Shown here one piece after another: positions 1-64,000 of a stretch of DNA of 64,000 nt. Under the pieces are notes generated by a model. The model was not told the origin of the DNA, did not search any database, and saw nothing but the letters and a program-made list of their open reading frames with translations. The position numbers and the translations under genes are program-made. Numbering within the stretch: the first letter of the stretch is position 1; every line of letters begins with the position of its first letter. The DNA comes from Deltaproteobacteria bacterium (lineage in GTDB: Bacteria > CG2-30-53-67): positions 1-64,000 of the forward strand of contig JAADIO010000032.1 in NCBI GenBank assembly GCA_013151235.1, given 5' to 3'.

Positions 1-556
1 TGGCCAGGGCCAACAGCTGATAACCACGGAGTAAAAAGAGAACCAGAATCGCATTCTTGAGCAGAAGAGTGGAAATGGAAATCATGTTGAGCTTGAGAAA
101 TTCCTGCAATCCTCTTAAGGTTCCCAAGAATACCGAGCAAAGAAAACCGAAAGAAAGGTCAATTCCTACAATCATGAACACAATGTATAAGTAGGATTGC
201 TTGAGCGCTGCGATCCCGAACAGGTCCCTGAAAAAATAAGCGAATACTGATGCAACCAACAGGACCAGGATGCTGACTGCGGAGAAGAAAACGAACGATG
301 TGTTATAAATTTCCCTTGCCTTACGGGTTTCGTTGTTTGCAACGTACATGGATATGAAGCGGACAATGGCACTGTTGACTCCAAAGTCAAGCACCGTGAA
401 GTATCCTGTGAGTGAAACGATCAATACCCAAATGCCGTAATTTTCATTCCCCAATCGATGAACAAGAATGGGGCTAACAAAGAAAGAGACGACAATAAGG
501 GTAATGAAGTTTGCCCAGTTGGAGAATATGTTGGTAATGATCTTTTTCTTGTTCAT
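1..556 (-). CDS. Polysaccharide flippase (Wzx/MOP type), 3' end outside the window
   Basis: Reading the minus strand from the ATG at 556 gives an open frame of at least 185 residues that runs off the window without a stop. It begins MNKKKIITNIFSNW and continues through hydrophobic segments with polar turns (VHRLGNENYGIWVL, GYFTVLDFGVNSAIVRF, GTLRGLQEFLKLN), the pattern of Wzx/RfbX flippases that move lipid-linked repeat units across the inner membrane. An in-frame TGA at 587-589, which is the stop of the preceding kinase-fold gene, fixes the start region; the gap between the genes is 30 bases. It is the most distal gene seen in the exopolysaccharide cluster. The family call is good; the substrate is unknown. 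Confidence 0.8.
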   Translation of the reverse strand, partial: MNKKKIITNIFSNWANFITLIVVSFFVSPILVHRLGNENYGIWVLIVSLTGYFTVLDFGVNSAIVRFISMYVANNETRKAREIYNTSFVFFSAVSILVLLVASVFAYFFRDLFGIAALKQSYLYIVFMIVGIDLSFGFLCSVFLGTLRGLQEFLKLNMISISTLLLKNAILVLFLLRGYQLLALA

Positions 557-586
557 GGTCCGGCTACGAATGTGGTGGGGGAAGGT

Positions 587-1591
587 TCAAACACAAAGAC
601 TCTTTTCGTTTTCCACGGTATGTAAGAGCATTTTCAAGGAAAGCCGATCCATCGCGGAATGTTTTCCATAGGCGATCAGCTCACGCATGGATATTACTGC
701 AAGTGTTATTTCCAACAAAATTCTGAATGAACCACGGTCTATTTTGGTCATCGCGACATAACGGTCAAAAAGGTCAGCCAATGTTTCCGCATACACTCCA
801 CGCGAAAAAAAGGTTTGAACAAATGCGGTCGGTATATCCATGCTGCTATCTTTGTGGAGATGCAGGCAGTATCCAAGGTTGACCAGAAACCAAATGATGT
901 CCATGGGGCTTGTCGATTGCGCTGCAGCGAACTCCCAGTCTATGATACCATTAATGCGGTTTTCCCTTTCGTCAACCAGAATGTTGGCTGGCCAGTAATC
1001 ACCATGCAGGAAAAAACGTATGGGGTTTCTTCGGGATTGTTGCAAATAGTCTTGCAGTTCATTTATTTTCTTTTTACTGATTCCGGAATGAATGAATTCC
1101 CTTTCGAACCGGAACAGGATATCAGCGGATGAAGGGTTGCCCATTGTATTCTTTGAATCGAGATGTGTTTTGGATGTATTGATTGCGGCAAGTAACTCTA
1201 CGGATTGATTGAGTAAGCGTTCATTTTTCGGGGACATGCCTCTTTTCTTGATTAAACGGAATAAGTTCGTTCCGGGGAAGGCGCCCTGGAGGAAAAATAC
1301 TTGTTGTCCGACCTCCCCGATGTAATAGGGAGTCGGAATATAGGTAGAGAGTGATTTGATGCTTGAACGGGATTTAAGTGCGGCGAATTCATTCTCCAAT
1401 TTGAAACCATACTTGGAAGAGCGACATATCTTCATGACATATTCCGGATATCGGTTCCGGCCGGTAAAGATCAATATTACATCGTTTCCGTAGTCAGCAG
1501 TACAGGATGTGATGGGGGCGATATCCAGTGTGGTGGGCAACGTGGTCCCGGTATAGTTTTCCCAGTTTTTTTTGAGATGGTTTTTTAGCAA
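587..1591 (-). CDS. Aminoglycoside-phosphotransferase-fold (APH family) protein
   Basis: The 334-residue protein carries the APH/choline-kinase catalytic signature: HGDYWPANIL (catalytic Asp, then Asn) followed by IDWEFAA (Mg-binding Asp). The N-terminal lobe is poorly conserved. The frame opens with a TTG and no clear ribosome-binding site; the first internal ATG is about 50 residues in, so the exact start is uncertain. In a polysaccharide locus the substrate is more likely a sugar, lipid or amino alcohol than a drug. It lies 19 bases after the unknown 194-residue gene and 30 bases before the flippase. Antibiotic resistance should not be inferred from the family name. Confidence 0.75.
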   Translation of the reverse strand: MLKNHLKKNWENYTGTTLPTTLDIAPITSCTADYGNDVILIFTGRNRYPEYVMKICRSSKYGFKLENEFAALKSRSSIKSLSTYIPTPYYIGEVGQQVFFLQGAFPGTNLFRLIKKRGMSPKNERLLNQSVELLAAINTSKTHLDSKNTMGNPSSADILFRFEREFIHSGISKKKINELQDYLQQSRRNPIRFFLHGDYWPANILVDERENRINGIIDWEFAAAQSTSPMDIIWFLVNLGYCLHLHKDSSMDIPTAFVQTFFSRGVYAETLADLFDRYVAMTKIDRGSFRILLEITLAVISMRELIAYGKHSAMDRLSLKMLLHTVENEKSLCV

Positions 1592-1610
1592 GGTGGCTTG
1601 TTTCTGTGTA

Positions 1611-2195
1611 TTATGGTTGAGCCGTGATTACGAAATATTCATAAAGTTTACCGGATAATCGTGTGTGAATCATAACGTTCTTTATGATTTGTTTGAATTT
1701 TCCTGCAAAGGAAAAGTCTGTTTTCAGTCCAAGAATGTACTGCTCAATGGTTTCGTGATAATCTGTAGTTAACGGGGCGAGAGAGTAAAAATAATCGGGG
1801 TCCGCTCCATATAACTCGATATCGGAAAATGAAAGTATTTCGAGTGTTTTTATTAGATAGGTTGCATCTTTTCTTGTCTGGGTAACAAGAAAAAGTGCTC
1901 CAAATGTTTCCGGTTGTATGTTTTTTATGATATCTGGGACCGCTTCCTGGAAAGAAGCCTTATGATCAATATTGAAGCCCAGGATCTTGCTTGAGGAAGG
2001 AGCCTTCTCTTCGGCGGGGTCAACTTCGGGGTTGATTATAGAATAGTGATGAACACTATTTTCTTTGAAGCTGTAGATTTCTGCCCGGTGCCATGAAACG
2101 CCAAAGAAAAGTACTTTGATATGATTGAGAATATCGCGCATGTAGGTTAATTTCGTTTCCCTTTCAGGCCGGAAACATTCATCTTGTGCGTGCAT
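1611..2195 (-). CDS. Conserved-looking protein of unknown function in the exopolysaccharide cluster
   Basis: This 194-residue frame starts with ATG inside the end of the O-antigen-ligase-like gene (17-base overlap), so translational coupling is likely. I do not recognise a family. It has no signal peptide or membrane segment. The middle (FGALFLVTQTRKDATYLIKTLEILSFSDIELYG) looks like alternating strands and helices, and the end is TRLSGKLYEYFVITAQP. A later ATG at 2141 (MRDILNHIKV) is an alternative start. Same-strand placement and tight spacing argue that it is a real gene. It could be a divergent methyltransferase-like or regulatory protein, but no catalytic motif is visible. Confidence 0.55.
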   Translation of the reverse strand: MHAQDECFRPERETKLTYMRDILNHIKVLFFGVSWHRAEIYSFKENSVHHYSIINPEVDPAEEKAPSSSKILGFNIDHKASFQEAVPDIIKNIQPETFGALFLVTQTRKDATYLIKTLEILSFSDIELYGADPDYFYSLAPLTTDYHETIEQYILGLKTDFSFAGKFKQIIKNVMIHTRLSGKLYEYFVITAQP

Positions 2196-3507
2196 GTTCC
2201 ATACGCTTAGTAGTTGATAGTGCTTCTTGCGGTGTATCTTGAATCTCTTTTCTTATGATAGCGGAAACGATAATTTGTATCGGCAGAAAAACGGCCGTAA
2301 TTGCGTTTATGAAGAAAATACAGACACAAAAACCAGCAATCCCTGCTTCTATTGCTCCTAAAAATGAAAACAGTTCTTTATTTTTTTCTGTAACCGGGAT
2401 GATTTTTCTGAGTGTCCTGTTTTTGAGAAACGTACCGAAAACAAGCAGAAAGTAGGGAACAGCCGCAAATAGTCCGGCATCGGAAAGAATTTCAATATAG
2501 GTATTATGAGTAACCTTGGGATTATAATTCCTGAAGACCCATGCCTTGAAATCAGGTTCCAGATAGTCGAAGTTGTTTTCATATTCCATTTTTGCCAATG
2601 GGTAGGAAAGAAACCCGGTACCGAATAAAGGGTGGTCCCGGAATACCATCAGACCAGCCTTCCAGAGGATTATACGGGACTTTGCGGACCATCCCAGGGT
2701 TTCTTCGTTTTCCATTGATGAGACCCTTCGCACGTAACTCTGGCTTATGAATGGTAAAACGATGACCGTGATCAGAAGGGCGGCTATCAGGGCTTTGGTT
2801 CTGTTATTTATTCTAAGAATCATCACGGCGACAACCGTGGCAAATCCCAGAAGTCCTCCCCGCGACTGAGTAAATATGACCAACAAGATCATAATAGTTG
2901 AAGCCGTGAAACCAATAAACTTTGTCTTGTTATTGTCCCCGTCGAAGAGCTTTTGAAAGGCCAGTGGAGAAGTTAGGACAAAAAGTGCCGCTACACCATT
3001 CGTATCTGAAGAAGCATGTCCACCCAGACCTTCCAGACGAGCATTTCCTAAAAAGTGTTGCTGTATCCCCCAGATTCCGAGCAGCACAAAACTGAAGAGT
3101 ATGAAGTTCTCAAGTGTTCTGATTTCCTGAAAGTTATTAACAAGAACAACAAGCAATACAGCATAAAGATAGGTTTTGACGATTTCGTTTGCATAATAAT
3201 AGGATCTTGAAATTTCATAGTGAGACAGAAAGATAGAGAGAATCAATGCGCCATAAAGCCATAGGATTAGCAAGGGCTGTGGTTCCAGAAATGACTTGAA
3301 GGTAAACCGACCGGAATTCAGGATAGTGGCGATCCATGTGCAAGCAAAGAGAACCACAAAAGTTTTTGCACCAGTGTTCCCACCCCAAAAAAACATCTCC
3401 GGGCGGATGATGTTGAAAAAGGTATACAGGATCAGTCCCCATAGGGGTCTTCTCCAGATGAAGGGAAGAGAAAGAAAGATGAATGCCCAATAAACGGATG
3501 CTCTCAA
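2179..3507 (-). CDS. O-antigen ligase/polymerase-like membrane protein, exosortase-associated
   Basis: This 442-residue polytopic protein has about ten hydrophobic segments. The opening (WRRPLWGLILYTFFNIIRPEMFFWG) resembles the exosortase A-associated putative O-glycosylation ligase family. The C-terminal half holds the Wzy_C-type loop with THNTYIEILSDAGLF, where the His is conserved in WaaL/Wzy proteins, plus TQSRGGLLG. It probably polymerises repeat units or attaches glycan in the periplasm. The frame opens with TTG at 3507 and has only a weak ribosome-binding site, so the start is provisional. Its 3' end overlaps the next gene by 17 bases. Confidence 0.82.
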   Translation of the reverse strand: MRASVYWAFIFLSLPFIWRRPLWGLILYTFFNIIRPEMFFWGGNTGAKTFVVLFACTWIATILNSGRFTFKSFLEPQPLLILWLYGALILSIFLSHYEISRSYYYANEIVKTYLYAVLLVVLVNNFQEIRTLENFILFSFVLLGIWGIQQHFLGNARLEGLGGHASSDTNGVAALFVLTSPLAFQKLFDGDNNKTKFIGFTASTIMILLVIFTQSRGGLLGFATVVAVMILRINNRTKALIAALLITVIVLPFISQSYVRRVSSMENEETLGWSAKSRIILWKAGLMVFRDHPLFGTGFLSYPLAKMEYENNFDYLEPDFKAWVFRNYNPKVTHNTYIEILSDAGLFAAVPYFLLVFGTFLKNRTLRKIIPVTEKNKELFSFLGAIEAGIAGFCVCIFFINAITAVFLPIQIIVSAIIRKEIQDTPQEALSTTKRMEHARTR

Positions 3508-3585
3508 AATACGCTCGTATATAAGTTGTTGAAAACTTCAGCTCTCAGGTTTTTTGCCAAGGTTCCTGAAGCTGCTGTTTCCCTA

Positions 3586-5403
3586 TTATTGCCTGACAAT
3601 AAACGGTCCCATCGCGAGATAAGGAAGGTCCCCCTGATTAAAAGCCTTGATGGCATCTTGGGGAGTGCAGACAATGGGTTCTTCATGCATATTGAAACTT
3701 GTGTTGATAATCGAAGGAATCCCGGTTATGGACGCATATTCTTTGATGATGTTATAGAAACTTTCATTTGTCTGCGGGCTTACAAGCTGTGGCCGTGCGG
3801 TTTTGTCAACATGCACGGCCGCCGGACACTTTCCCACCATAAAATCTGTACAATCAAATGTGATCGTCATAAACTGAGCCGTATATTCTGCCCCATGAAT
3901 ATTCTTGTAGCACTTGTTCCTTTCTTCATATAATGTTGCCGGTGCGAAGGGCATGAATTCCGTTCGTTTTAATTGCTGGTTGAGCCAGAGATTGACCGAG
4001 GGATCGGTTGCGTGGTAGAGGATGGACCTGTTGCCGAGGGCCCTGGGGCCGTATTCCATCCTGCCGTTGAATCGTGCTACGATGTTGCCGTCCGCAAGAA
4101 GTTCCGCAATCCGTCTTTCAATATTTTGAGGTCTTTCCGGTTTAAGCCCGGCCTGATGTATGGCGGAAAGCATTTCTTCCTCAGGATATTCCGGTCCCCA
4201 ATAGACATCATCAATACGTTCGGTCTGAAGAGAGCTCGTCTCCTGGGTATAAAGTGCCATGGCTGCACCCACGCAACATCCACCATCCCCCATGTTCGGG
4301 TGGATGAAGATATTTTCCACCCCGTCGATCTCGAAAATACGCTGGTTTGCCTTAACGTTTGCGACGACACCGCCGGATAGTGCGACATTCTTTATCCCGG
4401 TTTGTTTTACATAATACGCGATATATTCGCATGCGATGTCCTCCAGAACCTTCTGATAGGCTGCTGCAACTGCCGGTTTTGAAAAACGGGATGCCAGATA
4501 GCGTGAGAAAACGAAATTATGCGGCAGATGATAATAAATATCGCCGTCGGATGTTTCGAAGAAAGAGCGTACCGTATCATAGAGGATGTCGGCTTTTTCG
4601 TATGCGGCTAATCCGACGATTTTGCCTTCGTGCCGGCCGGGCTTGAAACCAAGCGATGATGTTACCTTTTCATAAAATTCTCCAAGACTGACAGGATGCT
4701 TCAGGGCATGTATCCGTTCTATCCCGCCATTGCGGCCGATGGAGACACTTCCGGCAAGCCCGCTTCCATAACCGTCGAGTGTAATAAGCAGTGCCTCGTC
4801 AAAGCCTGAGGTAAAGTAGGTATTTGCGGCATGACAAAGGTGATGGTCGAAACGTTGCAGTTTATGGTCAATGCCGAATTTCTGCAATCCCTTGATCAGC
4901 TCTTCCTGCCAATGTCTGTGGTCCCGGCTTGCTCCTTCCACCCATTGTTTTCTTTTACGTCTTCCCATTATGGTGCCTATCCATGAATAGGTACTCAGCA
5001 TTCTATATGCGATGTTCATATATCCCGGCTTCTTCATGTACAATTTTTTTTCCGTAAGAGCCGGTATGTTGTATTTTTTTTCCGGTTGTTCCGGCAAGTT
5101 CCGCATGTGATGGAAAAGGTTTTGAGGAGGATATACTTTTTCTTTGTCGGCATGCCAACGTGCTGAGCTTCTCATCAGCTCCGATTCCCTTTGCCAGTCA
5201 TAAAATGAGTATGCGACGTGATCGACCGATTGAGCGGTAAGCCCGTATCGCTGGAAAAGCTCTTGCAAAGCCAGATAGGGGAACCCGGCATGTATCTTGA
5301 TCCGGCTCAGTCTTTCTTCAGCAATTGCAGCGATCACTTTCCCGTCTTCCAGCAGGCAAACGGTAGCGTCTTTGTCTAAGGGGGATATACCGATAATTTT
5401 CAT
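3586..5403 (-). CDS. Carbamoyltransferase (NodU/CmcH family)
   Basis: The 605-residue protein begins MKIIGISPLDKDATVCLLEDG and contains the marks of the family: DHHLCHA around residues 186-192, the ATPase-like LITLDGYGSG, HEGKIVGLAAY, LSGGVVANVKANQ, and the C-terminal domain signature MEYGPRALGNRSIL. NodU/CmcH enzymes use carbamoyl phosphate and ATP to carbamoylate a hydroxyl; here the acceptor is probably a sugar of the exopolysaccharide. Its ATG overlaps the TGA of the deacetylase upstream (ATGA, 5400-5403), showing translational coupling. The length is normal and no key segment is missing. Confidence 0.9.
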   Translation of the reverse strand: MKIIGISPLDKDATVCLLEDGKVIAAIAEERLSRIKIHAGFPYLALQELFQRYGLTAQSVDHVAYSFYDWQRESELMRSSARWHADKEKVYPPQNLFHHMRNLPEQPEKKYNIPALTEKKLYMKKPGYMNIAYRMLSTYSWIGTIMGRRKRKQWVEGASRDHRHWQEELIKGLQKFGIDHKLQRFDHHLCHAANTYFTSGFDEALLITLDGYGSGLAGSVSIGRNGGIERIHALKHPVSLGEFYEKVTSSLGFKPGRHEGKIVGLAAYEKADILYDTVRSFFETSDGDIYYHLPHNFVFSRYLASRFSKPAVAAAYQKVLEDIACEYIAYYVKQTGIKNVALSGGVVANVKANQRIFEIDGVENIFIHPNMGDGGCCVGAAMALYTQETSSLQTERIDDVYWGPEYPEEEMLSAIHQAGLKPERPQNIERRIAELLADGNIVARFNGRMEYGPRALGNRSILYHATDPSVNLWLNQQLKRTEFMPFAPATLYEERNKCYKNIHGAEYTAQFMTITFDCTDFMVGKCPAAVHVDKTARPQLVSPQTNESFYNIIKEYASITGIPSIINTSFNMHEEPIVCTPQDAIKAFNQGDLPYLAMGPFIVRQ

Positions 5404-6386
5404 GAAAGATTTTCCTCCAGCATCTTTGTATATGCCTCTCTTATGGTAAGGAAATCCGCGTGATAGGTTTTCTGAATGTAAGTTACAACATTTTCAATGG
5501 TTCTGAAAAAGTTCTGTTTATCCTGCGGCGTGGTTACGTAGGCCGTACTGCCCGGTCGTAGATCCGAGCTGTGAAAAAAAAGGTTAATAACGCTGTTGCC
5601 GTTATGGATGTTCATGTCAATACAGCGACAAATATCTTCGGTAGTGTAACCTTCCGGGGTAATGGCTACTTTTCGCAATAATTTCAGGCGCCACAAGATT
5701 CCGATCACATGCAGCCTGGCAACCTTGGGGGTGGAGAGAATGCGATACAACTTATTTGAGAACTGAAACCAGGGGAGAGTAAATCCTGCTGTGGCCGGTA
5801 TCTCCAATAGCGAACGCTGCTTTCCTTGTGCAAGGCAGTTCTCGAAATCGGGATAATAAGGATAAAGAAGGGCGTTGTCGTACGAAAAATCCTTTTCGCT
5901 ATAAAAAGGTCTGATGCTGGAGTCGACTTGATAGCCATAATGCGCTAATAAACGCATGATTTTCCCGTCCATACCCCATCTTCCTGAACGGAAAGAAAAA
6001 GGATGTATGCCGAAGCGTTCCTTGATAATATCGGTAAGCTTTTTCAATTTCCTTTCTACCAGGAGGATGGGCAGATTGATTATAAATGAGTTATGATCGT
6101 TGATTTCTTCCGTGACAGGAGGGTTGCACCATGGATGCAGATGAGCACCGATGTCGCACTCCTTTTTTTTGAAATAGCTCTTTAAAGTCGCGCAGTTTTC
6201 TTCTTTTTCCACGACGGCATGGTCAACAAAGTAGGTTGGAATAATGGAAAGAGACCGGCAAAGATCCTGGAATTCATGAATGTACGAGATATTCTCCGTC
6301 GAGTACGGTGGAACAGGGAGCGGCCCGGACCAATCCCATTCCTCTTCCGTGTCTATGGTGATTAAAAAGATAACTCGTTTTTTCAT
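5400..6386 (-). CDS. Polysaccharide deacetylase-like protein (first of two)
   Basis: The 328-residue protein starts MKKRVIFLITIDTEEEWDW; the ITIDTE stretch is the position of the catalytic/metal Asp motif in the WalW/PuuE-like branch of the NodB fold. GAHLHPWCNPP carries the metal-binding histidines, and FRSGRWGMDGKIMRLLAHYGYQVDSS is the RxxR-like motif 3. No signal peptide is evident, so it probably acts on a cytoplasmic precursor. XrtA-type exosortase loci commonly include such a deacetylase. It overlaps the carbamoyltransferase by 4 bases and follows the second deacetylase after 68 bases. Confidence 0.78.
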   Translation of the reverse strand: MKKRVIFLITIDTEEEWDWSGPLPVPPYSTENISYIHEFQDLCRSLSIIPTYFVDHAVVEKEENCATLKSYFKKKECDIGAHLHPWCNPPVTEEINDHNSFIINLPILLVERKLKKLTDIIKERFGIHPFSFRSGRWGMDGKIMRLLAHYGYQVDSSIRPFYSEKDFSYDNALLYPYYPDFENCLAQGKQRSLLEIPATAGFTLPWFQFSNKLYRILSTPKVARLHVIGILWRLKLLRKVAITPEGYTTEDICRCIDMNIHNGNSVINLFFHSSDLRPGSTAYVTTPQDKQNFFRTIENVVTYIQKTYHADFLTIREAYTKMLEENLS

Positions 6387-6454
6387 TCCTGAATTGCTTC
6401 GACGTAATTTCTAAGAGTTGGAAATCTTTATCCGTGAAAGAAGTACCTGTGATC

Positions 6455-7495
6455 CTACCACGAAAGAAACGATTTTCGATACTCAAAGAAGCCTGACATG
6501 CTCAATCGATAAAAGCTTTTACGTGCTGATATGTCATTGCCCACACCGACGCGAGGGATAGAAAGTGGATGGTCCTTGCCCGGATTGTACAGTCCGTAAT
6601 CCGTGGCAAACGCGCATTTGTAGCCGTAATGAGCCAGTAATTTCCTATGTTCTGGTGAGTAATCCTTTCCAAACTGGCCATTCGGGTAACAGAACGCCCT
6701 GATCTCATGCCCTAACTTTTTTTCAAGCCTTATTTTCGACCCGGCCAATTCTCCTTCAAGCAGTTCCTCCGGTGTGTTTGTGAGAATTCTGTGGGTAGCG
6801 GTATGGGAGCCGAATTCAATCAGTCCTTCTTTGTCCATCTTGAATACTTCAGGCCAGGTCAACATCCCGAAATCATCTATGTAAGTGGATCGGTCGAAGC
6901 CAACCTGGGAGACAACCTGCTGCAAAAGAGCGGATCTTTCATTGCCGTGCTTTCTCTTCAGGTATTCCACCTCCATGTGGTAAGCTTCATAATATTGTTT
7001 TTTCGAGAAAAGAAAGTTTGCCTGTGGGTTGGTAAGCCGGAGGTTTGCTTGCTGTTTTCCGGCTTCGAGAATGGTCAGCAATAGTTCGTCAACCCAGAAA
7101 AACCGGTCCGAGTTTATGTAATCAACAGTAAGGAAAATAACGGTTGGAATCCTGTATCTTTTCAGGATCGGGTAGGCGACAGTCATGTTATTCCTGAAAC
7201 CGTCATCCAGGGTGATTAAAACGGAATGATCAGGGAGGGGGTTGTCTGTTGCCGCCGCCGACAAGACTTCATTTAATGAAACGGGGTTATAGTATTTCGC
7301 GAGCCAGGAGATCTGTTGCTCGAAGATGCGCGCAGGTAACAATGTCCATGCAGAAGGAGGATTTTTGCTTTGTGTAACTCCATGATACGTCACTACCAGA
7401 AGGCGTTTCCGGTATCTGTGCCGCAGAAATCGGCTGACGCCTGCAAAAAGCAGGATGTTACAGAAGGCAATCTTTGTGAACTCCTTAAATGTCAT
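6455..7495 (-). CDS. Polysaccharide deacetylase (NodB homology domain, second of two)
   Basis: The NodB domain is clear: VVTYHGV, ITLDDGFRNN with the catalytic Asp-Asp pair, FGSHTATHRIL with the metal-binding His-x3-His, and CYPNGQFGKDY. I place the start at the ATG at 7495 (MTFKEFTKIAFC) because it overlaps the upstream TGA as ATGA; a longer reading from 7558 would add 21 residues inside the lyase-like gene. The predicted length is 346 residues. The enzyme probably removes N- or O-acetyl groups from the polymer. Two divergent deacetylases in one locus suggest two acetylated positions or two stages of assembly. Confidence 0.85.
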   Translation of the reverse strand: MTFKEFTKIAFCNILLFAGVSRFLRHRYRKRLLVVTYHGVTQSKNPPSAWTLLPARIFEQQISWLAKYYNPVSLNEVLSAAATDNPLPDHSVLITLDDGFRNNMTVAYPILKRYRIPTVIFLTVDYINSDRFFWVDELLLTILEAGKQQANLRLTNPQANFLFSKKQYYEAYHMEVEYLKRKHGNERSALLQQVVSQVGFDRSTYIDDFGMLTWPEVFKMDKEGLIEFGSHTATHRILTNTPEELLEGELAGSKIRLEKKLGHEIRAFCYPNGQFGKDYSPEHRKLLAHYGYKCAFATDYGLYNPGKDHPLSIPRVGVGNDISARKSFYRLSMSGFFEYRKSFLSW

Positions 7496-10080
7496 TTGTT
7501 TTTTATACGGGCTTTCAGCCAGTTCCACTCTCTTTTTAGATTTGTCTTTGCACAACATCCGGCAACATCAGACAGGATTCTACGAAAAAGTCCGGGCATT
7601 GTGTAACGGAATGGCGATGAACTGTATTGTCCGCTGCCGGGGCTTTTCCTTTCGTGAACGGGATGGACGGATTCGCCGGGGTCCGGGATCCATCCGTTCT
7701 GCAGGGCCAGGACCATGGGGCGTGTCAGGAATCGTGTTTCACGGCTCTGTAATTCTTTGAAACTTTCCGTCAGGAAGAACCGGCAACGTTCAATGAATCG
7801 CTTGCGATTCTCGGATGGGGCGTATCGAGCTGCAAGATAAAAGACGACGCTTTTCCGAAGGTCCTGGGCGGCCCACGTTTCGTTAGGGTATTCAAGGACT
7901 CCGGGCCTTGTCAAAGTCGGGTATTCATTCTCTGCCATCCAGCCTGCATAGTGCAGCAGGGTGTCTTTTGCATAAACGTAATCATTGTCGAACTCGTTTA
8001 ATTCACTCTTTTTCTCAAGATACTTCCCGGTTGCAACCAGAAAAACCGTATAGGACCACCAGCGTTCGACATTATTCAAGTCGCGGGAGGCGATGTTGTC
8101 ATTCGGGTGCACCGTGCCCTGGATCAGGCGGGTTGCGATATCGAGATATTTCCTGTCCGACGAAAGCTCAAAGGCATCTAGAGCCGCGGAAAGGCAATTT
8201 CCGGTGCCTCGGTCAAGAGGAAAACACGGCCATATTCCCGCTTCTCGTTTCCCGCGCCACCAGGAATGCAGATATTTCTTTGCTCTCAGAAAAGATGCGA
8301 GAATGGTTTGCGGCCCTTTCAAGGAGAGGTAACACCAGTCGGCGAGCCTGAGTACCTCCTCCCGGAAACGAGGATTCCCGGTCAGAAGATGATGAACCAT
8401 AAGTCCTGTTGTATAACAGTGTTGCGCGGCAGGCCCGCCTCCAACGAATGCGGGGTTTTTGTGTTTCAAGTGTTCCCTGGATGAACTTCGATGAGTACTG
8501 AGTCCGGCATCCAGGTAATGGTCGGTGTGCCAGAAAAGGCCGTGACAGTATTCCTCACGGTCTTCATCCGTATGGTTGATATCAATGTCAATGACATGAC
8601 GGGCCAGATCCGAGGCCAGCCCCGCCCATCGGAAGTCGCCGGTGCGGAAATACTCGCGATAAAAAGAGGCGACGGCATCGTATTGGTTATTGTAATGTGA
8701 GACAAAAGGCCTCTTCCCCCTGTGGTAGACCGCCTCGTGGTCGGCGTACAGTTCCCCGAAATTACGCCATCCGTATTCGTCGACCATTTCCCGCTTGGCC
8801 ATAAAATTGTTCGGTCCTTCAAGAGCTGCGGCCGTAAATTCCAGGTATTGGGGGTCGGCTGGCTCGCCGCCGGTAATGTCGTTGGACAGCCCGGACTGCC
8901 CGATCGTTTCCTGTGAAAATGTTATCTCCGGTGGCCCAAGTCCCCAACCCGCCTGATCCAGAGTAGTTGCAAAATCAAGATGAAGAAGATGTGTTTTTTG
9001 CTCCCCCCCCTGTAATTCATGCAAGTCTGGAAACTTTTCCGGGAAGAATGATATATTTATCATATCGTCATGGAATCCCATTGCTTTGGGGAATTCCTGC
9101 CAGAATTGCGAAAGGACGACAGAAAGTCCGTTGGTGCTTGGTCCCGCCCAGAGAATCGGCCCGGCCCTCTTCCCGGTCATTATGACATGATCATCCTGCA
9201 ATACCTGATATCCTCGTATCGTCATAGGGACATTGCCGTTTCGGTTCCTATGATTGGGGCTGCACCAGTTTTCACCGCCGCTCGACTCCTGGTAAATGAT
9301 TAGTGGCCCGCCTTTCTCGAAAGTCCGCCATGGTTCCCCGATAGAGGTTTTGTAATAATAATCGGCGCCGAAGTCTTTATTCAGGGACAGAGACACAACG
9401 AGTTCCTTGAACAAGAATGAAGAAGGATCACCAAGATCCCAGATTCCGTCCGGATGTTTTGCCGCTCGGGAATTGTGGAGTGTAAACTCGATGCATGTTT
9501 TTGCAGTCCCTGTATAAAAATGCAGTCTTGCCTGGAATAAGAGTTTTTTGTCCCGGCCGAAATGGCCCTTGATATTGAGCGTTAAGCGGACCGGACCACG
9601 GGCTTCAATGGCTGTTTTTTCAATGACGGCAGGCAACTTCAGGTTATCCTGATCTTTTAGCCAGAGGTCACTGCCGGTATCACCGAGGATATCCTGTCCC
9701 TCTACCCGTACCCTCCGGAAAGGGAGCAGCCTGGAAGAATCCAGGACAAAAAAAGCGGCGCCGGTATCGATCTCGATCATATTGCCGGCTGAATTGCAGT
9801 ATATTACCTCCTGCGCATGTTTCAAGGTCTTCACGGGTTCAAGACGCAGATGGACCTGTTCCTCGGGTGCCATGTCGACGAGGAAATCACAGCGCAGCCA
9901 TTTAACGCTTCTGTCCGGCCAGTGGGCCAATGGTGTTGTCTGAACCGGGATTGACCGGCCCTTCCCGTTGAGAACAAAATCGCTGTCCTGCTTCACGATG
10001 CCTTGCGGGCAGGGAATGCCGATCGTGGCCGGGTATCTTGTTCGTTGGAGATGGGATGGATTTGTGATTTTTATTTGCAT
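7492..10080 (-). CDS. Exo-rhamnogalacturonan lyase-like protein (PcRGLX/YetA type)
   Basis: The 862-residue protein opens with MQIKITNPSHLQRTRYPATIGIPCPQG, like the N-terminal beta-domain of PcRGLX/YetA-family proteins. The central and C-terminal parts are rich in aromatic and helical-barrel sequence (HTDHYLDAGLSTHRS, CYTTGLMVHHLLTG, WWSYTVFLVATGKYLEKK), fitting an (alpha/alpha)-barrel lyase or hydrolase. No signal peptide is visible, unlike a secreted scavenging enzyme. Its placement inside a synthesis operon suggests trimming, proofreading or release of the polymer. The family assignment rests on the N-terminal pattern and overall architecture. Confidence 0.65.
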   Translation of the reverse strand: MQIKITNPSHLQRTRYPATIGIPCPQGIVKQDSDFVLNGKGRSIPVQTTPLAHWPDRSVKWLRCDFLVDMAPEEQVHLRLEPVKTLKHAQEVIYCNSAGNMIEIDTGAAFFVLDSSRLLPFRRVRVEGQDILGDTGSDLWLKDQDNLKLPAVIEKTAIEARGPVRLTLNIKGHFGRDKKLLFQARLHFYTGTAKTCIEFTLHNSRAAKHPDGIWDLGDPSSFLFKELVVSLSLNKDFGADYYYKTSIGEPWRTFEKGGPLIIYQESSGGENWCSPNHRNRNGNVPMTIRGYQVLQDDHVIMTGKRAGPILWAGPSTNGLSVVLSQFWQEFPKAMGFHDDMINISFFPEKFPDLHELQGGEQKTHLLHLDFATTLDQAGWGLGPPEITFSQETIGQSGLSNDITGGEPADPQYLEFTAAALEGPNNFMAKREMVDEYGWRNFGELYADHEAVYHRGKRPFVSHYNNQYDAVASFYREYFRTGDFRWAGLASDLARHVIDIDINHTDEDREEYCHGLFWHTDHYLDAGLSTHRSSSREHLKHKNPAFVGGGPAAQHCYTTGLMVHHLLTGNPRFREEVLRLADWCYLSLKGPQTILASFLRAKKYLHSWWRGKREAGIWPCFPLDRGTGNCLSAALDAFELSSDRKYLDIATRLIQGTVHPNDNIASRDLNNVERWWSYTVFLVATGKYLEKKSELNEFDNDYVYAKDTLLHYAGWMAENEYPTLTRPGVLEYPNETWAAQDLRKSVVFYLAARYAPSENRKRFIERCRFFLTESFKELQSRETRFLTRPMVLALQNGWIPDPGESVHPVHERKSPGSGQYSSSPFRYTMPGLFRRILSDVAGCCAKTNLKREWNWLKARIKNK

Positions 10081-10092
10081 CTATCGACGATG

Positions 10093-10108
10093 GGAAAAAT
10101 ATTTTTCC
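10093..10108. repeat. 16-bp perfect palindrome GGAAAAATATTTTTCC
   Basis: The sequence is its own reverse complement. On the minus strand it sits 13-28 bases before the ATG of the lyase-like gene, just after a separate inverted repeat CCTGCCG...CGGCAGG (about 10108-10137). It could be a protein-binding site or an RNA hairpin near the ribosome-binding region. It resembles the paired sites at 37138-37179 (GGGAAA...TTTTCC). Confidence 0.5.
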
Positions 10109-10142
10109 TGCCGGACTTTTTTAAGCTTTCGGCAGGAGTGAA

Positions 10143-11330
10143 TCAGAAGCTGGGCCATTCGCCCCTGCCCGCAAAATAGAGGTAGATCGCTTCCAACTGT
10201 TGCACCCTTTTACGGAAATTGAACCTGTTCTGGATACGTTGCCGGGCCATCCGCCCCATCCGGGATCGGAGTTGCGGCCGTTGCAGGAGTTCTGTGACCG
10301 CATCGGCAAGAGAGGCGGTATCCCCCGCCGGGCACAGGAGTCCGGTTTCATGTCCCAGAACAACTTCCGGTATGCCGCCGACGTCCGTCGAGACGACGGG
10401 AACCTCCAAGGCCATGGCTTCAAGTATCGTGTTCGGCAGTCCTTCCGTCCGCGAAGTCATCAGGAAAAGATCGAAGGATGCATAAATATCGGAAAGGTCG
10501 GTCCGGTGACCGGTAAAATGAACGACATGACCCAGGCCCATTCCGGCAGCATCTGATTTGGCCTTTTCCAGTTCATTGCCGAGACCGTCGCCGACCACAA
10601 CGAATTTTACATTAGGCATCCGCGCCGTCACTTGTCGTACCACCTCAAAAAAGGTCGGCAAATCCTTGTCGTAGGTGATCCTTGCCACGGTCCCCACCAG
10701 GAGATCACCCTTTGCCAAGTTGAGTTCTTTTCTCAGTACGGGTTCCGCCAGGGAGCGCGACCAGGAAGCAATGTCGATTCCATTGTACAGCACCTGGACA
10801 TCGTTCTCCTTCAGACCGCCGCGGATCAAGCGCTGCCGTGTATCTTCCGATATTGTGAGAATCGGGAGCGCATGACGCTTCATCAGCCACAGAATGAATC
10901 TCTTGCGAAACAGGAACCTCAGGTACGCCACGGTCTTTGCAAATGATTCCCTGTCGTACTCGGCATGAGAGTGGCAGGTGTGCATGATACGCAGTCCGGG
11001 CACGAGATATTTCAGGAGGGCTCCGTAGAGGAGTGTTTTGTCATCGTGTGTATGGACTAACGTAATCCTTCTCTGCCGGACGACCCGTCTCAAAGAACCG
11101 ATGCATTTCCGATCCAGAAGATTTCTGTCGACAAAATCCACGTAATCAATCCCGAGTTGCCGTGCCATGTCGGCAATCCGGAATTCCCGGTCCTCCGGTT
11201 GACGGATGTATGTAACCAGTACCTCAACTTTTGAGCTGTTGTGCATGGCTGCGGAGTGCAGAATGGTTTTGTCCGGCCCTCCACCTCCTTTGTAGGTCCC
11301 GCGTACATCCATGATCCGGATCGATTCCAC
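10143..11330 (-). CDS. Glycosyltransferase family 4 protein
   Basis: This 395-residue GT-B enzyme has the N-terminal acceptor-side motif DVRGTYKGGGGPDKTIL, the central VGTVARITYDKDLPTFFEV, and the C-terminal nucleotide-sugar signature SRTEGLPNTILEAMALEVPVVSTDVGGIPEVV. The start is a GTG at 11330 preceded by AAAGGG at suitable spacing; ATG at 11312 is an alternative. It is 14 bases after the acetyltransferase gene. It should add a sugar from a nucleotide donor to the growing lipid-linked unit on the cytoplasmic face; the donor sugar cannot be told from sequence. Confidence 0.9.
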   Translation of the reverse strand: MESIRIMDVRGTYKGGGGPDKTILHSAAMHNSSKVEVLVTYIRQPEDREFRIADMARQLGIDYVDFVDRNLLDRKCIGSLRRVVRQRRITLVHTHDDKTLLYGALLKYLVPGLRIMHTCHSHAEYDRESFAKTVAYLRFLFRKRFILWLMKRHALPILTISEDTRQRLIRGGLKENDVQVLYNGIDIASWSRSLAEPVLRKELNLAKGDLLVGTVARITYDKDLPTFFEVVRQVTARMPNVKFVVVGDGLGNELEKAKSDAAGMGLGHVVHFTGHRTDLSDIYASFDLFLMTSRTEGLPNTILEAMALEVPVVSTDVGGIPEVVLGHETGLLCPAGDTASLADAVTELLQRPQLRSRMGRMARQRIQNRFNFRKRVQQLEAIYLYFAGRGEWPSF

Positions 11331-11344
11331 CGGTAGATACCCTT

Positions 11345-11857
11345 TCAGGTTTGTTTTCGGATCACGCAGGGGTTTCCAAAGACAACCGAGTTTTCCGGGA
11401 CATCTTGATTGACCATGGCATTGGCACCGATCCGGCAGTTATCACCGATCGAAATTTCTCCGATGATCTTGGCGCCGGCGCCGAACAATACATTATTCCC
11501 GATCCTGGCTGCGTTTCCGCTTCCACCCCTGTCTCCGATGGTGACATGATGGTAGATCGTACAATTCTCTCCGATGACGACCGACGGATGCAGGATGATC
11601 CCTCCAAAATGATGAATGCGAAGCCCTGGGCCGATGGTGCATTCCGCCGGGATGGAGATCCCCGTGGTGATTTCCGTCAACCGTTCAACCAGGAAACGAA
11701 ATGGCTGGGCGGGTACGTGATGCCTGTGAAACCAGTTGAAGAAACGATACACGATGATTGCCTGGAATCCCTGGGACAAGAGTCCCCGGATCATCGGTCG
11801 CAGGGTGGATTGCCCGGAACCCAATCTTTTGAGATCGTGTTTTATGTTTCGGAACAT
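11345..11857 (-). CDS. Serine O-acetyltransferase-like hexapeptide acyltransferase
   Basis: The 170-residue protein from the ATG at 11857 has the CysE/SAT arrangement: an N-terminal helical part, then left-handed beta-helix repeats (PGLRIHHFGGIILHPSVVIGENCTIYHHVTIGDRG, GNNVLFGAGAKIIGEISIGDNCRIGANAMV) with catalytic-type His residues. In polysaccharide loci such proteins often acetylate a sugar or glycan precursor rather than serine. A longer frame reaches 12013 but would lie inside the amidotransferase gene; the ATG at 11857 sits 7 bases after that gene's stop, so I prefer it. Confidence 0.83.
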   Translation of the reverse strand: MFRNIKHDLKRLGSGQSTLRPMIRGLLSQGFQAIIVYRFFNWFHRHHVPAQPFRFLVERLTEITTGISIPAECTIGPGLRIHHFGGIILHPSVVIGENCTIYHHVTIGDRGGSGNAARIGNNVLFGAGAKIIGEISIGDNCRIGANAMVNQDVPENSVVFGNPCVIRKQT

Positions 11858-11864
11858 GACGGAA

Positions 11865-13730
11865 TCACTGAGGTTTGAAGCACTCCAGCCATAAAGAAAA
11901 GATGAACAGGCTCCAGAGTACGGTTCCGTGGTCTTCTTTTCCCGACAGGTGCCTGTCCCATAGAGTACGAATCTCCGGGAGATGAAAATAGGGGGCCATC
12001 TGCTCATTCGCAAAGAGGGCGTCTTCGGCCATGGGTCTCAGTTCATGGCGGAGCCAGTCCGCCAGCGGGACGACAAAACCATGTTTTTCCCTGTGGATGA
12101 TGTCCTTCCCGACGATTTCCCCAAACGCTCTTTTCAATAGATATTTTTGCGTGGTCCCATGCAGTTTCAAAGAGGAGGGGATCCTCGCCGCATATTCTAT
12201 GATCTTATGATCCAGGAGGGGAGAGCGAACCTCCAGGGAGTTGGCCATGCTCATGCGGTCTACCTTGGCCAGGATATCGCCCGGAAGATAGAGCTTCAGA
12301 TCGGTATATAAGATCCTGGACAGATGATCCGGGCCATTTGCCTTGTCGTAAAATTTTTTTACATGCCCCGAAGGATCATAAGCCTCAACTTCTTTTCGGA
12401 AGCTGTCGGATGCCACCCGGCGTAATTGCCGGTCTGTGATAAAGGTGTTTGTAACATAGAAGGCTTCCGCCGGCGAGAGGAGGGAGGATCTACAGAGCGA
12501 ATGCAGCCTCTTGAGCGGTCCCCTTTCCGCTTCTTGGGTGAATCGCATGACACCGCTGAGCAGGGATCCGGGAACCCATTGCCGGGCAAGGTTTTCATAC
12601 CGGTCCACGGTATATTTGTCATAGCCGGCAAAGTTTTCGTCCCCGCCGTCACCCGACAACGCGACGGTGACGTTCTTTCTGGCAATTTCCGAAACATAAT
12701 AGGTCGGCACCATGGAGGAGTCGGCAAATGGTTCGTCACAGTGCCAGACCAGTTTTTTGATGATCCTGGCCGGTTCGTCATGGATATAATATTCGTGATG
12801 GTCGGTCCCGAGTCTTGCAGCGAACGCCTTCGCGTACACGGCTTCATCGTGTTTTTTGTCGTCAAAACCGATGGTGCAGGTCTTGACAGTCCGGTCTTTC
12901 GTCCGTGCCATCAAGGCGACGATGCCGGACGAATCCACCCCGCCGCTCAGGAAGGCCCCGAGAGGCACATCGGATATAAGTCTGCACCGTACGGCCTCTT
13001 CTATTTTATGGAGAAGTTCTTCTTCAAGTTCCGTGATGTCCGCCCGAACAGGCCTTGAGAAATCTACATCCCAATATTCCGTGATCTTCAAGGCTCCATT
13101 TCGGTAGGTCAGATAATGCCCCGGTTCCAGTTTCCGTATTTGGCGATAGATACTTTTGGGATGAGGGACATAGAGGTATTTCAGGTAATCGATCAGTGCG
13201 GTCGGATCGATCTCCCTTCCGACGCCGATTTCGAGGAGGGACTTGATTTCAGAGGAAAAAGCAAACCGGTCTTCGGCAAAATAATAATAGAAAGGTTTCT
13301 TGCCGATCCGGTCTCTCGCGGCGAACAGCCCGCCCTCCAGCCTGTCCCATATTGCGAAGGCGAACATCCCTCTAATTTGTTCCAGACAGGCCGGTCCGTA
13401 TGCCGCGTAGCTGGCAAGAAGGACCTCCGTGTCGGTCCGGGTGTGGAACCGGAATCCCCGGTCTGATAATGCGCGACGCAATTCCTGAAAATTATATATT
13501 TCCCCGTTAAAAACAATCGTAAATCTCCCGTCGGCGCTTGTCATCGGCTGTCTGCCGTCCCCGGAAAGGTCGATGATCGAAAGTCTTCTGTGGCAAAGTC
13601 CCATACTTGCATCCAGAAAGATGTCGCCCATGTCAGGGCCCCTATGGGTCATGACAGCGTTCATCCGTTCCAGCGACTTTTCCGGAAAGTCTCCCAGCAT
13701 ATTCCGGGTAGCTCCTGCAATACCGCACAT
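11865..13730 (-). CDS. asnB: Asparagine synthase-type amidotransferase, exosortase-linked
   Basis: The 621-residue enzyme has an N-terminal class II glutaminase with Cys2 as nucleophile (MCGIAGATRN), then RRLSIIDLSGDGRQPM and FNGEIYNFQEL, and a synthetase domain with the PP-loop LSGGVDSSGIV and SGDGGDENFAGYDKY. Length and order are those of AsnB and of the XrtA-system amidotransferase family common in PEP-CTERM loci. It probably transfers amide nitrogen from glutamine to a carboxyl, perhaps a uronic acid of the polymer, rather than serving general asparagine supply. GGAGG precedes the ATG at good spacing. Confidence 0.88.
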   Translation of the reverse strand: MCGIAGATRNMLGDFPEKSLERMNAVMTHRGPDMGDIFLDASMGLCHRRLSIIDLSGDGRQPMTSADGRFTIVFNGEIYNFQELRRALSDRGFRFHTRTDTEVLLASYAAYGPACLEQIRGMFAFAIWDRLEGGLFAARDRIGKKPFYYYFAEDRFAFSSEIKSLLEIGVGREIDPTALIDYLKYLYVPHPKSIYRQIRKLEPGHYLTYRNGALKITEYWDVDFSRPVRADITELEEELLHKIEEAVRCRLISDVPLGAFLSGGVDSSGIVALMARTKDRTVKTCTIGFDDKKHDEAVYAKAFAARLGTDHHEYYIHDEPARIIKKLVWHCDEPFADSSMVPTYYVSEIARKNVTVALSGDGGDENFAGYDKYTVDRYENLARQWVPGSLLSGVMRFTQEAERGPLKRLHSLCRSSLLSPAEAFYVTNTFITDRQLRRVASDSFRKEVEAYDPSGHVKKFYDKANGPDHLSRILYTDLKLYLPGDILAKVDRMSMANSLEVRSPLLDHKIIEYAARIPSSLKLHGTTQKYLLKRAFGEIVGKDIIHREKHGFVVPLADWLRHELRPMAEDALFANEQMAPYFHLPEIRTLWDRHLSGKEDHGTVLWSLFIFSLWLECFKPQ

Positions 13731-13780
13731 CGATCTGGACCTCCGTTGAAGCTTTGCTTGTGGTGTCGGGGGCGGAACCG

Positions 13781-14698
13781 TCAGAAAATGGCGCAGAATC
13801 TTGCAAGATAATACACATTATAGAGGAGAAGCAGATGGGGATATTGTCTCATACCCGAGTTATGTCGAATCTTCAGTCCGGCTGAGATCATCAGGGGGGT
13901 TTGCCACAGGATAATCATTGCATAAAGCCATGTGGTTTCCGCTCGTATGACGAGCAATATAAAAATGAGCAGCACAAAGATCCCAAAATAAAAGGGAAGG
14001 ACAAGACTCGGCACTTCTTTGAATCGAAAACCATGTCTGAGGGCTCCCCGGTAATTACTTTTCCCGCGCCAGAGTTCCTTGCGGAAGAACTCCCGGATTG
14101 TTCGCGCCTCTCCATGATGGATCGCTTTGATGTCCGGATCCGAGATGATTTTTCCCTGTGCCGAGAGGCGATAGGAAATGTCCACATCTTCACAGGTGGT
14201 CAAGGTTTCGTCAAAGCCTCCAACTTGTTCAAAAGCATCTTTCCGCACGAATAGATTCATCGATTCCAGCCAGTCCGTTTCCCGGAGTTTTTCCTCCGGA
14301 TTCCGTACCAGGAGCCAGGTTTGTTGTACCCAGGTCGGGTTTGCGGGAATATACGGTGGCGATCCGAAACAGGCGACATCTTCCCGTTGAAAGTACCGGG
14401 AGGCACTTTCAAGCCAGTCTCGTTCCACCGTACAGTCTGCGTCAAGAAAAGCGAGCACCTTGCCCCTCGATTTTTTTGCTCCGTAATTTCTCAGCGCTGA
14501 GACCGTAACCCCGGGTCTTCGGTAGACGATTCCTCCGCAGGACTTTGCAAGGTCTGCCGTTCTGTCCGTCGAGCCATTGTCCACCACGATCACCTCGTAT
14601 TCCTTTGAAGAGAACGTATTTGCATGGATCGATTTCATGCAGCGAACAATATTCATTTCTTCGTTTCTTGCGGGTATGATGATGGAGATCAGGATCAT
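13781..14698 (-). CDS. Glycosyltransferase family 2 with C-terminal membrane segments
   Basis: The 305-residue GT-A protein has ISIIIPARNEEMNI, VVDNGSTDRTADLAKS, the metal-binding FLDADC, and TCEDVDISYRL near the catalytic base. After about residue 235 there are two hydrophobic segments (LPFYFGIFVLLIFILLVI, WLYAMIILWQTPLMISAG) that would hold it on the inner membrane. It follows the double GT2 protein by 7 bases and precedes the amidotransferase by about 50. The fold is certain; donor and acceptor are not. Confidence 0.88.
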   Translation of the reverse strand: MILISIIIPARNEEMNIVRCMKSIHANTFSSKEYEVIVVDNGSTDRTADLAKSCGGIVYRRPGVTVSALRNYGAKKSRGKVLAFLDADCTVERDWLESASRYFQREDVACFGSPPYIPANPTWVQQTWLLVRNPEEKLRETDWLESMNLFVRKDAFEQVGGFDETLTTCEDVDISYRLSAQGKIISDPDIKAIHHGEARTIREFFRKELWRGKSNYRGALRHGFRFKEVPSLVLPFYFGIFVLLIFILLVIRAETTWLYAMIILWQTPLMISAGLKIRHNSGMRQYPHLLLLYNVYYLARFCAIF

Positions 14699-14705
14699 GA
14701 ATCAT

Positions 14706-17150
14706 TCAGTCCGACTGCAACCTGTGGAACTTGGTCCATGTGACCGGCTGTTTGTTCAATATTCCCTTATAGATTCCGTATAATGCCGCTCCATTCATCA
14801 GGCAGAAATAATAAGGAAACAGGAATGTTTGTAATGGGTGGTCTCTCCGCTTTACCACGAAACCGGTGAAGGCGAATCCGTAGAAGAGAAACTGGACGGC
14901 CAAGATCATGCGGTAACCCGGCTGTCCGTAGGACAGGGCGAGGTGAATATTTGCAAGAAACAATGAAATCAGGAAAAAAGGCGCAAACCAGCGCAGCAGT
15001 TTATGTGACAGATAACAAAACATCTCCCGTGTGACGAGGGATGAGGGGATCCCCTGCCTCTGCTTGAGCGACTGGATGGCTCCCGCGATGACCCTTGCTT
15101 GCCGGAAGAATTCCTCCCGGGGAGAAAGAAAATTCCGTTCTTCTGCGATCGCTTCTTCTTCGTATATCAGGCGGTGACCGCTCGAGACGATCGTCATAGA
15201 AATTACAAAGTCGTCCAGAATGGTATCCGGCGGTGGTGGTACGAAAAGTTCTTTCCGGATGGCGTACAGGCCGCCGTCGGCCCCGATCATGGATCCAAGA
15301 TCCGTCTCTTTCCGCTGGATCCAGCGTTCATAGATGTAATAGATTGATCCGGATTTCCCCAAAGTTGTTTCCTCGCCGCGGAGGATTACGTCCGCGCTGA
15401 CGGCCCCTACGGAAGGGTCGGCGAAGTTTTGTACCAGTTTACGTACGGCATCCCGTCGGCACATGGTGTTGGCATCGGAAAAAATGATGATCTCACTGTC
15501 AATCTCCGGGACCGTCTTGTTGATCACCGCTGTTTTCCCTTCTCGGGTCTGATATTGCATTAGGGTTACGCGATCCTCATCCTCCCGGAACTTTTGTATC
15601 CTTTCTCGGGTGCGGTCCGTAGACCCGTCGGAAGCAATGATAAACTTGATTTTGTCTGTTGGATAGTCCAGTTCAAGGCAGTTCCTGATTTTCTCTTCGA
15701 TGACTTCCTCTTCGTTATATGCACAAATCAACAAAGAGACCGTTGGAGTGATCTCCTGTTTCTTGATCTTCCTTCGATAAAAGAGAGTGACGATTCCCAA
15801 GATAAGCGGATAACCGACATACACGTATCCGAGCAGGAGAAGTGAGAACCGGAAAACAAGGTGTGTGAAAAACCGGAGCGGAATCCGGCCTAAGTGGAGA
15901 GCGAGACAGATTGCATAGATCGACAGCACTGCCATGAACAGGTGGATGATACAGCGGTTCCGGGTGAGGAGGTTTTCGGATACTTTGTCTTCTTGCCCTC
16001 TCGCGTGGTTCCATGTCGAGATGATATTTCCCTGCAAGCTTTTTGCGATACCCAGCAGGGAGGCAATGTTCATCAGAATGAAGTAGTAGGCATAGGGAAC
16101 AAGAGGCGCCCGGATATGTTTTTCGGAAAGGAGCATTCCCAGATAAGCCATACCGGTGAATGCTACAATAAAGAGAAATGTGAATTGATAGACGGATCGT
16201 CCGGAAGCGGAGAGCAGGAAGCAGGAAACAAAGAATAAAAACAGAAATAGAGGTGAAAACCATCGCAGCAGTTTGTGAGAAATAACCTCAAGCGCGAATA
16301 TTCCCGTTTTGAAAGGGTTCATAACGCCTTTCAGTCTCATCAGGCCGCTGAAGCTCCTGTTGACGATCCGGATTTTACGTCTGAACTCTTTTTCATAGGT
16401 CCCGGCCGCCTCTTCATAGGAAATTGCGGCGGGTTCATAGATGCCGCGGTATCCTTTCAAAATGATCTGGAGGGGGTTCACGAAATCATTGATGTCTGTT
16501 TCTAATAACGGTTCGTAAAGATCTTTCCGGATTGCATAGATGGCGCCATCGCCGCCGACGATGGAATGCAGGTCGGACTCCATTTTTTTAATGAGGGTTT
16601 CATGATTCCAGTAGAGGTTTTCGCTTTTCCCGGCCATGGTTCTTCCCGGATCGGTGTAACGGGCTTGTCCCACGACGTATCCCACGGTGGGATCATGAAA
16701 ATTTCGGACTAATTTTTTAATTGCATTCTTCCGGTAGATTGCATTGGCATCGGAAAAGATGATCAGTTCACCCTTTGCGAGCGGTATCGCCAGGTTGAGG
16801 CCGGATGTTTTGCCCATACGTTTTTCTTGGCGAACCAGCCTCACCCCTCGGTCCTCATATTCGCGAACGATCGAGTCTGTCTGATCCGTAGATGCATCGG
16901 AGACGACCAGTATATCCAGCTTGCCTTTTGGATAGTCCAGCGACAAACAGTTTTCAAGCTTCGATCGGATAACATCCTCTTCATTGTAGCAGGAGATCAG
17001 CAAACTGACGGACGCTCCGGTCTTCTCCCGGAGGATTTCTTTTTTCGGAATTACAAATCGCAGTACCACGAGGAGAAGCGGGTATCCGATGTAAGTATAG
17101 AGAAGTATCAGAAGTGACAGGAATGCAGTGACCTCAAGAAAAGGGATCAT
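14706..17150 (-). CDS. Tandem double GT2 glycosyltransferase with two membrane modules
   Basis: This 814-residue protein is an internal duplication. Copy 1 has VSLLISCYNEEDVI, VVSDASTDQTDSIV, FSDANAIYRK, and GGDGAIYAIRKDLYEP; copy 2 repeats the order with VSLLICAYNEEEVI, IASDGSTDRTRERI, FSDANTMCRR and GADGGLYAIRKELFVP. Each copy starts with a membrane helix (LLILLYTYIGYPLLLV; LLLLGYVYVGYPLILGI) and ends with SHKLLRWFxP and further helices. Both keep the DxD-type and QxxRW-like regions, so both may be active. The ATG overlaps the previous TGA as ATGA. The two halves could add successive sugars. Confidence 0.88.
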   Translation of the reverse strand: MIPFLEVTAFLSLLILLYTYIGYPLLLVVLRFVIPKKEILREKTGASVSLLISCYNEEDVIRSKLENCLSLDYPKGKLDILVVSDASTDQTDSIVREYEDRGVRLVRQEKRMGKTSGLNLAIPLAKGELIIFSDANAIYRKNAIKKLVRNFHDPTVGYVVGQARYTDPGRTMAGKSENLYWNHETLIKKMESDLHSIVGGDGAIYAIRKDLYEPLLETDINDFVNPLQIILKGYRGIYEPAAISYEEAAGTYEKEFRRKIRIVNRSFSGLMRLKGVMNPFKTGIFALEVISHKLLRWFSPLFLFLFFVSCFLLSASGRSVYQFTFLFIVAFTGMAYLGMLLSEKHIRAPLVPYAYYFILMNIASLLGIAKSLQGNIISTWNHARGQEDKVSENLLTRNRCIIHLFMAVLSIYAICLALHLGRIPLRFFTHLVFRFSLLLLGYVYVGYPLILGIVTLFYRRKIKKQEITPTVSLLICAYNEEEVIEEKIRNCLELDYPTDKIKFIIASDGSTDRTRERIQKFREDEDRVTLMQYQTREGKTAVINKTVPEIDSEIIIFSDANTMCRRDAVRKLVQNFADPSVGAVSADVILRGEETTLGKSGSIYYIYERWIQRKETDLGSMIGADGGLYAIRKELFVPPPPDTILDDFVISMTIVSSGHRLIYEEEAIAEERNFLSPREEFFRQARVIAGAIQSLKQRQGIPSSLVTREMFCYLSHKLLRWFAPFFLISLFLANIHLALSYGQPGYRMILAVQFLFYGFAFTGFVVKRRDHPLQTFLFPYYFCLMNGAALYGIYKGILNKQPVTWTKFHRLQSD

Positions 17151-18298
17151 AGGCTTCCCTGATAAAGTTGCAAATAACGTGACAGCATTTTCTGGAAGGA
17201 AAAGTCTTTGGACGCCCTTTCGGCGGCATTGGCCCCCATGGTTTTTTGTTTCTCTGGGGAACGAAGCAGTTCCAGGACCTTGGTTGCCATGGTCTGTTCC
17301 TCTCCGGTGGGTACAAGGTATCCGGTTTTCCCATCGATTACAACCTCGGGGTTTCCTCCTACTGCTGTTACAACAGAAGGGACTCCGGCGGCCATGGATT
17401 CCAGGAGTGTGATCGAAATTCCTTCCGTAAAGGATGTGAGAAGAAACACGTCAAACAAGGGATAGATTTCCGGCAGGTCGTATCTCAGTCCCAAGAAAAC
17501 CACCCGGTCTTCGACGCCGAGATGTTTCGAAAGATCTTTCAGCTCTTTCTCCTTAGGGCCTTTCCCCGCGATCAGCAGATAGGTTTGCGGCATTTGAGCC
17601 AGAACACGCTTGAAAACGTGAAGCAACATGGGGATATTTTTGATCTCGTCGAGACGGGCGGCCGTGCCCATAACCCGGCTTGTGTTATCCAACTGCAGCA
17701 ACCGGCGTTTTGTGGATGGAACGATATTTGTCTTGGAGTCGTCAAAGTGCACGCCGTTAAAGATAACTTCTATCTTTTGTGCGGGGAAGTTATCATACAT
17801 CACCATGGCTTTTTTCGTGCTTTCAGAGATGGAAACGATATGGTCTGTCATGCCGGCAAGCAGCGGATTAAAGAGGTATCTCTTTATTCTTCGCCGATCA
17901 GGATATAATCGACCATGCTCTGTAAATATGAGTCTGATTTTCTTTCCCATTAATGAGGAGAGAACCGCATAGAAATAGGGGGTATATTGATGGGCATGTA
18001 CCACATCGATTTTTTCTCGGACAATGATCCTGTTTAAGCGTTTAACGAGGCCCCAGTCGATGCCCCTTTTTCTTTTAAGGTAATAGACCCGGATACCCTG
18101 TGTGACCAATTTGTCACCCAGGGGGCCGATCATGTCGAGGCAGCAGACAGTGGGGGTAATGTTTTTTTGCGGAAGCCCCTGAATTATGTCATAGACCAGT
18201 TTTTCTGCTCCTCCCACACCCATAGAGAGCACCACAAACAAAACGCGAAGGAGCCTTCTGTTGTGACTGTCTATACTTATTTTTTTGGAATATGGCAT
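17147..18298 (-). CDS. Glycosyltransferase family 4 protein
   Basis: The 383-residue GT-B protein begins, after a short basic N-terminus, with LRVLFVVLSMGVGGAEKLVYDII, the usual GT4 donor/acceptor glycine loop. DVVHAHQYTPYFY, MGTAARLDEIKNIPMLL and the E-x7-E signature region TSFTEGISITLLESMAAGVPSVVTAVGGNPEVV follow. It overlaps the double GT2 gene as ATGA and starts 2 bases after the radical SAM stop, indicating a shared transcript. It is a cytoplasmic assembly enzyme for the repeat unit; the sugar is not predictable. Confidence 0.9.
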   Translation of the reverse strand: MPYSKKISIDSHNRRLLRVLFVVLSMGVGGAEKLVYDIIQGLPQKNITPTVCCLDMIGPLGDKLVTQGIRVYYLKRKRGIDWGLVKRLNRIIVREKIDVVHAHQYTPYFYAVLSSLMGKKIRLIFTEHGRLYPDRRRIKRYLFNPLLAGMTDHIVSISESTKKAMVMYDNFPAQKIEVIFNGVHFDDSKTNIVPSTKRRLLQLDNTSRVMGTAARLDEIKNIPMLLHVFKRVLAQMPQTYLLIAGKGPKEKELKDLSKHLGVEDRVVFLGLRYDLPEIYPLFDVFLLTSFTEGISITLLESMAAGVPSVVTAVGGNPEVVIDGKTGYLVPTGEEQTMATKVLELLRSPEKQKTMGANAAERASKDFSFQKMLSRYLQLYQGSL

Positions 18299-18300
18299 TT

Positions 18301-19437
18301 TTAGAAGATGGATTCTTTGGCTCGCCGGTAATAATATTTCAGGGTTTCCAGCATGGAGGGATAATAGACCCGCATGTTGCAGTTGTTGCAGATCGCGATC
18401 TTTTTCTTTTGCTGCAGCGACACGAATTGCCTGTGTCTTTCATTTCCCCATATTTTGTCCAGGTCTGTTTTTAGAAGATTTCCAATGACGTAGGAGCGGT
18501 AAAACGGACAGGGAACGACATCTCCGTTCGGATTGAGAGTGACAAAGGTGGTTGCAATATGACAGTGTTTATAATCATACAGGCCCGACAGAAATGTCTG
18601 TTCGCTGGTGACGTCGAGCGCTCTGAAATTTACATAGATTTTCTGATGATGTTTCTTTGTCTGCTTGATGAGTTCTTTGAACTCGACCAGTTGCTCACGG
18701 TTCAGCAGGTGTGATGCATCCTCGGAAGATACGAAGTAGGGCTCGGGCTGAACTCCGTTGATCTTGGATAAATTGATGTTCTCCTGGCTAAATTCCCCTA
18801 AAAACCGGGGGTAAACTGCATCGATATGGTATTGTTCAAGAAACCGGATAATTTGGGGAAAATCCCGGTAATTCATGTTGGAAAGCGTGTTGCATATAAT
18901 GATCTTGGGGTAGGTGCGGGAGCCTCGGATATCAATGAAGTTCTCGAGTGCATCCGTTATTTTCTGAAAGGTTCCGTCGATGCCCCGGATCCCGTCATGC
19001 TTTGTGCCGACATCGTCTATAGAGAGATAGACGGTATGTAACCCGTACTCTATCAAGGTGCGGATCGTTTCTTTGTCGCACAGATTCCCGTTTGTCGGGA
19101 AATAGGTCCGGATCCCGTTTTTTGCACAATATTGAATCATATCAAAAACGGCATCCTTTCTTAAAAGGGCATCGCCGCCGAAGATTTCAAATGACCGGAT
19201 GCCGTGATCTTTCAGTCTTGCAAGAATCGTCAGCCACTCGTCTCGACCTAATTCTTGCGGTTGTTCGCTGTTCCTCTTCCATATATTGCAGGTCTTGCAC
19301 CGGCTTGTGCACCGATAGGTTAAAAACCCCATAGAGTCCGCTGCGCTTAAGGATAAATGGCGATATTCATAGCGGATCAATTCCGGGATCTCCCGGAGGC
19401 CGGGAACGATATTTCGGATGATTTTAGAGGCATTCAT
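18301..19437 (-). CDS. Radical SAM/SPASM-like protein
   Basis: The protein (378 residues from the ATG at 19437, which has AAGGG 7 bases upstream) has the canonical radical SAM motif CTSRCKTCNIW in the order C-x3-C-x2-C, followed by FEIFGGDALLRKD (GGE-like) and YFPTNGNLCDKETI. The C-terminus has a second cysteine group (CPFYRSYVIGN ... CNNCNMR) as in SPASM or Twitch auxiliary-cluster domains. These bind Fe-S clusters and cleave S-adenosylmethionine. In this cluster it may modify a sugar, lipid or peptide linked to the polymer. A longer reading to 19494 would overlap the DUF362 gene and lacks support. Confidence 0.85.
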   Translation of the reverse strand: MNASKIIRNIVPGLREIPELIRYEYRHLSLSAADSMGFLTYRCTSRCKTCNIWKRNSEQPQELGRDEWLTILARLKDHGIRSFEIFGGDALLRKDAVFDMIQYCAKNGIRTYFPTNGNLCDKETIRTLIEYGLHTVYLSIDDVGTKHDGIRGIDGTFQKITDALENFIDIRGSRTYPKIIICNTLSNMNYRDFPQIIRFLEQYHIDAVYPRFLGEFSQENINLSKINGVQPEPYFVSSEDASHLLNREQLVEFKELIKQTKKHHQKIYVNFRALDVTSEQTFLSGLYDYKHCHIATTFVTLNPNGDVVPCPFYRSYVIGNLLKTDLDKIWGNERHRQFVSLQQKKKIAICNNCNMRVYYPSMLETLKYYYRRAKESIF

Positions 19438-19447
19438 TGATTTGCCC

Positions 19448-20461
19448 TTACAGGGAAAGATGGATGCTGCGCGGGTTGGTTGTCCCCAATCCACGATCGG
19501 CGGCGGTCTGGATGAAGACCGGGGCAGGAGACACCGGTTCCAGGCCGTGTTCTTTGCGTTTCTTATCGATGATTTTCCATCCGGTATAATCTATCGCTAC
19601 CGGATCGTCTGAAATGATCAGTTGATTCAAGGGATCTACATATTTCTGGTCTCTTCCGTTGATCCACTTGTATTCGACGAAGATGGCGTCCAGCACGATC
19701 AGGCGGGTCTTGTCCCGGATTTGCGGTTGGGCGTTCAGGTGGGGCAAAAACTCCATGATATCCTTGTGGTGATGCGACGGGTTCCCGATGGAGCCGTAAT
19801 GATTCTTCATGCTGAGAGATACGCCGGAGTAACCTTCCAGGGCCTTCAGGACAGGCACATTGATCAGATAATCACACCGGTATTTGTTCTCACTGAGAGG
19901 AATGCCGCCGGTTAACAATTTCGCCATACGGTTAAAAAGGAAACGGTGATAACCACCGAGATCGTCGACCGTCCCGACCTTGATCCCCGGCCCGAGATTT
20001 TTCTCGAAGCCGGCATAACGGAATGCGTGATCGGTCTTGTCATAGATGACGATATTGTCCGGTCGGACCCCACGCTGGATCAGTCCGTCCGTGACAGCCT
20101 TGACAACCTTCGATTTGGTATAGATGCCTTGGATCTGGCAGTTAATCTTGATCGCAACCCTCTTGGCCGGATCCGGAATGATTTTTGACCAAGCTTTTAA
20201 CAAGTTTCTTTCACCGGTAAAAGACTTGATCCCTTCATCCAGCATCTGTTTGATCACTTGTTCATCCAGATTCTTGTTATCGCGTTCGTCCGTAAGGTCT
20301 GATGCCCTGTCGTGATGGACGGAGACGAGCATACTCTTTCTTCCACTGTGCGCATGACTGTTTTTCAGAGAGGGCAACCACTTCAGGAAAAAACCGGCAC
20401 CCAGAACAGATAAAACTTTTACCAGGAAGTGTCGCCGGTTTATATTACGTAAAAACGACAT
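19448..20461 (-). CDS. DUF362 domain protein with Tat-like signal
   Basis: The 337-residue protein begins MSFLRNINRRHFLVKVLSVLGAGFFL, a twin-arginine-type signal followed by a hydrophobic stretch. The mature part matches the DUF362 pattern: VAIKINCQ, VKAVTDGLIQRGVRPDNIVIYD, LINVPVLKALEGYSGVSLSMKNHYGSI and DPVAIDYTGWKII. DUF362 proteins are often linked to ferredoxin-type electron carriers, but no cysteine cluster is seen here and the biochemical role is unknown. Such genes recur in exosortase loci beside radical SAM genes, as here, where it lies 10 bases upstream of one. Confidence 0.8.
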   Translation of the reverse strand: MSFLRNINRRHFLVKVLSVLGAGFFLKWLPSLKNSHAHSGRKSMLVSVHHDRASDLTDERDNKNLDEQVIKQMLDEGIKSFTGERNLLKAWSKIIPDPAKRVAIKINCQIQGIYTKSKVVKAVTDGLIQRGVRPDNIVIYDKTDHAFRYAGFEKNLGPGIKVGTVDDLGGYHRFLFNRMAKLLTGGIPLSENKYRCDYLINVPVLKALEGYSGVSLSMKNHYGSIGNPSHHHKDIMEFLPHLNAQPQIRDKTRLIVLDAIFVEYKWINGRDQKYVDPLNQLIISDDPVAIDYTGWKIIDKKRKEHGLEPVSPAPVFIQTAADRGLGTTNPRSIHLSL

Positions 20462-20479
20462 GCGTTACCCCGTGCTCGA

Positions 20480-21352
20480 TTACGTGTGGAAAACATTCTG
20501 CATGATGGAATATACCTTTTTATCCCTTCCGGTTTTGTCTTTCAGATAGTCATCGAGAATGCCTGCATCGATGTTTTGCCAGACCCGTTGAAGTACTTCC
20601 GGAGTGATCATTCGATTCAGGTACAGTGCTCCTTTCTCCGTTAATGCGCAACTCCGGGCTCGATCGTTTTCGATATCTTCTATGGCCCGGATCATCATTT
20701 CGATGCCGAGTTTTACGACCTTTACATAAAGTGTTTCCGGGTTGTCAATTCCGGATATCTCCGGCCTTCCCTGGTACAGTATGTCCCCGTCATCGATTCC
20801 CTTGTCCACGTAATGTACGGTGGCGCCGATATATTCCGGTTCTCCGTTAAAGAGTGCCCAAAGAGTCGTACACGTACCCCTGTATTTTTGTGCGAGTCCG
20901 CCATGTAGATTCAGCACTCCCTTGGGGGGGATGGAGAGGACCTTCTCCTGCAGCACGGACGTACCACAGACGGCAATTACGTCGGGCTTGATCTCCTGGA
21001 TCGCATGGATATAACCCGGTTCATTAATTGTTTTTCCCCCTTCCGTATATACCACCGTTTGGCCTGCATGAGGCAGGATATGGCGTCCTTCTTCACCGAA
21101 ATATGTTTTATCAACGATTGTGGTCTTTCGGAAGTGTTCTTTGACAATCCGGTTATCCGATATTTTTTTGAAGAGAAGCAGTGGGTGTGCCATAAACCGG
21201 AGTGCCTTGAGTAACCGGAGAGGCAGATTGCTGCCGCCGTGCTGTTCTTCGACAAAAACGGCTGCGACATTCAGCCTTCGGGTCAACCGGTTTGCAAAGT
21301 AAATATCGGATGGATCCGAGCTGACAAGAATTACGACCTTTGGTTTGTTCAT
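20480..21352 (-). CDS. Formyltransferase-fold protein (Fmt/sugar N-formyltransferase type)
   Basis: The 290-residue protein has the formyltransferase core: a Rossmann-like start (PKVVILVSSDPSD), DVIAVCGTSVL, then LNLHGGLAQKYRG (catalytic Asn-x-His) and VHYVDKGIDDGDILYQ (catalytic Asp). It lacks the usual C-terminal tRNA-binding domain of Fmt and sits in a polysaccharide locus, so N10-formyl-THF-dependent formylation of an amino sugar is a better guess than Met-tRNA formylation. Spacing is tight: 15 bases after the acetyltransferase-fold gene and 18 before DUF362. Confidence 0.78.
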   Translation of the reverse strand: MNKPKVVILVSSDPSDIYFANRLTRRLNVAAVFVEEQHGGSNLPLRLLKALRFMAHPLLLFKKISDNRIVKEHFRKTTIVDKTYFGEEGRHILPHAGQTVVYTEGGKTINEPGYIHAIQEIKPDVIAVCGTSVLQEKVLSIPPKGVLNLHGGLAQKYRGTCTTLWALFNGEPEYIGATVHYVDKGIDDGDILYQGRPEISGIDNPETLYVKVVKLGIEMMIRAIEDIENDRARSCALTEKGALYLNRMITPEVLQRVWQNIDAGILDDYLKDKTGRDKKVYSIMQNVFHT

Positions 21353-21367
21353 ACGCGCTTTGAAAAT

Positions 21368-22474
21368 CTATGCTGATTTACGGAGAATACGTTTGATTGC
21401 GGGAATAAACCTGTATTCAACGCCATACAACAATTTTGAATATAATGTGACATTAAAAAGATGAACGTTGATATGCCTTCTGCAGTTCCGTGTCCACTTT
21501 TCCTTGTAGTGGTCAGAACTTCCCCCCAGGTCATATTCGGTTATCTCCCCCTTTTCGAAGAGTTGTTGAACGATATGCGCGTCCAGAAAAACACCCGGTG
21601 ACATCCGGCCGTAATCTTTTTTGTGCGATGCCCGCATGCCGTAAATTTTATCATTATATTTCAGGTGATATTCAAACGCAACCGGATCGCCTTTGACCTT
21701 TAGTAACCAGACCGAGAGCCATCCCTTTTCGGCGGCTACGCGCGAAAGTTGATCGAAGAAACGGCGGTTCGCCGGGGAGCTTAGCGAGTCTCCAATTTCT
21801 TCCGTCCAGCTGTTTCTTGCAATCTCATACAATTCCGGTGCGATGCTTTGAAATGTTGCATAATCATTAATTTCTTGTACGGAAAAATCCCTTTCCCGCT
21901 TGAAGCGGTTGCGAATATTCCGGAGGGTTTTACGTGCTTTGGATGATCGGCTTTTGTAATAACTCTCCCAGTCTGAGTTGATTGTGATGTAGGGCGATAT
22001 CAAGGCGGGTTGTGTGCCGTAAAGAAAATTCTTGTCTTTCAGGATTTTTCGGAGAAAGTCACAGTTTCGGGAATTTTCGGGGATATTCTTGAATTCGACA
22101 AGATCCCAGCAGTCCTTCTCGGCCATCAGGTGATCGAGAATCGCACGTAACGCCTTCTCTCTCTTTTCCGGATGTAAGAGAAAGTCATTGTGCAGGGAGT
22201 TTCCATTCTCGACAAAGGTGAACATCCTGATCGGGAATCCTCGATTACGTTGTCGCCGGATCATCATCGGTGCGATCCCGATCAGCTCTTCATTCTCACG
22301 GATCAGGAAAATGCGCAGGAGATTCTGCTGCCCGAAGGTTTGCCACCAGCAGCGATACCATTCGGGCGTGTAAAATACAGTGCTTTCCTTTTTCTGCAGG
22401 ATCAGCAGGTTGTTCCATTCGGCCTCCAGCGGATGGATCCGATCGAGGTTGTCGATTGAGTGAACGGTAATCAC
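21368..22474 (-). CDS. GNAT/FemAB-fold protein (BcsL-like acyltransferase)
   Basis: The conserved part begins VITVHSIDNLDRIHPLEAEWNNLL, the usual N-terminus of the 'acetyltransferase involved in cellulose biosynthesis' family, with FYTPEWYRCWW and, near the end, YGMRASHKKDYGRMSPGVFLDAHIV and EYDLGGSSDHYKEKW. I therefore choose the GTG at 22474 (368 residues). The open frame extends upstream to 22699, but those residues lie inside the FemAB-like gene and look non-coding. It may transfer an acyl or aminoacyl group to the glycan or its anchor. Confidence 0.78.
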   Translation of the reverse strand: MITVHSIDNLDRIHPLEAEWNNLLILQKKESTVFYTPEWYRCWWQTFGQQNLLRIFLIRENEELIGIAPMMIRRQRNRGFPIRMFTFVENGNSLHNDFLLHPEKREKALRAILDHLMAEKDCWDLVEFKNIPENSRNCDFLRKILKDKNFLYGTQPALISPYITINSDWESYYKSRSSKARKTLRNIRNRFKRERDFSVQEINDYATFQSIAPELYEIARNSWTEEIGDSLSSPANRRFFDQLSRVAAEKGWLSVWLLKVKGDPVAFEYHLKYNDKIYGMRASHKKDYGRMSPGVFLDAHIVQQLFEKGEITEYDLGGSSDHYKEKWTRNCRRHINVHLFNVTLYSKLLYGVEYRFIPAIKRILRKSA

Positions 22475-22521
22475 CTTTCCCGCCCGTGAGATCTCCGGCG
22501 AACCGGAAGGGTTGTCCAAAC

Positions 22522-23562
22522 TTATGCGATAATGTTCTTCCGTACCATCGGCCCCATAATCTTGCTCAGTCCGACCGGAAGTCTTTTCCAGACTGCGACC
22601 ATCCGTGCCATGGCGGGACTGATCCGGTTTCCGGCTTCCGTCATGCCCTGGTTTTTTGCCCAGCAGTCCCAATAGAGTTGTTTCGGTTCCGCCCCCCACT
22701 GTGCCTTGAACCGGTATGTCCCCCCGTTCGGGGTGGATCTGCCGAAGTCGAATTTTCGGAATCCATGTTCACAGGCATACTCGAGGGTCTTCCAGTACAG
22801 GAGCATGTTCGGGGCGAAACGGTTGTAGCTTCTGAGGGATGAGGCCCACGGGATTTCAAGGCGACCGCGAAATCCGATGAGAAAACCCGAGGCGACCGGG
22901 ACCTCCCGTGCGTATACAACACAGATCACGGCCCGGTTCGGGAAGAGGTCCAGGATATTACGGAACAGCTTCTTGCCGTGTACCGGAGAGCCGAGATCCC
23001 GCATGTTTACGGCAAAGACATGGTAGAAATCATCCAGCAGTTCCTTGCTTCCGAAGTGTGCTTCGAACCCCTCCTTCATTGGTTTTTTGATCTGGCTTCT
23101 GAGCTTGGATCTGAAGGAAGTCCAGAGTTCATCGGGGGATTCGGGAAGATCGAGGATCATGGAGACCTTGCACTGATTCCGGGTGAGGCCGAGTTCATAA
23201 GATTCCGCATGGCGTAGCTCCAGCGCCATCCGATGCTTCCCGGCAAGTTCGATCGCCGCATCGAGCAGTTTTGTCCGGACATCGTTATTCTCTGCAACGA
23301 TGCCTCCGTAGTTCACGAAGGGCATGGAAACCAGGAAACGACCGAAGATCAGGCTCTTGACGTACACCAAGGGAAGAACCCCGACGATCTGATCTTCTTT
23401 TTCGGCACATAGGTAACAGGTTTGATGAGGAAAGGTCCTTTCCATCAGTTTCTTCCAGGAGAAAAGATGATAGAGCGATGCCGAAGGAGTCTGAAGAACG
23501 AAATCGTCCCAGGCTGTTTTTTGCTCCGGGACTAGGTAGGATATTTGAATGCTTTGTTTCAC
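22522..23562 (-). CDS. FemAB-like protein, XrtA/PEP-CTERM-associated
   Basis: The 346-residue protein has the pattern of the exosortase-linked FemAB family: WDDFVLQTPSASLYHLFSWKKLMERTF near the start, MPFVNYGGI, LRSQIKKPMKEGF in the centre, and the C-terminal DFGRSTPNGGTYRFKAQWGAEPKQLYWD. FemAB-fold enzymes transfer aminoacyl or acyl groups using two GNAT-like domains. The start is a GTG 4 bases after the EpsI stop. This gene beside EpsI and exosortase is a strong marker of an XrtA-type locus. Confidence 0.9.
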   Translation of the reverse strand: MKQSIQISYLVPEQKTAWDDFVLQTPSASLYHLFSWKKLMERTFPHQTCYLCAEKEDQIVGVLPLVYVKSLIFGRFLVSMPFVNYGGIVAENNDVRTKLLDAAIELAGKHRMALELRHAESYELGLTRNQCKVSMILDLPESPDELWTSFRSKLRSQIKKPMKEGFEAHFGSKELLDDFYHVFAVNMRDLGSPVHGKKLFRNILDLFPNRAVICVVYAREVPVASGFLIGFRGRLEIPWASSLRSYNRFAPNMLLYWKTLEYACEHGFRKFDFGRSTPNGGTYRFKAQWGAEPKQLYWDCWAKNQGMTEAGNRISPAMARMVAVWKRLPVGLSKIMGPMVRKNIIA

Positions 23563-23566
23563 TGTC

Positions 23567-24211
23567 TCAGGAGGAGGTCTTTGTGGACCATTCTAATAGA
23601 TAAGGATAGAATTTCAGAAGGAAATTTTGCAGGGTCCTCCATTGTTGTTCCGGTCTTTTCTCTATCGGCATGGAAATCCGTACAAGCGCACCGTTGGTTC
23701 GGTTGTTCTGCAACGCGCGGCGGATCAGGTCAAACCGCTGGAGATACTCGTTTGCAATCACCCGGTTGTCCGCCTGGTACCAGTAGGCGACCAGCCGTTT
23801 GTCGGTGCCGTTTTCGATTATCATCCGGTTGATGTGAATCTTCCGGTCTCCAACCGGAACGGCAACGACCTCCCTGCGAACCGGGGTCCAACCGCTGCCG
23901 GGATAACAGTGTAGGGGGGAGTGGATCTGTGTGCCGTTCTGCTGGGTTCGGTAGTAGCCGATGTAGAGCCAGATCGTTTGACCGTCGAGGGTATGGTAGG
24001 CCCGGTTCAGAATTGCATCGGCGCCGAGTTTTTTTAGGACGGCCGGTTTTAGGGGGATCTCTTCGCTCTGCCATTTACCGATCCGGTCCGGGAAGGTTGA
24101 AAAATTCCGGACGAGCGGAACCGGGATGGGGTGAGAAAGGGACCGACTGTAGAAAAAGACCCCGATCAGCAGGATGAAAATCACCGAGAAATAGAGGTTG
24201 GATTTTTTCAT
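23567..24211 (-). CDS. epsI: EpsI, exosortase-associated protein
   Basis: The 214-residue protein starts with one membrane segment (NLYFSVIFILLIGVFFYSRSL) and continues with the EpsI signature: FPDRIGKWQSEEIPLKPAVLKKLGAD, IWLYIGYYRTQQNGTQIHSPLHCYPGSGW and a late YWYQADNRVIANEYLQRF. EpsI is found either free or fused to the C-terminus of exosortases; here it is a separate gene whose ATG overlaps the exosortase stop as ATGA. It is probably anchored in the inner membrane with its domain in the periplasm. Its biochemical function is not established. Confidence 0.93.
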   Translation of the reverse strand: MKKSNLYFSVIFILLIGVFFYSRSLSHPIPVPLVRNFSTFPDRIGKWQSEEIPLKPAVLKKLGADAILNRAYHTLDGQTIWLYIGYYRTQQNGTQIHSPLHCYPGSGWTPVRREVVAVPVGDRKIHINRMIIENGTDKRLVAYWYQADNRVIANEYLQRFDLIRRALQNNRTNGALVRISMPIEKRPEQQWRTLQNFLLKFYPYLLEWSTKTSS

Positions 24212-25104
24212 GATGGTTTCACCTGCTCCGGGTGTGCCGGCCGCCGATGAAACGCCTGCAGGAGTTCATTCACCCCGAATATGAGAAGCGTAGCGGTCGT
24301 ATAGACCACGATCCCGGAGGTTTCGTGGAGGAATCCCTGAGCCGTGTCGGGTCCTTTGTAAACGGCGAGAAGGGCCGTGACGACAAGGCGGAGAATGTTG
24401 CTGATCACGGCTATGGGGAAGATAGCGACAACCAGGAGAGCCCGGGGAAGGAAGCGTTGCTGGGCGATGTAGGTGAAGGCGATCCCGAAGGTGAGAAGTG
24501 AGGTCAGGGAGCGCAGTCCGCTGCAGGCATCGGCGACCTCCAGGGTGGTGTTCGGAAGATAAATGATGTTTCCTTCATGGTGGACGGTAATGTGAAGAAG
24601 GTCAATAGTGAACACCGCCCATTTCGTAGCGAAGAGTTTCATGGGGGATGCGATGGCGTAATAGAGAATGTACGGCAAGGGGATCATCAGCAGGAGATAG
24701 AGGATCGGGAATACAATCGTCTTGCTCCCTTTCTTCCCCCACATGGTCAGGAGGATTCCAAGCAGAACAATGATGAAAGAAATCCGTGTGGTAAAAAGTT
24801 CATTCCCTGCGATGCCGATCAGGTAGGTTGTAAATCCGAACAGAACGACGAACAGCCCCGGGCCGTAAGGTTCCGGCTGAATTCGTGAGATTTTTTTTCT
24901 TTTACGCCAGACGAGAAATGCCGAGATGAGAGGAACAAAGATTCCGTAACCGTAGTTCGGGTCCTGATTCCAGTCCCGCCAGAGTTCCGGAAATACGGGC
25001 GCATATAGAACAAGCAAACCGAAGCCCAGAAGGCTGAGTTGCAACGGAAAGATTTTCCGGGAGGGCGATATCTTGTCTGTCTGTACGTGCTCTGTGGCCT
25101 TCAT
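24208..25104 (-). CDS. xrtA: Exosortase (XrtA-like) transmembrane cysteine protease/transpeptidase
   Basis: The protein (298 residues from the ATG at 25104, with GGAG just upstream) is polytopic and shows the catalytic triad of exosortases: Cys194 in ADACSGLRSL, Arg239 in SNILRLV and His260 in LHETSGIVVY. Exosortases recognise PEP-CTERM tails, cut them and are thought to join the protein to a cell-surface anchor. A matching substrate, with a VPEPATMLLFG tail, is encoded at 35722-36315. The XrtA type is inferred from the neighbours (EpsI, FemAB, amidotransferase, ligase). A longer start at 25128 is possible. Confidence 0.93.
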   Translation of the reverse strand: MKATEHVQTDKISPSRKIFPLQLSLLGFGLLVLYAPVFPELWRDWNQDPNYGYGIFVPLISAFLVWRKRKKISRIQPEPYGPGLFVVLFGFTTYLIGIAGNELFTTRISFIIVLLGILLTMWGKKGSKTIVFPILYLLLMIPLPYILYYAIASPMKLFATKWAVFTIDLLHITVHHEGNIIYLPNTTLEVADACSGLRSLTSLLTFGIAFTYIAQQRFLPRALLVVAIFPIAVISNILRLVVTALLAVYKGPDTAQGFLHETSGIVVYTTATLLIFGVNELLQAFHRRPAHPEQVKPS

Positions 25105-25183
25105 ACAGCTCCGCCCTCTCGGTTCCATCCGGAAGAGCTTGAGGTTCTTCCTCCATATGGAACTTCACCTTCCCTCATGGAAG

Positions 25184-25200
25184 GGCCGGCAGGACCGGCC
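25184..25200. repeat. GGCCGG/CCGGCC hairpin in the exosortase leader
   Basis: GGCCGG and CCGGCC flank a 5-base loop, in the 176-base space between the epimerase stop and the exosortase start. There is no T-run on either side, so it is not a standard intrinsic terminator. It could pause transcription or stabilise the processed mRNA upstream of the exosortase gene. Confidence 0.45.
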
Positions 25201-25280
25201 GGTATTTGTTGGTCTGAACAGGGCTCACCTCATTGAAGTCTTTACTGCGGCTTCATGGTGAGACCATCCCGGGATGCCTT

Positions 25281-26234
25281 TCAGGGTTCTACCAGAACAC
25301 TTTGATACCAGCGAATTGTTTCGGTCAGCCCCTTTTCCAGATCAAATTGAGGGTGATAAGCGAGATACTTCTCGGCGTAGGAGATGTCGGCCAGGGAGTG
25401 CCGGATATCTCCTTGTCGTTTCTCCCTGTAGCTGATCTCGGAACGGGAGCCTGTGATCTCGATGATCTTCTCCGCCAGTTCCAGGATACTGATCCGCTCG
25501 CCGTACGCGATGTTGAAGGACCGGCCGGCTGCTTGATCCTGCACAAATCCGGCGAGGTTGGCCGCAACCACGTCGTCGATGTAGGTGAAGTCCCTGGTCT
25601 GTCCACCGTCCCCTTCAATGGTAATCGGCTCTCCCTTGAGCGCAGCGGTGACAAACTTGGGAATGACGGCGGCATAATCCGATTTCGGGTCTTGTTTTCG
25701 TCCGTAGACATTGAAATAGCGGAGTCCCACGGTGTCGAGGCCGTAGATGTCGTGGAAGACCTTGAGATAGAGTTCCTTGGTGACCTTGGAGACGGCGTAA
25801 GGGGACTGAGGGTTGTAGGGCATCGTTTCGCGCTTGGGCAGTTCCGGGGTGTCGCCGTAGACGGAGGAGGAGATGGCCGTGACGACTTTTTTTACCCCGG
25901 AGTCGAGAGCGGCCTTCAACATGTTCAGCGTTCCCGTGACATTGATCTCGTTTGTAGCGAGGGGATCCTCCACGCTCCGCGCGACGCTGGGGCGCGCCGC
26001 CTGATGTGAAACCGCCTCAATGCTGAAGGTTTGCATCACGTCGGTTAGATGGCTCCGGTCGAGAATGCTCCCTTCAATGAGGGTGAAATCGGGATGATCG
26101 ATGATTCCCTCCAGGTTTTCCCTGCGTCCCGTGCTGAAATCGTCGAAGACGACCACCGTATGTCCCGCCTGGATGGATTGTTCGGCAAGGTTGCTTCCGA
26201 TAAATCCTGCGCCGCCGGTAATGAGAATTTTCAC
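25281..26234 (-). CDS. NAD-dependent epimerase/dehydratase (UDP-sugar 4-epimerase-like)
   Basis: This 317-residue extended SDR protein has the NAD-binding GGAGFIGSN, the SSSVYGD serine, the catalytic YAVSK (Tyr-x3-Lys) and LRYFNVYGRKQDP. It resembles UDP-glucose/UDP-GlcNAc 4-epimerases and would supply a nucleotide sugar for the cluster. The start is the GTG at 26234 (VKILITGG) with AGAGGAG 5 bases upstream; a longer ATG reading to 26294 lacks a ribosome-binding site. It is the first gene of the long minus-strand run, 176 bases before the exosortase gene. Confidence 0.88.
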   Translation of the reverse strand: MKILITGGAGFIGSNLAEQSIQAGHTVVVFDDFSTGRRENLEGIIDHPDFTLIEGSILDRSHLTDVMQTFSIEAVSHQAARPSVARSVEDPLATNEINVTGTLNMLKAALDSGVKKVVTAISSSVYGDTPELPKRETMPYNPQSPYAVSKVTKELYLKVFHDIYGLDTVGLRYFNVYGRKQDPKSDYAAVIPKFVTAALKGEPITIEGDGGQTRDFTYIDDVVAANLAGFVQDQAAGRSFNIAYGERISILELAEKIIEITGSRSEISYREKRQGDIRHSLADISYAEKYLAYHPQFDLEKGLTETIRWYQSVLVEP

Positions 26235-26282
26235 GTCTTGCTCCTCTGAATATGAATGGGGGATAACCCTGTCAATTTTACT

Positions 26283-26311
26283 ATTATACTTCATTCGTGT
26301 TGTCGGGGAAA
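26283..26311 (-). promoter_or_regulatory. Putative sigma-70 promoter of the exopolysaccharide operon
   Basis: On the minus strand a perfect TATAAT occupies 26288-26283, with a weak -35 (TTTCCC, 26311-26306) 17 bases upstream. The predicted transcript would start near 26276 and have a leader of about 42 bases ending in AGAGGAG before the GTG at 26234. A TTGACA at 26275-26270 also occurs, but a -10 for it would leave no leader. The -35 overlaps the hairpin, so a bound protein could block this promoter. Confidence 0.5.
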
Positions 26312-26333
26312 ACCTTTTTTCAGGTTTTCCCCG
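26304..26333. repeat. Perfect 11-bp inverted repeat, possible operator
   Basis: CGGGGAAAACC and GGTTTTCCCCG flank an 8-base loop (TTTTTTCA). No T-run follows on either strand, so a terminator is unlikely. Its place in a divergent promoter region, overlapping the -35 of the minus-strand promoter, suits an operator. The arms resemble the GGGAAAA...TTTTCC palindromes at 10093 and 37159. Confidence 0.6.
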
Positions 26334-26556
26334 AATTAATATTCCGCCCGGGTAGGGGTTGTGCTCAAGTTTCCGGGTTGCTGAGCCGATAAGAGAGATA
26401 CTCAGTCGAAAAATGATGGAAGTCTATAGGAATCTTCACTGGAAATCTACGAAGTCAAGGGATCCTGCCCTATGGCTTCCGAACTCTTTCGGTTGTGCGG
26501 CAGGTCTAATAATCCCGGCTCATGATGGAGCCCGGGAAAATCAACGGAGGTGTACA

Positions 26557-27171
26557 ATGAAAAGATTGGGAAGAACATCAGGTTTTACCCTGATCGAGAT
26601 TATCGTGGTCATTGCCGTCATCGCGATCCTGGCGGCAATCATGACCCCCTCGATCATCAAAAATATCGATGATTCCAGAATCGCACGGGCCAAGAACGAT
26701 GTCCAGGTCCTGGGAGCGTCCGTTGCCGATTTCTACAAGGATACGGGAAAATGGCCGACCGATAATGACCCGAGCGCCGGGAACAGTAACTATCTTTATG
26801 TGTTGGAGACTGTCGGCGGGACCACCCCCAGTCACAGTGGAACGGATACCAACGGCTGGACCACATGGGGGGCCGCACGACGTGACACCTTTGAGAACCA
26901 GTTGGTTCTGAACGATCCGAAGGGAGGCGGCAATGCCTATCCGACGACCGGCGAGTTCCGATGGAAGGGACCCTATATTAACGAGATCAAGAGCGATCCG
27001 TGGGGGAACAAATACTACTGTAACGTAATCGGGCTCTGGTACGGCAGGGGCTACGAAGCCGTCTTTGTCCTTTCCGCCGGTCCCGACGGGGTCATCAATA
27101 CCGATGTAAAACAGCTTATTTCTTCCAGTCCGACGCTGGGGGGGGACGATATCGGTTTCCGAATAAAATGA
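26557..27171 (+). CDS. gspG: Type II secretion major pseudopilin (GspG-like)
   Basis: From the ATG at 26557 (GGAGG 6 bases upstream) the 204-residue protein has a type IV prepilin leader MKRLGRTSG, cleaved before FTLIEIIVVIAVIAILAAI with Glu at +5. The C-terminal part has KSDPWGNKYYCNV and VLSAGPDGVINT, the GspG features that include the calcium-binding loop. It is somewhat longer than typical GspG, with an insertion between residues about 75 and 125. It begins the secretion operon, and prepilin peptidase must come from elsewhere because no gspO is in the window. Confidence 0.88.
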   Translation: MKRLGRTSGFTLIEIIVVIAVIAILAAIMTPSIIKNIDDSRIARAKNDVQVLGASVADFYKDTGKWPTDNDPSAGNSNYLYVLETVGGTTPSHSGTDTNGWTTWGAARRDTFENQLVLNDPKGGGNAYPTTGEFRWKGPYINEIKSDPWGNKYYCNVIGLWYGRGYEAVFVLSAGPDGVINTDVKQLISSSPTLGGDDIGFRIK

Positions 27172-27262
27172 TGTGATCGTTTCATGAGGATAAGCTGTTC
27201 CTGCTGACCATTGCACCGGGTCCGATTTTTACCATCGGTCACGGGATGAAAGGTTCCTTCTG

Positions 27263-28933
27263 ATGCCGGTAAGTACACCTCCGAAAACCCGTCCTTTAGG
27301 GGAACGTCTGATTGATGCGGGGCTTTTAACCTCCGAGCAGCTTCGCATCGCGCTGAAGGAACAGAAACGAACGAAAGAGATGCTGGGCCGGATCCTGGTC
27401 CGGCTGGGATTTACCACACAGGAGCAGATCGAGGCGGCCCTGGCGCAGGAGTCGGGGACCGTTCAGAAAAATCTCGAATTTGTCGAGATTGATCTTGATG
27501 CCGTCAAACTGATCAATGAGGAGACGGCCCGGAAATACAAACTGATTCCGGTCTCCCGGGAGGGAGAGGTGCTGACGGTTGCCATGGTCGACACCTTTGA
27601 CGTGGTGGCCATTGACGAAGTCCAGAACGAGTCAGGTCTTGATGTGAACGTGATTGCCGCCTCGGAGAAGGATGTCCTGGAGGCGATCAACAAGTATTGC
27701 GGATTTTCCGGGTCCATCGATGAAGTGGTCGATCAGGCCCTTGCCGAGGGGCTGGGGCGTGATCGGGCCGACCAGGAGGCCCAGGAGGCTCCGATCATCC
27801 GCCTGGTCAATCAGTTGATCCTTCGCGGGATTAATGAAGCGGCAACGGATATTCACTTCGAACCGGACGAAAAGGTCCTGCGGATTCGTTACCGTCTGGA
27901 CGGGGCCTTGCAGCAGGGGTTTCTCCTGCCCAAGCAGTTGCAGCCTTCGGTCATTGCCCGGATCAAAATCCTGGCCGACCTGAACATTGCTGAATCGCGC
28001 ATCCCCCAGGACGGCAAGATCCGTTTTCAAATCGGGAAGAAAGATATCGATCTCCGTGTTTCCACCCTTCCGACCATTTACGGGGAGAACGTGGTGATGC
28101 GGATTCTCGACAAGTCAAAGGTCCTTCTGGGGCTGGAGGACCTCGGTTTTTCCCCGCAGAATCTCGAGATTTTCACCGAGATGATTCAGCGCCCTCACGG
28201 GATCATTCTCGTCACCGGGCCCACCGGATCGGGCAAGACGACGACGCTCTACACGGCTCTTTCCCATATCAACTCTCTGGACAAGAAGATCTGCACCCTG
28301 GAGGATCCTGTGGAATATCAGCTCTCGGTGATTCGTCAGACCCAGATTAATGAAGAGATCGGTATGACCTTTGCCGCCGGTCTGCGCTCCTTGTTACGAC
28401 AGGACCCCGATGTGATTCTTGTGGGAGAGATGCGGGATACGGAAACCGCGGAGATGGCCATCCGGGCGGCCCTGACCGGACACCTGGTCTTTTCCACCCT
28501 TCATACCAACGATGCCGCCGGCGCTCTGCCGCGGTTGATCGATATGGGGCTGGACCCTTATCTCCTGGCCTCTTCCATCATCATGGTCCTGGCCCAGCGG
28601 CTGGTCCGAAAGATCTGCCCCGACTGCAAGGAGGCCTATACGGTCCCTGCCGAAGAACTGCGGGCTCTTGGACTGGCCGAGATGGAAGGGTTTTCCTTCT
28701 ACAGGGGGGCGGGCTGCGATAAGTGTAATCAGTCCGGCTATCGGGGGCGGGCGGCCATTTATGAACTTCTTCCGGTGGATCACACCGTTCATGATCTGAT
28801 TCTGCAAGGGGCTTCCTCCGTCGAGATTCAGAAATCTGCGATGTCACAGGGGATGACGACCATGCGGAACGACGGATTCAAAAAAGTAGTGGTCGGTTTG
28901 ACGACCCTCGACGAAGTGATGCGCCTGACGTAA
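27263..28933 (+). CDS. gspE: Type II secretion/type IV pilus assembly ATPase (GspE/PilB)
   Basis: The 556-residue ATPase has the N-terminal MshEN/T2SSE-N domain (LGERLIDAGLLTSEQLRIALKEQ), then Walker A GPTGSGKTTTLYTAL, the Asp box TLEDPVEYQL, Walker B VILVGEMRDTETAEMAIRAALTGH and a tetracysteine zinc site (CPDCKEAY ... CDKCNQSGYRGR). It powers pseudopilus growth from the cytoplasm. Full length, with all nucleotide-binding motifs intact. It lies 91 bases after gspG and 16 bases before gspF. Confidence 0.95.
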   Translation: MPVSTPPKTRPLGERLIDAGLLTSEQLRIALKEQKRTKEMLGRILVRLGFTTQEQIEAALAQESGTVQKNLEFVEIDLDAVKLINEETARKYKLIPVSREGEVLTVAMVDTFDVVAIDEVQNESGLDVNVIAASEKDVLEAINKYCGFSGSIDEVVDQALAEGLGRDRADQEAQEAPIIRLVNQLILRGINEAATDIHFEPDEKVLRIRYRLDGALQQGFLLPKQLQPSVIARIKILADLNIAESRIPQDGKIRFQIGKKDIDLRVSTLPTIYGENVVMRILDKSKVLLGLEDLGFSPQNLEIFTEMIQRPHGIILVTGPTGSGKTTTLYTALSHINSLDKKICTLEDPVEYQLSVIRQTQINEEIGMTFAAGLRSLLRQDPDVILVGEMRDTETAEMAIRAALTGHLVFSTLHTNDAAGALPRLIDMGLDPYLLASSIIMVLAQRLVRKICPDCKEAYTVPAEELRALGLAEMEGFSFYRGAGCDKCNQSGYRGRAAIYELLPVDHTVHDLILQGASSVEIQKSAMSQGMTTMRNDGFKKVVVGLTTLDEVMRLT

Positions 28934-28949
28934 TTCCCGGGGACAGGCA

Positions 28950-30149
28950 ATGCCCGAATATACCTATAAAGCGAGAAATACGGAAGGCAAACTGATCAAC
29001 GGTGTGATGGCTGCGGTCAACCCGGAGGATCTCTATGCAAAGCTGTCCGGGATCGGCTGTTATCCCACCGGTTTCGAGATCCGGAAGAATGTCTCCCTCG
29101 GGGTGAGGAAAAGGGTCTCACGGCGGGATCTGATTACTTTCACGGTTCATCTCGGAACCATCCTTGCCTCGGGGATCCCGATCCTCACCGGCCTGAAGGA
29201 CCTGCTGGAGCAGACCGAGGTCGGGTTTTTCCGTCAGGTCATTGAAGACATCCATCGGAATATCGAGGCCGGTCTTTCCCTCTCGGCCGCGATGGCGGAG
29301 TACCCGCAGGTCTTTTCCGAACTGTATGTGGCCATGGTTTCCGCCGGGGAGAGTACCGGGAAAATGGAGGAAACCTTCCAGAGTCTGACCTCCTATCTGG
29401 AGTGGCAGGAGGACCTGATGGGGCAGATCAAGCAGGCGACCCTTTATCCCATTGTTGTTTTCTGGGCCATCGTTGGGCTGGTGGCCCTGATCTTTACCGT
29501 GGTCCTGCCGAAATTTCTCGTTATCTTTGAAAAGAGCCATGTGGCGCTCCCCCTTCCGACCCGGATCATTATTTCGATCAGTCATTTCATGCTCCACTCC
29601 TGGCCGATGCTGCTGTGCGGGATCTTTCTCTTTTTCCTGGCGCTGCGCTTCATCAAAGGGATTCCCGCCACCCGGATCGCCTATGACCGGCTCAAATTGA
29701 TGATCCCAGTTTTCGGGGCCTTAAGTCACAAGATTATCCTGGCCCGGTTTGCGCATACCTTCAGTTCCCTGTACCGTTCCGGCGTCAATATTATTCATGT
29801 TCTGGAATTGATGGAGAAAACAACGGGCAACCGGGTTTTTGAAAGAGCGGTCGTGGAGATCCGCCAGAGGGTTCAGGAAGGACGGGGTGTTGCCGAGACG
29901 ATGCGGGAGACGGGGCTCTTTCCTCCCCTGTTCGTTCGGATGGTTTCCATCGGGGAAGAGACAGGAAGCCTTGATTTTACCCTGGAGAAACTGAGCGGTT
30001 TTTACGACCGTGAGGTTCCGATGACCGTTAAAAAGGTCTTCGGTATCATGGAACCGTTGATCATTGTGATTTTGGGGGGAATCGTGGGGACGGTGGCCAT
30101 GTCGGTTTTTCTGCCCCTCTACAAGATGATGAGTGTGGCCGGAGGTTAA
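28950..30149 (+). CDS. gspF: Type II secretion inner-membrane platform protein (GspF/PilC)
   Basis: The 399-residue protein starts MPEYTYKARNTEGKLINGVM and has the two repeated T2SSF domains (ITFTVHLGTILASGIPILTGLKDLLEQT; ILARFAHTFSSLYRSGVNIIHVLELM), each ending in membrane helices (ATLYPIVVFWAIVGLVALIFTVVLPKF; EPLIIVILGGIVGTVAMSVFLPLYKM). Normal GspF length. It anchors the ATPase and pseudopilins in the inner membrane. The stop is 3 bases from the next start, and its last codons carry that gene's GGAGG. Confidence 0.95.
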   Translation: MPEYTYKARNTEGKLINGVMAAVNPEDLYAKLSGIGCYPTGFEIRKNVSLGVRKRVSRRDLITFTVHLGTILASGIPILTGLKDLLEQTEVGFFRQVIEDIHRNIEAGLSLSAAMAEYPQVFSELYVAMVSAGESTGKMEETFQSLTSYLEWQEDLMGQIKQATLYPIVVFWAIVGLVALIFTVVLPKFLVIFEKSHVALPLPTRIIISISHFMLHSWPMLLCGIFLFFLALRFIKGIPATRIAYDRLKLMIPVFGALSHKIILARFAHTFSSLYRSGVNIIHVLELMEKTTGNRVFERAVVEIRQRVQEGRGVAETMRETGLFPPLFVRMVSIGEETGSLDFTLEKLSGFYDREVPMTVKKVFGIMEPLIIVILGGIVGTVAMSVFLPLYKMMSVAGG

Positions 30150-30152
30150 ACG

Positions 30153-31742
30153 GTGGTTTTTTTTTCATCCAGATTGGTTGTCGGCATGGAGATCAGCGGG
30201 AACGTCATTCGTCTGGCTCTGCTCCGGCGCTTGCGAAAAAAAGATTCTCTGGAGGGGCTGATTCGACTGGAAGCACCGTCCGACAATATCGAGGATGTCC
30301 GCCGGACGCTCACCGATGGTGTCCGCCGGAACGGTCTGACGGGAACGCCCGCAGCCATGATTCTCCAGGACCCCCGCATCCTGCACCGGGCTTTCGCCTT
30401 GCCGAAGATGTCGCAGAAAGAGATTGATGCTGTCGTTCCCTTTGAAGCACGAAAGGCCTTCGGGGTCAGGCGGGACTTCCGGATCGTTTACCATGTACAT
30501 ACCCGTTATCGGGAAGAAGGGGTCCCGAAGATTGAGGTCCTTGCCGCTGCGGTCCCGGGGGAGATCGTGCAGAATGCCCTCGATCTGATTCGGGCCGCCG
30601 ATCTGGTCCCGTACTATCTCATGTCCCTTCCATTTGTACAGTCGCAGCTACCTTCAGCCGCTCTGATCTCGGAAACGGAGGAGACGGTGGCTCATCTCCA
30701 TATCACCCGTATGGGGGTCGATCTGACGGTAACCCGGGGGGGGCATTTTCTCTTTTCCCGCTTGATCCGAAAGGAGATCGACTTTTCCCGATTTGATATG
30801 ACGCCGATGTCGGCGGAACCGGCCTCTTTTGAGAACGACGGCATGGAAATTCTCTCTATTGCCGAGGAGACGACCGGTGAAAAGGACGATCCTTTCGAAC
30901 GTCTCTGTACGGAAATCAATCGATCCTTCCTCTATGTCAAACAACAGAACAAGGAGTCCGTAAAGCGGATTCGGCTGACCGGGGAAGGAAAAAGATTCCC
31001 GAACCTGGTGGAGCAGTTGCAACATCACTTAAAACTTCCGCTGACCGTCCTTGAAAATTTGCCGGGGCTGGATCGGCCGGTCATCTGTACGCCGGCAGCG
31101 GGAGAGGAGGGGGAATACGATCTTTGCGTGGCGGTGGCCAAAACCCCCTCGATCTTTTCCACGGCCAATCTCCTGCCGGAAGAGGAGCAGCTTGAATGGA
31201 AAAAGCGATCCGCCCAACGGATTGCAAAGGTTGCCTACATGGTGACGTCGGTCCTGGTCCTGTTTCTTTATGTGCAGCTTTCCTATCATGTGTATCATGA
31301 TCAAGTGGAGGCACGGAGATTGCGGCAGGGATATGCCCGGGTGGATCACCGGTTTGAAGGGGTGCGCCGCACACTTCAGGTTCAATCCGACCGCCTGTTG
31401 AGGCGGGCGCTCTGCCGGGGACTCACTTCGGCATCCATTCCTCCGGAGGATGTTCTGGCGGCACTTGCCCTCTATGCGCCGGATACCGTTGTCCTGAAGC
31501 AGTTGGTGGTGCAAGGGGGAAGCCGACCCTTTTTCATGAGGCTGTCGGGAAGGATCGTCCTGCCCGATTATTCCGGTGGGGAGAAAGAACTGGATCACTT
31601 TTTGAATCAATGTAAAAAGACGGGTTTATTCAAGACCGTCCGGGGACGAATCGGTGCCGCTGCGGATCAGGGGGAATCGGGACGGGTACAAGTTGCCTCC
31701 GTCGGCCGGAGGCGGATCCCGATCGAAATCGAAGGAGAATGA
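30153..31742 (+). CDS. gspL: GspL-like protein (PilM-type actin fold joined to PilN-like membrane part)
   Basis: The 529-residue protein begins with an actin-like PilM/GspL cytoplasmic domain (VVGMEISGNVIRLALLRR, FALPKMSQKEIDAVVPFEARKAFG, IRLTGEGKRFPNLVEQL), then one membrane helix (AYMVTSVLVLFLYVQL, about residues 360-375), a coiled segment and a small periplasmic alpha/beta domain. That equals PilM fused to PilN, the GspL arrangement. The start is the GTG at 30153 with GGAGG 7 bases upstream. It should link the ATPase to the periplasmic assembly. Confidence 0.82.
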   Translation: MVFFSSRLVVGMEISGNVIRLALLRRLRKKDSLEGLIRLEAPSDNIEDVRRTLTDGVRRNGLTGTPAAMILQDPRILHRAFALPKMSQKEIDAVVPFEARKAFGVRRDFRIVYHVHTRYREEGVPKIEVLAAAVPGEIVQNALDLIRAADLVPYYLMSLPFVQSQLPSAALISETEETVAHLHITRMGVDLTVTRGGHFLFSRLIRKEIDFSRFDMTPMSAEPASFENDGMEILSIAEETTGEKDDPFERLCTEINRSFLYVKQQNKESVKRIRLTGEGKRFPNLVEQLQHHLKLPLTVLENLPGLDRPVICTPAAGEEGEYDLCVAVAKTPSIFSTANLLPEEEQLEWKKRSAQRIAKVAYMVTSVLVLFLYVQLSYHVYHDQVEARRLRQGYARVDHRFEGVRRTLQVQSDRLLRRALCRGLTSASIPPEDVLAALALYAPDTVVLKQLVVQGGSRPFFMRLSGRIVLPDYSGGEKELDHFLNQCKKTGLFKTVRGRIGAAADQGESGRVQVASVGRRRIPIEIEGE

Positions 31743-31746
31743 CCCC

Positions 31747-32379
31747 ATGGAACGACTCCCCGGGGTGAAACGATTTTTGAAGACCCACCAGAACTGGGTG
31801 CAGATGACCCTTCCAGGGCTGGTGATTGCGGGGCTGGTCCTGGTTCTGATCGTTCCGAAGGTCAGGCAGTGGTATGCCCTGCAGCAGGAGATTGGAAAGG
31901 TGGGCAGGCAAATGGAACGAGTCTCGATGGATTTGGCTTCTCTCCCGCCGGAGCGGCTTCAGCGCCTTGCCCGGGCCGATGCGGACGATCGGGAACGGCT
32001 GCCCGGCCGGGGTCGGTTCTACACCTACCTGGGGCACCTCCGGGAACTGGGCCGCTCCCTGGGGATTGATGAGATCACTTATTTTCGGGGTGCAGTGGAA
32101 CGGGTCGACATGGATGAGATTCTGGCTCGTTCGACCTTCAATGAGTTGCCCATCTCTCTGGATCCGGACTCGAATGTCTTGTATGGCATTCCCGTGAAGA
32201 TCCAGTTTCAGGCCCCCTACCGGACCCTCTATCGGTTTCTGAGGTCGCTCCGGGGAGGAAAACGGTTGACCGATATCCGGGAAGTGCGGGTCAAAAAAAA
32301 ATCCGGATCTCTTGCGGTGGAGATGAAGATGGAACTCTATTATCTTGTGAAAAATTCGGGAAGAAAAGATGCTGCGTAA
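31747..32379 (+). CDS. GspM/PilO-like inner-membrane protein
   Basis: The 210-residue protein has a short cytoplasmic start, one membrane helix (MTLPGLVIAGLVLVLIVP), a coiled-coil region (QQEIGKVGRQMERVSMDLASL) and a periplasmic ferredoxin-like domain ending in YRTLYRFLRSLRGGKRLTDIREVRV, which is typical of PilO. It starts at the ATG at 31747 just after the GspL stop, with GGAG upstream. By position and shape it pairs with the GspL-like protein. Sequence identity to either GspM or PilO cannot be settled by eye. Confidence 0.75.
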   Translation: MERLPGVKRFLKTHQNWVQMTLPGLVIAGLVLVLIVPKVRQWYALQQEIGKVGRQMERVSMDLASLPPERLQRLARADADDRERLPGRGRFYTYLGHLRELGRSLGIDEITYFRGAVERVDMDEILARSTFNELPISLDPDSNVLYGIPVKIQFQAPYRTLYRFLRSLRGGKRLTDIREVRVKKKSGSLAVEMKMELYYLVKNSGRKDAA

Positions 32380-32842
32380 CAAGGTCTTCTTCCTGCTCCT
32401 GATCGTGTCGGTGTTCTTCGCCGTTTACCGGAATTATACCTTTTTCCGCAAACGGTTCCATGCCATGACACCGTCGGCGATGGCCTCTCTGCCGGTTTCG
32501 CCGGATCGGGTGCCGGGGGAGAAGAAAGAAGACAAAGTCGATGGACTCTCCACCGCCGACCGGCTCCGGTTTGCGGCGGGCGCAGGCCGGGACCCTTTTG
32601 TCCTTCCTGGAGGAGAGACTTTCGCTGTGCCGCAAGTGTCGTCGAAAACGAACCGGTTGCCCCGCCTGAACGCTGTTCTGTGGAGCCGGGGACGTCGGGT
32701 TGCCTTGTTGGATGGGGAGATCCATCAGGAAGGGGAGAATATCTCCGGACACAGGATCCTCCGGATTGAGCCGGATCGGGTGATCCTGGCCGGTGGGGGA
32801 GGCGAGGTGATGATCGAGCTGAAAAAGGGGGAAACCCCCTGA
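32369..32842 (+). CDS. GspC/PilP-like periplasmic linker protein
   Basis: The 157-residue protein has an N-terminal signal anchor (RNKVFFLLLIVSVFFAVYRNY), a Ser/Pro-rich linker and a small beta domain with RDPFVLPGGE, LNAVLWSRGRRVALLDGEIHQEGENISGHRILRIEPDRVIL, which is the homology-region (HR) pattern of GspC and PilP that binds the secretin N-domains. It overlaps the previous gene by 11 bases and ends 19 bases before the secretin start. This fits a role joining the inner-membrane platform to the secretin. Confidence 0.75.
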   Translation: MLRNKVFFLLLIVSVFFAVYRNYTFFRKRFHAMTPSAMASLPVSPDRVPGEKKEDKVDGLSTADRLRFAAGAGRDPFVLPGGETFAVPQVSSKTNRLPRLNAVLWSRGRRVALLDGEIHQEGENISGHRILRIEPDRVILAGGGGEVMIELKKGETP

Positions 32843-32861
32843 ACACAAAGGAGGAAATCTT

Positions 32862-34448
32862 TTGAAAAATATCCGTATCATCCTGCCGGGGCTTTTGCTC
32901 CTCATCCTCTGGGGATGTGCCGCCGGGAGCAAGACGATCGCAAAGCCGGCGCTTCCGGAACAATATACGCCGAAACCTTCCGTGCAGTCGGCCCCTCCGG
33001 GGGCCGAGTATCTCCTCCCGCAGATGGCCGGAAAGGAGTCGATCAAGGGAATCGACGGAGAGCGGTTCTCCATCGCCGTGCAGGATACAAAGCTCAAGGA
33101 TGTTCTCATGGTTCTGGCCCGGGGCAGCCGTTATAATATGATCGTCGATCCCGCCATCAATGAATCCGTTACCATTGACCTGAAAAAGATGACCATGGGA
33201 GAGGCCCTGCAGGCGATTCTTTCTCCTCTGCACCTGCAGTACACGATTCGTGGGAACACGATTGAAGTTCTCCGCCCCCGAATGTCGACCCGCGTCTTCA
33301 CCCTGAATTATATTACCGCCAGCCGGACCGGTGAAACCGGGTTGATTGTCAGCAGCGGTGGGAGAGGCGGGGAAAAGAGCTCCGCCGGGGACTACGGTAC
33401 CGTAAAGTCGACGAACAAGGTGGACCTCTGGGCGGAGATCCGCAAAGGCCTGAACAGCATCCTTTTCGGTGGCGGCGGAGAGAATGGGAGTGGTCATCAG
33501 GAAGAGCGGCTGGTGATCAACGAGCATTCCGGGACCATTCTGGTCACGGCCCTGCCGGCGAAACTGATGGAGATCGCCGATTTTCTGGAGCGCGTCGAAG
33601 GATCGATCCAGCGGCAGGTAATGATCCAGGCCAAGATTATCGAAGTGACCCTTTCCGACGGATTCAAGGCGGGAATCGACTGGGCGGGGATTCCCAATTT
33701 GCGGGGCTCCTTCGTGGGGAACCTTACCTCGGGATTGGCTGCTGCACAACCCCTTCCCGCTTCCGTGGTACAGCATTTGAGTCCGGGTACCGGCAACTTC
33801 CAGATCGGCGCCACCAAGGGGGATATCTCCATTCTCCTCGACATGATCGCCACCCAGGGGAAGGTTCATGTCCTCTCCAGTCCGAGGATCTCGACCCTGA
33901 ACAACCAGAAGGCGATTATCAAGGCGGGGCGGGAGGACACCTTCTTCACCGTGAACAAGGAAACAAATACCGAGGGAGGCGTCCTGCAGGAAAATTTCAA
34001 TGTCGACCGGGAGGACTACACCATCGGCGTGGTCCTTGATGTGACGCCCCAGATCTCATCCGATGGGACGATCATCATGAATATTCATCCCAGCATCACC
34101 GATTTTGTTGAGGAAAAGACCTTCCCTCCGGGGGCTGTAGGGGTTGACATCTTGGCCAATGCGCCCGTTCTTGATGTCCGGGAAGTCGACACCATGGTCC
34201 GAGTCAAGGACGGCGAGACGATTGTGATTGCCGGTCTGATGCAGGAAAAGACCGAGGAATCGACGACGTCCGTTCCGGTCCTGGGGGATATCCCGGTGTT
34301 CGGAAAACTGTTCCGGCGGGTGGAGAAGAAAAAGGAAAACACGGAACTGGTGATCCTGTTGCAGCCGGTTGTTGCCGTCGGCAGAAGCCCGGAAGCTGTC
34401 TCCTTTTCCTCTGGTGGGACACCTCCTTTGACTCTGAGGCAACCATGA
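32862..34448 (+). CDS. gspD: Type II secretion secretin (GspD/PilQ family)
   Basis: The 528-residue outer-membrane channel protein starts at a TTG with AAAGGAGG upstream. The signal sequence ends in LLILWGC, a lipobox-like site with an unusual Trp before Gly-Cys19. N-terminal domains include a STN-like segment (FSIAVQDTKLKDVLMVLARG); the C-terminal secretin domain has IQRQVMIQAKIIEVTLSDGFKAGIDW, VHVLSSPRISTLNNQKAIIKAG and TMVRVKDGETIVIAGLMQEK ... VPVLGDIPVFGKLFRR. It is short for a GspD, with fewer N-domains. It overlaps the TPR gene by 4 bases (ATGA). Confidence 0.93.
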   Translation: MKNIRIILPGLLLLILWGCAAGSKTIAKPALPEQYTPKPSVQSAPPGAEYLLPQMAGKESIKGIDGERFSIAVQDTKLKDVLMVLARGSRYNMIVDPAINESVTIDLKKMTMGEALQAILSPLHLQYTIRGNTIEVLRPRMSTRVFTLNYITASRTGETGLIVSSGGRGGEKSSAGDYGTVKSTNKVDLWAEIRKGLNSILFGGGGENGSGHQEERLVINEHSGTILVTALPAKLMEIADFLERVEGSIQRQVMIQAKIIEVTLSDGFKAGIDWAGIPNLRGSFVGNLTSGLAAAQPLPASVVQHLSPGTGNFQIGATKGDISILLDMIATQGKVHVLSSPRISTLNNQKAIIKAGREDTFFTVNKETNTEGGVLQENFNVDREDYTIGVVLDVTPQISSDGTIIMNIHPSITDFVEEKTFPPGAVGVDILANAPVLDVREVDTMVRVKDGETIVIAGLMQEKTEESTTSVPVLGDIPVFGKLFRRVEKKKENTELVILLQPVVAVGRSPEAVSFSSGGTPPLTLRQP

Positions 34449-35413
34449 ATACCGGAGAATCAACGAGGGAACGGCGGGAAGGAGAAGGAGCCGGGTTGCA
34501 CCTCTTCATGAACCGGAAAAGAATCCGGGGCTATGGCAGTCTCGCGCTGATGTTTCTCTTTGTCATTGTCAGCCTGAAACTTCTCTTTCCGCCTGTGCCG
34601 GTAGGGGCTCTCGTGACGACAAACGAGCCCCTCATCCCGACGAAACCGCCGGTACAAAAAGGGGGAAAAAGGATAGACATCCCTGTGGCGGAACACCCGA
34701 AAATCGTCCGGAGAAAGCTGCCCGGGGAGTTCGCTCCTCCGGAAAAGGCGGAAGTCGGGCAGATCACCATCTTGTCCCCGAAGCAGGCTGAAGTGAATGA
34801 GAAGACCTCCCGTAAGCTGATGGAACTTTCCACCTTTAATGAAGGAGTGGACGCGTTGGCGAGCGGAAACTACCTGGAGGCGGTGCTGAACTTCAACCGG
34901 ACCCTCTCCGTTAACCCTCTCAATGTCCGGGCCTGTAACAATCTCGGGCTGGCCTTGATGGAAACGGGAAAGGGGAAAGCCGCTGAAGAGGCCTTCCGCA
35001 AGGGGCTCGTCATCGACCCCGGGGATGTACGGTGCCTGAACAATCTTGCCCTCCTCTATATCCAAAGAGGAGAACCTGCCCGATCCCTCCCCTTGCTGGA
35101 GCGAATTGTTAAAGACCATCCGGGAGATGCCGTTGCCTGGACCAACCTGGGGGTGGCTGAAGGAAGAACAGGGAAAGCGGCTGCCGCCGAGACCGCCTAC
35201 CGCCGGGCACTGAAACTGACCCCCGGGGATTACCGGGTCCATTTCAATCTTGCCCGAACCCTTGAAAAGGAGGGGCGGCTTATCGAAGCGATCTACTATT
35301 ATCGGGCCTGTTTGCGGTTCCTTCCTTCGGCGGAAACCGGTCGGGCCCGGAAGGTGATCGCTCATCTGAAACAACTCCGGTCATCCCTCACCATTCCCGC
35401 CGTCCGGAAGTAA
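34445..35413 (+). CDS. Membrane-anchored TPR protein, end of the secretion operon
   Basis: The 322-residue protein has a basic start, one membrane helix (GYGSLALMFLFVIVSLKLLF, about residues 30-49), a Pro/Lys-rich linker and at least four tetratricopeptide repeats (ALASGNYLEAVLNFNRTLSVNP, NLGLALMETGKGKAAEEAFRKGLVIDP, NLALLYIQRGEPARSLPLLERIVKDHP, NLGVAEGRTGKAAAAETAYRRALKLTP). Its ATGA overlap with the secretin gene suggests that it helps secretin or pseudopilus assembly, as pilotin-like TPR proteins do. No lipobox is seen. Confidence 0.8.
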   Translation: MNTGESTRERREGEGAGLHLFMNRKRIRGYGSLALMFLFVIVSLKLLFPPVPVGALVTTNEPLIPTKPPVQKGGKRIDIPVAEHPKIVRRKLPGEFAPPEKAEVGQITILSPKQAEVNEKTSRKLMELSTFNEGVDALASGNYLEAVLNFNRTLSVNPLNVRACNNLGLALMETGKGKAAEEAFRKGLVIDPGDVRCLNNLALLYIQRGEPARSLPLLERIVKDHPGDAVAWTNLGVAEGRTGKAAAAETAYRRALKLTPGDYRVHFNLARTLEKEGRLIEAIYYYRACLRFLPSAETGRARKVIAHLKQLRSSLTIPAVRK

Positions 35414-35564
35414 TTCTGCACATAAATGGTTGCAATCATTCACTGTAGGATTTCTTTTCAATCATAACCTGCTGATTATAAAGAATTTTACGGTGAGACC
35501 CCGATTTTTCTCCCCAATCTGTCGGTTTTTCGTACAGGTTCCCCTTTGGTAGGGATGGGATCTG

Positions 35565-35589
35565 CGGCATTTGCCCTTTATCCATGCCG
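35565..35589. promoter_or_regulatory. Inverted repeat CGGCAT-N13-ATGCCG upstream of a sigma-54-like promoter
   Basis: Two 6-base arms are 19 bases apart centre to centre, about 45 bases upstream of the -24 element at 35634. This would be a plausible position for an activator site. The repeat is short, so chance is possible. Together with 35634-35649 it describes the 308-base stretch 35414-35721, where I see no gene. Confidence 0.35.
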
Positions 35590-35633
35590 TAAATGTTCTG
35601 CAAAATGAATAGGTTACTGTAATATATTAATAT

Positions 35634-35649
35634 TGGCATCGATTATGCA
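35634..35649 (+). promoter_or_regulatory. Putative sigma-54 promoter of the PEP-CTERM gene
   Basis: TGGCATCGATTATGCA has the -24 element TGGCA and -12 element ATGCA with exactly ten bases between GG (35635-36) and GC (35647-48). The predicted start is near 35660, giving a leader of about 62 bases ending in AGGAGG before the ATG at 35722. Sigma-54 control of PEP-CTERM genes is known in other exosortase bacteria. An NtrC-type activator is encoded at 46375. Confidence 0.7.
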
Positions 35650-35721
35650 TTCATGCTATGCAGTTATTGATTACTGCATTTTATATGGCTTGTTTGAAAA
35701 AATATTAAGGAGGTACGGATC

Positions 35722-36315
35722 ATGATCAAGAAAATGTGGAAAATTACGATGGTTGCCTTCCTCGGGGTTTTATTCTTGGCGCCGGATCTTTTCGCTTTCC
35801 CGGTGCTGGGATATGTCGATCCTGGTTTCGGTTCTGGCTATTCCTTGTCGACGACAAAGGTCGGGACGGCCACTTACACATTCAAAAATCTTGTCTCCGG
35901 ATCAAACCTGAATCTTCAGTCGATTTCTCTGGATTTTGAGAAAGATGTTTTTGACATGGACAACACCTCTCCTGTGTCGGGAAGCCTTCCTCCGGGCTGG
36001 TACTTTGCTCCTCCTATAGACCTTGGAACATATTCTTTTCAGATTACATTTACGCCCGGATTTGGAATACCGGAAGGCGGAGAGCTTTCATTCCAGATGG
36101 ATTATACACTATGGGATGATGCCCTTTCCCTGGATTGGGACGAAGGGGGATACTGGGAACAAGGCTTCGGAGTGAAATATACAGGTGTGCATTTGCTTGT
36201 ACCCGGCGGTTCAACTGCTCCCGTCCCGGAACCTGCGACCATGCTCTTGTTCGGGATCAGTCTCATCACCGTTGCCGGGTATGGAAGGCATCGTATGAAC
36301 CGTAACAACAGTTAG
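35722..36315 (+). CDS. PEP-CTERM surface/secreted protein (exosortase substrate)
   Basis: The 197-residue protein has a signal peptide (MIKKMWKITMVAFLGVLFLAPDLFA) and a C-terminal PEP-CTERM sorting tail: VPEPATMLLFG from residue 168, a membrane helix and a basic end (RHRMNRNN). The body has YTFKNLVSGSNLNLQSISLDFEKDVFD and no cysteines. AGGAGG precedes the ATG at good spacing. It is the only such tail noticed in the window and matches the exosortase at 24208. It should be exported by Sec, then cut before or within the tail and anchored or released with the polymer. Confidence 0.92.
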   Translation: MIKKMWKITMVAFLGVLFLAPDLFAFPVLGYVDPGFGSGYSLSTTKVGTATYTFKNLVSGSNLNLQSISLDFEKDVFDMDNTSPVSGSLPPGWYFAPPIDLGTYSFQITFTPGFGIPEGGELSFQMDYTLWDDALSLDWDEGGYWEQGFGVKYTGVHLLVPGGSTAPVPEPATMLLFGISLITVAGYGRHRMNRNNS

Positions 36316-36352
36316 GGTGCGATTTAAAAGAGAATAAGGGGCTTTTCGGGAA

Positions 36353-36382
36353 GGCGTTTACAGTGATTGTAAGCGCCTTTTT
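36353..36382 (+). terminator. Rho-independent terminator after the PEP-CTERM gene
   Basis: GGCGTTTACA and TGTAAGCGCC form a 10-bp stem with one wobble around a 5-base loop, followed directly by TTTTT. It is 38 bases past the stop, so the PEP-CTERM gene is probably transcribed alone. A second perfect 7-bp inverted repeat (CCCGGTT/AACCGGG, 36408-36426) follows without a T-run. The rest of 36383-36653 shows no gene I can support. Confidence 0.85.
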
Positions 36383-36653
36383 CTTGTTTGCCCGGCATGG
36401 TGGTAAACCCGGTTCCGGTAACCGGGACGTGACCCTGACCAGGGGAAAGACAACCGGAATCGCAAGGGAATTGCCGGCAACGGCTGGGTCTGGAGGAAGC
36501 GATAGGATGTGAGTGATACATATGGACTTGATCCGGCGTCCTGGGAGGGCAAGCGTGCAAGAGATCACGAAGTCCGATCGCTGCTTGAATTTTTTTTCCG
36601 GTTGTGATAGAAAATGCGACATGGGGGGATCTTCAAGACCGCTGACAGGACTG

Positions 36654-37025
36654 ATGAGCTGGGAACGGGTGGATGAACTGATTAAGCAGATCAGGTCCAT
36701 AGGTCCCTGGTATATCTTTTCTCCCGCGGAAGGGGTTGATTCACTCTTTGAAGCAGGGGGGGAGGAGGCCTCTCGTTTTCTCGTCGCCCGTACGGAGGAG
36801 TTGAAAGCTCGTCCCTATGGTCCCGGATGGGTCTACGTTCATTCCCCCGATGCCCCCTCTTGGATCAAGATCTACGATCCCTGCAAATGCGGTTCTTCCT
36901 GCAGTATCACAACTCCCCCTGCTTGGTGGGAGATGGATTTGATCGATCCTGCGGATCGAATCGCCCCCGAGAATTCTTCGATGGAAGAAAAGAAGTTCCT
37001 TCTGCACTTTTTTAAGGGCAAATGA
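36654..37025 (+). CDS. Hypothetical cysteine-containing protein, about 123 residues
   Basis: From the ATG at 36654 (AGGA four bases upstream) the protein reads MSWERVDELIKQIRSIGPWYIFSP and ends with DPCKCGSSCSITTPPAWWEMDLIDPADRI. I do not recognise the family. The CKCGSSC group could bind metal or form disulfides. A longer frame opens at 36513, but its first 47 residues look unlike protein. A promoter-like TTGAAT-N17-TAGAAA at 36585-36613 would favour the short form. No signal peptide or membrane helix. Probably a single-gene unit. Confidence 0.5.
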   Translation: MSWERVDELIKQIRSIGPWYIFSPAEGVDSLFEAGGEEASRFLVARTEELKARPYGPGWVYVHSPDAPSWIKIYDPCKCGSSCSITTPPAWWEMDLIDPADRIAPENSSMEEKKFLLHFFKGK

Positions 37026-37137
37026 CACGCACCCGGGGGAAATCACGCACCTCCTGAGATTCCTCCTGCCGGTTTTTCCACATTCGACCTTCTTGCAACA
37101 TCTGTGTTTGCGGCATGGTATGAAAAAAACTTCTCAA

Positions 37138-37179
37138 ATTGGGAATTTTTTTTCCTATATTGGGAAAAAATTTTCCAAT
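37138..37179. promoter_or_regulatory. Two adjacent 21-bp palindromic repeats, probable activator sites
   Basis: Two directly adjoining 21-base units, 37138-37158 and 37159-37179, both start ATTGGGAA and contain TTTTCC near the end; the second is close to a perfect palindrome (ATTGGGAAA...TTTTCCAAT). The centre-to-centre distance of 21 bases is two helical turns. They lie 105-146 bases upstream of the sigma-54-like promoter at 37284, the usual place for enhancer sites. The 327-base stretch 37026-37352 has no gene I can support. Confidence 0.6.
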
Positions 37180-37283
37180 TCACAGATCGAAAATATCCAG
37201 AATAGAGCATAATCCATCCATATACCAGTAAAAACAGTCCTAATTATCTGTTTTTTGAGGGTATATCCAAGTAATTGTGATTA

Positions 37284-37299
37284 TGGCATCGTATTTGCT
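37284..37299 (+). promoter_or_regulatory. Putative sigma-54 promoter of the DUF5658 gene
   Basis: TGGCATCGTATTTGCT has -24 TGGCA and -12 TTGCT with exactly ten bases between GG (37285-86) and GC (37297-98). The predicted start is near 37310, 43 bases before the TTG at 37353. The block from 37281 to 37302 matches 20 of 22 positions in the promoter at 47844, outside which the two regions differ. Confidence 0.78.
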
Positions 37300-37352
37300 G
37301 TTATCGAGTATGGGAAGGGATGTTTCAGTGAGAAGAAAGGGGTGGTGTCGTC

Positions 37353-37799
37353 TTGAAGGAGCAAACCGAGAACCGACAAACGAATCGAGATCGACGCCGG
37401 AAACCGACGCCGATTTTCAGTCGGCATACCTTTTTCGGTCGCAGGAAATTGAACCGTCGAAGCTCCGACAGACATTACAATTACTATGTTGATTTATACA
37501 GTGCCCGCCTTTTTCTCATCCTCCTTCTGATTGTCATCATGTCTCTCCTCGATGCCGGTTATACCTACCGGTATATCTCGATGGGCGGCAAGGAGCTGAA
37601 CCCGGTCATGGACTATTTTCTGAGCCGGGGAGTTTTCTCCTTTTTTTCTTACAAGTTCGTGATGACGGCTATCGGGGTTTTCGTCCTCTGTCTCCATAAG
37701 AACTTCCTCTTTGCCCGGAACATGATTTCCGTGATCCTGGTCAGTTATATCCTCCTCATGTTCTACCATGTCTCCATTCTCTACGCTACGCTTCAATAA
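37353..37799 (+). CDS. DUF5658-like small membrane protein
   Basis: The 148-residue protein begins with a charged segment of about 45 residues rich in Arg and Asn, then three membrane helices (LFLILLLIVIMSLLDAGYTYRYI, FFSYKFVMTAIGVFVLCLH, MISVILVSYILLMFYHVSIL). The GGKELNPVMDYFL stretch between them matches the DUF5658 pattern. The start is a TTG; no ATG or GTG lies between the preceding in-frame stop and it, and AAAGGGG lies about 10 bases upstream. Function unknown; the upstream sigma-54-like promoter puts it with the PEP-CTERM gene. Confidence 0.75.
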   Translation: MKEQTENRQTNRDRRRKPTPIFSRHTFFGRRKLNRRSSDRHYNYYVDLYSARLFLILLLIVIMSLLDAGYTYRYISMGGKELNPVMDYFLSRGVFSFFSYKFVMTAIGVFVLCLHKNFLFARNMISVILVSYILLMFYHVSILYATLQ

Positions 37800-37950
37800 A
37801 GGCAGAGGCACAGAGTTCAAAGGCAAACGTGGTCGCCACCCATCAAGATTGATACTGTGCACTAATTATAATCCCCCTTTTCAATATGATTAAGAATTTC
37901 CAGTTCCCCGATCCCCAATCTCTGTCAAGGTCTGCTATCCAAAGATCTTC

Positions 37951-37979
37951 TTGACGGGCTCGGGAAGTTCAACTATAGT
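37951..37979 (+). promoter_or_regulatory. Putative sigma-70 promoter of the PilZ gene
   Basis: TTGACG (37951-56), a 17-base spacer and TATAGT (37974-79) give a near-consensus promoter with a predicted start near 37986. This leaves a leader of about 59 bases to the ATG at 38045 or 14 bases to a TTG at 38000. Confidence 0.75.
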
Positions 37980-38044
37980 AAAGTTCCCGGAAAGGATTTT
38001 TGAGCCCTTTTCCTGCCGTTTTTTCCCAATTGCAGGTCGTTTCC

Positions 38045-38707
38045 ATGGAGTCCTTTACAAATATCGTCAAAAAGATCGATTCGGTCCTTTCGGTGAATCA
38101 GAATATTGAGATCACTTTTGACCATCCCGATTTCATGGTGGAATACAAAAGCCGGGTGGAGAGCATTCTGACCGACGGCATTGCCGTGGCTCCACCCACA
38201 CGCAGGTGTATTGACGTCGGTACCTCCTGCTGGGTCTATTTTTTGACCAAGGGACAACGCTACGGCTTTTCAAGCCGGGTGAGAGGCTATGGAAAGGAGC
38301 GGGTCGTCCTGTTGCTCCTAGCCCGCCCCCAGGAGATCCTGCGCCTTCAGCGGAGAAAATATTTCCGTGTTCCCGTCGAGATCCCTGTCGATTTCCAGGT
38401 ACGGGAAGAAACAGAGACGTCTCTCCTGTCCGGTGTGATCCGCAACATCAGTTCCGGTGGTGTTCTCCTGATAGTCTCCCGGGATGTAGTTCCAGTGGGC
38501 AAAGAACTGCGGCTGCGTTTTACCCTGAGTTCCGAGATTTCCCTTACGGAGATTCCGGGAAAAATCGTCCGTGTGGAAGAGGCGAAGAACGGAAAGAAAT
38601 ATGAATACGGTGTGGAGTTCATTGATGTCCATAATCGTCTCCGGGATATCATCATGCGTTTTGTTTTTAACCGCGAAATTGAGTTGAACCGTTTGAGGCG
38701 GAGATAA
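38045..38707 (+). CDS. PilZ-domain protein (YcgR-like c-di-GMP receptor)
   Basis: The 220-residue protein has an N-terminal YcgR_2-like domain (NIEITFDHPDFMVEYKSRVESIL ... GYGKERVVLLLLARP) and a C-terminal PilZ domain with the c-di-GMP motif RRKYFRVPVEIPV (RxxxR type) and NISSGGVLLIV (D/NxSxxG type). It should bind c-di-GMP and alter motility, secretion or polymer production. I chose the ATG at 38045; a TTG at 38000 with AAAGGA upstream would add 15 residues and cannot be excluded. It has its own promoter. Confidence 0.85.
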   Translation: MESFTNIVKKIDSVLSVNQNIEITFDHPDFMVEYKSRVESILTDGIAVAPPTRRCIDVGTSCWVYFLTKGQRYGFSSRVRGYGKERVVLLLLARPQEILRLQRRKYFRVPVEIPVDFQVREETETSLLSGVIRNISSGGVLLIVSRDVVPVGKELRLRFTLSSEISLTEIPGKIVRVEEAKNGKKYEYGVEFIDVHNRLRDIIMRFVFNREIELNRLRRR

Positions 38708-38737
38708 CCTGCCCTCGTATCCGGGGCTCGGATCGTC

Positions 38738-38767
38738 TTGCGGAGCCGGCGGAAACTGTGATATAAA
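38738..38767 (+). promoter_or_regulatory. Possible sigma-70 promoter of the GH57 gene
   Basis: TTGCGG (38738-43), an 18-base spacer and TATAAA (38762-67) precede the ATG at 38813 by about 45 bases. The -35 is weak; the match could be chance, but the preceding PilZ gene ends 106 bases upstream and a separate promoter would be expected. Confidence 0.35.
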
Positions 38768-38812
38768 TGCACAATCTCCTGTGACCTATCCTGTGACGAA
38801 AAGAGGGCTTTT

Positions 38813-40558
38813 ATGGAAGATTCTACGGGTAGTTTTACCTTTGTATTGCATGCACATCTTCCCTATGTGGCTTCTCACGGGAAGTGGCCCCACGGTACCG
38901 ACTGGCTGAATGAAGCGGCTGCCGAAACCTATCTCCCCCTGCTGAACGTATTTCACCGGCTCCTTCAGGAGGGACTCACCCCCCGGGTGACCCTCGGCAT
39001 TACGCCCGTTCTGACGGAGCAATTAGCGGATCCGGGTTTTAAGGAAGAATTTAAGACCTACCTTGTCCAGAAGCGGGAAGCAGCCCGTGCCGATCAGCGG
39101 GAGTTTCAGCGGACCGGAGAAAAACATCTCCGTGAAGTTGCTCTTTACTGGGAAGAGGTCTTTGACGCACGATTACGGGAATTCACCAAAATCTACGGGG
39201 AGGACCTGGTCGGGGCCTTCCGGTCGTTGCAGGATCGGGGGGCGATCGAGATCATCACCTGCGGTGCCACCCATGGTTATCTCCCGCTGATTGGAAGGGA
39301 CGAATGTGTTCAGGCACAGATCCGGCAGGCCGTCCGTTCCTATGAACGGCATTACGGTAGGCGGCCGCGGGGAATCTGGCTGCCGGAATGTGCCTATCGG
39401 CCCCGGTATGAATGGAAACGGCCCCTGAAGGAGAATGTCAAGGATCCTGCCGTTCTTCGGAAGGGGGTGGAGGAATTCCTGGGCGAAGAGGAAATCGACT
39501 TCTTTGTGATCGATGCTCACCTCCTGCGGGGCGGGAAGGCGATTGGGGTTTATCTCGACCGGTTCGAGGGATTGCAGCGGCTCTGGGGACAGTTTGCCGA
39601 CCGCTACAGCCCGACAAAGGAAAATACGGAACGTTCACCCTATCACTCTTACTATGTCGGCTCCTTCGGGGAGGAAAAAAAACGTCCTGTTTCGGTCCTC
39701 ACCCGGGATCCCCGGACAGGGATTCAGGTCTGGAGTGGAGAGCACGGGTACCCCGGCAATCCGGATTATCTCGACTTTCACAAGAAACATTTTCCCGGCG
39801 GTCACCGCTACTGGCGTGTGACCGATGCGAAAGCGGACCTGGCCGACAAGCAGCCCTACGACCCCCGGAAGGTGCCGGAGATCGTGAGTCAACAGGCGGA
39901 ACATTTCGTCGAACTGGTCAGGGAGATTCTTGCCGAGGCCCGGAAGAAAGGAGTGGAACAACCGTTGTTAACGGCTCCCTACGATGCAGAACTCTTCGGT
40001 CATTGGTGGTATGAAGGACCGGAATGGCTCTATGAGGTTCTGAAAAGACTCGACCGTGATCTTGAGGTCGATTTGACGACCGGTTCCCGTTATCTTTCCC
40101 GCTGTCCGAACACTACCGTGATCTCCCTGCCGGAAGGCTCCTGGGGGGAGGGAGGGTTTCACTGGATCTGGCTCAATGAATGGACGGAGTGGGCCTGGAA
40201 GAAAATCTACGCGGCGGAGGACCGGATGGTGGATCTGGCCGGCCGGTTCCGGGGCCGGACGGAGATTCCCCTGGTGCGGGTCTTAAATCAGCTTGCACGG
40301 GAACTCCTGCTTCTTGAAAGCTCGGACTGGCCCTTCTTGATCAGTACTCTGAGTGCCGGGGATTACGCCGAACTGCGAATCACTGAGCATGTGGAGGCCT
40401 TTCGAAGACTCGCCGATCTGGCGGAAAAAGTTGCGGAACGGAAGGGATTCAAAGAGGAGGAAGAAGAGATGCTGACTCTTTACGAGACACAGGACCACCT
40501 TTTTCCCGATATTGATTATCGTTGGTGGGCCGAGGTTGATTATCCGGTTCGGGCGTAG
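38813..40558 (+). CDS. GH57 1,4-alpha-glucan branching enzyme (DUF1957 type)
   Basis: The 581-residue enzyme shows the ordered GH57 regions: VLHAHLPYV, CGATHGYLPLI, WLPECAYRP (nucleophile Glu), APYDAELFGHWWYEGPEWL (acid/base Asp) and the C-terminal LNEWTEWAWKKIY. GH57 branching enzymes make alpha-1,6 branches in glycogen-like polymers in the cytoplasm. Full length and intact catalytic residues. AGAGGG precedes the ATG. It is not near other glycogen genes in this window, so it may act with an unseen synthase. Confidence 0.93.
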   Translation: MEDSTGSFTFVLHAHLPYVASHGKWPHGTDWLNEAAAETYLPLLNVFHRLLQEGLTPRVTLGITPVLTEQLADPGFKEEFKTYLVQKREAARADQREFQRTGEKHLREVALYWEEVFDARLREFTKIYGEDLVGAFRSLQDRGAIEIITCGATHGYLPLIGRDECVQAQIRQAVRSYERHYGRRPRGIWLPECAYRPRYEWKRPLKENVKDPAVLRKGVEEFLGEEEIDFFVIDAHLLRGGKAIGVYLDRFEGLQRLWGQFADRYSPTKENTERSPYHSYYVGSFGEEKKRPVSVLTRDPRTGIQVWSGEHGYPGNPDYLDFHKKHFPGGHRYWRVTDAKADLADKQPYDPRKVPEIVSQQAEHFVELVREILAEARKKGVEQPLLTAPYDAELFGHWWYEGPEWLYEVLKRLDRDLEVDLTTGSRYLSRCPNTTVISLPEGSWGEGGFHWIWLNEWTEWAWKKIYAAEDRMVDLAGRFRGRTEIPLVRVLNQLARELLLLESSDWPFLISTLSAGDYAELRITEHVEAFRRLADLAEKVAERKGFKEEEEEMLTLYETQDHLFPDIDYRWWAEVDYPVRA

Positions 40559-40599
40559 CATCTTTTCAGCAACAACAGTAGTCGCAGGGAGGAGAAGTG

Positions 40600-41040
40600 A
40601 TGCCGGAAGAGAAGAAGGAAAAAAGTTTTGTTTTTGTGGACAAGCGCAAGGTGACGGAACGTGAGGATTCGGAGCCGAAGGCCGGTACGAAACCGCCGAC
40701 AGTGAGCGCCGAAGGATCAACGGACCCGCAGGCAGCCCCGGGACCCTCGGCGGAAACGCAAGAGGAGCGGGGCCGGGAAGAACCGCTCCCCGAGATTGAT
40801 TTCAACTCCTTTATTCTTTCTCTTAGCAGTTCGGCCATGATGCACTTGGGACTGCTGGCCAACCCCGTGACGGAGAAGACGGAAGAGAATCTGCCCCTGG
40901 CCAAACAGACGATCGATATTATTTCAATGCTCCGAAAAAAAACCGAGGGAAACCTGAGAGATGAAGAATCAAAATTTCTCGAAGCGATCCTCTATGACCT
41001 TCGCATGAACTTTGTGAAAATCAGTCGGCGGAAAGATTAA
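40600..41040 (+). CDS. DUF1844 domain protein
   Basis: The 146-residue protein has a Lys/Glu/Pro-rich N-terminal half of low complexity and a conserved C-terminal DUF1844 domain: PEIDFNSFILSLSSSAMMHLGLL, PLAKQTIDIISMLRKKTEGNLRDEESKFLEAILYDLRMNFVKI. Function unknown, cytoplasmic. The ATG at 40600 has GGAGGAG upstream; a GTG one codon earlier is possible. DUF1844 is frequent in deltaproteobacterial lineages, which supports the guess about the host. It lies between the GH57 and AsmA genes. Confidence 0.88.
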   Translation: MPEEKKEKSFVFVDKRKVTEREDSEPKAGTKPPTVSAEGSTDPQAAPGPSAETQEERGREEPLPEIDFNSFILSLSSSAMMHLGLLANPVTEKTEENLPLAKQTIDIISMLRKKTEGNLRDEESKFLEAILYDLRMNFVKISRRKD

Positions 41041-41063
41041 CCGGGATAGAAGGGGAGACGGCT

Positions 41064-43334
41064 ATGAAGAAGTTCATTATCATTGCAGTCGGTCTGGTTG
41101 TTGTTGTCGTTGTCCTTCTGGCCGGACTGGCGGCGGTCTCGCCCCTTTTCCTGAACAAGTACAAAGAACCGATCCTGGCCCGGGTGGAAAAGACGATCGA
41201 CCGGAAGGTTGAACTGGGCGATATCCGCCTGACCCTTTTCACGGGGATCGGGGTGCGTCTGTCCGATCTGATCGTGGGCAATGTCGAGGGGTTTCGGAGT
41301 GAACCGATGCTGACCATGAAGGGACTCGACCTGAAGGTCAAGCTCCTTCCCCTGCTTCGAAAGAAGGTTGAAGTGGAGCGGGTCGTTCTCCGGGAACCCA
41401 GAATCGTGATCGAAAAGAATGAAGACGGGGTGTTCAATTTCTCGGACCTTGTCGGCGGCGACCGGTCGGCCCCGCAGGAGTCGAAAGCCCCTCCCGCTTC
41501 CGGGACCGATTCCCCCTCGGTCCTGGGCGCTCTGCTGGTCTCCCGGATTCGTATCACCGGGGGACGCCTGGCATACTATGATGCAAAAATTCCCGTGTTG
41601 CAGGAGGGGGTGAAGATCGAAAACCTGAACCTCAACCTGGAGAATGTCTCACTCGATCGTGCCGTCTCCTTTTCCCTTTCCTTTGGCATCAACCGCAAGA
41701 AGACCGATCTTCAGTTGAGCGGGACCGTCGGCCCGGTGGGGCGGAAGATCGATCTGAAGTCGATGCCCCTCTCCCTGCAGGTGGCCGTCCACGATTTTGA
41801 CCTGACCCGGCTTATGCCCTATCTGGGAGAGAATCCGACGGTGATGATTCGGAAGGGGACCGTGGAGATCACGGGGGACTTGGCCGGGGACCCGGAAACG
41901 GGGTTGAATATCAAAACTGAAATGCGGCTCAACGCTTTGACTGTACAGGGTCCTGAAAAAGGGGAGACGCTGGTTCGGGATCTGAACATGCAGGTCCGCA
42001 AGGAGGTGTTGCTGGAACTGAGCAGAAATCGCGTGTTGGTGAAAAAGAACGAGATCAACGTCGGGTCTGCGACCCTCCGCTTTACCGGAGAGATCAACCA
42101 CCTGAAAAGTAATCCGGAGCTGGCCCTGAAGATGGAGAGTGATGGGATCCCCCTGGCCGGGTGGGAGAAATTCTTTCCCGCCCTAAAGGGCGTCGGCCTC
42201 GACGGATTGCTTCGGACCGATGGGACGGTGTCGGGGCATCCGTCCGGAAAGATGCAGGTCGTGCTGAATTTTTCTTTTCCGAACCTGGTGGTTCGGCTCC
42301 CGAAGAAAGAACCGGCCGCGGTGCGGGAGGAAAAGGTGGGGACGCTTTTCTTGCCGGGGACGGCTGCGGCGGCGGAGAGGCCGGAGAAGGAGGCTCCGCA
42401 GGGACCGTCCTCTCCCTCTCCCCTTCCTGAGAACATCGACATCAAGGGGGTCGTGGAGGTTGCAAAAGGAAAGATCGACAACCTGACCTTCTCCCGGCTT
42501 CATGCCAATTACGGAAAGGTGGGCAATCGGATCTTCCTGAAGAATCTTTCCGTCCGTGGTTTCGGCGGGGAGGGGGAGATCAAGGGCGCGGCCGGGATCG
42601 ACTTCGGAAAGAAGCCTCCGGCCTATCGGACGAACCTTCAGTGCAGTCGGGTTGACCTGTCGGTCCTCCAGGAAGTCTTTCCCGCGCGGAAGGAGAAGGT
42701 CGGAGGTCTCCTCAGTGCGGATCTGAAGGTCGAAGGTGCAGGGTTCGGCATGAAGGAGATTGAAAAAAATCTCAGCGGCGGCGGGAGTTTCAAGATCGAC
42801 CAGGGTGCCCTGCAGAATGTAAATATCGAGGAACGGGTCATCAAGACGGTCGCAGAAAAACTCAATCTTCCCGTTGTTTCCGTGGCTCGGATGACTGGGG
42901 TGGAAATCACTCCGGGGAACCGGACACCTTTTGAGAAGTTGCAGGGGCTCTTCCGGATCGGCGGCGGTAAAATCGACATCCTCAATGCCATTCTCACCTC
43001 ACGGGATCACGGGTTCTCCACGACCGGGGTTGTGGGGCTCAACGGAAAGATGGATCTGGCGGCTCGTATGATCCTGCGCAAGGTGGGAAAGGCCTCGGGG
43101 CGGAAATTCACCTACTATCTCGTGGATGAACAGAACCGGAAATACATTCCCTTCAAGGTGACGGGGGATGTGGCGAGTCCGAAGGTTAAAGTCGATCTTG
43201 ATGCCCTTATCCGGGGGCAGGCGAAGAGGGCGATCAGGAAGGAAGAAAAGAGATTGGAGGATCGCCTTGAAAAGAAACTCGGCCCCGGAGGAGGGAAGAT
43301 ATTAAAACCCCTGAAGAGGTTATTCAATTTTTAA
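41064..43334 (+). CDS. AsmA-family inner-membrane/periplasmic protein
   Basis: The 756-residue protein starts with one membrane helix (KKFIIIAVGLVVVVVVLLAGLAAV) and an AsmA N-terminus (LFLNKYKEPILARVEKTIDRKVELGDIRLTLFTGIGVRLSDLIVGN, VERVVLREPRIVIEKNEDGVFNFSDL). The C-terminal part has the repeated beta-strand pattern ending in GFSTTGVVGLNGKMDLAARMIL and a Lys/Arg-rich tail. AsmA-like proteins are thought to help lipid transport or outer-membrane assembly as bridge-like elongated proteins. A Pro/Ala/Glu-rich linker near residues 420-455 separates the halves. Confidence 0.87.
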   Translation: MKKFIIIAVGLVVVVVVLLAGLAAVSPLFLNKYKEPILARVEKTIDRKVELGDIRLTLFTGIGVRLSDLIVGNVEGFRSEPMLTMKGLDLKVKLLPLLRKKVEVERVVLREPRIVIEKNEDGVFNFSDLVGGDRSAPQESKAPPASGTDSPSVLGALLVSRIRITGGRLAYYDAKIPVLQEGVKIENLNLNLENVSLDRAVSFSLSFGINRKKTDLQLSGTVGPVGRKIDLKSMPLSLQVAVHDFDLTRLMPYLGENPTVMIRKGTVEITGDLAGDPETGLNIKTEMRLNALTVQGPEKGETLVRDLNMQVRKEVLLELSRNRVLVKKNEINVGSATLRFTGEINHLKSNPELALKMESDGIPLAGWEKFFPALKGVGLDGLLRTDGTVSGHPSGKMQVVLNFSFPNLVVRLPKKEPAAVREEKVGTLFLPGTAAAAERPEKEAPQGPSSPSPLPENIDIKGVVEVAKGKIDNLTFSRLHANYGKVGNRIFLKNLSVRGFGGEGEIKGAAGIDFGKKPPAYRTNLQCSRVDLSVLQEVFPARKEKVGGLLSADLKVEGAGFGMKEIEKNLSGGGSFKIDQGALQNVNIEERVIKTVAEKLNLPVVSVARMTGVEITPGNRTPFEKLQGLFRIGGGKIDILNAILTSRDHGFSTTGVVGLNGKMDLAARMILRKVGKASGRKFTYYLVDEQNRKYIPFKVTGDVASPKVKVDLDALIRGQAKRAIRKEEKRLEDRLEKKLGPGGGKILKPLKRLFNF

Positions 43335-43421
43335 AGCATGTTCTAAAAGATTCTGGGGGAAAAGGTGTTGCCGTAAGCCGCCGGGCATATCTCGTCATTC
43401 AACAATACTCGGAGTGTGAGC

Positions 43422-43817
43422 ATGTCGATCGAACTGAAGGTGGAAGAGGGTTATCGTTTTGCTGTGACCTGCCGGGAACACACGGTCATCATCGATCAGC
43501 CGGTAAAAGAGGGCGGCACGAACCAGGGGATGGATCCGGTGGAGCATTTCATTACATCTCTCTCCGGTTGTGTCGGTTTTTATGCTGTAAACTTTATGAA
43601 CCGGAAAAAGATCACAACCGGCGGGTTTCGGGTGACGGCGGACTGGGAGATGGCGAAGAATCCTTACCGGATCGGAAAAATCCGAATGACCCTCCATCTT
43701 CCTGCGGGCTTTCCCGCGGAGCAGCAGGAGGCGCTGCTGGCCGTCTGCCGAGGTTGTACACTCCATCATACATTAGAACAGGGGCCGGTTACGGAATATG
43801 CAATCCGTGAGGGGTGA
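43422..43817 (+). CDS. OsmC-family peroxide-reducing protein
   Basis: The 131-residue protein has the two redox cysteines of the family, in ITSLSGCVGFYAVNF and in VCRGCTLHHTLEQGP. OsmC/Ohr proteins reduce organic hydroperoxides in the cytoplasm. I placed the start at the ATG at 43422, 7 bases after GGAG; a GTG two codons earlier is in frame. It stands alone between the AsmA and kinase genes. Confidence 0.88.
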   Translation: MSIELKVEEGYRFAVTCREHTVIIDQPVKEGGTNQGMDPVEHFITSLSGCVGFYAVNFMNRKKITTGGFRVTADWEMAKNPYRIGKIRMTLHLPAGFPAEQQEALLAVCRGCTLHHTLEQGPVTEYAIREG

Positions 43818-43857
43818 TGATTTCCCGATCATTCAGTTTTCCATGTGTTGCGGAAAC

Positions 43858-43886
43858 TTGAAGTTTGGCGGGTCGCCCTGTATACT
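43858..43886 (+). promoter_or_regulatory. Putative sigma-70 promoter of the histidine kinase, leaderless or nearly so
   Basis: TTGAAG (43858-63), a 17-base spacer and TATACT (43881-86) form a good promoter. The predicted start (about 43892-43894) coincides with the ATG at 43893. The kinase mRNA could therefore be leaderless, or translated from the ATG at 43905 with a very short leader. Confidence 0.6.
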
Positions 43887-43892
43887 CGGATT

Positions 43893-46397
43893 ATGGGGTT
43901 GACAATGCACCATCAGTCGGGCCGGCTTCTGGAGATCCTGGACAGTCTGAATATTCCGCTCCTTCTTCTGGATTCCTCCGGCAAAGTGAAGTCCCACAAC
44001 GGTATGGTCGAGGAGATCTTCGGGTATTCCTCCGCCGATCTGATCGGTCTTCCCTCGAATAACCTGATTGCACGATTCATAGCGTCCGAAAGTCCGGTCG
44101 GCGTCTCCTCTTCGTCCCCCGATCCTTTCCATGCAGATCTTTCTTCCCCCCTGCAACGGGAGGTGACCTGCCGGAGAAAAAACGGTGGGGAATTCCCCGC
44201 ACAGGTGACTTTCATCCCCTGGGGGGACGGGACCTTCCGGTTGATGGCGGTTCAGGATGTCTCCGGTCAACGGCGTCTGGAACAGCGTGCCACCCAGCGG
44301 ACCAAGGAACTGACTCTCTTTAATACCTTCGCAGAGATCTTAAGCCGCGGTGGAAAACCCCGCGCGCTCCTGCAGGAGACCGTCGATATGCTTCCCGGGA
44401 TCTTGGGGATTAAGGCCGCGATGATTCACCTACAGGATCAAGAGACCGGGAATCTTGTCCCCGCGGCCCGGCAGGGATTTGACGCTTCCTTTCTGGCTTC
44501 GGTAGGGGAGGTGGAACCGGGACAGGGGTTGTTCGGGAAGGTCCTGACCTCCGGGCTGCCTCTCCTCGTGGAGAAGGCCTCCGAGGATCCCCGAACGCTC
44601 AATTTTGATCTGCATCAGAGCGGTCTTCAAAGCTTTGCCTCCGTACCGGTTTCTTCAAAAGGCGCCGTCCGGGGGGTCCTGACCGTGGCGAGCCGGCGGG
44701 TCTCCTCTTTTACCGCCATGGACATGCAACTTCTTGATGCCCTCGGGAGCCAGTTGGGGATCGCCATTGAGAATGCGGAACTGATTGCCCAGCTCAAAGA
44801 GAAGATGAACCAGATCGCCCTGACCAATGAATTGAGCGGGACGATCAATTCCAGCCTGAGTATCGGCACGATCTTCCGGATGATGGTTTCGGAAATCCGG
44901 AAGTTGATTGAATACGACCGTGCCGGCCTCTTGCTCTACGATGAGAAGAAGGGGAACCTGTTGATCTTCGCCCTCGATACGGGGCTGAAGACGGAGATGA
45001 CCCGGGGGGTTAAGGCACCCATCGAGGGGACCTCGGCCGGTTGGGCCTTAAAGCATAACCGGCCATGGATCAATCGGGACCTGCTCTCGGAGATGCTCTT
45101 CCCGCTAGACGGAAAGCTGCGCGACGAGGGGATTCGCTCGACTATCAGCATTCCTTTGACCCAGGAGAAGAGGCTCGGCGTATTCAACCTCGATAGTCGG
45201 GAGGCGGCAAAGTATTCGGAAACGGATCTGCAGATCCTTCTGCCGGTGGCGAAACAGATCTCCATCGCGCTGGAGAATGCCCTCCTCTTCGAGGAGATCT
45301 CGAGGGAAAAGAAGGAGTGGGAGAAGACCTTTGATGCATTTACGGACATGGTTTGGATCGACGATCATCGTCAGCGGATCCTTCGGGCGAATCAAGCCCT
45401 GCTCCAGGGGGCAGAGGTGACCATGGCGGGGCTTTCGGACCTCCATTGCGCGAATCTGCTCGACCGGCTCGGCGTCGGTCCTTCCTGTCTGTGCTGCGAG
45501 ACCGTAACCACGCAGCGCCAGACCTTCCGGGAGGTTCATGGGCGAGAGGGAAAGATCTTCCATTTCTGGGCTTATCCTCTCCTCGACGATGAGGGACAGC
45601 TCTATGCCGTCCTTCACTATCTCAAGGATGTGACGGAACGCAAAAGGCTGGAACAGCAGCTTCTCCGGGCGGACAAGCTTGCTTCCCTGGTGACGCTGGT
45701 GGCGGGAATCGCTCATGAGATCAACAACCCGCTCGGGATTATCGCCGGTTATGCCGAGGCCCTCCTTGATCGTGCCGGAGATCCTGCTCTTCGGGGGATG
45801 GAAGCCTTTGAGGATTTTCCCGAGTATCTGGATACCATCCACAAGGAGATCTTTCGCTGCAAGGAGACCCTGGGAAGTCTCCTGGAGTTTGCCCGGCCCC
45901 ACGGGAGAAAGTCCCGGGAACTCGATATCAATGAACTGCTCAAAGAAGTGATCCTCCTGGTGAATCACAAGGCCAAACGTCTTCACTGCCGGATTGAGCA
46001 TCAGCTCAACCGGGAACTGCCGAAGATCTGTGCCGAACCGGGGAGTCTGCGACAACTCTTCATGAATATCATCATTAATTCCCTCTACCATACGCCGGAA
46101 GGGGGAAAGATCGAGATTACGACGGAACTCAACCGGAACGATCCGAAAGAGATGATCCAGGTGGCGATTCGTGACACCGGTCCGGGGATCCGACACGAGG
46201 TGATCGACAAGATTTTTGATCCCTTCTTTACGACCAAACCGGTCGGGGAGGGGACCGGATTGGGGCTTTCCATCTGTCACAAAATTGCAGAGGAACACAA
46301 CGGGGTGATCGATGTCGAAAGTGAGGTCGGCCGCGGCACGACCTTCTTTATCAAGCTGCCTGCGAAAGGGAACCATGGCCCGGATACTTGTCGTTGA
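43893..46397 (+). CDS. PAS/GAF sensor histidine kinase
   Basis: The predicted protein is 834 residues. In order it has a PAS domain ([22 protein letters not shown]), a GAF domain ([16 protein letters not shown] ... [10 protein letters not shown]), a second GAF ([25 protein letters not shown]), a short PAS with cysteines ([22 protein letters not shown]), then HisKA with the phosphorylated His608 in [12 protein letters not shown] and an HATPase with [34 protein letters not shown]. No membrane helix, so it senses a cytoplasmic signal. Its end overlaps the regulator by 23 bases. The start is set by the promoter; a GTG at 43845 would fall upstream of the predicted transcription start. Confidence 0.87.
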
Positions 46398-47739
46398 CGA
46401 CGAAGAACCCTTTCGTCGCCTGCTGAAAAAAGAACTGACCCGGAAAGGGTTTTCCGTTGAGGTGGCCCCGGAAGGGGAAACGGCGCTGAAACTTTTGAAG
46501 GAGAGTGTCTTTGATCTGCTTCTCCTCGATGTTCTGATGCCGGGACTGGACGGAATTTCCGTGATGAAACGGCTGCGTAAGGACCCGACGGCGCCGCCGG
46601 TGATCGTCTTGACGGGGAAGGCCACGATTGAAACGGCGGTCGAGGCGATGAAGAACGGCGCCTATGACTATCTGACGAAACCCTACAAGCTTGATGAGTT
46701 GGAAATCGTCATCAACCGAGCCTGTGAATTCGGGAATTTGAAACACAAAAGCCGGGTACTTGAGCAGGAGCTGGTTCGAAAAGAATCCAAGGTTGAATTT
46801 ATCGGGGAAAGCCCGCAGTTCCAGGCGATTTTGACGCTGATTCGCAAGATCGCCCCCACCGACTCCACGGTTCTTATCCAGGGGGAAAGCGGCACCGGCA
46901 AGGAGTTGGTGGCGAATGCCATCTGGCATCACAGCCGTCGGAATAATCTGCCTCTTATCGCCCTGAACTGTGCCACCCTTTCCGAAACCCTCATGGAATC
47001 GGAACTTTTCGGACATGAAAAAGGCGCCTTTACCACGGCTTACCGGACCAAGTACGGTATCGTAGAGGTTGCCGATAAGGGGACCCTCTTCCTGGATGAG
47101 GTGGCCGAGATGCCGATGGGACTCCAGGCCAAGCTCCTCCGCTTTCTTGATCGGGGGGAGTTCCGTCGTGTGGGCGGAAACAAGACCTTGCAGGTCGATG
47201 TCCGGATGATTGCTGCGACCAACAAGAATCTGGAGGAACGGGTTCGGCGGAAAACCTTTCGGGAAGATCTTTTCTATCGCCTCCATGTGATTAATATCAA
47301 GATTCCGCCGCTTCGCGAACGTCCGGAGGATATCCGGGACATTGCCCTTCATTTTGCCAAACAATATTCCCGCAAAATAGGAAAGTCGGTCTGGAAGATT
47401 GACGCCGATGCCCTGGGGATTCTCCGGCGTTATGCCTGGCCGGGAAATGTTCGGGAGCTGGAAAATGAAATCGAGCGGAGTGTGATCCTCTGTGAAGGCG
47501 AGGCGATCGGTGTCCACGACCTTTCGATCGCCGATCGGGTTGCAACGCCCACCTCCGGGACGCAGCCGATGCTGGAGGAGATCGAGAAGGAGTGTATCCT
47601 CAGGGTCCTCCGGGAGACCGGCGGCAACCAGACCCGGGCCAGCAAAATCCTCGGCATCAACCGTAAAACCCTCTACCTAAAACTTCGCAAATACGGTGCA
47701 CTTACATCGCAGGATAGCGAGATTCCCCCTGAGGTATAG
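46375..47739 (+). CDS. Sigma-54-dependent response regulator (NtrC family, GAFTTA variant)
   Basis: The 454-residue regulator has a receiver domain (acidic Asp8-Asp9, phosphoacceptor Asp52 in LLLLDVLMPG, Lys102), an AAA+ domain with Walker A GESGTGKELVANAI, Walker B GTLFLDEVAE and arginine-rich LFYRLHVINIKIPPLRERPEDI, and a C-terminal Fis-type helix-turn-helix (GGNQTRASKILGINRKTLYLKL). The sigma-54-contacting loop at residues 217-222 reads GAFTTA instead of GAFTGA. It pairs with the kinase by a 23-base overlap and should drive sigma-54 promoters such as those at 35634, 37284 and 47844. Confidence 0.93.
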   Translation: MARILVVDDEEPFRRLLKKELTRKGFSVEVAPEGETALKLLKESVFDLLLLDVLMPGLDGISVMKRLRKDPTAPPVIVLTGKATIETAVEAMKNGAYDYLTKPYKLDELEIVINRACEFGNLKHKSRVLEQELVRKESKVEFIGESPQFQAILTLIRKIAPTDSTVLIQGESGTGKELVANAIWHHSRRNNLPLIALNCATLSETLMESELFGHEKGAFTTAYRTKYGIVEVADKGTLFLDEVAEMPMGLQAKLLRFLDRGEFRRVGGNKTLQVDVRMIAATNKNLEERVRRKTFREDLFYRLHVINIKIPPLRERPEDIRDIALHFAKQYSRKIGKSVWKIDADALGILRRYAWPGNVRELENEIERSVILCEGEAIGVHDLSIADRVATPTSGTQPMLEEIEKECILRVLRETGGNQTRASKILGINRKTLYLKLRKYGALTSQDSEIPPEV

Positions 47740-47740
47740 T

Positions 47741-47770
47741 ACCCCGCATGGCGGGGTAATTTTCCCCGCC
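47741..47770 (+). terminator. GC-rich hairpin terminator after the regulator gene
   Basis: ACCCCGC-ATG-GCGGGGT (47741-47757) is followed by AATTTT, and GGCGGGG-TAATTTT-CCCCGCC (47750-47770) is an alternative stem sharing one arm. It lies 2 bases after the regulator's stop. The T-run is short, so termination may be partial, but it separates the kinase-regulator unit from the corrinoid operon. Confidence 0.6.
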
Positions 47771-47843
47771 TTAGATCTTCTCCTCTTTGGGAAATTCAAC
47801 ATTAACTTTCTTAAATCAACAGGTTAAATGTTTGATGCTGTTA

Positions 47844-47859
47844 TGGCATGGGATTTGCT
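47844..47859 (+). promoter_or_regulatory. Putative sigma-54 promoter of the corrinoid/coenzyme M operon
   Basis: TGGCATGGGATTTGCT has -24 TGGCA and -12 TTGCT with exactly ten bases between GG (47845-46) and GC (47857-58). It is almost identical to the promoter at 37284 (20 of 22 positions over the surrounding block). The predicted start near 47870 is only 3 bases before the ATG at 47873. A TTTGGGAAA segment at 47786-47794 resembles half of the 37138 repeats. Confidence 0.75.
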
Positions 47860-47872
47860 GTTCTATTACGGT

Positions 47873-48235
47873 ATGAACGATATCCTTTTATGCTCATCGG
47901 ATCCGATCTTCATAAAGAATCTCTACGGGATTCTCCGGGAGGACGGTTACCGTGTCGATATTGCCGGCCATGCGTCTATGGCCGTCCGGATGGTTTTTGA
48001 AAAGAGTTTTGCAGCGGTGATCCTCGATTCCGATGCTGTCGGTATGTCTTCGGGGGAGGCTGCACGTATCATTTTGAGAGTCATCTCGGGGATCCCTGTA
48101 ATTCTTGCAGGGGAAAGTCTGTTACCCGAGGGGGCGTTTTCGATCAGCAAACCTCTGGATCTGGAGGAGGTCCTGGAGGTTCTTCGAACCGTTCGTTTAA
48201 TTCATTTTCCGGAAAGGAGTGTGAGCGGCCTATGA
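47873..48235 (+). CDS. Degenerate receiver-domain protein at the head of the corrinoid operon
   Basis: The 120-residue protein MNDILLCSSDPIFIKNLYGILREDGYRVDI follows the receiver fold throughout: the phosphoacceptor-type Asp in AAVILDSDAVG, the Thr/Ser position in PVILAGES and the Lys in SISKPLDLEEVLEVLRTV. The usual acidic pair near the start is replaced by SSD, so phosphorylation may be weak or absent. No output domain. I start at the ATG at 47873 because it matches receiver N-termini; a frame to 47828 would run across the promoter. Its end overlaps the methyltransferase start as ATGA. Confidence 0.65.
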   Translation: MNDILLCSSDPIFIKNLYGILREDGYRVDIAGHASMAVRMVFEKSFAAVILDSDAVGMSSGEAARIILRVISGIPVILAGESLLPEGAFSISKPLDLEEVLEVLRTVRLIHFPERSVSGL

Positions 48236-49263
48236 CACCACGAGAGATTATTTTGCAGGCCTTTGAAGGGGGGAAGCCCGAGCGGGTGCCGGTTTCTCTC
48301 TTCGGTGCCGGCATGTGGAGCATCAAGAGTTTTGAAAGCAGTTTCGAGGAGTTGTCGACCGATGCAGCGAAGATGTCGGATATGTTGGTGACCCTGTCGG
48401 ACAAACTGTTGTGTGATATTGTCTATGCCGGCTCCGGGTACAACAACTTTCACGCCGCTGCGTTCGGCGGGGAGATCAAGTTTCGTTCCATGGGAGCGCC
48501 GGATCTGAAGGAACATCTCGTTTCCTCCGTGGAGGACATTGAAAAATTTGATCTATCGGCGCTCGACAATGAAGCGACCCTCAATATCGTCAAGGATGCC
48601 CTGCATCGTACACGGGAACAGATCGGTGACAAATATGTGGTGAGCATGACGGCCTGGGGACCCTTTACCCTCGGGGCACGTTTCGTCGGGGAAGAGACGA
48701 TGATGAAGGCGACCTTCAAGAATCCCGACCTGGTCCACCGGGTCACTGATTTTGCAACGGACCTTCTGATCCATCTTTATGAACCCCTGGTTGATGACGG
48801 GACGCTGGAAGTGATCAGTCTGGCCGATCCGACGGCCTCGGGGGACCTGATTTCCCGCAAGCAGTTTGAAAAGTTTGCCGTTCCCTACCTGAAAAAGTTT
48901 ACCGACTGGGCCAGATCGAAGAAGGCGTATACCCTCCTGCACATTTGCGGGAATACGACGGACCGCCTGGATGTGATGCCCGGGACCGGGGCGAGCTGTA
49001 TCAGCCTGGATCACAAAACCGATATCGGGAAGGCCTATGAGGCACTCCACGGAAGGATCTGTTTTGCCGGCAATGTGGATCCTGTCGGTGTCATGCTTCA
49101 GGGCTCGGTCGACGATGTGGAGAGGGCCTGCCGGGAGGTGATCGAAAGGGCCGGCACGGAGGGGGGGTTCGTTCTCATGCCGGGATGCGATATTCCGCCG
49201 ACCGTCCCTTATGAAAATATTCGGAAATTCATCCAGGTCGCGCGGGAGTGGAAATTGACATAA
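48232..49263 (+). CDS. MtaA/UroD-superfamily corrinoid:coenzyme M methyltransferase-like protein 1
   Basis: The 343-residue TIM-barrel protein keeps the zinc ligands of MtaA/MtbA-type methyltransferases: His237 and Cys239 in LLHICGNTT and Cys319 in MPGCDIPPTVP. The TPREIILQAFEGGKPERVPV start and GNVDPVGVMLQGS segment are also typical. Such enzymes activate a thiol, in archaea coenzyme M, to accept a methyl group from a methyl-corrinoid protein. Uroporphyrinogen decarboxylase itself lacks the HxC...C set. The next genes encode the corrinoid protein and coenzyme M synthesis, which supports this role. Confidence 0.85.
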   Translation: MTPREIILQAFEGGKPERVPVSLFGAGMWSIKSFESSFEELSTDAAKMSDMLVTLSDKLLCDIVYAGSGYNNFHAAAFGGEIKFRSMGAPDLKEHLVSSVEDIEKFDLSALDNEATLNIVKDALHRTREQIGDKYVVSMTAWGPFTLGARFVGEETMMKATFKNPDLVHRVTDFATDLLIHLYEPLVDDGTLEVISLADPTASGDLISRKQFEKFAVPYLKKFTDWARSKKAYTLLHICGNTTDRLDVMPGTGASCISLDHKTDIGKAYEALHGRICFAGNVDPVGVMLQGSVDDVERACREVIERAGTEGGFVLMPGCDIPPTVPYENIRKFIQVAREWKLT

Positions 49264-49416
49264 GGCGAAGAGGGGGTAGTAAGTCCGTGTTGTTCAGGTC
49301 CCATTGACCTTGTGAGAGAGGGGGTTGTGATGGGTACATTCTGGGAAAATCTCAAAAATATGTTTGTGCGGACTGTTCCTCCGGGAGCAGCCGGGCAATC
49401 GCAGAAAGGAGCTGCC

Positions 49417-49863
49417 ATGGCTGACGAAAAGAAGATGACGCTGGAAGAAGTAAATCAGTATATGCAGGAAAAGTGCGGGTTCGTGCCGAGGATGTTCAAG
49501 ATTATCAATACCGTGACGCCGGAGCCCGGCCGAACCTTTGCCGATTTCTACGCGAGCATTTTCGGGGAGGGCGCACTTTCCAAGAGCGTCAAGGAATTGA
49601 TGTTCATGTCCGGTGGTGTCGCCTACTGTTCGCCTCGCTGCATCATTCATGTCGTACCGGCGATCAATGCCGGTGCAACGTCGGAACAGGTCTTCGAGGC
49701 GGCGTCCGTCGGGATGATCCTGGCCGGTTTTGTCCCGAACGGTCCGGGAATTCCCTATGCCTTTGAATATGCCTTGAAGTGCATTGACATCGACACGAAG
49801 TTCCGGAAGGGCGAGGAGTGGGAATACCTGCCGCCCCCGAAATTTGATCACGGGATTTACTGA
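49417..49863 (+). CDS. Carboxymuconolactone decarboxylase/AhpD-fold protein
   Basis: The 148-residue protein has an all-helical AhpD-like pattern: LSKSVKELMFMSGGVAYCSPRCIIHVVPAINAGATSEQVFEAASVGMILAG. The cysteines are spaced C-x3-C-x2-H rather than the usual C-x2-C-x3-H. The ATG at 49417 has AAAGGAG at ideal spacing; a GTG at 49312 and an ATG at 49330 (after GAGGGGG) would add up to 35 residues. Its place between two methyltransferase genes suggests a redox or accessory role in corrinoid or thiol chemistry. Aromatic degradation is not supported by neighbours. Confidence 0.7.
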   Translation: MADEKKMTLEEVNQYMQEKCGFVPRMFKIINTVTPEPGRTFADFYASIFGEGALSKSVKELMFMSGGVAYCSPRCIIHVVPAINAGATSEQVFEAASVGMILAGFVPNGPGIPYAFEYALKCIDIDTKFRKGEEWEYLPPPKFDHGIY

Positions 49864-49872
49864 GCGCTTCAG

Positions 49873-49916
49873 CCGCGGGAGGGGGGAATCCCCCCTCTTT
49901 TGCCCCCCTCCTGCGG
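49873..49916 (+). terminator. Nested, mutually exclusive hairpins inside the corrinoid operon
   Basis: GAGGGGGG-AAT-CCCCCCTC (49879-49897) is followed by TTTT. The same 5' arm can instead pair with a second CCCCCCTCC downstream, giving a 14-bp hairpin from 49873 to 49916 followed by ATTTT. Either form could stop transcription between the AhpD-like and MtrH-like genes; the two cannot form together. Confidence 0.6.
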
Positions 49917-49949
49917 ATTTTACCCATTTTTAATTTAAGGATGATACAT

Positions 49950-50912
49950 ATGTTCACCTTTGAAACGGAACAAAAGGTTTGCAAGATCGGCGGATTAAAG
50001 GTTGGAGGCCGACCGGCGGAAAATCCCCCTCTCCTGATTGCCTCCATGTTTCATAACAAGGACCGAATCCTGCAGGATCGTAAAGGGAATTTCGACCGCG
50101 TCCGGGCGACAGAACTGATCCGGAAGCAGGAAGAGCTGACCGAAGCCACCGGCATTCCCGGTATGGTGGCCATGATGGCCAATTCCGCCGGGGAAGCAAA
50201 GATCTATATCGATTTCTTTGTGGAAACCACCGACATGCCCTTCGCCATCGATATGTGGGTTGCCGAGAAACGGATGGCCGCGACGGAATATGTGGCGAAG
50301 TTAGGTCTGCAGGACCGGTTTGTCTATAACAGTATTACCCCCTGGGACAAGGACATTCCGGGGCAGGTGCAGCGGGTCAAAGAGCTCGGCATCAAACACG
50401 TATTTGTCCAGGCCTTTGATGATGCCGATCAGTCTCCGAAAGGACGGCTGACCTCATTGGAAAAATTGCTTGATCAGGGAGCGGGTGATTTCGAGTCGGT
50501 CCTTGTCGATTCCTCGGTGATGAATCTTCCCGCTGCCTCTTTCTCCATGCTGGCAAACCGGATGATCAAAGAGAAGTTAGGGCTCCCCTGCGGAAGCGCC
50601 TATTCCAATGGCACCCACATGTGGAAAGAGGCCAAGGAGATCTGGGGGCTCGACGGTTTCAAGGCGATGGATGCTGTGGCCCAGGGGATGTCGACGGCCC
50701 TCTGGTCGGATTTTAATTTTTACGGTCCCATCGTGACGGCGCCCCGGATCTTCCCCGGTGTGGCCACGGCAAACATCCTGCTTTCGACCCTGGTCTTTGA
50801 TGAAACCGGGGAGGTCTCGGAAAATGAAGACCTGCCGATCCGGAAGCACTTTTCGGAATTTCTTGAGAAGATGATCGCCGGTGGTGCAAGAAAAAAGGCG
50901 CAGGCCCGATAA
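49950..50912 (+). CDS. MtrH-family tetrahydrofolate/pterin:corrinoid methyltransferase-like protein
   Basis: The 320-residue protein shows the MtrH family pattern: FETEQKVCKIGGLKVGGRPAENPPLLIASMFHNKDRI, a long TIM-barrel-like core with VAMMANSAGEAKIYIDF, VDSSVMNLPAASFSMLANRMIKEKLGLPCGSAYSN and NFYGPIVTAPRIFPGVATANILLS. In methanogens MtrH moves methyl between methanopterin and the corrinoid of the Mtr complex; soluble bacterial homologues use tetrahydrofolate. No membrane Mtr subunits are near. AAGGA sits 9 bases before the ATG at 49950, so I reject the ATG at 49941. Confidence 0.87.
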   Translation: MFTFETEQKVCKIGGLKVGGRPAENPPLLIASMFHNKDRILQDRKGNFDRVRATELIRKQEELTEATGIPGMVAMMANSAGEAKIYIDFFVETTDMPFAIDMWVAEKRMAATEYVAKLGLQDRFVYNSITPWDKDIPGQVQRVKELGIKHVFVQAFDDADQSPKGRLTSLEKLLDQGAGDFESVLVDSSVMNLPAASFSMLANRMIKEKLGLPCGSAYSNGTHMWKEAKEIWGLDGFKAMDAVAQGMSTALWSDFNFYGPIVTAPRIFPGVATANILLSTLVFDETGEVSENEDLPIRKHFSEFLEKMIAGGARKKAQAR

Positions 50913-50945
50913 TCGATAACCCTAATATCAGAAGGAGAAAACGTT

Positions 50946-51968
50946 TTGACGGAAACCATGACATCAAGAGAACGGGTACTGAGACTGTTTCGGGGGGAAC
51001 CGACGGATCGTCCGGCCTGTTTCAGCGGGATGGGTAATGCGACAACGGAAGGGCTGAACCAGCTCGGCTACAAGTTTGCCCAGGTTCATCTCGATGCGAA
51101 ACAGATGGCGGAGACGGCCATGACGACGCCCCGGCTTTTCGGGTTTGACGCCTGCGTCCTTCCGTTTGACCTCTGTGTCGAAGCGGAAGCGATGGGCGCA
51201 AGGATCAATACCTATTCGAACTCGGACGACCTGCTCTATCCCACGATCAAAGAGAAGGTAATCCATGGCGAAGAGGAGATGGAGATCAACCTCCCCTCCG
51301 ACCTGGTCACGCGCGGGCGGATCCCCCTCATGAAGGAGGCGATCGGGATCGCCAGGGAAACCATCGGAGAGACCGTGGCGATCGGTTCTTACCTGCTCGG
51401 ACCGTTTACGCTCGCCGGTCAGATCATGGAACTGAACGATCTGCTGAAACTTTCTTTCAAGAAACCGGACAAGGTCGGGAAACTTCTGGCCGATCTGACC
51501 TGCGTGATCGTGGCGGTTGCGAAGGAGTATGAAGCGGCCGGTGTTGACTACCTGACGGTACGGGAGATGGGTGCAACCTCCGACGTGTTGAGCCCCAGGG
51601 TTTTCAAGAGCCTGATACTGCCCCATCTCAAGAATATTTTCGAACAGATCAGTGTTCCCAGTGTGCTGCATATCTGCGGCAAGACGAACAACATCGTCGT
51701 TCCGATGGTGGAAACGGGTGCGACGGCCATCAGTGTTGACCAGAAGAATGATGTGGTCGACAGCCGGAAAAAGCTCGGATCCGATGCCCTGATTTTCGGG
51801 AACTACGACCCCTATAACGTGCTTGTTTCGGGTACGCCGGAACTGGTCAAAGAGGCGATGCAAAAGTGTTTGGAAGACGGCGTCAGTGCCGTCTGGCCCG
51901 GCTGTGATATCTGGCCCACGGTGCCGGCGGAGAATTTTAAGGCCATGATGGAAACCATGAATGAATAG
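50946..51968 (+). CDS. MtaA/UroD-superfamily corrinoid:coenzyme M methyltransferase-like protein 2
   Basis: The 340-residue protein is a distant paralogue of the one at 48232. It keeps the zinc set His242 and Cys244 (VLHICGKTN) and Cys320 (VWPGCDIWPTVP), with YLLGPFTLAGQIMELNDLLKLSFKKP and TVREMGATSDVLSPRVFKSLILPHLK. The start is a TTG with AGGAG 8 bases upstream; the ATG at 50958 is spaced too far. Two copies with the full metal set suggest distinct methyl donors or a division of labour between methyl acceptance and donation around one corrinoid protein, which starts 14 bases downstream. Confidence 0.86.
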   Translation: MTETMTSRERVLRLFRGEPTDRPACFSGMGNATTEGLNQLGYKFAQVHLDAKQMAETAMTTPRLFGFDACVLPFDLCVEAEAMGARINTYSNSDDLLYPTIKEKVIHGEEEMEINLPSDLVTRGRIPLMKEAIGIARETIGETVAIGSYLLGPFTLAGQIMELNDLLKLSFKKPDKVGKLLADLTCVIVAVAKEYEAAGVDYLTVREMGATSDVLSPRVFKSLILPHLKNIFEQISVPSVLHICGKTNNIVVPMVETGATAISVDQKNDVVDSRKKLGSDALIFGNYDPYNVLVSGTPELVKEAMQKCLEDGVSAVWPGCDIWPTVPAENFKAMMETMNE

Positions 51969-51982
51969 TCAGGAGGCATGGA

Positions 51983-52678
51983 ATGGCAACTGAAGAGAGA
52001 ACCCGGGAAATCCTGGAGAAAATGGAGAAAGCCGTGATTGAGTATGACGAAGATGCGGCCAAGGAGGGTGCCCAGGCGGCCCTCGATGAAGGGGTCAATC
52101 CCAATGATGCCATCTTCGACGGTCTGGTCAGCGGGATGCAGGAAGTCGGCAAGCTCTTTGAGGCCGAAGAGTATTTCGTCCCGGAGCTGCTCATGTGCGC
52201 CGATGCCCTTTATGCCGGTCTCGATATCTTAAAACCCCATGTGAAACAGCTCGACCTGGGGGTGAAAGGCTCGGTGGTGATCGGTACCGTGGAGGGAGAT
52301 GTTCACGATATCGGGAAGAACATCGTGAAGATGATGTTCGATGTCGCCGGGTTTGAGGTCCATGACCTGGGACGGGATGTGCCGCTGGATCAGTTTGTTG
52401 AGGAACAGATCAAAACCGATTCCGAACTGGTCTGCCTCTCCGCCATGATGACGACGACCATGATGGGGATGCAGAAGGTCATCGAGGACCTGAAGAAGAA
52501 GAATCCCGATATCAAGATCATGATCGGCGGTGCTCCCGTTTCCGGTGATATCGCCGAGAAATGGGGAGCGGACGGCTATGCCGATGACGCGACCAATGCC
52601 CTCGCAGATGCCATCAACATGGTCAGCTCTCTGAAAAAGATGAAGGAAGAAGCGGAAGCCAGGGAAAAACGGAAGTGA
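51983..52678 (+). CDS. Methyltransferase corrinoid protein (MtbC/MttC/MtaC-like)
   Basis: The 231-residue protein has an N-terminal four-helix cap (AIFDGLVSGMQEVGKLFEAEEYFVPELLMCADAL) and a Rossmann-like B12 domain with the base-off/His-on motif Asp106-x-His108-x2-Gly111 (GTVEGDVHDIGKN), then VCLSAMMTTTM and IGGAPVSGDIAEKWGADGYADDA. It should carry methyl-cobalamin between MtrH-like and MtaA-like partners, encoded on both sides. GGAGG lies upstream. Its stop overlaps the next GTG start as GTGA. Confidence 0.95.
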   Translation: MATEERTREILEKMEKAVIEYDEDAAKEGAQAALDEGVNPNDAIFDGLVSGMQEVGKLFEAEEYFVPELLMCADALYAGLDILKPHVKQLDLGVKGSVVIGTVEGDVHDIGKNIVKMMFDVAGFEVHDLGRDVPLDQFVEEQIKTDSELVCLSAMMTTTMMGMQKVIEDLKKKNPDIKIMIGGAPVSGDIAEKWGADGYADDATNALADAINMVSSLKKMKEEAEAREKRK

Positions 52679-53340
52679 GCAGTGCATTCTTGAAAAAGAT
52701 GCTCCTCGGTTCCGGGGCGACCGTGGTGGGTGTGGCGGAACTGGATGCGTATCTTGACGGAGAGATCCGTCATCTCAACCGAGGGGTTTCCATCGCGGTG
52801 GACCGGACGCTTCGGGAAGATACCCTGAAACATCTGGGCCGGCTGCAGAAAAAAGTGGTCCGCTATCTGAAAGGGAAGGGATTCCGTACCCTCAGTATCC
52901 CCCCTGATTCGGACCGCATCCGGAATAAGTTTGTTGCCGAACTTTATTCCCTTTTGACCCACAAGATGGCAGCCACCTGCGCGGGGATCGGCTGGATCGG
53001 GCGGAATGGGTTACTGATCAGTCCCCATTTCGGGCCGCGGCTTTCCCTGGCGACGGTCCTGACCGATGCGCCCCTGAAGAGCGATATTCCCTATGAACAG
53101 AGCCGTTGCGGCAATTGCCGGCTTTGTGTTGACTACTGCCCGTCGAAGGCGATCACGGGCAAAACCTGGTCCCGGCGGGACCCTTACAGCGGCCTGGTCA
53201 AGCCCCACCGGTGTCGTGTACACAAAGAGGGGGCCCGGGGAGTGACGGATCGGCCCAATTGCGGTCTCTGCCTGCAGATCTGCCCCTACGGGCGGGCGAA
53301 AGGGAGGACCAAACCGAAAGATGTTATGGAGATTGTATAA
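52675..53340 (+). CDS. Ferredoxin-type [4Fe-4S] protein with QueG-like fold region
   Basis: The 221-residue protein has two cysteine groups: Cys145/148/151 and Cys155 (CGNCRLCVDYC) and Cys196/199/203 (CGLCLQICPYG). Before them is a QueG-like stretch (HKMAATCAGIGWIGRNGLLISPHFGPRLSLATVLTDAPL). QueG reduces epoxyqueuosine with cobalamin, but in this operon a role in electron delivery for reductive activation of the corrinoid is more likely. The GTG start overlaps the corrinoid protein's stop, and the activating ATPase follows after 2 bases. It is shorter than true QueG. Confidence 0.8.
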   Translation: MSSAFLKKMLLGSGATVVGVAELDAYLDGEIRHLNRGVSIAVDRTLREDTLKHLGRLQKKVVRYLKGKGFRTLSIPPDSDRIRNKFVAELYSLLTHKMAATCAGIGWIGRNGLLISPHFGPRLSLATVLTDAPLKSDIPYEQSRCGNCRLCVDYCPSKAITGKTWSRRDPYSGLVKPHRCRVHKEGARGVTDRPNCGLCLQICPYGRAKGRTKPKDVMEIV

Positions 53341-53342
53341 AG

Positions 53343-55319
53343 ATGAGCAGCAAATATAAAGTGAATTTTCAGCCCTCGGGAAGTCGGGGGGAAGTGGATG
53401 CAGGGAAAACCCTCCTTGATGCGGCCCAGCGTTTAGGGGTTGATCTGGAATCAGTCTGTGGCGGCAAGGGGACCTGCGGGAAATGCAAGGTCCGTGTTGA
53501 GGAAGGATATTTTGAAAAAGATGCCATGGAATCAAGAATGTCCCATCTGTCTCCTCTGACGGACGTGGAACGCAAATTCATCAAACCGGAAGACGGACCC
53601 CGAATGCGTTTGGCCTGTGCCGCCGAGGTGCGGGGGGATGTGAAACTTTTCGTGCCGGAAAAGTCCCGTGCCGGGAAACAGATCGTTCGCAAGGCCGCAA
53701 AAGATATTACGATCGCCCTCGACCCCGCCGTGAAAAAATATTGTATCCGGCTGGATGCCCCGACCCTGCACGATCTTTCCAAGGGGGATCTTGAACGGAT
53801 TCTGGGGGCGCTGAAAATGGAGTACAACCTGGAAAACCTTGCCATAGACTATCTGGTCCTCCAGAAGCTCCAGGATATTCTTCGGGCCGGGAACTGGGAG
53901 GTGACGGTTTCGGTCTGGAAAGGCAAAGAGATCATCAAGGTGGAGCCGGATTTTGTGGACGTCTCCTACGGTCTGGCCGTGGATGTCGGGACGACGACGG
54001 TGGCAGCCTATCTGTGTGATCTGAACACGGGCAAGGTGCTTAACACCGAATCGATGATGAATCCCCAGGTCCCGTACGGCGAAGATGTCATGTCGAGGAT
54101 TACTTACGCCATGACCCATGACGACGGTCTTGCGATCATGCAGAAGGCAATCATCGAGGGCTTAAACGATCTGATTGAGAAGATTACCGCCGACATCCGT
54201 TCCAACGGAACGCCCGGCGGTACCTCCATCGTCGATATGACGGTGGTTTTTAATACCGCCATGCATCACATCTTCCTGGGATTCAACCCGGTCTACATCG
54301 GACGGTCTCCCTTTATTCCTGCCGTGCAGGATTGTGTTGATCTCAAGGCACGGGATCTGGGACTTCAAATCAATGAAGCTTCCTACATTCATGTCCTTCC
54401 CATTGAGGCCGGTTTTGTCGGCGCCGACAATGTGGGGGTTCTCATCGCCGAAGAGCCGTACAATTCCGAGGACAATGTCCTGATTATCGACATCGGGACG
54501 AACGGTGAACTCCTCCTCGGGAACAAGCATGCGGTCTGTTCCACTTCCTGCGCTACGGGACCGGCCTTTGAAGGGGCCCAGATCAAGTTCGGAATGCGAG
54601 CCGCCCCGGGAGCGATTGAAAAGGTCCGGATCGATCCGGAGACGAAAGAGCCACAGTACAAGGTGATCGGCAAGGCCGACTGGCATACCCATATCAAGGA
54701 TGTCAATGCCAAGGGGATCTGCGGTTCCGCCATCATCGACGTGATTGCCGAGATGTTCAAGGCGGGAGTCATCGACAAGTCCGGGAAATTCGTCAAGGAT
54801 CTTGACATACCCCGCATCCGGAAGGATGCCGACGGCAAACCGGAGTACGTCCTGGCCTGGGCGGATGAAACCTCCATCGGGAGCGACATCACCGTGACGC
54901 AGGGGGATGTCCGGGCGTTGCAGCTCGCCAAGGGGGCACTCTACGCCGGGGCGAAACTGATGATGCAGAAGATGGGGATCGAAAAACTCGACCGGGTGGT
55001 TCTGGCGGGGGCCTTCGGGAGTCATATCAATACGGAGGCCTCGATGACCCTCGGGATGTTCCCCGATTGTGCCATCGAAAAGGTCTATGCCGTGGGGAAT
55101 GCCGCCGGCGACGGGGCGATCATGGCCCTGCTGAACCTGGGGAAACGACGTGAGGCCGGCGAAAAGGCCCGGTGGGTCCGGTTCCTGGAGATTGCCGTGG
55201 AGCCGGAATTTGAAAAGGAATTCATGAAGGCGATGCATATTCCGCACATGAAGGATCCTTTTCCCAATCTCAAGTCGTTGCTGGAGAAGGACCATTTGCC
55301 GGTGACGATCAAGGGGTGA
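53343..55319 (+). CDS. Corrinoid-activating ATPase (RACo/RamA-like, ASKHA domain with [2Fe-2S])
   Basis: The 658-residue protein has an N-terminal [2Fe-2S] ferredoxin domain (Cys39, Cys45, Cys48 and Cys92 in CGGKGTCGKCKVRV and ACAAEV) and a large DUF4445-type actin-fold domain (YGLAVDVGTTTVAAYLCDL, LIIDIGTNGELLLGNKHAVCSTSCATGPAFEGAQIKFGMRA, VVLAGAFGSHINTEASMTLGMFP). This is the arrangement of proteins that use ATP to drive low-potential reduction of inactive Co(II) to Co(I). It starts at the ATG at 53343. With the ferredoxin-type protein upstream it should keep the corrinoid protein at 51983 active. Confidence 0.93.
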   Translation: MSSKYKVNFQPSGSRGEVDAGKTLLDAAQRLGVDLESVCGGKGTCGKCKVRVEEGYFEKDAMESRMSHLSPLTDVERKFIKPEDGPRMRLACAAEVRGDVKLFVPEKSRAGKQIVRKAAKDITIALDPAVKKYCIRLDAPTLHDLSKGDLERILGALKMEYNLENLAIDYLVLQKLQDILRAGNWEVTVSVWKGKEIIKVEPDFVDVSYGLAVDVGTTTVAAYLCDLNTGKVLNTESMMNPQVPYGEDVMSRITYAMTHDDGLAIMQKAIIEGLNDLIEKITADIRSNGTPGGTSIVDMTVVFNTAMHHIFLGFNPVYIGRSPFIPAVQDCVDLKARDLGLQINEASYIHVLPIEAGFVGADNVGVLIAEEPYNSEDNVLIIDIGTNGELLLGNKHAVCSTSCATGPAFEGAQIKFGMRAAPGAIEKVRIDPETKEPQYKVIGKADWHTHIKDVNAKGICGSAIIDVIAEMFKAGVIDKSGKFVKDLDIPRIRKDADGKPEYVLAWADETSIGSDITVTQGDVRALQLAKGALYAGAKLMMQKMGIEKLDRVVLAGAFGSHINTEASMTLGMFPDCAIEKVYAVGNAAGDGAIMALLNLGKRREAGEKARWVRFLEIAVEPEFEKEFMKAMHIPHMKDPFPNLKSLLEKDHLPVTIKG

Positions 55320-55329
55320 GACGTCGAAA

Positions 55330-55647
55330 ATGACCCGTGTGAAAATCGACCCGGGCGTCTGTGGTTTTCCCGCTCTCGTGACGGTCGAAAAAAAGGACAG
55401 GCAGCACTTTCGGGTAACGATCGAGTCCAATTGTGAAATGGTACGGAAATTGGGAGAGGAAATTGCATCCCTGACGATGCAGGATGCCTTCATCCGGTTT
55501 TCCGATAACCGGGTCTATGAGAAGGCCTCAACCTGTCTGAAACACACGGCCTGTCCGGTCCCGTCGGGCATCCTGAAGGCCCTGGAGGTTGAGGCCGGTC
55601 TGGCGGTGCCGCGGAACGTAACGGTGGAATTTCTTGCCGGGGAGTGA
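55330..55647 (+). CDS. DUF6951-like small protein
   Basis: The 105-residue protein MTRVKIDPGVCGFPALVTVEKKDRQHFRVTIESNCEMVRKLGEEI resembles DUF6951-type proteins found beside corrinoid methyltransferases. It has four conserved-looking cysteines: CGF, SNCEMV and the pair in STCLKHTACPVPSGILKALEVEAGL. Function unknown; metal or cofactor handling is a guess. It starts 10 bases after the ATPase gene and overlaps a GTG alternative start of the cysteate-synthase gene. Confidence 0.75.
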   Translation: MTRVKIDPGVCGFPALVTVEKKDRQHFRVTIESNCEMVRKLGEEIASLTMQDAFIRFSDNRVYEKASTCLKHTACPVPSGILKALEVEAGLAVPRNVTVEFLAGE

Positions 55648-55652
55648 CAGTG

Positions 55653-56909
55653 ATGAGCGACTATCTTCTGCATTGCCGGAAATGCGGTGCTCTTTTGCAG
55701 CCGCAAGAGTCCGCTTCCGGGGTTCATTGTCCCGATGCCTTGATGAAAAGTGAATTTCCCGACCGGCGGTTCCGCCTTGAGGGGCGTCGGGGGATCTGGC
55801 GCTTCAACTGGCTTCCGGTGCATGCACCCCGTGAAGATACCGCCGCACCGGTGGTTTATCACGCGGAGGGGCTGGGGCGGCGTCTTGGACTTCGGCATCT
55901 CTTTGTCGTATTCAACGGTTTCCGGCCGGAAAAGGGGGCGGAGATCGAGACCTGTACCTTCAAAGAGTTCGAGGCCGAGGTTGTTCTGCAAAACGCACGG
56001 GAACTTGGAAAGGGCGGCCTCGTCGTCGCCTCGGCGGGGAATACCGCCCGCGCCTTTGCCCACCTTTCGATTCGGACCGATTTCCCCGTGTTCATTGTGG
56101 TTCCACGCATGTGTCTTCATGAGATGTGGTTTCTGAAGTCGAAGGAGTCCGTTCCGACGGCTGTCCTGCAGGACGGTGACTATGCCGACGCCATCGATGT
56201 GGCCGAGCGGATCGCCCGGATTTCAGGTATTCCCTTCGAAGGAGGGGTACGCAATTCGGCCAAGCGGGACGGACTCGGTGTCGTACTGATGGAAGCGGTC
56301 TCCTTCCTCGGCCGCCTGCCCGATGCCTATTTTCAGGCAGTCGGGAGCGGCGCCGGGGCGGTGGCCACCTGGGAGATGGCGGAACGGTTTTTGCGGGACG
56401 GCCGTTTCGGGAACCGGCTTCCCCGTCTCCACCTGGCACAGAATCTCCCCTTTGCACCCATGTTTCATGCCTGGAGACGGGGGGAACGGAATCTGAAACC
56501 TGAGGACCTTGATCCGGGCCTGATTGAGAAGATTTCCACCCGGGTTCTGTCCAGTCGTTATCCCGCCTATTCGATTCTGGGGGGGGTCTACGATGCCTTG
56601 ACGGCATCCGGGGGGAACATGTACGGGATTACCAACGGAGGGATGGCCGAGGCCCGGACGCTCTTCGAAGAAACGGAAGGGGTCGATATCGTTCCCGCGT
56701 CGGCCATTGCCCTGGCGGCACTGAAAGAGGCCGTAGCGGCGGAAGAGGTCTCTCCCGACGAGCTGATCCTGCTCAATATCACCGGGGGTGGGGAAAGGGC
56801 CATCCGGCGTGCGGGACGTGCCGTCCCGGTGGCGGGAGACGCAATCTCGAAAAATATTACGGATGATGAAATCGAAGAACTTTTATGCACAGTCCTGAAA
56901 AAGAGCTGA
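55653..56909 (+). CDS. Cysteate synthase-like PLP enzyme (threonine synthase paralogue)
   Basis: The 418-residue protein has an N-terminal zinc-ribbon-like part (Cys8, Cys11, Cys26), then the PLP-lysine region FNGFRPEKGAEIETCTFKEFEA with Lys104, the phosphate/cofactor loop VVASAGNTARAFAHLS and a late GITNGGMAEARTLFEE and LNITGGGERAI. The NGF/Y-x-PEKGA segment before the lysine marks cysteate synthases, which make L-cysteate from phosphoserine and sulfite as the first dedicated step of coenzyme M synthesis in some methanogens. The ATG at 55653 has GGGGAG 8 bases upstream. Its end overlaps the sulfopyruvate decarboxylase start by 25 bases. Confidence 0.82.
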   Translation: MSDYLLHCRKCGALLQPQESASGVHCPDALMKSEFPDRRFRLEGRRGIWRFNWLPVHAPREDTAAPVVYHAEGLGRRLGLRHLFVVFNGFRPEKGAEIETCTFKEFEAEVVLQNARELGKGGLVVASAGNTARAFAHLSIRTDFPVFIVVPRMCLHEMWFLKSKESVPTAVLQDGDYADAIDVAERIARISGIPFEGGVRNSAKRDGLGVVLMEAVSFLGRLPDAYFQAVGSGAGAVATWEMAERFLRDGRFGNRLPRLHLAQNLPFAPMFHAWRRGERNLKPEDLDPGLIEKISTRVLSSRYPAYSILGGVYDALTASGGNMYGITNGGMAEARTLFEETEGVDIVPASAIALAALKEAVAAEEVSPDELILLNITGGGERAIRRAGRAVPVAGDAISKNITDDEIEELLCTVLKKS

Positions 56910-58021
56910 TTTCGATTCTGAAAGGGGCGGGCGTCGATCTTCTAGCGACCCTTCCCTGTGACCGGGTGCGCAACCTGATCGCCCTTGCGGATGCATCGAT
57001 TGACCGCATCCCTCTGACCCGGGAAGAAGACGGCGTCGGGATTTGTGCCGGAGCGGCCCTGGGCGGGCGGCGGCCGGCCATGATTGTTCAAAGCTCCGGG
57101 ATCGGCAATATGATCAACGCCCTTCTCTCCCTGACCGGATTCTATGAACTTCCCTTGGCACTTTTCGTCAGTCAGCGGGGAGTCTATAAGGAGGGGATCG
57201 ACGCCCAGGTTCCGATGGGCAAGGTCCTGCCGGGGCTTTTTGAATCCGTGGGGATCGGTTACACTCTGATCGACCGGTCCGAAGCGATCCCCGCCATCGG
57301 GAAGGAACTGGAGTCTCTCTACCGGGAGAAACGGATCCATGCTTTCCTGCTCAGCCCGGCCCTCTGGGAAGGCTCCCCCCTGGAGATTTCCCAGAGCCTC
57401 AAACGCCGCCATTGTGAAGCGATCGATCCTGAACGGGGTCGGGAGAATCCGGCCCCGGTCCTGACCCGCTATGGGGTCCTTTCGACCCTCTGTCCCGAAC
57501 TGGAAGGGCAGGCGGTGATCTGCAATCTGGGGGTCCCGTCGAAGGAACTTCATGCCCTCCTTCCCCAACCATCGAATTTCTACATGCTGGGCAGCATGGG
57601 ATTGGCGACGCCCATCGGTCTCGGTGTGGCCTTCTCAACGGACAAACCGGTTTTCGTCATTGACGGGGACGGCAGTCTGCTTATGAATCCCGGGACCCTG
57701 GCGACGGTCGCCATGGCCCGACCGGGGAACCTGACCATTATTGCTGTTGACAATGCCTCCTACGGTTCCACGGGGGATCAACCGACCCTGACGGCCGGTT
57801 GTGTCGATCTGGAACTGGTGGCCCGTGGATTCGGTATCTGTAACTCTGTGAAGGCTGCGTCCCGGGAGGAGCTGCGGGAGGCGTTGCAGACCCCCTTCGG
57901 CGGTGCCCTCTTTGTCCATGCCCTTGCCCTGCCCGGAAATGCCGCCGTCCCCAATATCCCCCTGGGTGCCCGGGAGATCAAGGAGGGGTTCCAGGCGTTC
58001 CTGGAATCCGGGAGGTTATAG
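56885..58021 (+). CDS. comDE: Fused sulfopyruvate decarboxylase (ComD-ComE) for coenzyme M synthesis
   Basis: This 378-residue TPP enzyme joins both subunits. Residues 1 to about 165 are ComD-like: LLATLPCDRVRNLI, Glu48 in TREEDGVGICAGAALGGRRPAMIVQSSGIGNMINAL. Residues about 190-378 are ComE-like, with the Mg-TPP motif GDGSLLMNPGTLA (261-273) completed by DNASYGSTGDQP. It should convert sulfopyruvate to sulfoacetaldehyde, a precursor of coenzyme M. The preceding gene would supply cysteate; the transaminase between the two is not in the window. It ends close to convergent btuD. Confidence 0.88.
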   Translation: MHSPEKELISILKGAGVDLLATLPCDRVRNLIALADASIDRIPLTREEDGVGICAGAALGGRRPAMIVQSSGIGNMINALLSLTGFYELPLALFVSQRGVYKEGIDAQVPMGKVLPGLFESVGIGYTLIDRSEAIPAIGKELESLYREKRIHAFLLSPALWEGSPLEISQSLKRRHCEAIDPERGRENPAPVLTRYGVLSTLCPELEGQAVICNLGVPSKELHALLPQPSNFYMLGSMGLATPIGLGVAFSTDKPVFVIDGDGSLLMNPGTLATVAMARPGNLTIIAVDNASYGSTGDQPTLTAGCVDLELVARGFGICNSVKAASREELREALQTPFGGALFVHALALPGNAAVPNIPLGAREIKEGFQAFLESGRL

Positions 58022-58056
58022 GAATGATCGTCTCTTGTGGGAGTGGATGCAAGGGT

Positions 58057-58896
58057 TCAAGGATCGGGGAGACGGCCACCGTCCGGAGTTGAAAAGTGAT
58101 CGGGGTTTTTCCGATACTTTTCCGGGATGGTTGCGATCCTCGGTACCGGGCTCAAGGGGTATTGATCGACCAGCAGCGTGCAGCCGTAACTCTTCCGTAA
58201 TTGTTCCGCCGTCAAGACCTCTCCGGGGCGTCCGGTCTTTTCAATTTCCCCCTCCTTCAGAAGAAGAAGGCGGTCTCCGTAGAGGGCCGCCAGGTTCAGG
58301 TCATGGGAAATCATGATCACCGTGATCCGCCGGGTGCGGCGGAGCCGTTCCATCAGATCCATAATGCGGGATTGGTGGGAAGGATCGAGGGAGGCCGTCG
58401 GTTCATCGAGAAAGATGATCCGGGGTTGCTGGCAGATGGCCCGGGCGATCATGACTCGCTGCCGTTCTCCGCTGCTTAACTGATCCAGCCGTCTTTCCGC
58501 CAGGTGTGTAATGTCGGTAAAGTGCATCGCCTCTTCGGCAATTCGGTAATCCTCACGTTTTTCCATGCTCCAAAGCCCGAGATGAGGAGAGCGGCCCATC
58601 AGGACCGTTTCCGTAACGGGAAAGGGGAAATCAAGGGGGACCTGCTGTGGGACCACGGCGAGAAGACGGGAGAGGGATCGCCGTGAATAATGATGAAGCG
58701 CTTTGCCCAGAATGTTAATCTCCCCCCTTTGCGGCTGGATCATGCCGGCGCAGGCCTTGAGTAGTGTGGTTTTTCCCGCGCCGTTGGGGCCGATGATGAT
58801 GAAGAATTCCTCCTCCGGGACGTGGAAGGTGAGCCCGTGAAGAATCCCTTTATGTGCATAGTCGAGATGGAGGTTTTCGACGGAGAGGGCGGTCAT
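58057..58896 (-). CDS. btuD: Corrinoid ABC transporter ATPase
   Basis: The 279-residue ABC ATPase has Walker A GPNGAGKTTLLKA, the signature LSSGERQRVMIARAI, Walker B RIIFLDEPTASLD and switch His in VIMISHDLN. Its ATG overlaps the permease stop as ATGA (58893-58896). The FecE/BtuD family also imports iron chelates, but the cobalamin riboswitch upstream of the operon shows that the substrate is a corrinoid. The C-terminal 35 residues extend past the usual end. Confidence 0.92.
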   Translation of the reverse strand: MTALSVENLHLDYAHKGILHGLTFHVPEEEFFIIIGPNGAGKTTLLKACAGMIQPQRGEINILGKALHHYSRRSLSRLLAVVPQQVPLDFPFPVTETVLMGRSPHLGLWSMEKREDYRIAEEAMHFTDITHLAERRLDQLSSGERQRVMIARAICQQPRIIFLDEPTASLDPSHQSRIMDLMERLRRTRRITVIMISHDLNLAALYGDRLLLLKEGEIEKTGRPGEVLTAEQLRKSYGCTLLVDQYPLSPVPRIATIPEKYRKNPDHFSTPDGGRLPDP

Positions 58897-59900
58897 TGGT
58901 TTGCTCTCCAGAGAAGGTAGACAAAGAGGGGCGCTCCGATCATGGCCGTGATGATTCCCACGGGCATTTCCCCTCCGACCGACAGGATGCGTGCCAGGAG
59001 GTCGCAGAGAATCAGGTAGGTTGCCCCCCCCAGGATGGAAGCGGGGATCAGCAGGCGATGATCCGGTCCCAGCACCAGCCGCAGGAGGTGCGGAATCACC
59101 AGTCCGACGAATCCCACCAGGCCGGACTGACAGACCACCAGGCTGACCATCAACGACGTCAGGACCAGGAGAACCAGGGTGACGGTTTTGACATTTACCC
59201 CCATGGAGAGAGCGCTTTCCTTTCCCATTACGAGGAGATTCATCGGACGGGCCAGCAGAAAGATGACCAGGAAACAGAGCAGGATCGGAAAGAGGACCGG
59301 CAGTTGCCGGGTGCTGACCCGGGAGAGATCTCCCATCAGCCAGAAGAGAATCTGTTGGACCTGTTCGGATCGGGTAATCGAGATCAGGAAGAGAATGACG
59401 GCGGCGCAGAAGGCATTCATCATGACGCCTCCGAGGAGCAGTGCATCCCTGCTCTGCCGGGGCCGCCCCATGACGAGCAGGAGGATCAGGCCCAGGACCG
59501 CCATACTGCCGGTGAAGGCCGCCAGGGGGACTCCCGGAAAAGGGGAAAGCCCGGCCAGCAGCCCGCCGATCGCCCCGATTGCCGAACCGCCCGAAATGCC
59601 GAGGATGTAGGGTTCGGCCAGGGGGTTTCGCAGGAGTGCCTGAAAAACCAGCCCGCCGAGGGAGAGGGTGGAACCGACGGCGGCTGCCAGGATGACCCGG
59701 GGAATCCGGATGCGCCGGATGATGGTGGCGGCGATTGAGTTCTGATCTCCGTAGCCGGCCAGGATGGCGAGAGTCCCGGACAGGTCGCTGCCGGAAGAGC
59801 CCATGGAGACGCCGAGGAAGGCCGCGATCATCAGCAGTGTGCCGAAGAAGAGTGTGATCGTGATGAGCTTCCGGGGGAGAGGATGGAACCTAACGTTCAT
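58893..59900 (-). CDS. btuC: Corrinoid ABC transporter permease
   Basis: The 335-residue permease has the FecCD/BtuC pattern of about ten membrane helices: RIPRVILAAAVGSTLSLGGLVFQALLRNPLAEPYILGISGGSAIGA and VGLVIPHLLRLVLGPDHRLLIPASILGG. I place the start at the ATG at 59900 (MNVRFHPLPRK), with an AAGGGAAG ribosome-binding site and an 11-base overlap with btuF. A frame to 60008 would add 36 residues inside btuF. Part of the riboswitch-controlled operon. Confidence 0.93.
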   Translation of the reverse strand: MNVRFHPLPRKLITITLFFGTLLMIAAFLGVSMGSSGSDLSGTLAILAGYGDQNSIAATIIRRIRIPRVILAAAVGSTLSLGGLVFQALLRNPLAEPYILGISGGSAIGAIGGLLAGLSPFPGVPLAAFTGSMAVLGLILLLVMGRPRQSRDALLLGGVMMNAFCAAVILFLISITRSEQVQQILFWLMGDLSRVSTRQLPVLFPILLCFLVIFLLARPMNLLVMGKESALSMGVNVKTVTLVLLVLTSLMVSLVVCQSGLVGFVGLVIPHLLRLVLGPDHRLLIPASILGGATYLILCDLLARILSVGGEMPVGIITAMIGAPLFVYLLWRANQ

Positions 59901-60855
59901 CGGTGCGCTTCCCTTTTTTCGCAACCTCCGGGTGAATAATCGCCAGCAGGGTCTCCAGTCCGTCGACCAGGTGGGGAGTCGGACGATCAAAGAGGTCGGA
60001 ATCGACAAGATAGATCTTTCCCTTCCGGACGGCCGGGATTTGCGGCCACTTCCGCCAGCTCCCTTTCAGCCATTGCGGGGTATGACCGCCCGCCATGGAA
60101 CTGATGATGACAATCTCCGGTTGAAGGGTCAGAACCTTCTCCCAGGTCAACCGGGGATAAGGGGCCTTCCCTGCGGTCACATTGGTTCCCCCTGCCAGGG
60201 TGATCAGTTCGTTGATGGAGGTCCGGCTTCCCACGGAGACCATCGGTTCGGCATCAATCTGAAAAAAGACACGAGGTCGGGTGTGGGTCCGGGCGACACG
60301 GGAGCGGACCCGGTCGATCCGCCGTTCCATATTCCGAACGATTTCCTCCGCACGGGTGGAAGCGTTCAGAAGATCTCCGATCCCTTTGATAGTCGTCATG
60401 ATCCCCTGAAGGTTTAATGGATTGACGACATAAACCGGGATTCCGAGGGCCTCAATTCGCGCCACGATATATTTGGGATTGCCGTCTTTGATGGCCAGGC
60501 AGAGATCGGGGTGGAGAGCAACGATCCGTTCCAGGTCGAGGTGGACATAGGAGCCGACCCGGGGCAGGGCACGGGCCGCTTCCGGGGTTGTACTGAATCG
60601 GGTGACCCCTTTGAGGCGGGGGCCTTTGTTCAGAAGAAAAATGATTTCCGTGAGACTCGGTGCCAAGGCGATCACCCGCCGGGGGGAGGCCGGCACATCG
60701 ACCCTGCGGCCCACCGGATCCGTGAGCGTACGGGCTGAGGCAATGGGAAGGAAAAGTTGGAGTGCGAGGAAGATCACCGGCAGGAGTATGCCGGGGGAAA
60801 CTCTCCGAAAAGAGCCCTGTCGTCGATGGAGAATGTGCAGGAACGCAGGTATCAT
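59890..60855 (-). CDS. btuF: Corrinoid-binding periplasmic protein
   Basis: The 321-residue protein has a signal peptide (GILLPVIFLALQLFLPIASARTL) and a PeripBP_2 (BtuF-like) body: VDVPASPRRVIALAPSLTEIIFLL, DLCLAIKDGNPKYIVARIEALGIPVYVVNP, PRVFFQIDAEPMVSVGSRTSINELITLAGGTNV and PEIVIISSMAGG. First gene of the operon, about 136 bases after the riboswitch and directly after the intrinsic terminator. It captures corrinoids in the periplasm and delivers them to BtuCD. Confidence 0.92.
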   Translation of the reverse strand: MIPAFLHILHRRQGSFRRVSPGILLPVIFLALQLFLPIASARTLTDPVGRRVDVPASPRRVIALAPSLTEIIFLLNKGPRLKGVTRFSTTPEAARALPRVGSYVHLDLERIVALHPDLCLAIKDGNPKYIVARIEALGIPVYVVNPLNLQGIMTTIKGIGDLLNASTRAEEIVRNMERRIDRVRSRVARTHTRPRVFFQIDAEPMVSVGSRTSINELITLAGGTNVTAGKAPYPRLTWEKVLTLQPEIVIISSMAGGHTPQWLKGSWRKWPQIPAVRKGKIYLVDSDLFDRPTPHLVDGLETLLAIIHPEVAKKGKRTDER

Positions 60856-60892
60856 GCCGGTCTCTTCGCAATCCCAACGCCCGGGCCTGAAG

Positions 60893-60927
60893 AAAAAAAA
60901 ACCCAGACCAATAAATATTGATCCGGG
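60893..60927 (-). terminator. Intrinsic terminator between riboswitch and btuF
   Basis: On the minus strand an 11-bp stem with two wobbles (60927-60917 pairing with 60912-60902, loop AUUU) is followed by nine T residues (60901-60893). It lies between the cobalamin aptamer and the btuF start at 60855, as expected of an expression platform that stops transcription when corrinoid is bound. Confidence 0.85.
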
Positions 60928-60991
60928 GATGTCCCTTTTTATCCACAGAACCGGTCGGTGAATCTCTGACCTCGAAGATTCGGCCGCTCAT

Positions 60992-61150
60992 TTCCAGGCA
61001 GGTCTTCTGACTCTCGGTTCGTCCTACTTACCGTGTCTTCCCATCGTATTTCCCGACAGTGACATCTTTCGGTTTTCGTCCCCGATCACAGCGGCGGGCC
61101 CGTCCCCGTTTTTACGGGATTCCCTTCTCAGCTCCTCATGGAAGCACCTG
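60992..61150 (-). promoter_or_regulatory. Cobalamin riboswitch controlling btuFCD
   Basis: On the minus strand the sequence starts near GGTGC (61148), contains GAAGGGAA with the CGGGCCCGCCGCTGTGAT region, the B12-box-like GTCACTG (61063-61057) followed by GGGAAG, and ends in GAGTCAGAAGACCTGCCTG (about 61012-60994). This order is that of AdoCbl/cobalamin aptamers. The core GCCACTG is altered to GTCACTG. It begins just after a predicted transcription start near 61155. Confidence 0.92.
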
Positions 61151-61161
61151 AAAATATCCGA

Positions 61162-61190
61162 ACTTTACTTGAAAAACCCTGCAGAGTCAA
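61162..61190 (-). promoter_or_regulatory. Putative sigma-70 promoter of the btu operon
   Basis: On the minus strand TTGACT (61190-61185), a 17-base spacer and TAAAGT (61167-61162) predict a start near 61155, immediately before the riboswitch aptamer. It is divergent from the hsp20 promoter at 61243; together they describe the 454-base stretch between btuF and hsp20. Confidence 0.75.
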
Positions 61191-61242
61191 GTAGAAAAAG
61201 AGGTTCGGAAAGTTCATCTGCGATGAAGGGAATTCGAATTGC

Positions 61243-61271
61243 TTGACAAATCGAAAGGATCTCTCTATAGT
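61243..61271 (+). promoter_or_regulatory. Putative sigma-70 promoter of hsp20
   Basis: A perfect TTGACA (61243-48), a 17-base spacer and TATAGT (61266-71) predict a start near 61278 and a leader of about 32 bases with AAAGGAG before the ATG at 61310. No heat-shock sigma (CTTGAA/CCCCAT) or CIRCE element is seen. Confidence 0.8.
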
Positions 61272-61309
61272 TTGTACGTCATTGACACGATGCAGGCAAA
61301 GGAGCTTTT

Positions 61310-61750
61310 ATGGCAATCCGACGTTGGGATCCCTTCCAGGATTTTTCCTTGACCCAGGAACGGCTGAACCACTTCTTTGATGATTCGGTCTATTCGGCGT
61401 CGGGTCTGGAGACGGAGAAAAGCTGTGTTTTTATGCCGGCCGTCGATATCTTGGAGACGGGCAAGGATATTATTCTCCGGGTTGAACTTCCCGGCGTGAG
61501 AAAAGAGGATATTGATATTCAGATTGATGGAGAGGTTCTCCACTTACGGGGGGAAAGAAAATTCATCCGGGAGACGGGCCGGGAGAAATATTACCGTATG
61601 GAATGCTCCTACGGTTCCTTCCAGCGGGCGTTTACTCTTCCACAGAGTATCGTCAAGGAGGAAGTCCAGGCCCAGTTTGATAAAGGGGTCCTGGAGATCA
61701 CTTTGCCCATAGAAAAAAAAGAAAAGACCATTCAGGTGGAAGTGGAATAG
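61310..61750 (+). CDS. Small heat-shock protein (Hsp20/alpha-crystallin family)
   Basis: The 146-residue protein has an N-terminal part with RRWDPFQDFSLTQERLNHFF, the alpha-crystallin domain (FMPAVDILETGKDIILRVELPGVRKEDIDIQIDGEVLHLRGER, YGSFQRAFTLPQSIVKEEVQAQFDKGVLEITLPI) with the conserved A/GxLxI-like GVLEITLP, and a short end carrying the IQVEVE tail. It holds unfolding proteins in the cytoplasm without ATP. It has its own promoter; dnaK, with another promoter, follows after 220 bases. Confidence 0.95.
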   Translation: MAIRRWDPFQDFSLTQERLNHFFDDSVYSASGLETEKSCVFMPAVDILETGKDIILRVELPGVRKEDIDIQIDGEVLHLRGERKFIRETGREKYYRMECSYGSFQRAFTLPQSIVKEEVQAQFDKGVLEITLPIEKKEKTIQVEVE

Positions 61751-61875
61751 AATCTTCCTGAATTCTTGTCCCCGAAATGAGGTTTTGTTAACTTTTCTTC
61801 CTTTCATCAAAGCTGTTTTTTCTGAAGTTTCCCCCAATTCCGTCTTTATATTTGATTTTTTATTTCCCGGCAACA

Positions 61876-61904
61876 TTGACAGAAGGGGACTCAATAATTA
61901 TATT
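61876..61904 (+). promoter_or_regulatory. Putative sigma-70 promoter of dnaK
   Basis: TTGACA (61876-81), a 17-base spacer and TATATT (61899-61904) lie 66 bases before the dnaK ATG and predict a leader of about 60 bases ending in AAGGAGG. No inverted repeat of CIRCE type (TTAGCACTC) was seen. A promoter between the two genes lets dnaK be transcribed apart from hsp20. Confidence 0.78.
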
Positions 61905-61969
61905 TCAGACAGACTCATATTTTTGAAGAAAAATCTTTTTATTTTCGTTTCATAAGGAGGGACGGCAAA

Positions 61970-63880
61970 ATGGGTAAGATTATCGGAATTGACCTGGGAA
62001 CGACCAACTCCGTGGTTGCAGTGATGCAGGGGAATGATCCGGAGGTAATTACGAACGAGGAAGGAGGTCGGACAACTCCCTCCGTGGTGGCCTACGGCAA
62101 AGACGGGACCATTATGGTCGGACAGGTGGCGAAACGGCAGGCGGTCACCAATCCGGAGAATACGATCTTCTCCATCAAGCGTTTCATGGGAAGGCGGTAC
62201 GGGGAAGTCAGTGAGGAGATGCAGCTCGTTCCTTACAAAGTGACCTCCGGGGCGAACAACGAGGCGAAGGTCGTCGTCAAGGGGAAGGAATATTCACCGC
62301 CGGAGATCTCGGCCAAGATTTTGCAGAAGTTGAAAAAGTCGGCTGAGGATTTTCTGGGAGAAAAGGTGACGGAGGCCGTCATCACGGTTCCCGCCTATTT
62401 CAATGACAGTCAGCGACAGGCGACCAAGGATGCTGGAAAGATTGCAGGGCTCGACGTGAAGCGGATTATCAATGAACCGACGGCGGCGGCCCTTGCCTAC
62501 GGCCTGGACAAGAAAAAGGATCAGACGATCGCCGTGTACGATTTCGGCGGCGGCACCTTTGATATCTCCATCCTGGAGGTGGGAGACAATGTGGTGGAGG
62601 TCAAGGCGACCAACGGTGATACCCATCTCGGCGGGGACAACCTCGACCAGCGGGTCATCGACTGGCTGATTGCAGAGTTTAAAAAGGACCAGGGAATCGA
62701 CCTGAGTTCGGATCAGATGGTCCTGCAGCGGCTGAAGGAAGCGGCGGAGAAGGCAAAGATTGAGCTTTCCACCGTACAGGAGACGGAGATTAACCTTCCC
62801 TTCATTACCGCCGACGCTGCCGGTCCGAAGCATATGAATATCAAGTTGACCCGATCGAAATTCGAGCAACTGATCGAGGACCTGGTGGATCGGAGCAAGG
62901 AACCCTGCCGAAAGGCCTTGGCCGATGCGAAGATCTCGGCCGGTGAGGTGGATGAGGTGGTCCTGGTCGGTGGTTCGACTCGTGTTCCCCTGGTGCAGAA
63001 GGTGGTCAAAGAGGTCTTCGGAAAGGAGCCGGGCAAGGGGGTCAATCCGGATGAAGTCGTGGCCACGGGTGCGGCCATTCAGGGGGGGGTTCTGGCCGGG
63101 GATGTGAAGGATCTTCTGCTTCTTGATGTAACGCCGCTCTCCCTCGGGATCGAGACGCTGGGCGGTGTGATGACGCGGCTGATCGAACGGAACACGACGA
63201 TCCCTACCAAGAAGAGCCAGGTCTTCTCCACGGCGGAGGACAATCAGACCAGTGTTGAGATTCATGTGCTCCAGGGAGAACGGGAGATGGCCCGGGACAA
63301 CCGAACGCTGGGACGGTTCCACCTCGTGGGGATTCCCTCGGCACCCCGAGGGCTTCCTCAGATCGAGGTCTCCTTTGATATCGATGCCAACGGGATTGTG
63401 AATGTTTCCGCCAAGGACCTCGGGACCGGGAAGGAGCAACAGATTACGATCACCTCCTCCAGCGGTCTTGCGGAAGACGAGATTGACCGGATGGTCCATG
63501 AAGCCGAGTCCCATGCCGAAGAAGACAAGAAGAGGCGTGAGGCCATTGAGACCAAAAACCAGCTCGATAGTCTGATCTATAATACGGAAAAGACCTTGAA
63601 TGAAAACAAGGACAAGCTGACCGAAGAGGACCTTAAAAACGTGGAAGAGGCGCTGGAAGAGGGGAAGAAGGCGCTCACCTCCGAAGAGACGGAGCCGATG
63701 AAGACGGCCATGGAGAAAATTACCCAGGCGTCTCATAAACTGGCGGAAGTTATCTACCAGCAGCATGCCCGGCAGCAGGCTGCCGGACCGGAAGGGGGGG
63801 GCGGTGAGGCGACGGCCGAACCTGCGTCGGAGGAGGCGGAGGCCGAAGTTGTGGACGCGGAGTTCGAAGACGAAAAATAG
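61970..63880 (+). CDS. dnaK: Molecular chaperone DnaK (Hsp70)
   Basis: The 636-residue chaperone starts [21 protein letters not shown] (phosphate loop 1) with [49 protein letters not shown] and [18 protein letters not shown] in the nucleotide domain, [31 protein letters not shown] at the linker, and a substrate domain with a Glu/Ala/Gly-rich tail ending [10 protein letters not shown]. All motifs intact and the length is normal. No grpE or dnaJ is seen next to it within the window. Confidence 0.97.
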
Positions 63881-63916
63881 GAACGGCACAGCTCACCTCT
63901 CTTTTGCCGAATGACT

Positions 63917-63970
63917 GGTTACGCCTTTGGCGTGACCCGCCTTAGATTTATCTTTGCCGCTTTCAGCGGC
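63917..63970 (+). other. Two hairpins after dnaK
   Basis: GGTTACGCC-TTT-GGCGTGACC (63917-63937) has a 9-bp stem with one wobble; GCCGCT-TTC-AGCGGC (63955-63970) is a perfect 6-bp stem. Neither is followed by a clear T-run. They could mark the transcript end or a processing site before a gene beyond the window. Confidence 0.45.
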
Positions 63971-64000
63971 TCTGATGAATAAGGGATCTGGGGGTGTTGC

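Follow-up and report, generated by a model that had tools for sequence, protein, structure and literature searches.

Why would a bacterium carry genes for coenzyme M synthesis in the same operon as corrinoid-dependent methyltransferases? Coenzyme M is known mainly from methane-making archaea, and the host of this locus is bacterial, its close relatives belonging to the candidate phylum CG2-30-53-67. The operon (47873-58021, plus strand, co-directional) lies in the window, i.e. the whole stretch of 64,000 nucleotides that was analysed, and in a 77-kb contig amid bacterial genes. All named genes are intact ORFs that overlap or adjoin closely, the widest gap (about 80–90 bp) being located 5' of mtrH. 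Their order is receiver, MtaA1, CMD, MtrH, MtaA2, corrinoid protein, QueG-like protein, activase, DUF6951, cysteate synthase (CS) and ComDE. The gene set and plus-strand order proposed by the initial annotation are thus borne out by the ORFs and their family assignments. The ten genes that it counted stand, but the number rises to 11 ORFs with the receiver-like protein at 47873, and the CMD/AhpD-like protein and DUF6951 went unnamed there. The operon and its neighbours comprise:

43845..46397, plus strand: upstream histidine kinase (PAS/GAF/HisKA/HATPase, from Pfam)
46312..47739, plus strand: sigma-54-dependent response regulator of the NtrC type, with receiver, AAA+ and Fis HTH domains (PF00158, PF00072, PF02954)
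47844..47859, plus strand: putative sigma-54 -24/-12 promoter TGGCATGGGATTTGCT (TGGCAT-N5-TTGCT, one mismatch), 5' of the first gene
47873..48235, plus strand: first operon gene, encoding a short receiver-like protein (PF00072, 21 bits, under the Pfam cut-off of 30.2)
48232..49263, plus strand: MtaA1, UroD-superfamily zinc methyltransferase with HIC...PGC ligands (PF01208, 208 bits)
49330..49863, plus strand: CMD/AhpD-like protein with an invariant CSPRC motif (PF02627, 24 bits; alternative start 49312)
49941..50912, plus strand: MtrH-family methyl-corrinoid:tetrahydrofolate methyltransferase (start ATG 49941 or 49950)
50946..51968, plus strand: MtaA2, candidate methyl-corrinoid:coenzyme M methyltransferase (start TTG 50946 or ATG 50958)
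51983..52678, plus strand: MtbC/MtgC-like methyltransferase corrinoid protein (PF02310, PF02607; TIGR02370, 212 bits for a cut-off of 215)
52675..53340, plus strand: QueG/reductive-dehalogenase-like double [4Fe-4S] protein (PF13484; TIGR00276/TIGR02486 partial)
53343..55319, plus strand: corrinoid reductive activase of the RACE/AcsV type, [2Fe-2S] plus ASKHA (PF14574, PF17651, PF17650, PF00111)
55330..55647, plus strand: DUF6951 (PF22263, 113 bits)
55644..56909, plus strand: cysteate synthase, L-phosphoserine + sulfite to L-cysteate (TIGR03844, 448.7 vs 324.9 bits)
56885..58021, plus strand: fused sulfopyruvate decarboxylase ComDE, sulfopyruvate to sulfoacetaldehyde (alpha half over TIGR03845, 179 vs 148)
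58057..60855, minus strand: convergent ABC importer outside the operon, probable cobalamin substrate (PF00005 and PF01497), made of an ATPase (58057-58896), a probable permease (58893-60008, from the ORF sequence only) and a binding protein (59890-60855)
60980..61166, minus strand: cobalamin riboswitch outside the operon (RF00174, 104.7 bits, gathering 31.5)

Sequence comparisons support the assignment of the PLP protein (55644..56909) as a cysteate synthase and not a threonine synthase: its PDB match to cysteate synthase 9k3c reaches 301 bits, against 52 bits for threonine synthase. They likewise support the TPP protein (56885..58021) as a sulfopyruvate decarboxylase: it scores well below the cut-off of the phosphonopyruvate decarboxylase model TIGR03297 (191 vs 312). 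Its beta half is just under the TIGR03846 cut-off (206 vs 221.5). In trees built on non-archaeal CS and ComDE sequences, cysteate synthases split from threonine synthases, and ComDE from phosphonopyruvate-decarboxylase-like proteins, each at 100/100. Neither protein therefore falls where the initial annotation had seen a risk, i.e. among ordinary threonine synthases or other decarboxylases. The two genes overlap by 25 bp. As in the archaeal Type 2 coenzyme M pathway of Methanosarcinales, CS (over cut-off) and ComDE (alpha half over) are adjacent; here, they lie within a bacterial corrinoid methyltransferase operon.

The gene for the last step of coenzyme M synthesis is absent from the operon and, again unlike the archaeal pathway, no ComF/MMP16 (TIGR03287) over cut-off was found in the genome. 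The best locus (109 vs 364 bits) is L-ASST/HcyBio (514 bits), and it has been proposed that L-ASST may partly compensate for a lost coenzyme M synthase (PMC12068725). The final step would therefore rest on L-ASST or on sulfide chemistry. The Xanthobacter pathway also makes coenzyme M in a bacterium, but by other genes and another route, and for alkene/epoxide degradation, not methyl transfer (PMC12068725).

MtaA2 exceeds the subfamily cut-offs of the MtaA family (NF004889, 256 vs 244; TIGR01463, 239 vs 235) and scores under the MtaA equivalog model NF040654 (242 vs 400 bits); it is therefore filed as MtaA-like and not as MtaA itself. Its nearest solved structure by sequence is Methanosarcina mazei MtaA 4ay7, a methylcobalamin:CoM methyltransferase, which is also its nearest fold (TM 0.93, against about 0.83 for UroD). 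In the tree, it forms its own clade, with no confident joining to archaeal MtaA. MtaA1 is under the MtaA/CmuA family cut-off (TIGR01463, 176 bits for 235) and nearer to bacterial Mlp/CmuA-type proteins than to MtaA, with weak support. Thus, of the two MtaA-type proteins initially proposed, both belong to the UroD family and only the second (50946-51968) passes MtaA-family cut-offs. The zinc ligands of MtaA2 (H242, C244, C320) are invariant in 13/13 aligned sequences, and His-x-Cys...Cys is kept in both proteins. This ligand set is tied to S/Se-methyltransferases (PMC10418091), which indicates sulfur chemistry, and the likely substrate of MtaA1 is a second S-methyl compound. MtrH exceeds its cut-offs (PF02007, 185 vs 22.8 bits; NF002142, 334 vs 287) and matches MtrH 8z9u and the methylcorrinoid:THF methyltransferase 6sj8 in the PDB. 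The activase scores 491 bits against NF040756, under its cut-off of 800, and the QueG-like protein is the probable electron donor for corrinoid activation. The Methanosarcina MtaA/MtbA, MtaC/MtbC and activase system likewise combines a UroD-fold zinc His-Cys-Cys methyltransferase, a corrinoid protein and a reductive activase. The present system differs from it in being bacterial, in lacking McrA, in its operon-encoded MtrH-type folate methyltransferase and in the separate clade of MtaA2.

Taken together, the operon is rather likely to be a coenzyme-M-dependent, corrinoid-based module for S-methyl exchange that also encodes most of the synthesis of its thiol cofactor. The initial suggestion of a methyl-coenzyme M metabolism outside methanogens is supported, as a genomic inference, by the CS and ComDE identities, by recurrence of the genes, including in a distant genome (G343), and by a sulfonate-type importer in another (G294). 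We infer the completion and use of coenzyme M as follows: CS would form cysteate from phosphoserine and sulfite, a general aminotransferase would convert it into sulfopyruvate and ComDE would yield sulfoacetaldehyde; synthesis would then be finished by a COG1900-type sulfurtransferase encoded outside the operon (L-ASST/HcyBio, present in the genome) or by sulfide chemistry. Made or imported, coenzyme M would be the thiol partner of MtaA2, which would swap methyl groups between CH3-S-CoM and the corrinoid protein, while MtrH would swap them between this protein and tetrahydrofolate. MtaA1 would link a third, sulfur-bound methyl compound to the exchange, and the RACE activase with the ferredoxin-type protein would reduce Co(II), the inactive state, back to Co(I). 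In effect, a soluble equivalent of the reaction of archaeal Mtr would connect methyl-S compounds with the Wood-Ljungdahl pathway. Flow from methyl-S compounds to methyl-THF and CO2 appears more likely than the reverse, since no McrA was found that could take up methyl-CoM, CODH/ACS is encoded in the host genome and dsrAB is reported from relatives.

If so, coenzyme M would be a methyl carrier in non-methanogenic bacteria devoid of methyl-coenzyme M reductase, a bacterial use not described before, coenzyme M in bacteria being otherwise reported in connection with alkene/epoxide metabolism. This would bear on the origin and spread of coenzyme M metabolism and would add a route of methyl-sulfur turnover in subsurface, possibly hydrothermal, bacteria. 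The operon would also be a compact gene set for testing which enzyme completes coenzyme M synthesis.

Searches covered 386 genomes, a sample of relatives and not of all bacteria. Gene order is identical in four related MAGs (G001, G005, G145 and G146, the first and last split over contigs), so that the arrangement is not due to chance. Within the group, five genomes have both CS and MtaA2 orthologs and five have neither. Over the larger sample, Fisher values are 7.7e-8 by genome and 1.9e-4 by family, shared ancestry being ignored and the family count of 254 being approximate. The distant G343 carries CS-ComDE and, on a second contig, Fd-MtaA1-MtaA2-CorC-RACE. Another distant bacterium, G294, has no CS or ComDE; its methyl operon includes an aliphatic-sulfonate-type ABC importer (SsuA family, 184.7 vs 163.5). 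SsuA-type binding proteins take several substrates.

The operon could instead serve salvage of methyl-sulfur or methyl-selenium compounds, as mlp clusters do, with sulfide, homocysteine or another thiol as acceptor and with CS-ComDE, merely co-expressed, supplying sulfoacetaldehyde for another sulfonate such as taurine or isethionate. This is unlikely. In its favour, the mlp clusters of non-methanogenic bacteria join several MtaA-like proteins to a corrinoid protein and RACE, without coenzyme M (Kountz and Balskus, PMC10418091), and MtaA1 leans, weakly, towards their proteins. MtaA2-type proteins (50-68% identical) occur in 4/382 genomes without CS, namely G294 and three of family f26, whose MtaA2-MtrH-CorC-RACE operons lack CS and ComDE; MtaA2 therefore need not imply coenzyme M. 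Coenzyme M would also have no obvious need if methyl groups can reach folate through MtaA1, the corrinoid protein and MtrH alone, and no methyl-CoM-consuming enzyme was identified. Against salvage, the definition of mlp clusters bars folate methyltransferase homologues within 20 kb and, as published, is silent on genes for coenzyme M synthesis (PMC10418091), whereas MtrH, CS and ComDE all lie inside this operon. Moreover, CS-ComDE is retained within the operon in five MAGs and found again with MtaA2 in G343, G294 has the sulfonate-type importer instead, and no operon gene was identified for conversion of sulfoacetaldehyde into taurine or isethionate.

It is very unlikely that the operon demethylates methoxylated aromatics towards THF, as MtoABCD or Mtv do, with CS-ComDE unrelated. 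Methermicoccus groups a similar set (MtrH-type MtoA, demethylase MtoB, corrinoid MtoC and activase MtoD; PMC8630106) and UroD-type methyltransferases include CdmB, but O-demethylases swap one or both Cys of the ligand set (PMC10418091). The His-Cys-Cys of both UroD-type proteins thus disfavours this reading and points to sulfur substrates, and the coenzyme M synthesis genes also set this operon apart from MtoABCD. Still less probable is a CS devoted to sulfonolipid (capnine) synthesis, as in Chryseobacterium gleum and like bacteria (PMC11211663): 9k3c resembles the window CS about as closely as the G343 CS does, but ComDE is the next, overlapping gene, the operon partners are corrinoid methyltransferases and nothing like a cysteate fatty acyltransferase was found among the operon genes. 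Contamination by a methanogen, or a bacterial pathway based on methyl-coenzyme M reductase, which the methanogen-like gene names might evoke, is scarcely credible given that ten genomes from the group and its neighbours gave no McrA (PF02249) match and that the genes lie, as initially noted, among bacterial ones and recur in MAGs that were assembled separately and carry the titles bacterium or Nitrospirae.

The S-methyl exchange reading has a bolder extension. HdrE/HdrD-like genes occur in the operon of G145, of G294 and, over a contig gap, of G146, directly 5' of CS in two relatives. Proteins of this kind act on CoM disulfides in methanogens. The HdrD-like proteins keep both CCG motifs, as in HdrDE/DsrMK-type membrane complexes, and their best family match is TfrB, under its cut-off; the window operon itself lacks the pair. 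An MCR-free methyl-coenzyme M/heterodisulfide economy, in which folate and coenzyme M would exchange methyl groups and an HdrE/HdrD-like membrane complex would reduce CoM disulfides from some reaction, coupling methyl-sulfur metabolism to quinone-based respiration, is a speculative and rather improbable possibility.

Two small proteins accompany these enzymes. The CMD/AhpD-like protein is 75-93% identical across six genomes. DUF6951 has invariant residues C11, C35, H72 and C75 in the alignment and a predicted IscU/SufU-like fold (pLDDT 82; VIA Z about 6 to IscU, with no significant Foldseek match). It was considered as the missing sulfurtransferase and rejected, as these matches are weak and its distribution does not follow that of CS: it occurs in G294 without CS and was not found adjoining the G343 genes. 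Viral contigs held no relatives of CS or DUF6951.

Regulation probably involves the upstream histidine kinase (43845..46397) as a partner of the operon. The putative sigma-54 site recurs in G001, G005 and G146, where it precedes the first gene by the same spacing (-28 to -30) with 0-1 mismatches, and was not found in G145, G294 and G343; the receiver-like first gene is kept in the operons of relatives. In G146, a comparable kinase/regulator ORF pair, recognised solely by its position and initial residues, lies close to the operon. Downstream, the cobalamin riboswitch sits directly upstream of the ABC importer genes, which, together with PF00005 and PF01497, makes cobalamin the probable substrate.

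Eleven ORFs that overlap or are separated by short gaps fill the operon, and were assigned to families by Pfam and NCBIfam; a known relative exists for every part of it.

47873–58021, plus strand: in order, a receiver-like protein, the UroD-family protein MtaA1, a CMD protein, MtrH, the UroD-family protein MtaA2, a corrinoid protein, a QueG-like ferredoxin protein, a RACE activase, a DUF6951 protein (55330–55647), cysteate synthase and fused sulfopyruvate decarboxylase (ComDE)
60980–61166: cobalamin riboswitch, upstream of a convergent ABC importer

The genes named in the initial annotation were correct, but the CMD and DUF6951 proteins had been overlooked. Of the two MtaA-type methyltransferases that it claimed, both belong to the UroD family but MtaA1 falls short of the MtaA-family cut-offs. 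A gene encoding an NtrC-type regulator lies directly upstream of the operon, and the first operon gene is preceded by a sigma-54 site whose spacing is conserved in three relatives. The predicted model of the DUF6951 protein resembles IscU/SufU with a VIA Z of ~6, which is below the reliable level of the tool, and its invariant C11, C35, H72 and C75 form a pattern reminiscent of IscU ligands.

The cysteate synthase scores 448.7 bits against an NCBIfam cut-off of 324.9; for ComDE, the alpha model is above its cut-off and the beta model just below. The trees speak against these being an ordinary threonine synthase and another type of decarboxylase: the PLP protein falls among cysteate synthases, near the solved 9k3c and separate from threonine synthases (100/100), and scores 301 bits against the solved cysteate synthase versus 52 against threonine synthase, while ComDE is set apart from phosphonopyruvate-decarboxylase-like proteins (100/100). 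Cysteate synthase homologs are also carried by Streptomyces plasmids (NZ_CP108366.1 and NZ_CP109493.1; loci L116 and L138), that of L116 being over the TIGR03844 cut-off (395.9 bits). Another genome (G306) encodes a ComDE-like protein above the alpha cut-off (L114:9594–10745) and has no cysteate synthase match over the cut-off.

These enzymes would make coenzyme M (CoM), and its synthesis would be carried to completion in this host. The last step is the weakest link of the proposed mechanism. No MMP16 was found in the window genome; L-ASST, suggested to be able to stand in partly for MMP16 (PMC12068725), is present.

M. mazei MtaA is the closest solved structure to MtaA2 in both sequence and fold. 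MtaA1 and MtaA2, with their respective orthologs, form two distinct clades (100/100 each), neither of which groups confidently with archaeal MtaA in the tree. Both proteins retain the His-x-Cys...Cys zinc ligands, a motif tied to sulfur or selenium substrates (PMC10418091). CoM would be the thiol partner of MtaA2, linked to tetrahydrofolate through the corrinoid protein and MtrH; the direction of methyl flux and the substrate of MtaA1 are matters that we infer.

The host genome (2.62 Mb, 73 contigs, 99% complete) has an operon for ACS/CODH that includes genes of the AcsC/D/E type as well as CODH genes, and McrA was found neither in it nor in nine other genomes searched. Relatives with the same genes are MAGs named bacterium or Nitrospirae, one being named CG2-30-53-67; for this candidate phylum, earlier studies report dsrAB (PMC10591310, PMC11406059). 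Gene order is identical in two of them (G005, G145) and, allowing for contig breaks, in two others (G001, G146). Within the group, cysteate synthase and MtaA2 orthologs are both present in the window genome and these four relatives, and both absent from five genomes (G002, G003, G004, G006, G007). Among 386 sampled genomes, cysteate synthase exceeds the cut-off in four, each of which also encodes an MtaA2 ortholog; MtaA2 occurs without cysteate synthase in another four. In the open-licence literature searched, we found no description of a corrinoid methyltransferase operon from bacteria that includes genes for CoM synthesis; one may exist elsewhere. In G001, the QueG-like ferredoxin protein ORF (L022:9329–9703) is just 124 aa long, possibly through a frameshift or assembly error.

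In a distant bacterium (G343), cysteate synthase (TIGR03844, 427 bits) adjoins ComDE, with an SsuA-like gene nearby; elsewhere, this genome carries an operon encoding QueG-like ferredoxin protein-MtaA1-MtaA2-corrinoid protein-RACE, in which our comparison revealed no MtrH. Another (G294) has the order receiver-MtaA1-CMD-MtrH-MtaA2-corrinoid protein-ferredoxin protein-RACE, followed by a three-gene ABC importer, DUF6951, HdrE-like and HdrD-like genes, and gave no match to cysteate synthase or ComDE. The binding protein of its importer is over the SsuA-family cut-off. A sulfonate-type importer in place of synthesis would be expected of a module that depends on a sulfonate thiol, but SsuA-family proteins have several substrates. 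G146 likewise has a single SsuA-like gene close to these genes, and G001 has one downstream.

HdrE/HdrD-like genes likewise lie inside the operon in G145, and directly 5' of the cysteate synthase gene, at the contig start, in G146. The HdrD-like proteins retain two CCG and two cubane motifs, their closest named family being TfrB (CoM/CoB fumarate reductase) with a score under the cut-off. Homologs in the window genome are no more than weak, so the pair is dispensable. G005 contains a second corrinoid cluster (contig 9, 22–62 kb; L079, L080) with genes encoding MtaA1-like, MtaA2-like and third UroD proteins, a corrinoid protein, RACE, CMD, DUF1638, HdrE/HdrD-like and CbbQ/vWA proteins, a nickel-insertion protein resembling LarC2, and a protein of 589 aa without Pfam or NCBIfam match. 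In genome family f26, a LarC2-like protein (checked by Pfam for L134) and/or a similar unassigned protein of ~600 aa is encoded beside RACE-MtrH-MtaA2-corrinoid protein genes (L134:1303–3632, L136:2350–4681, L135:14865–16703).
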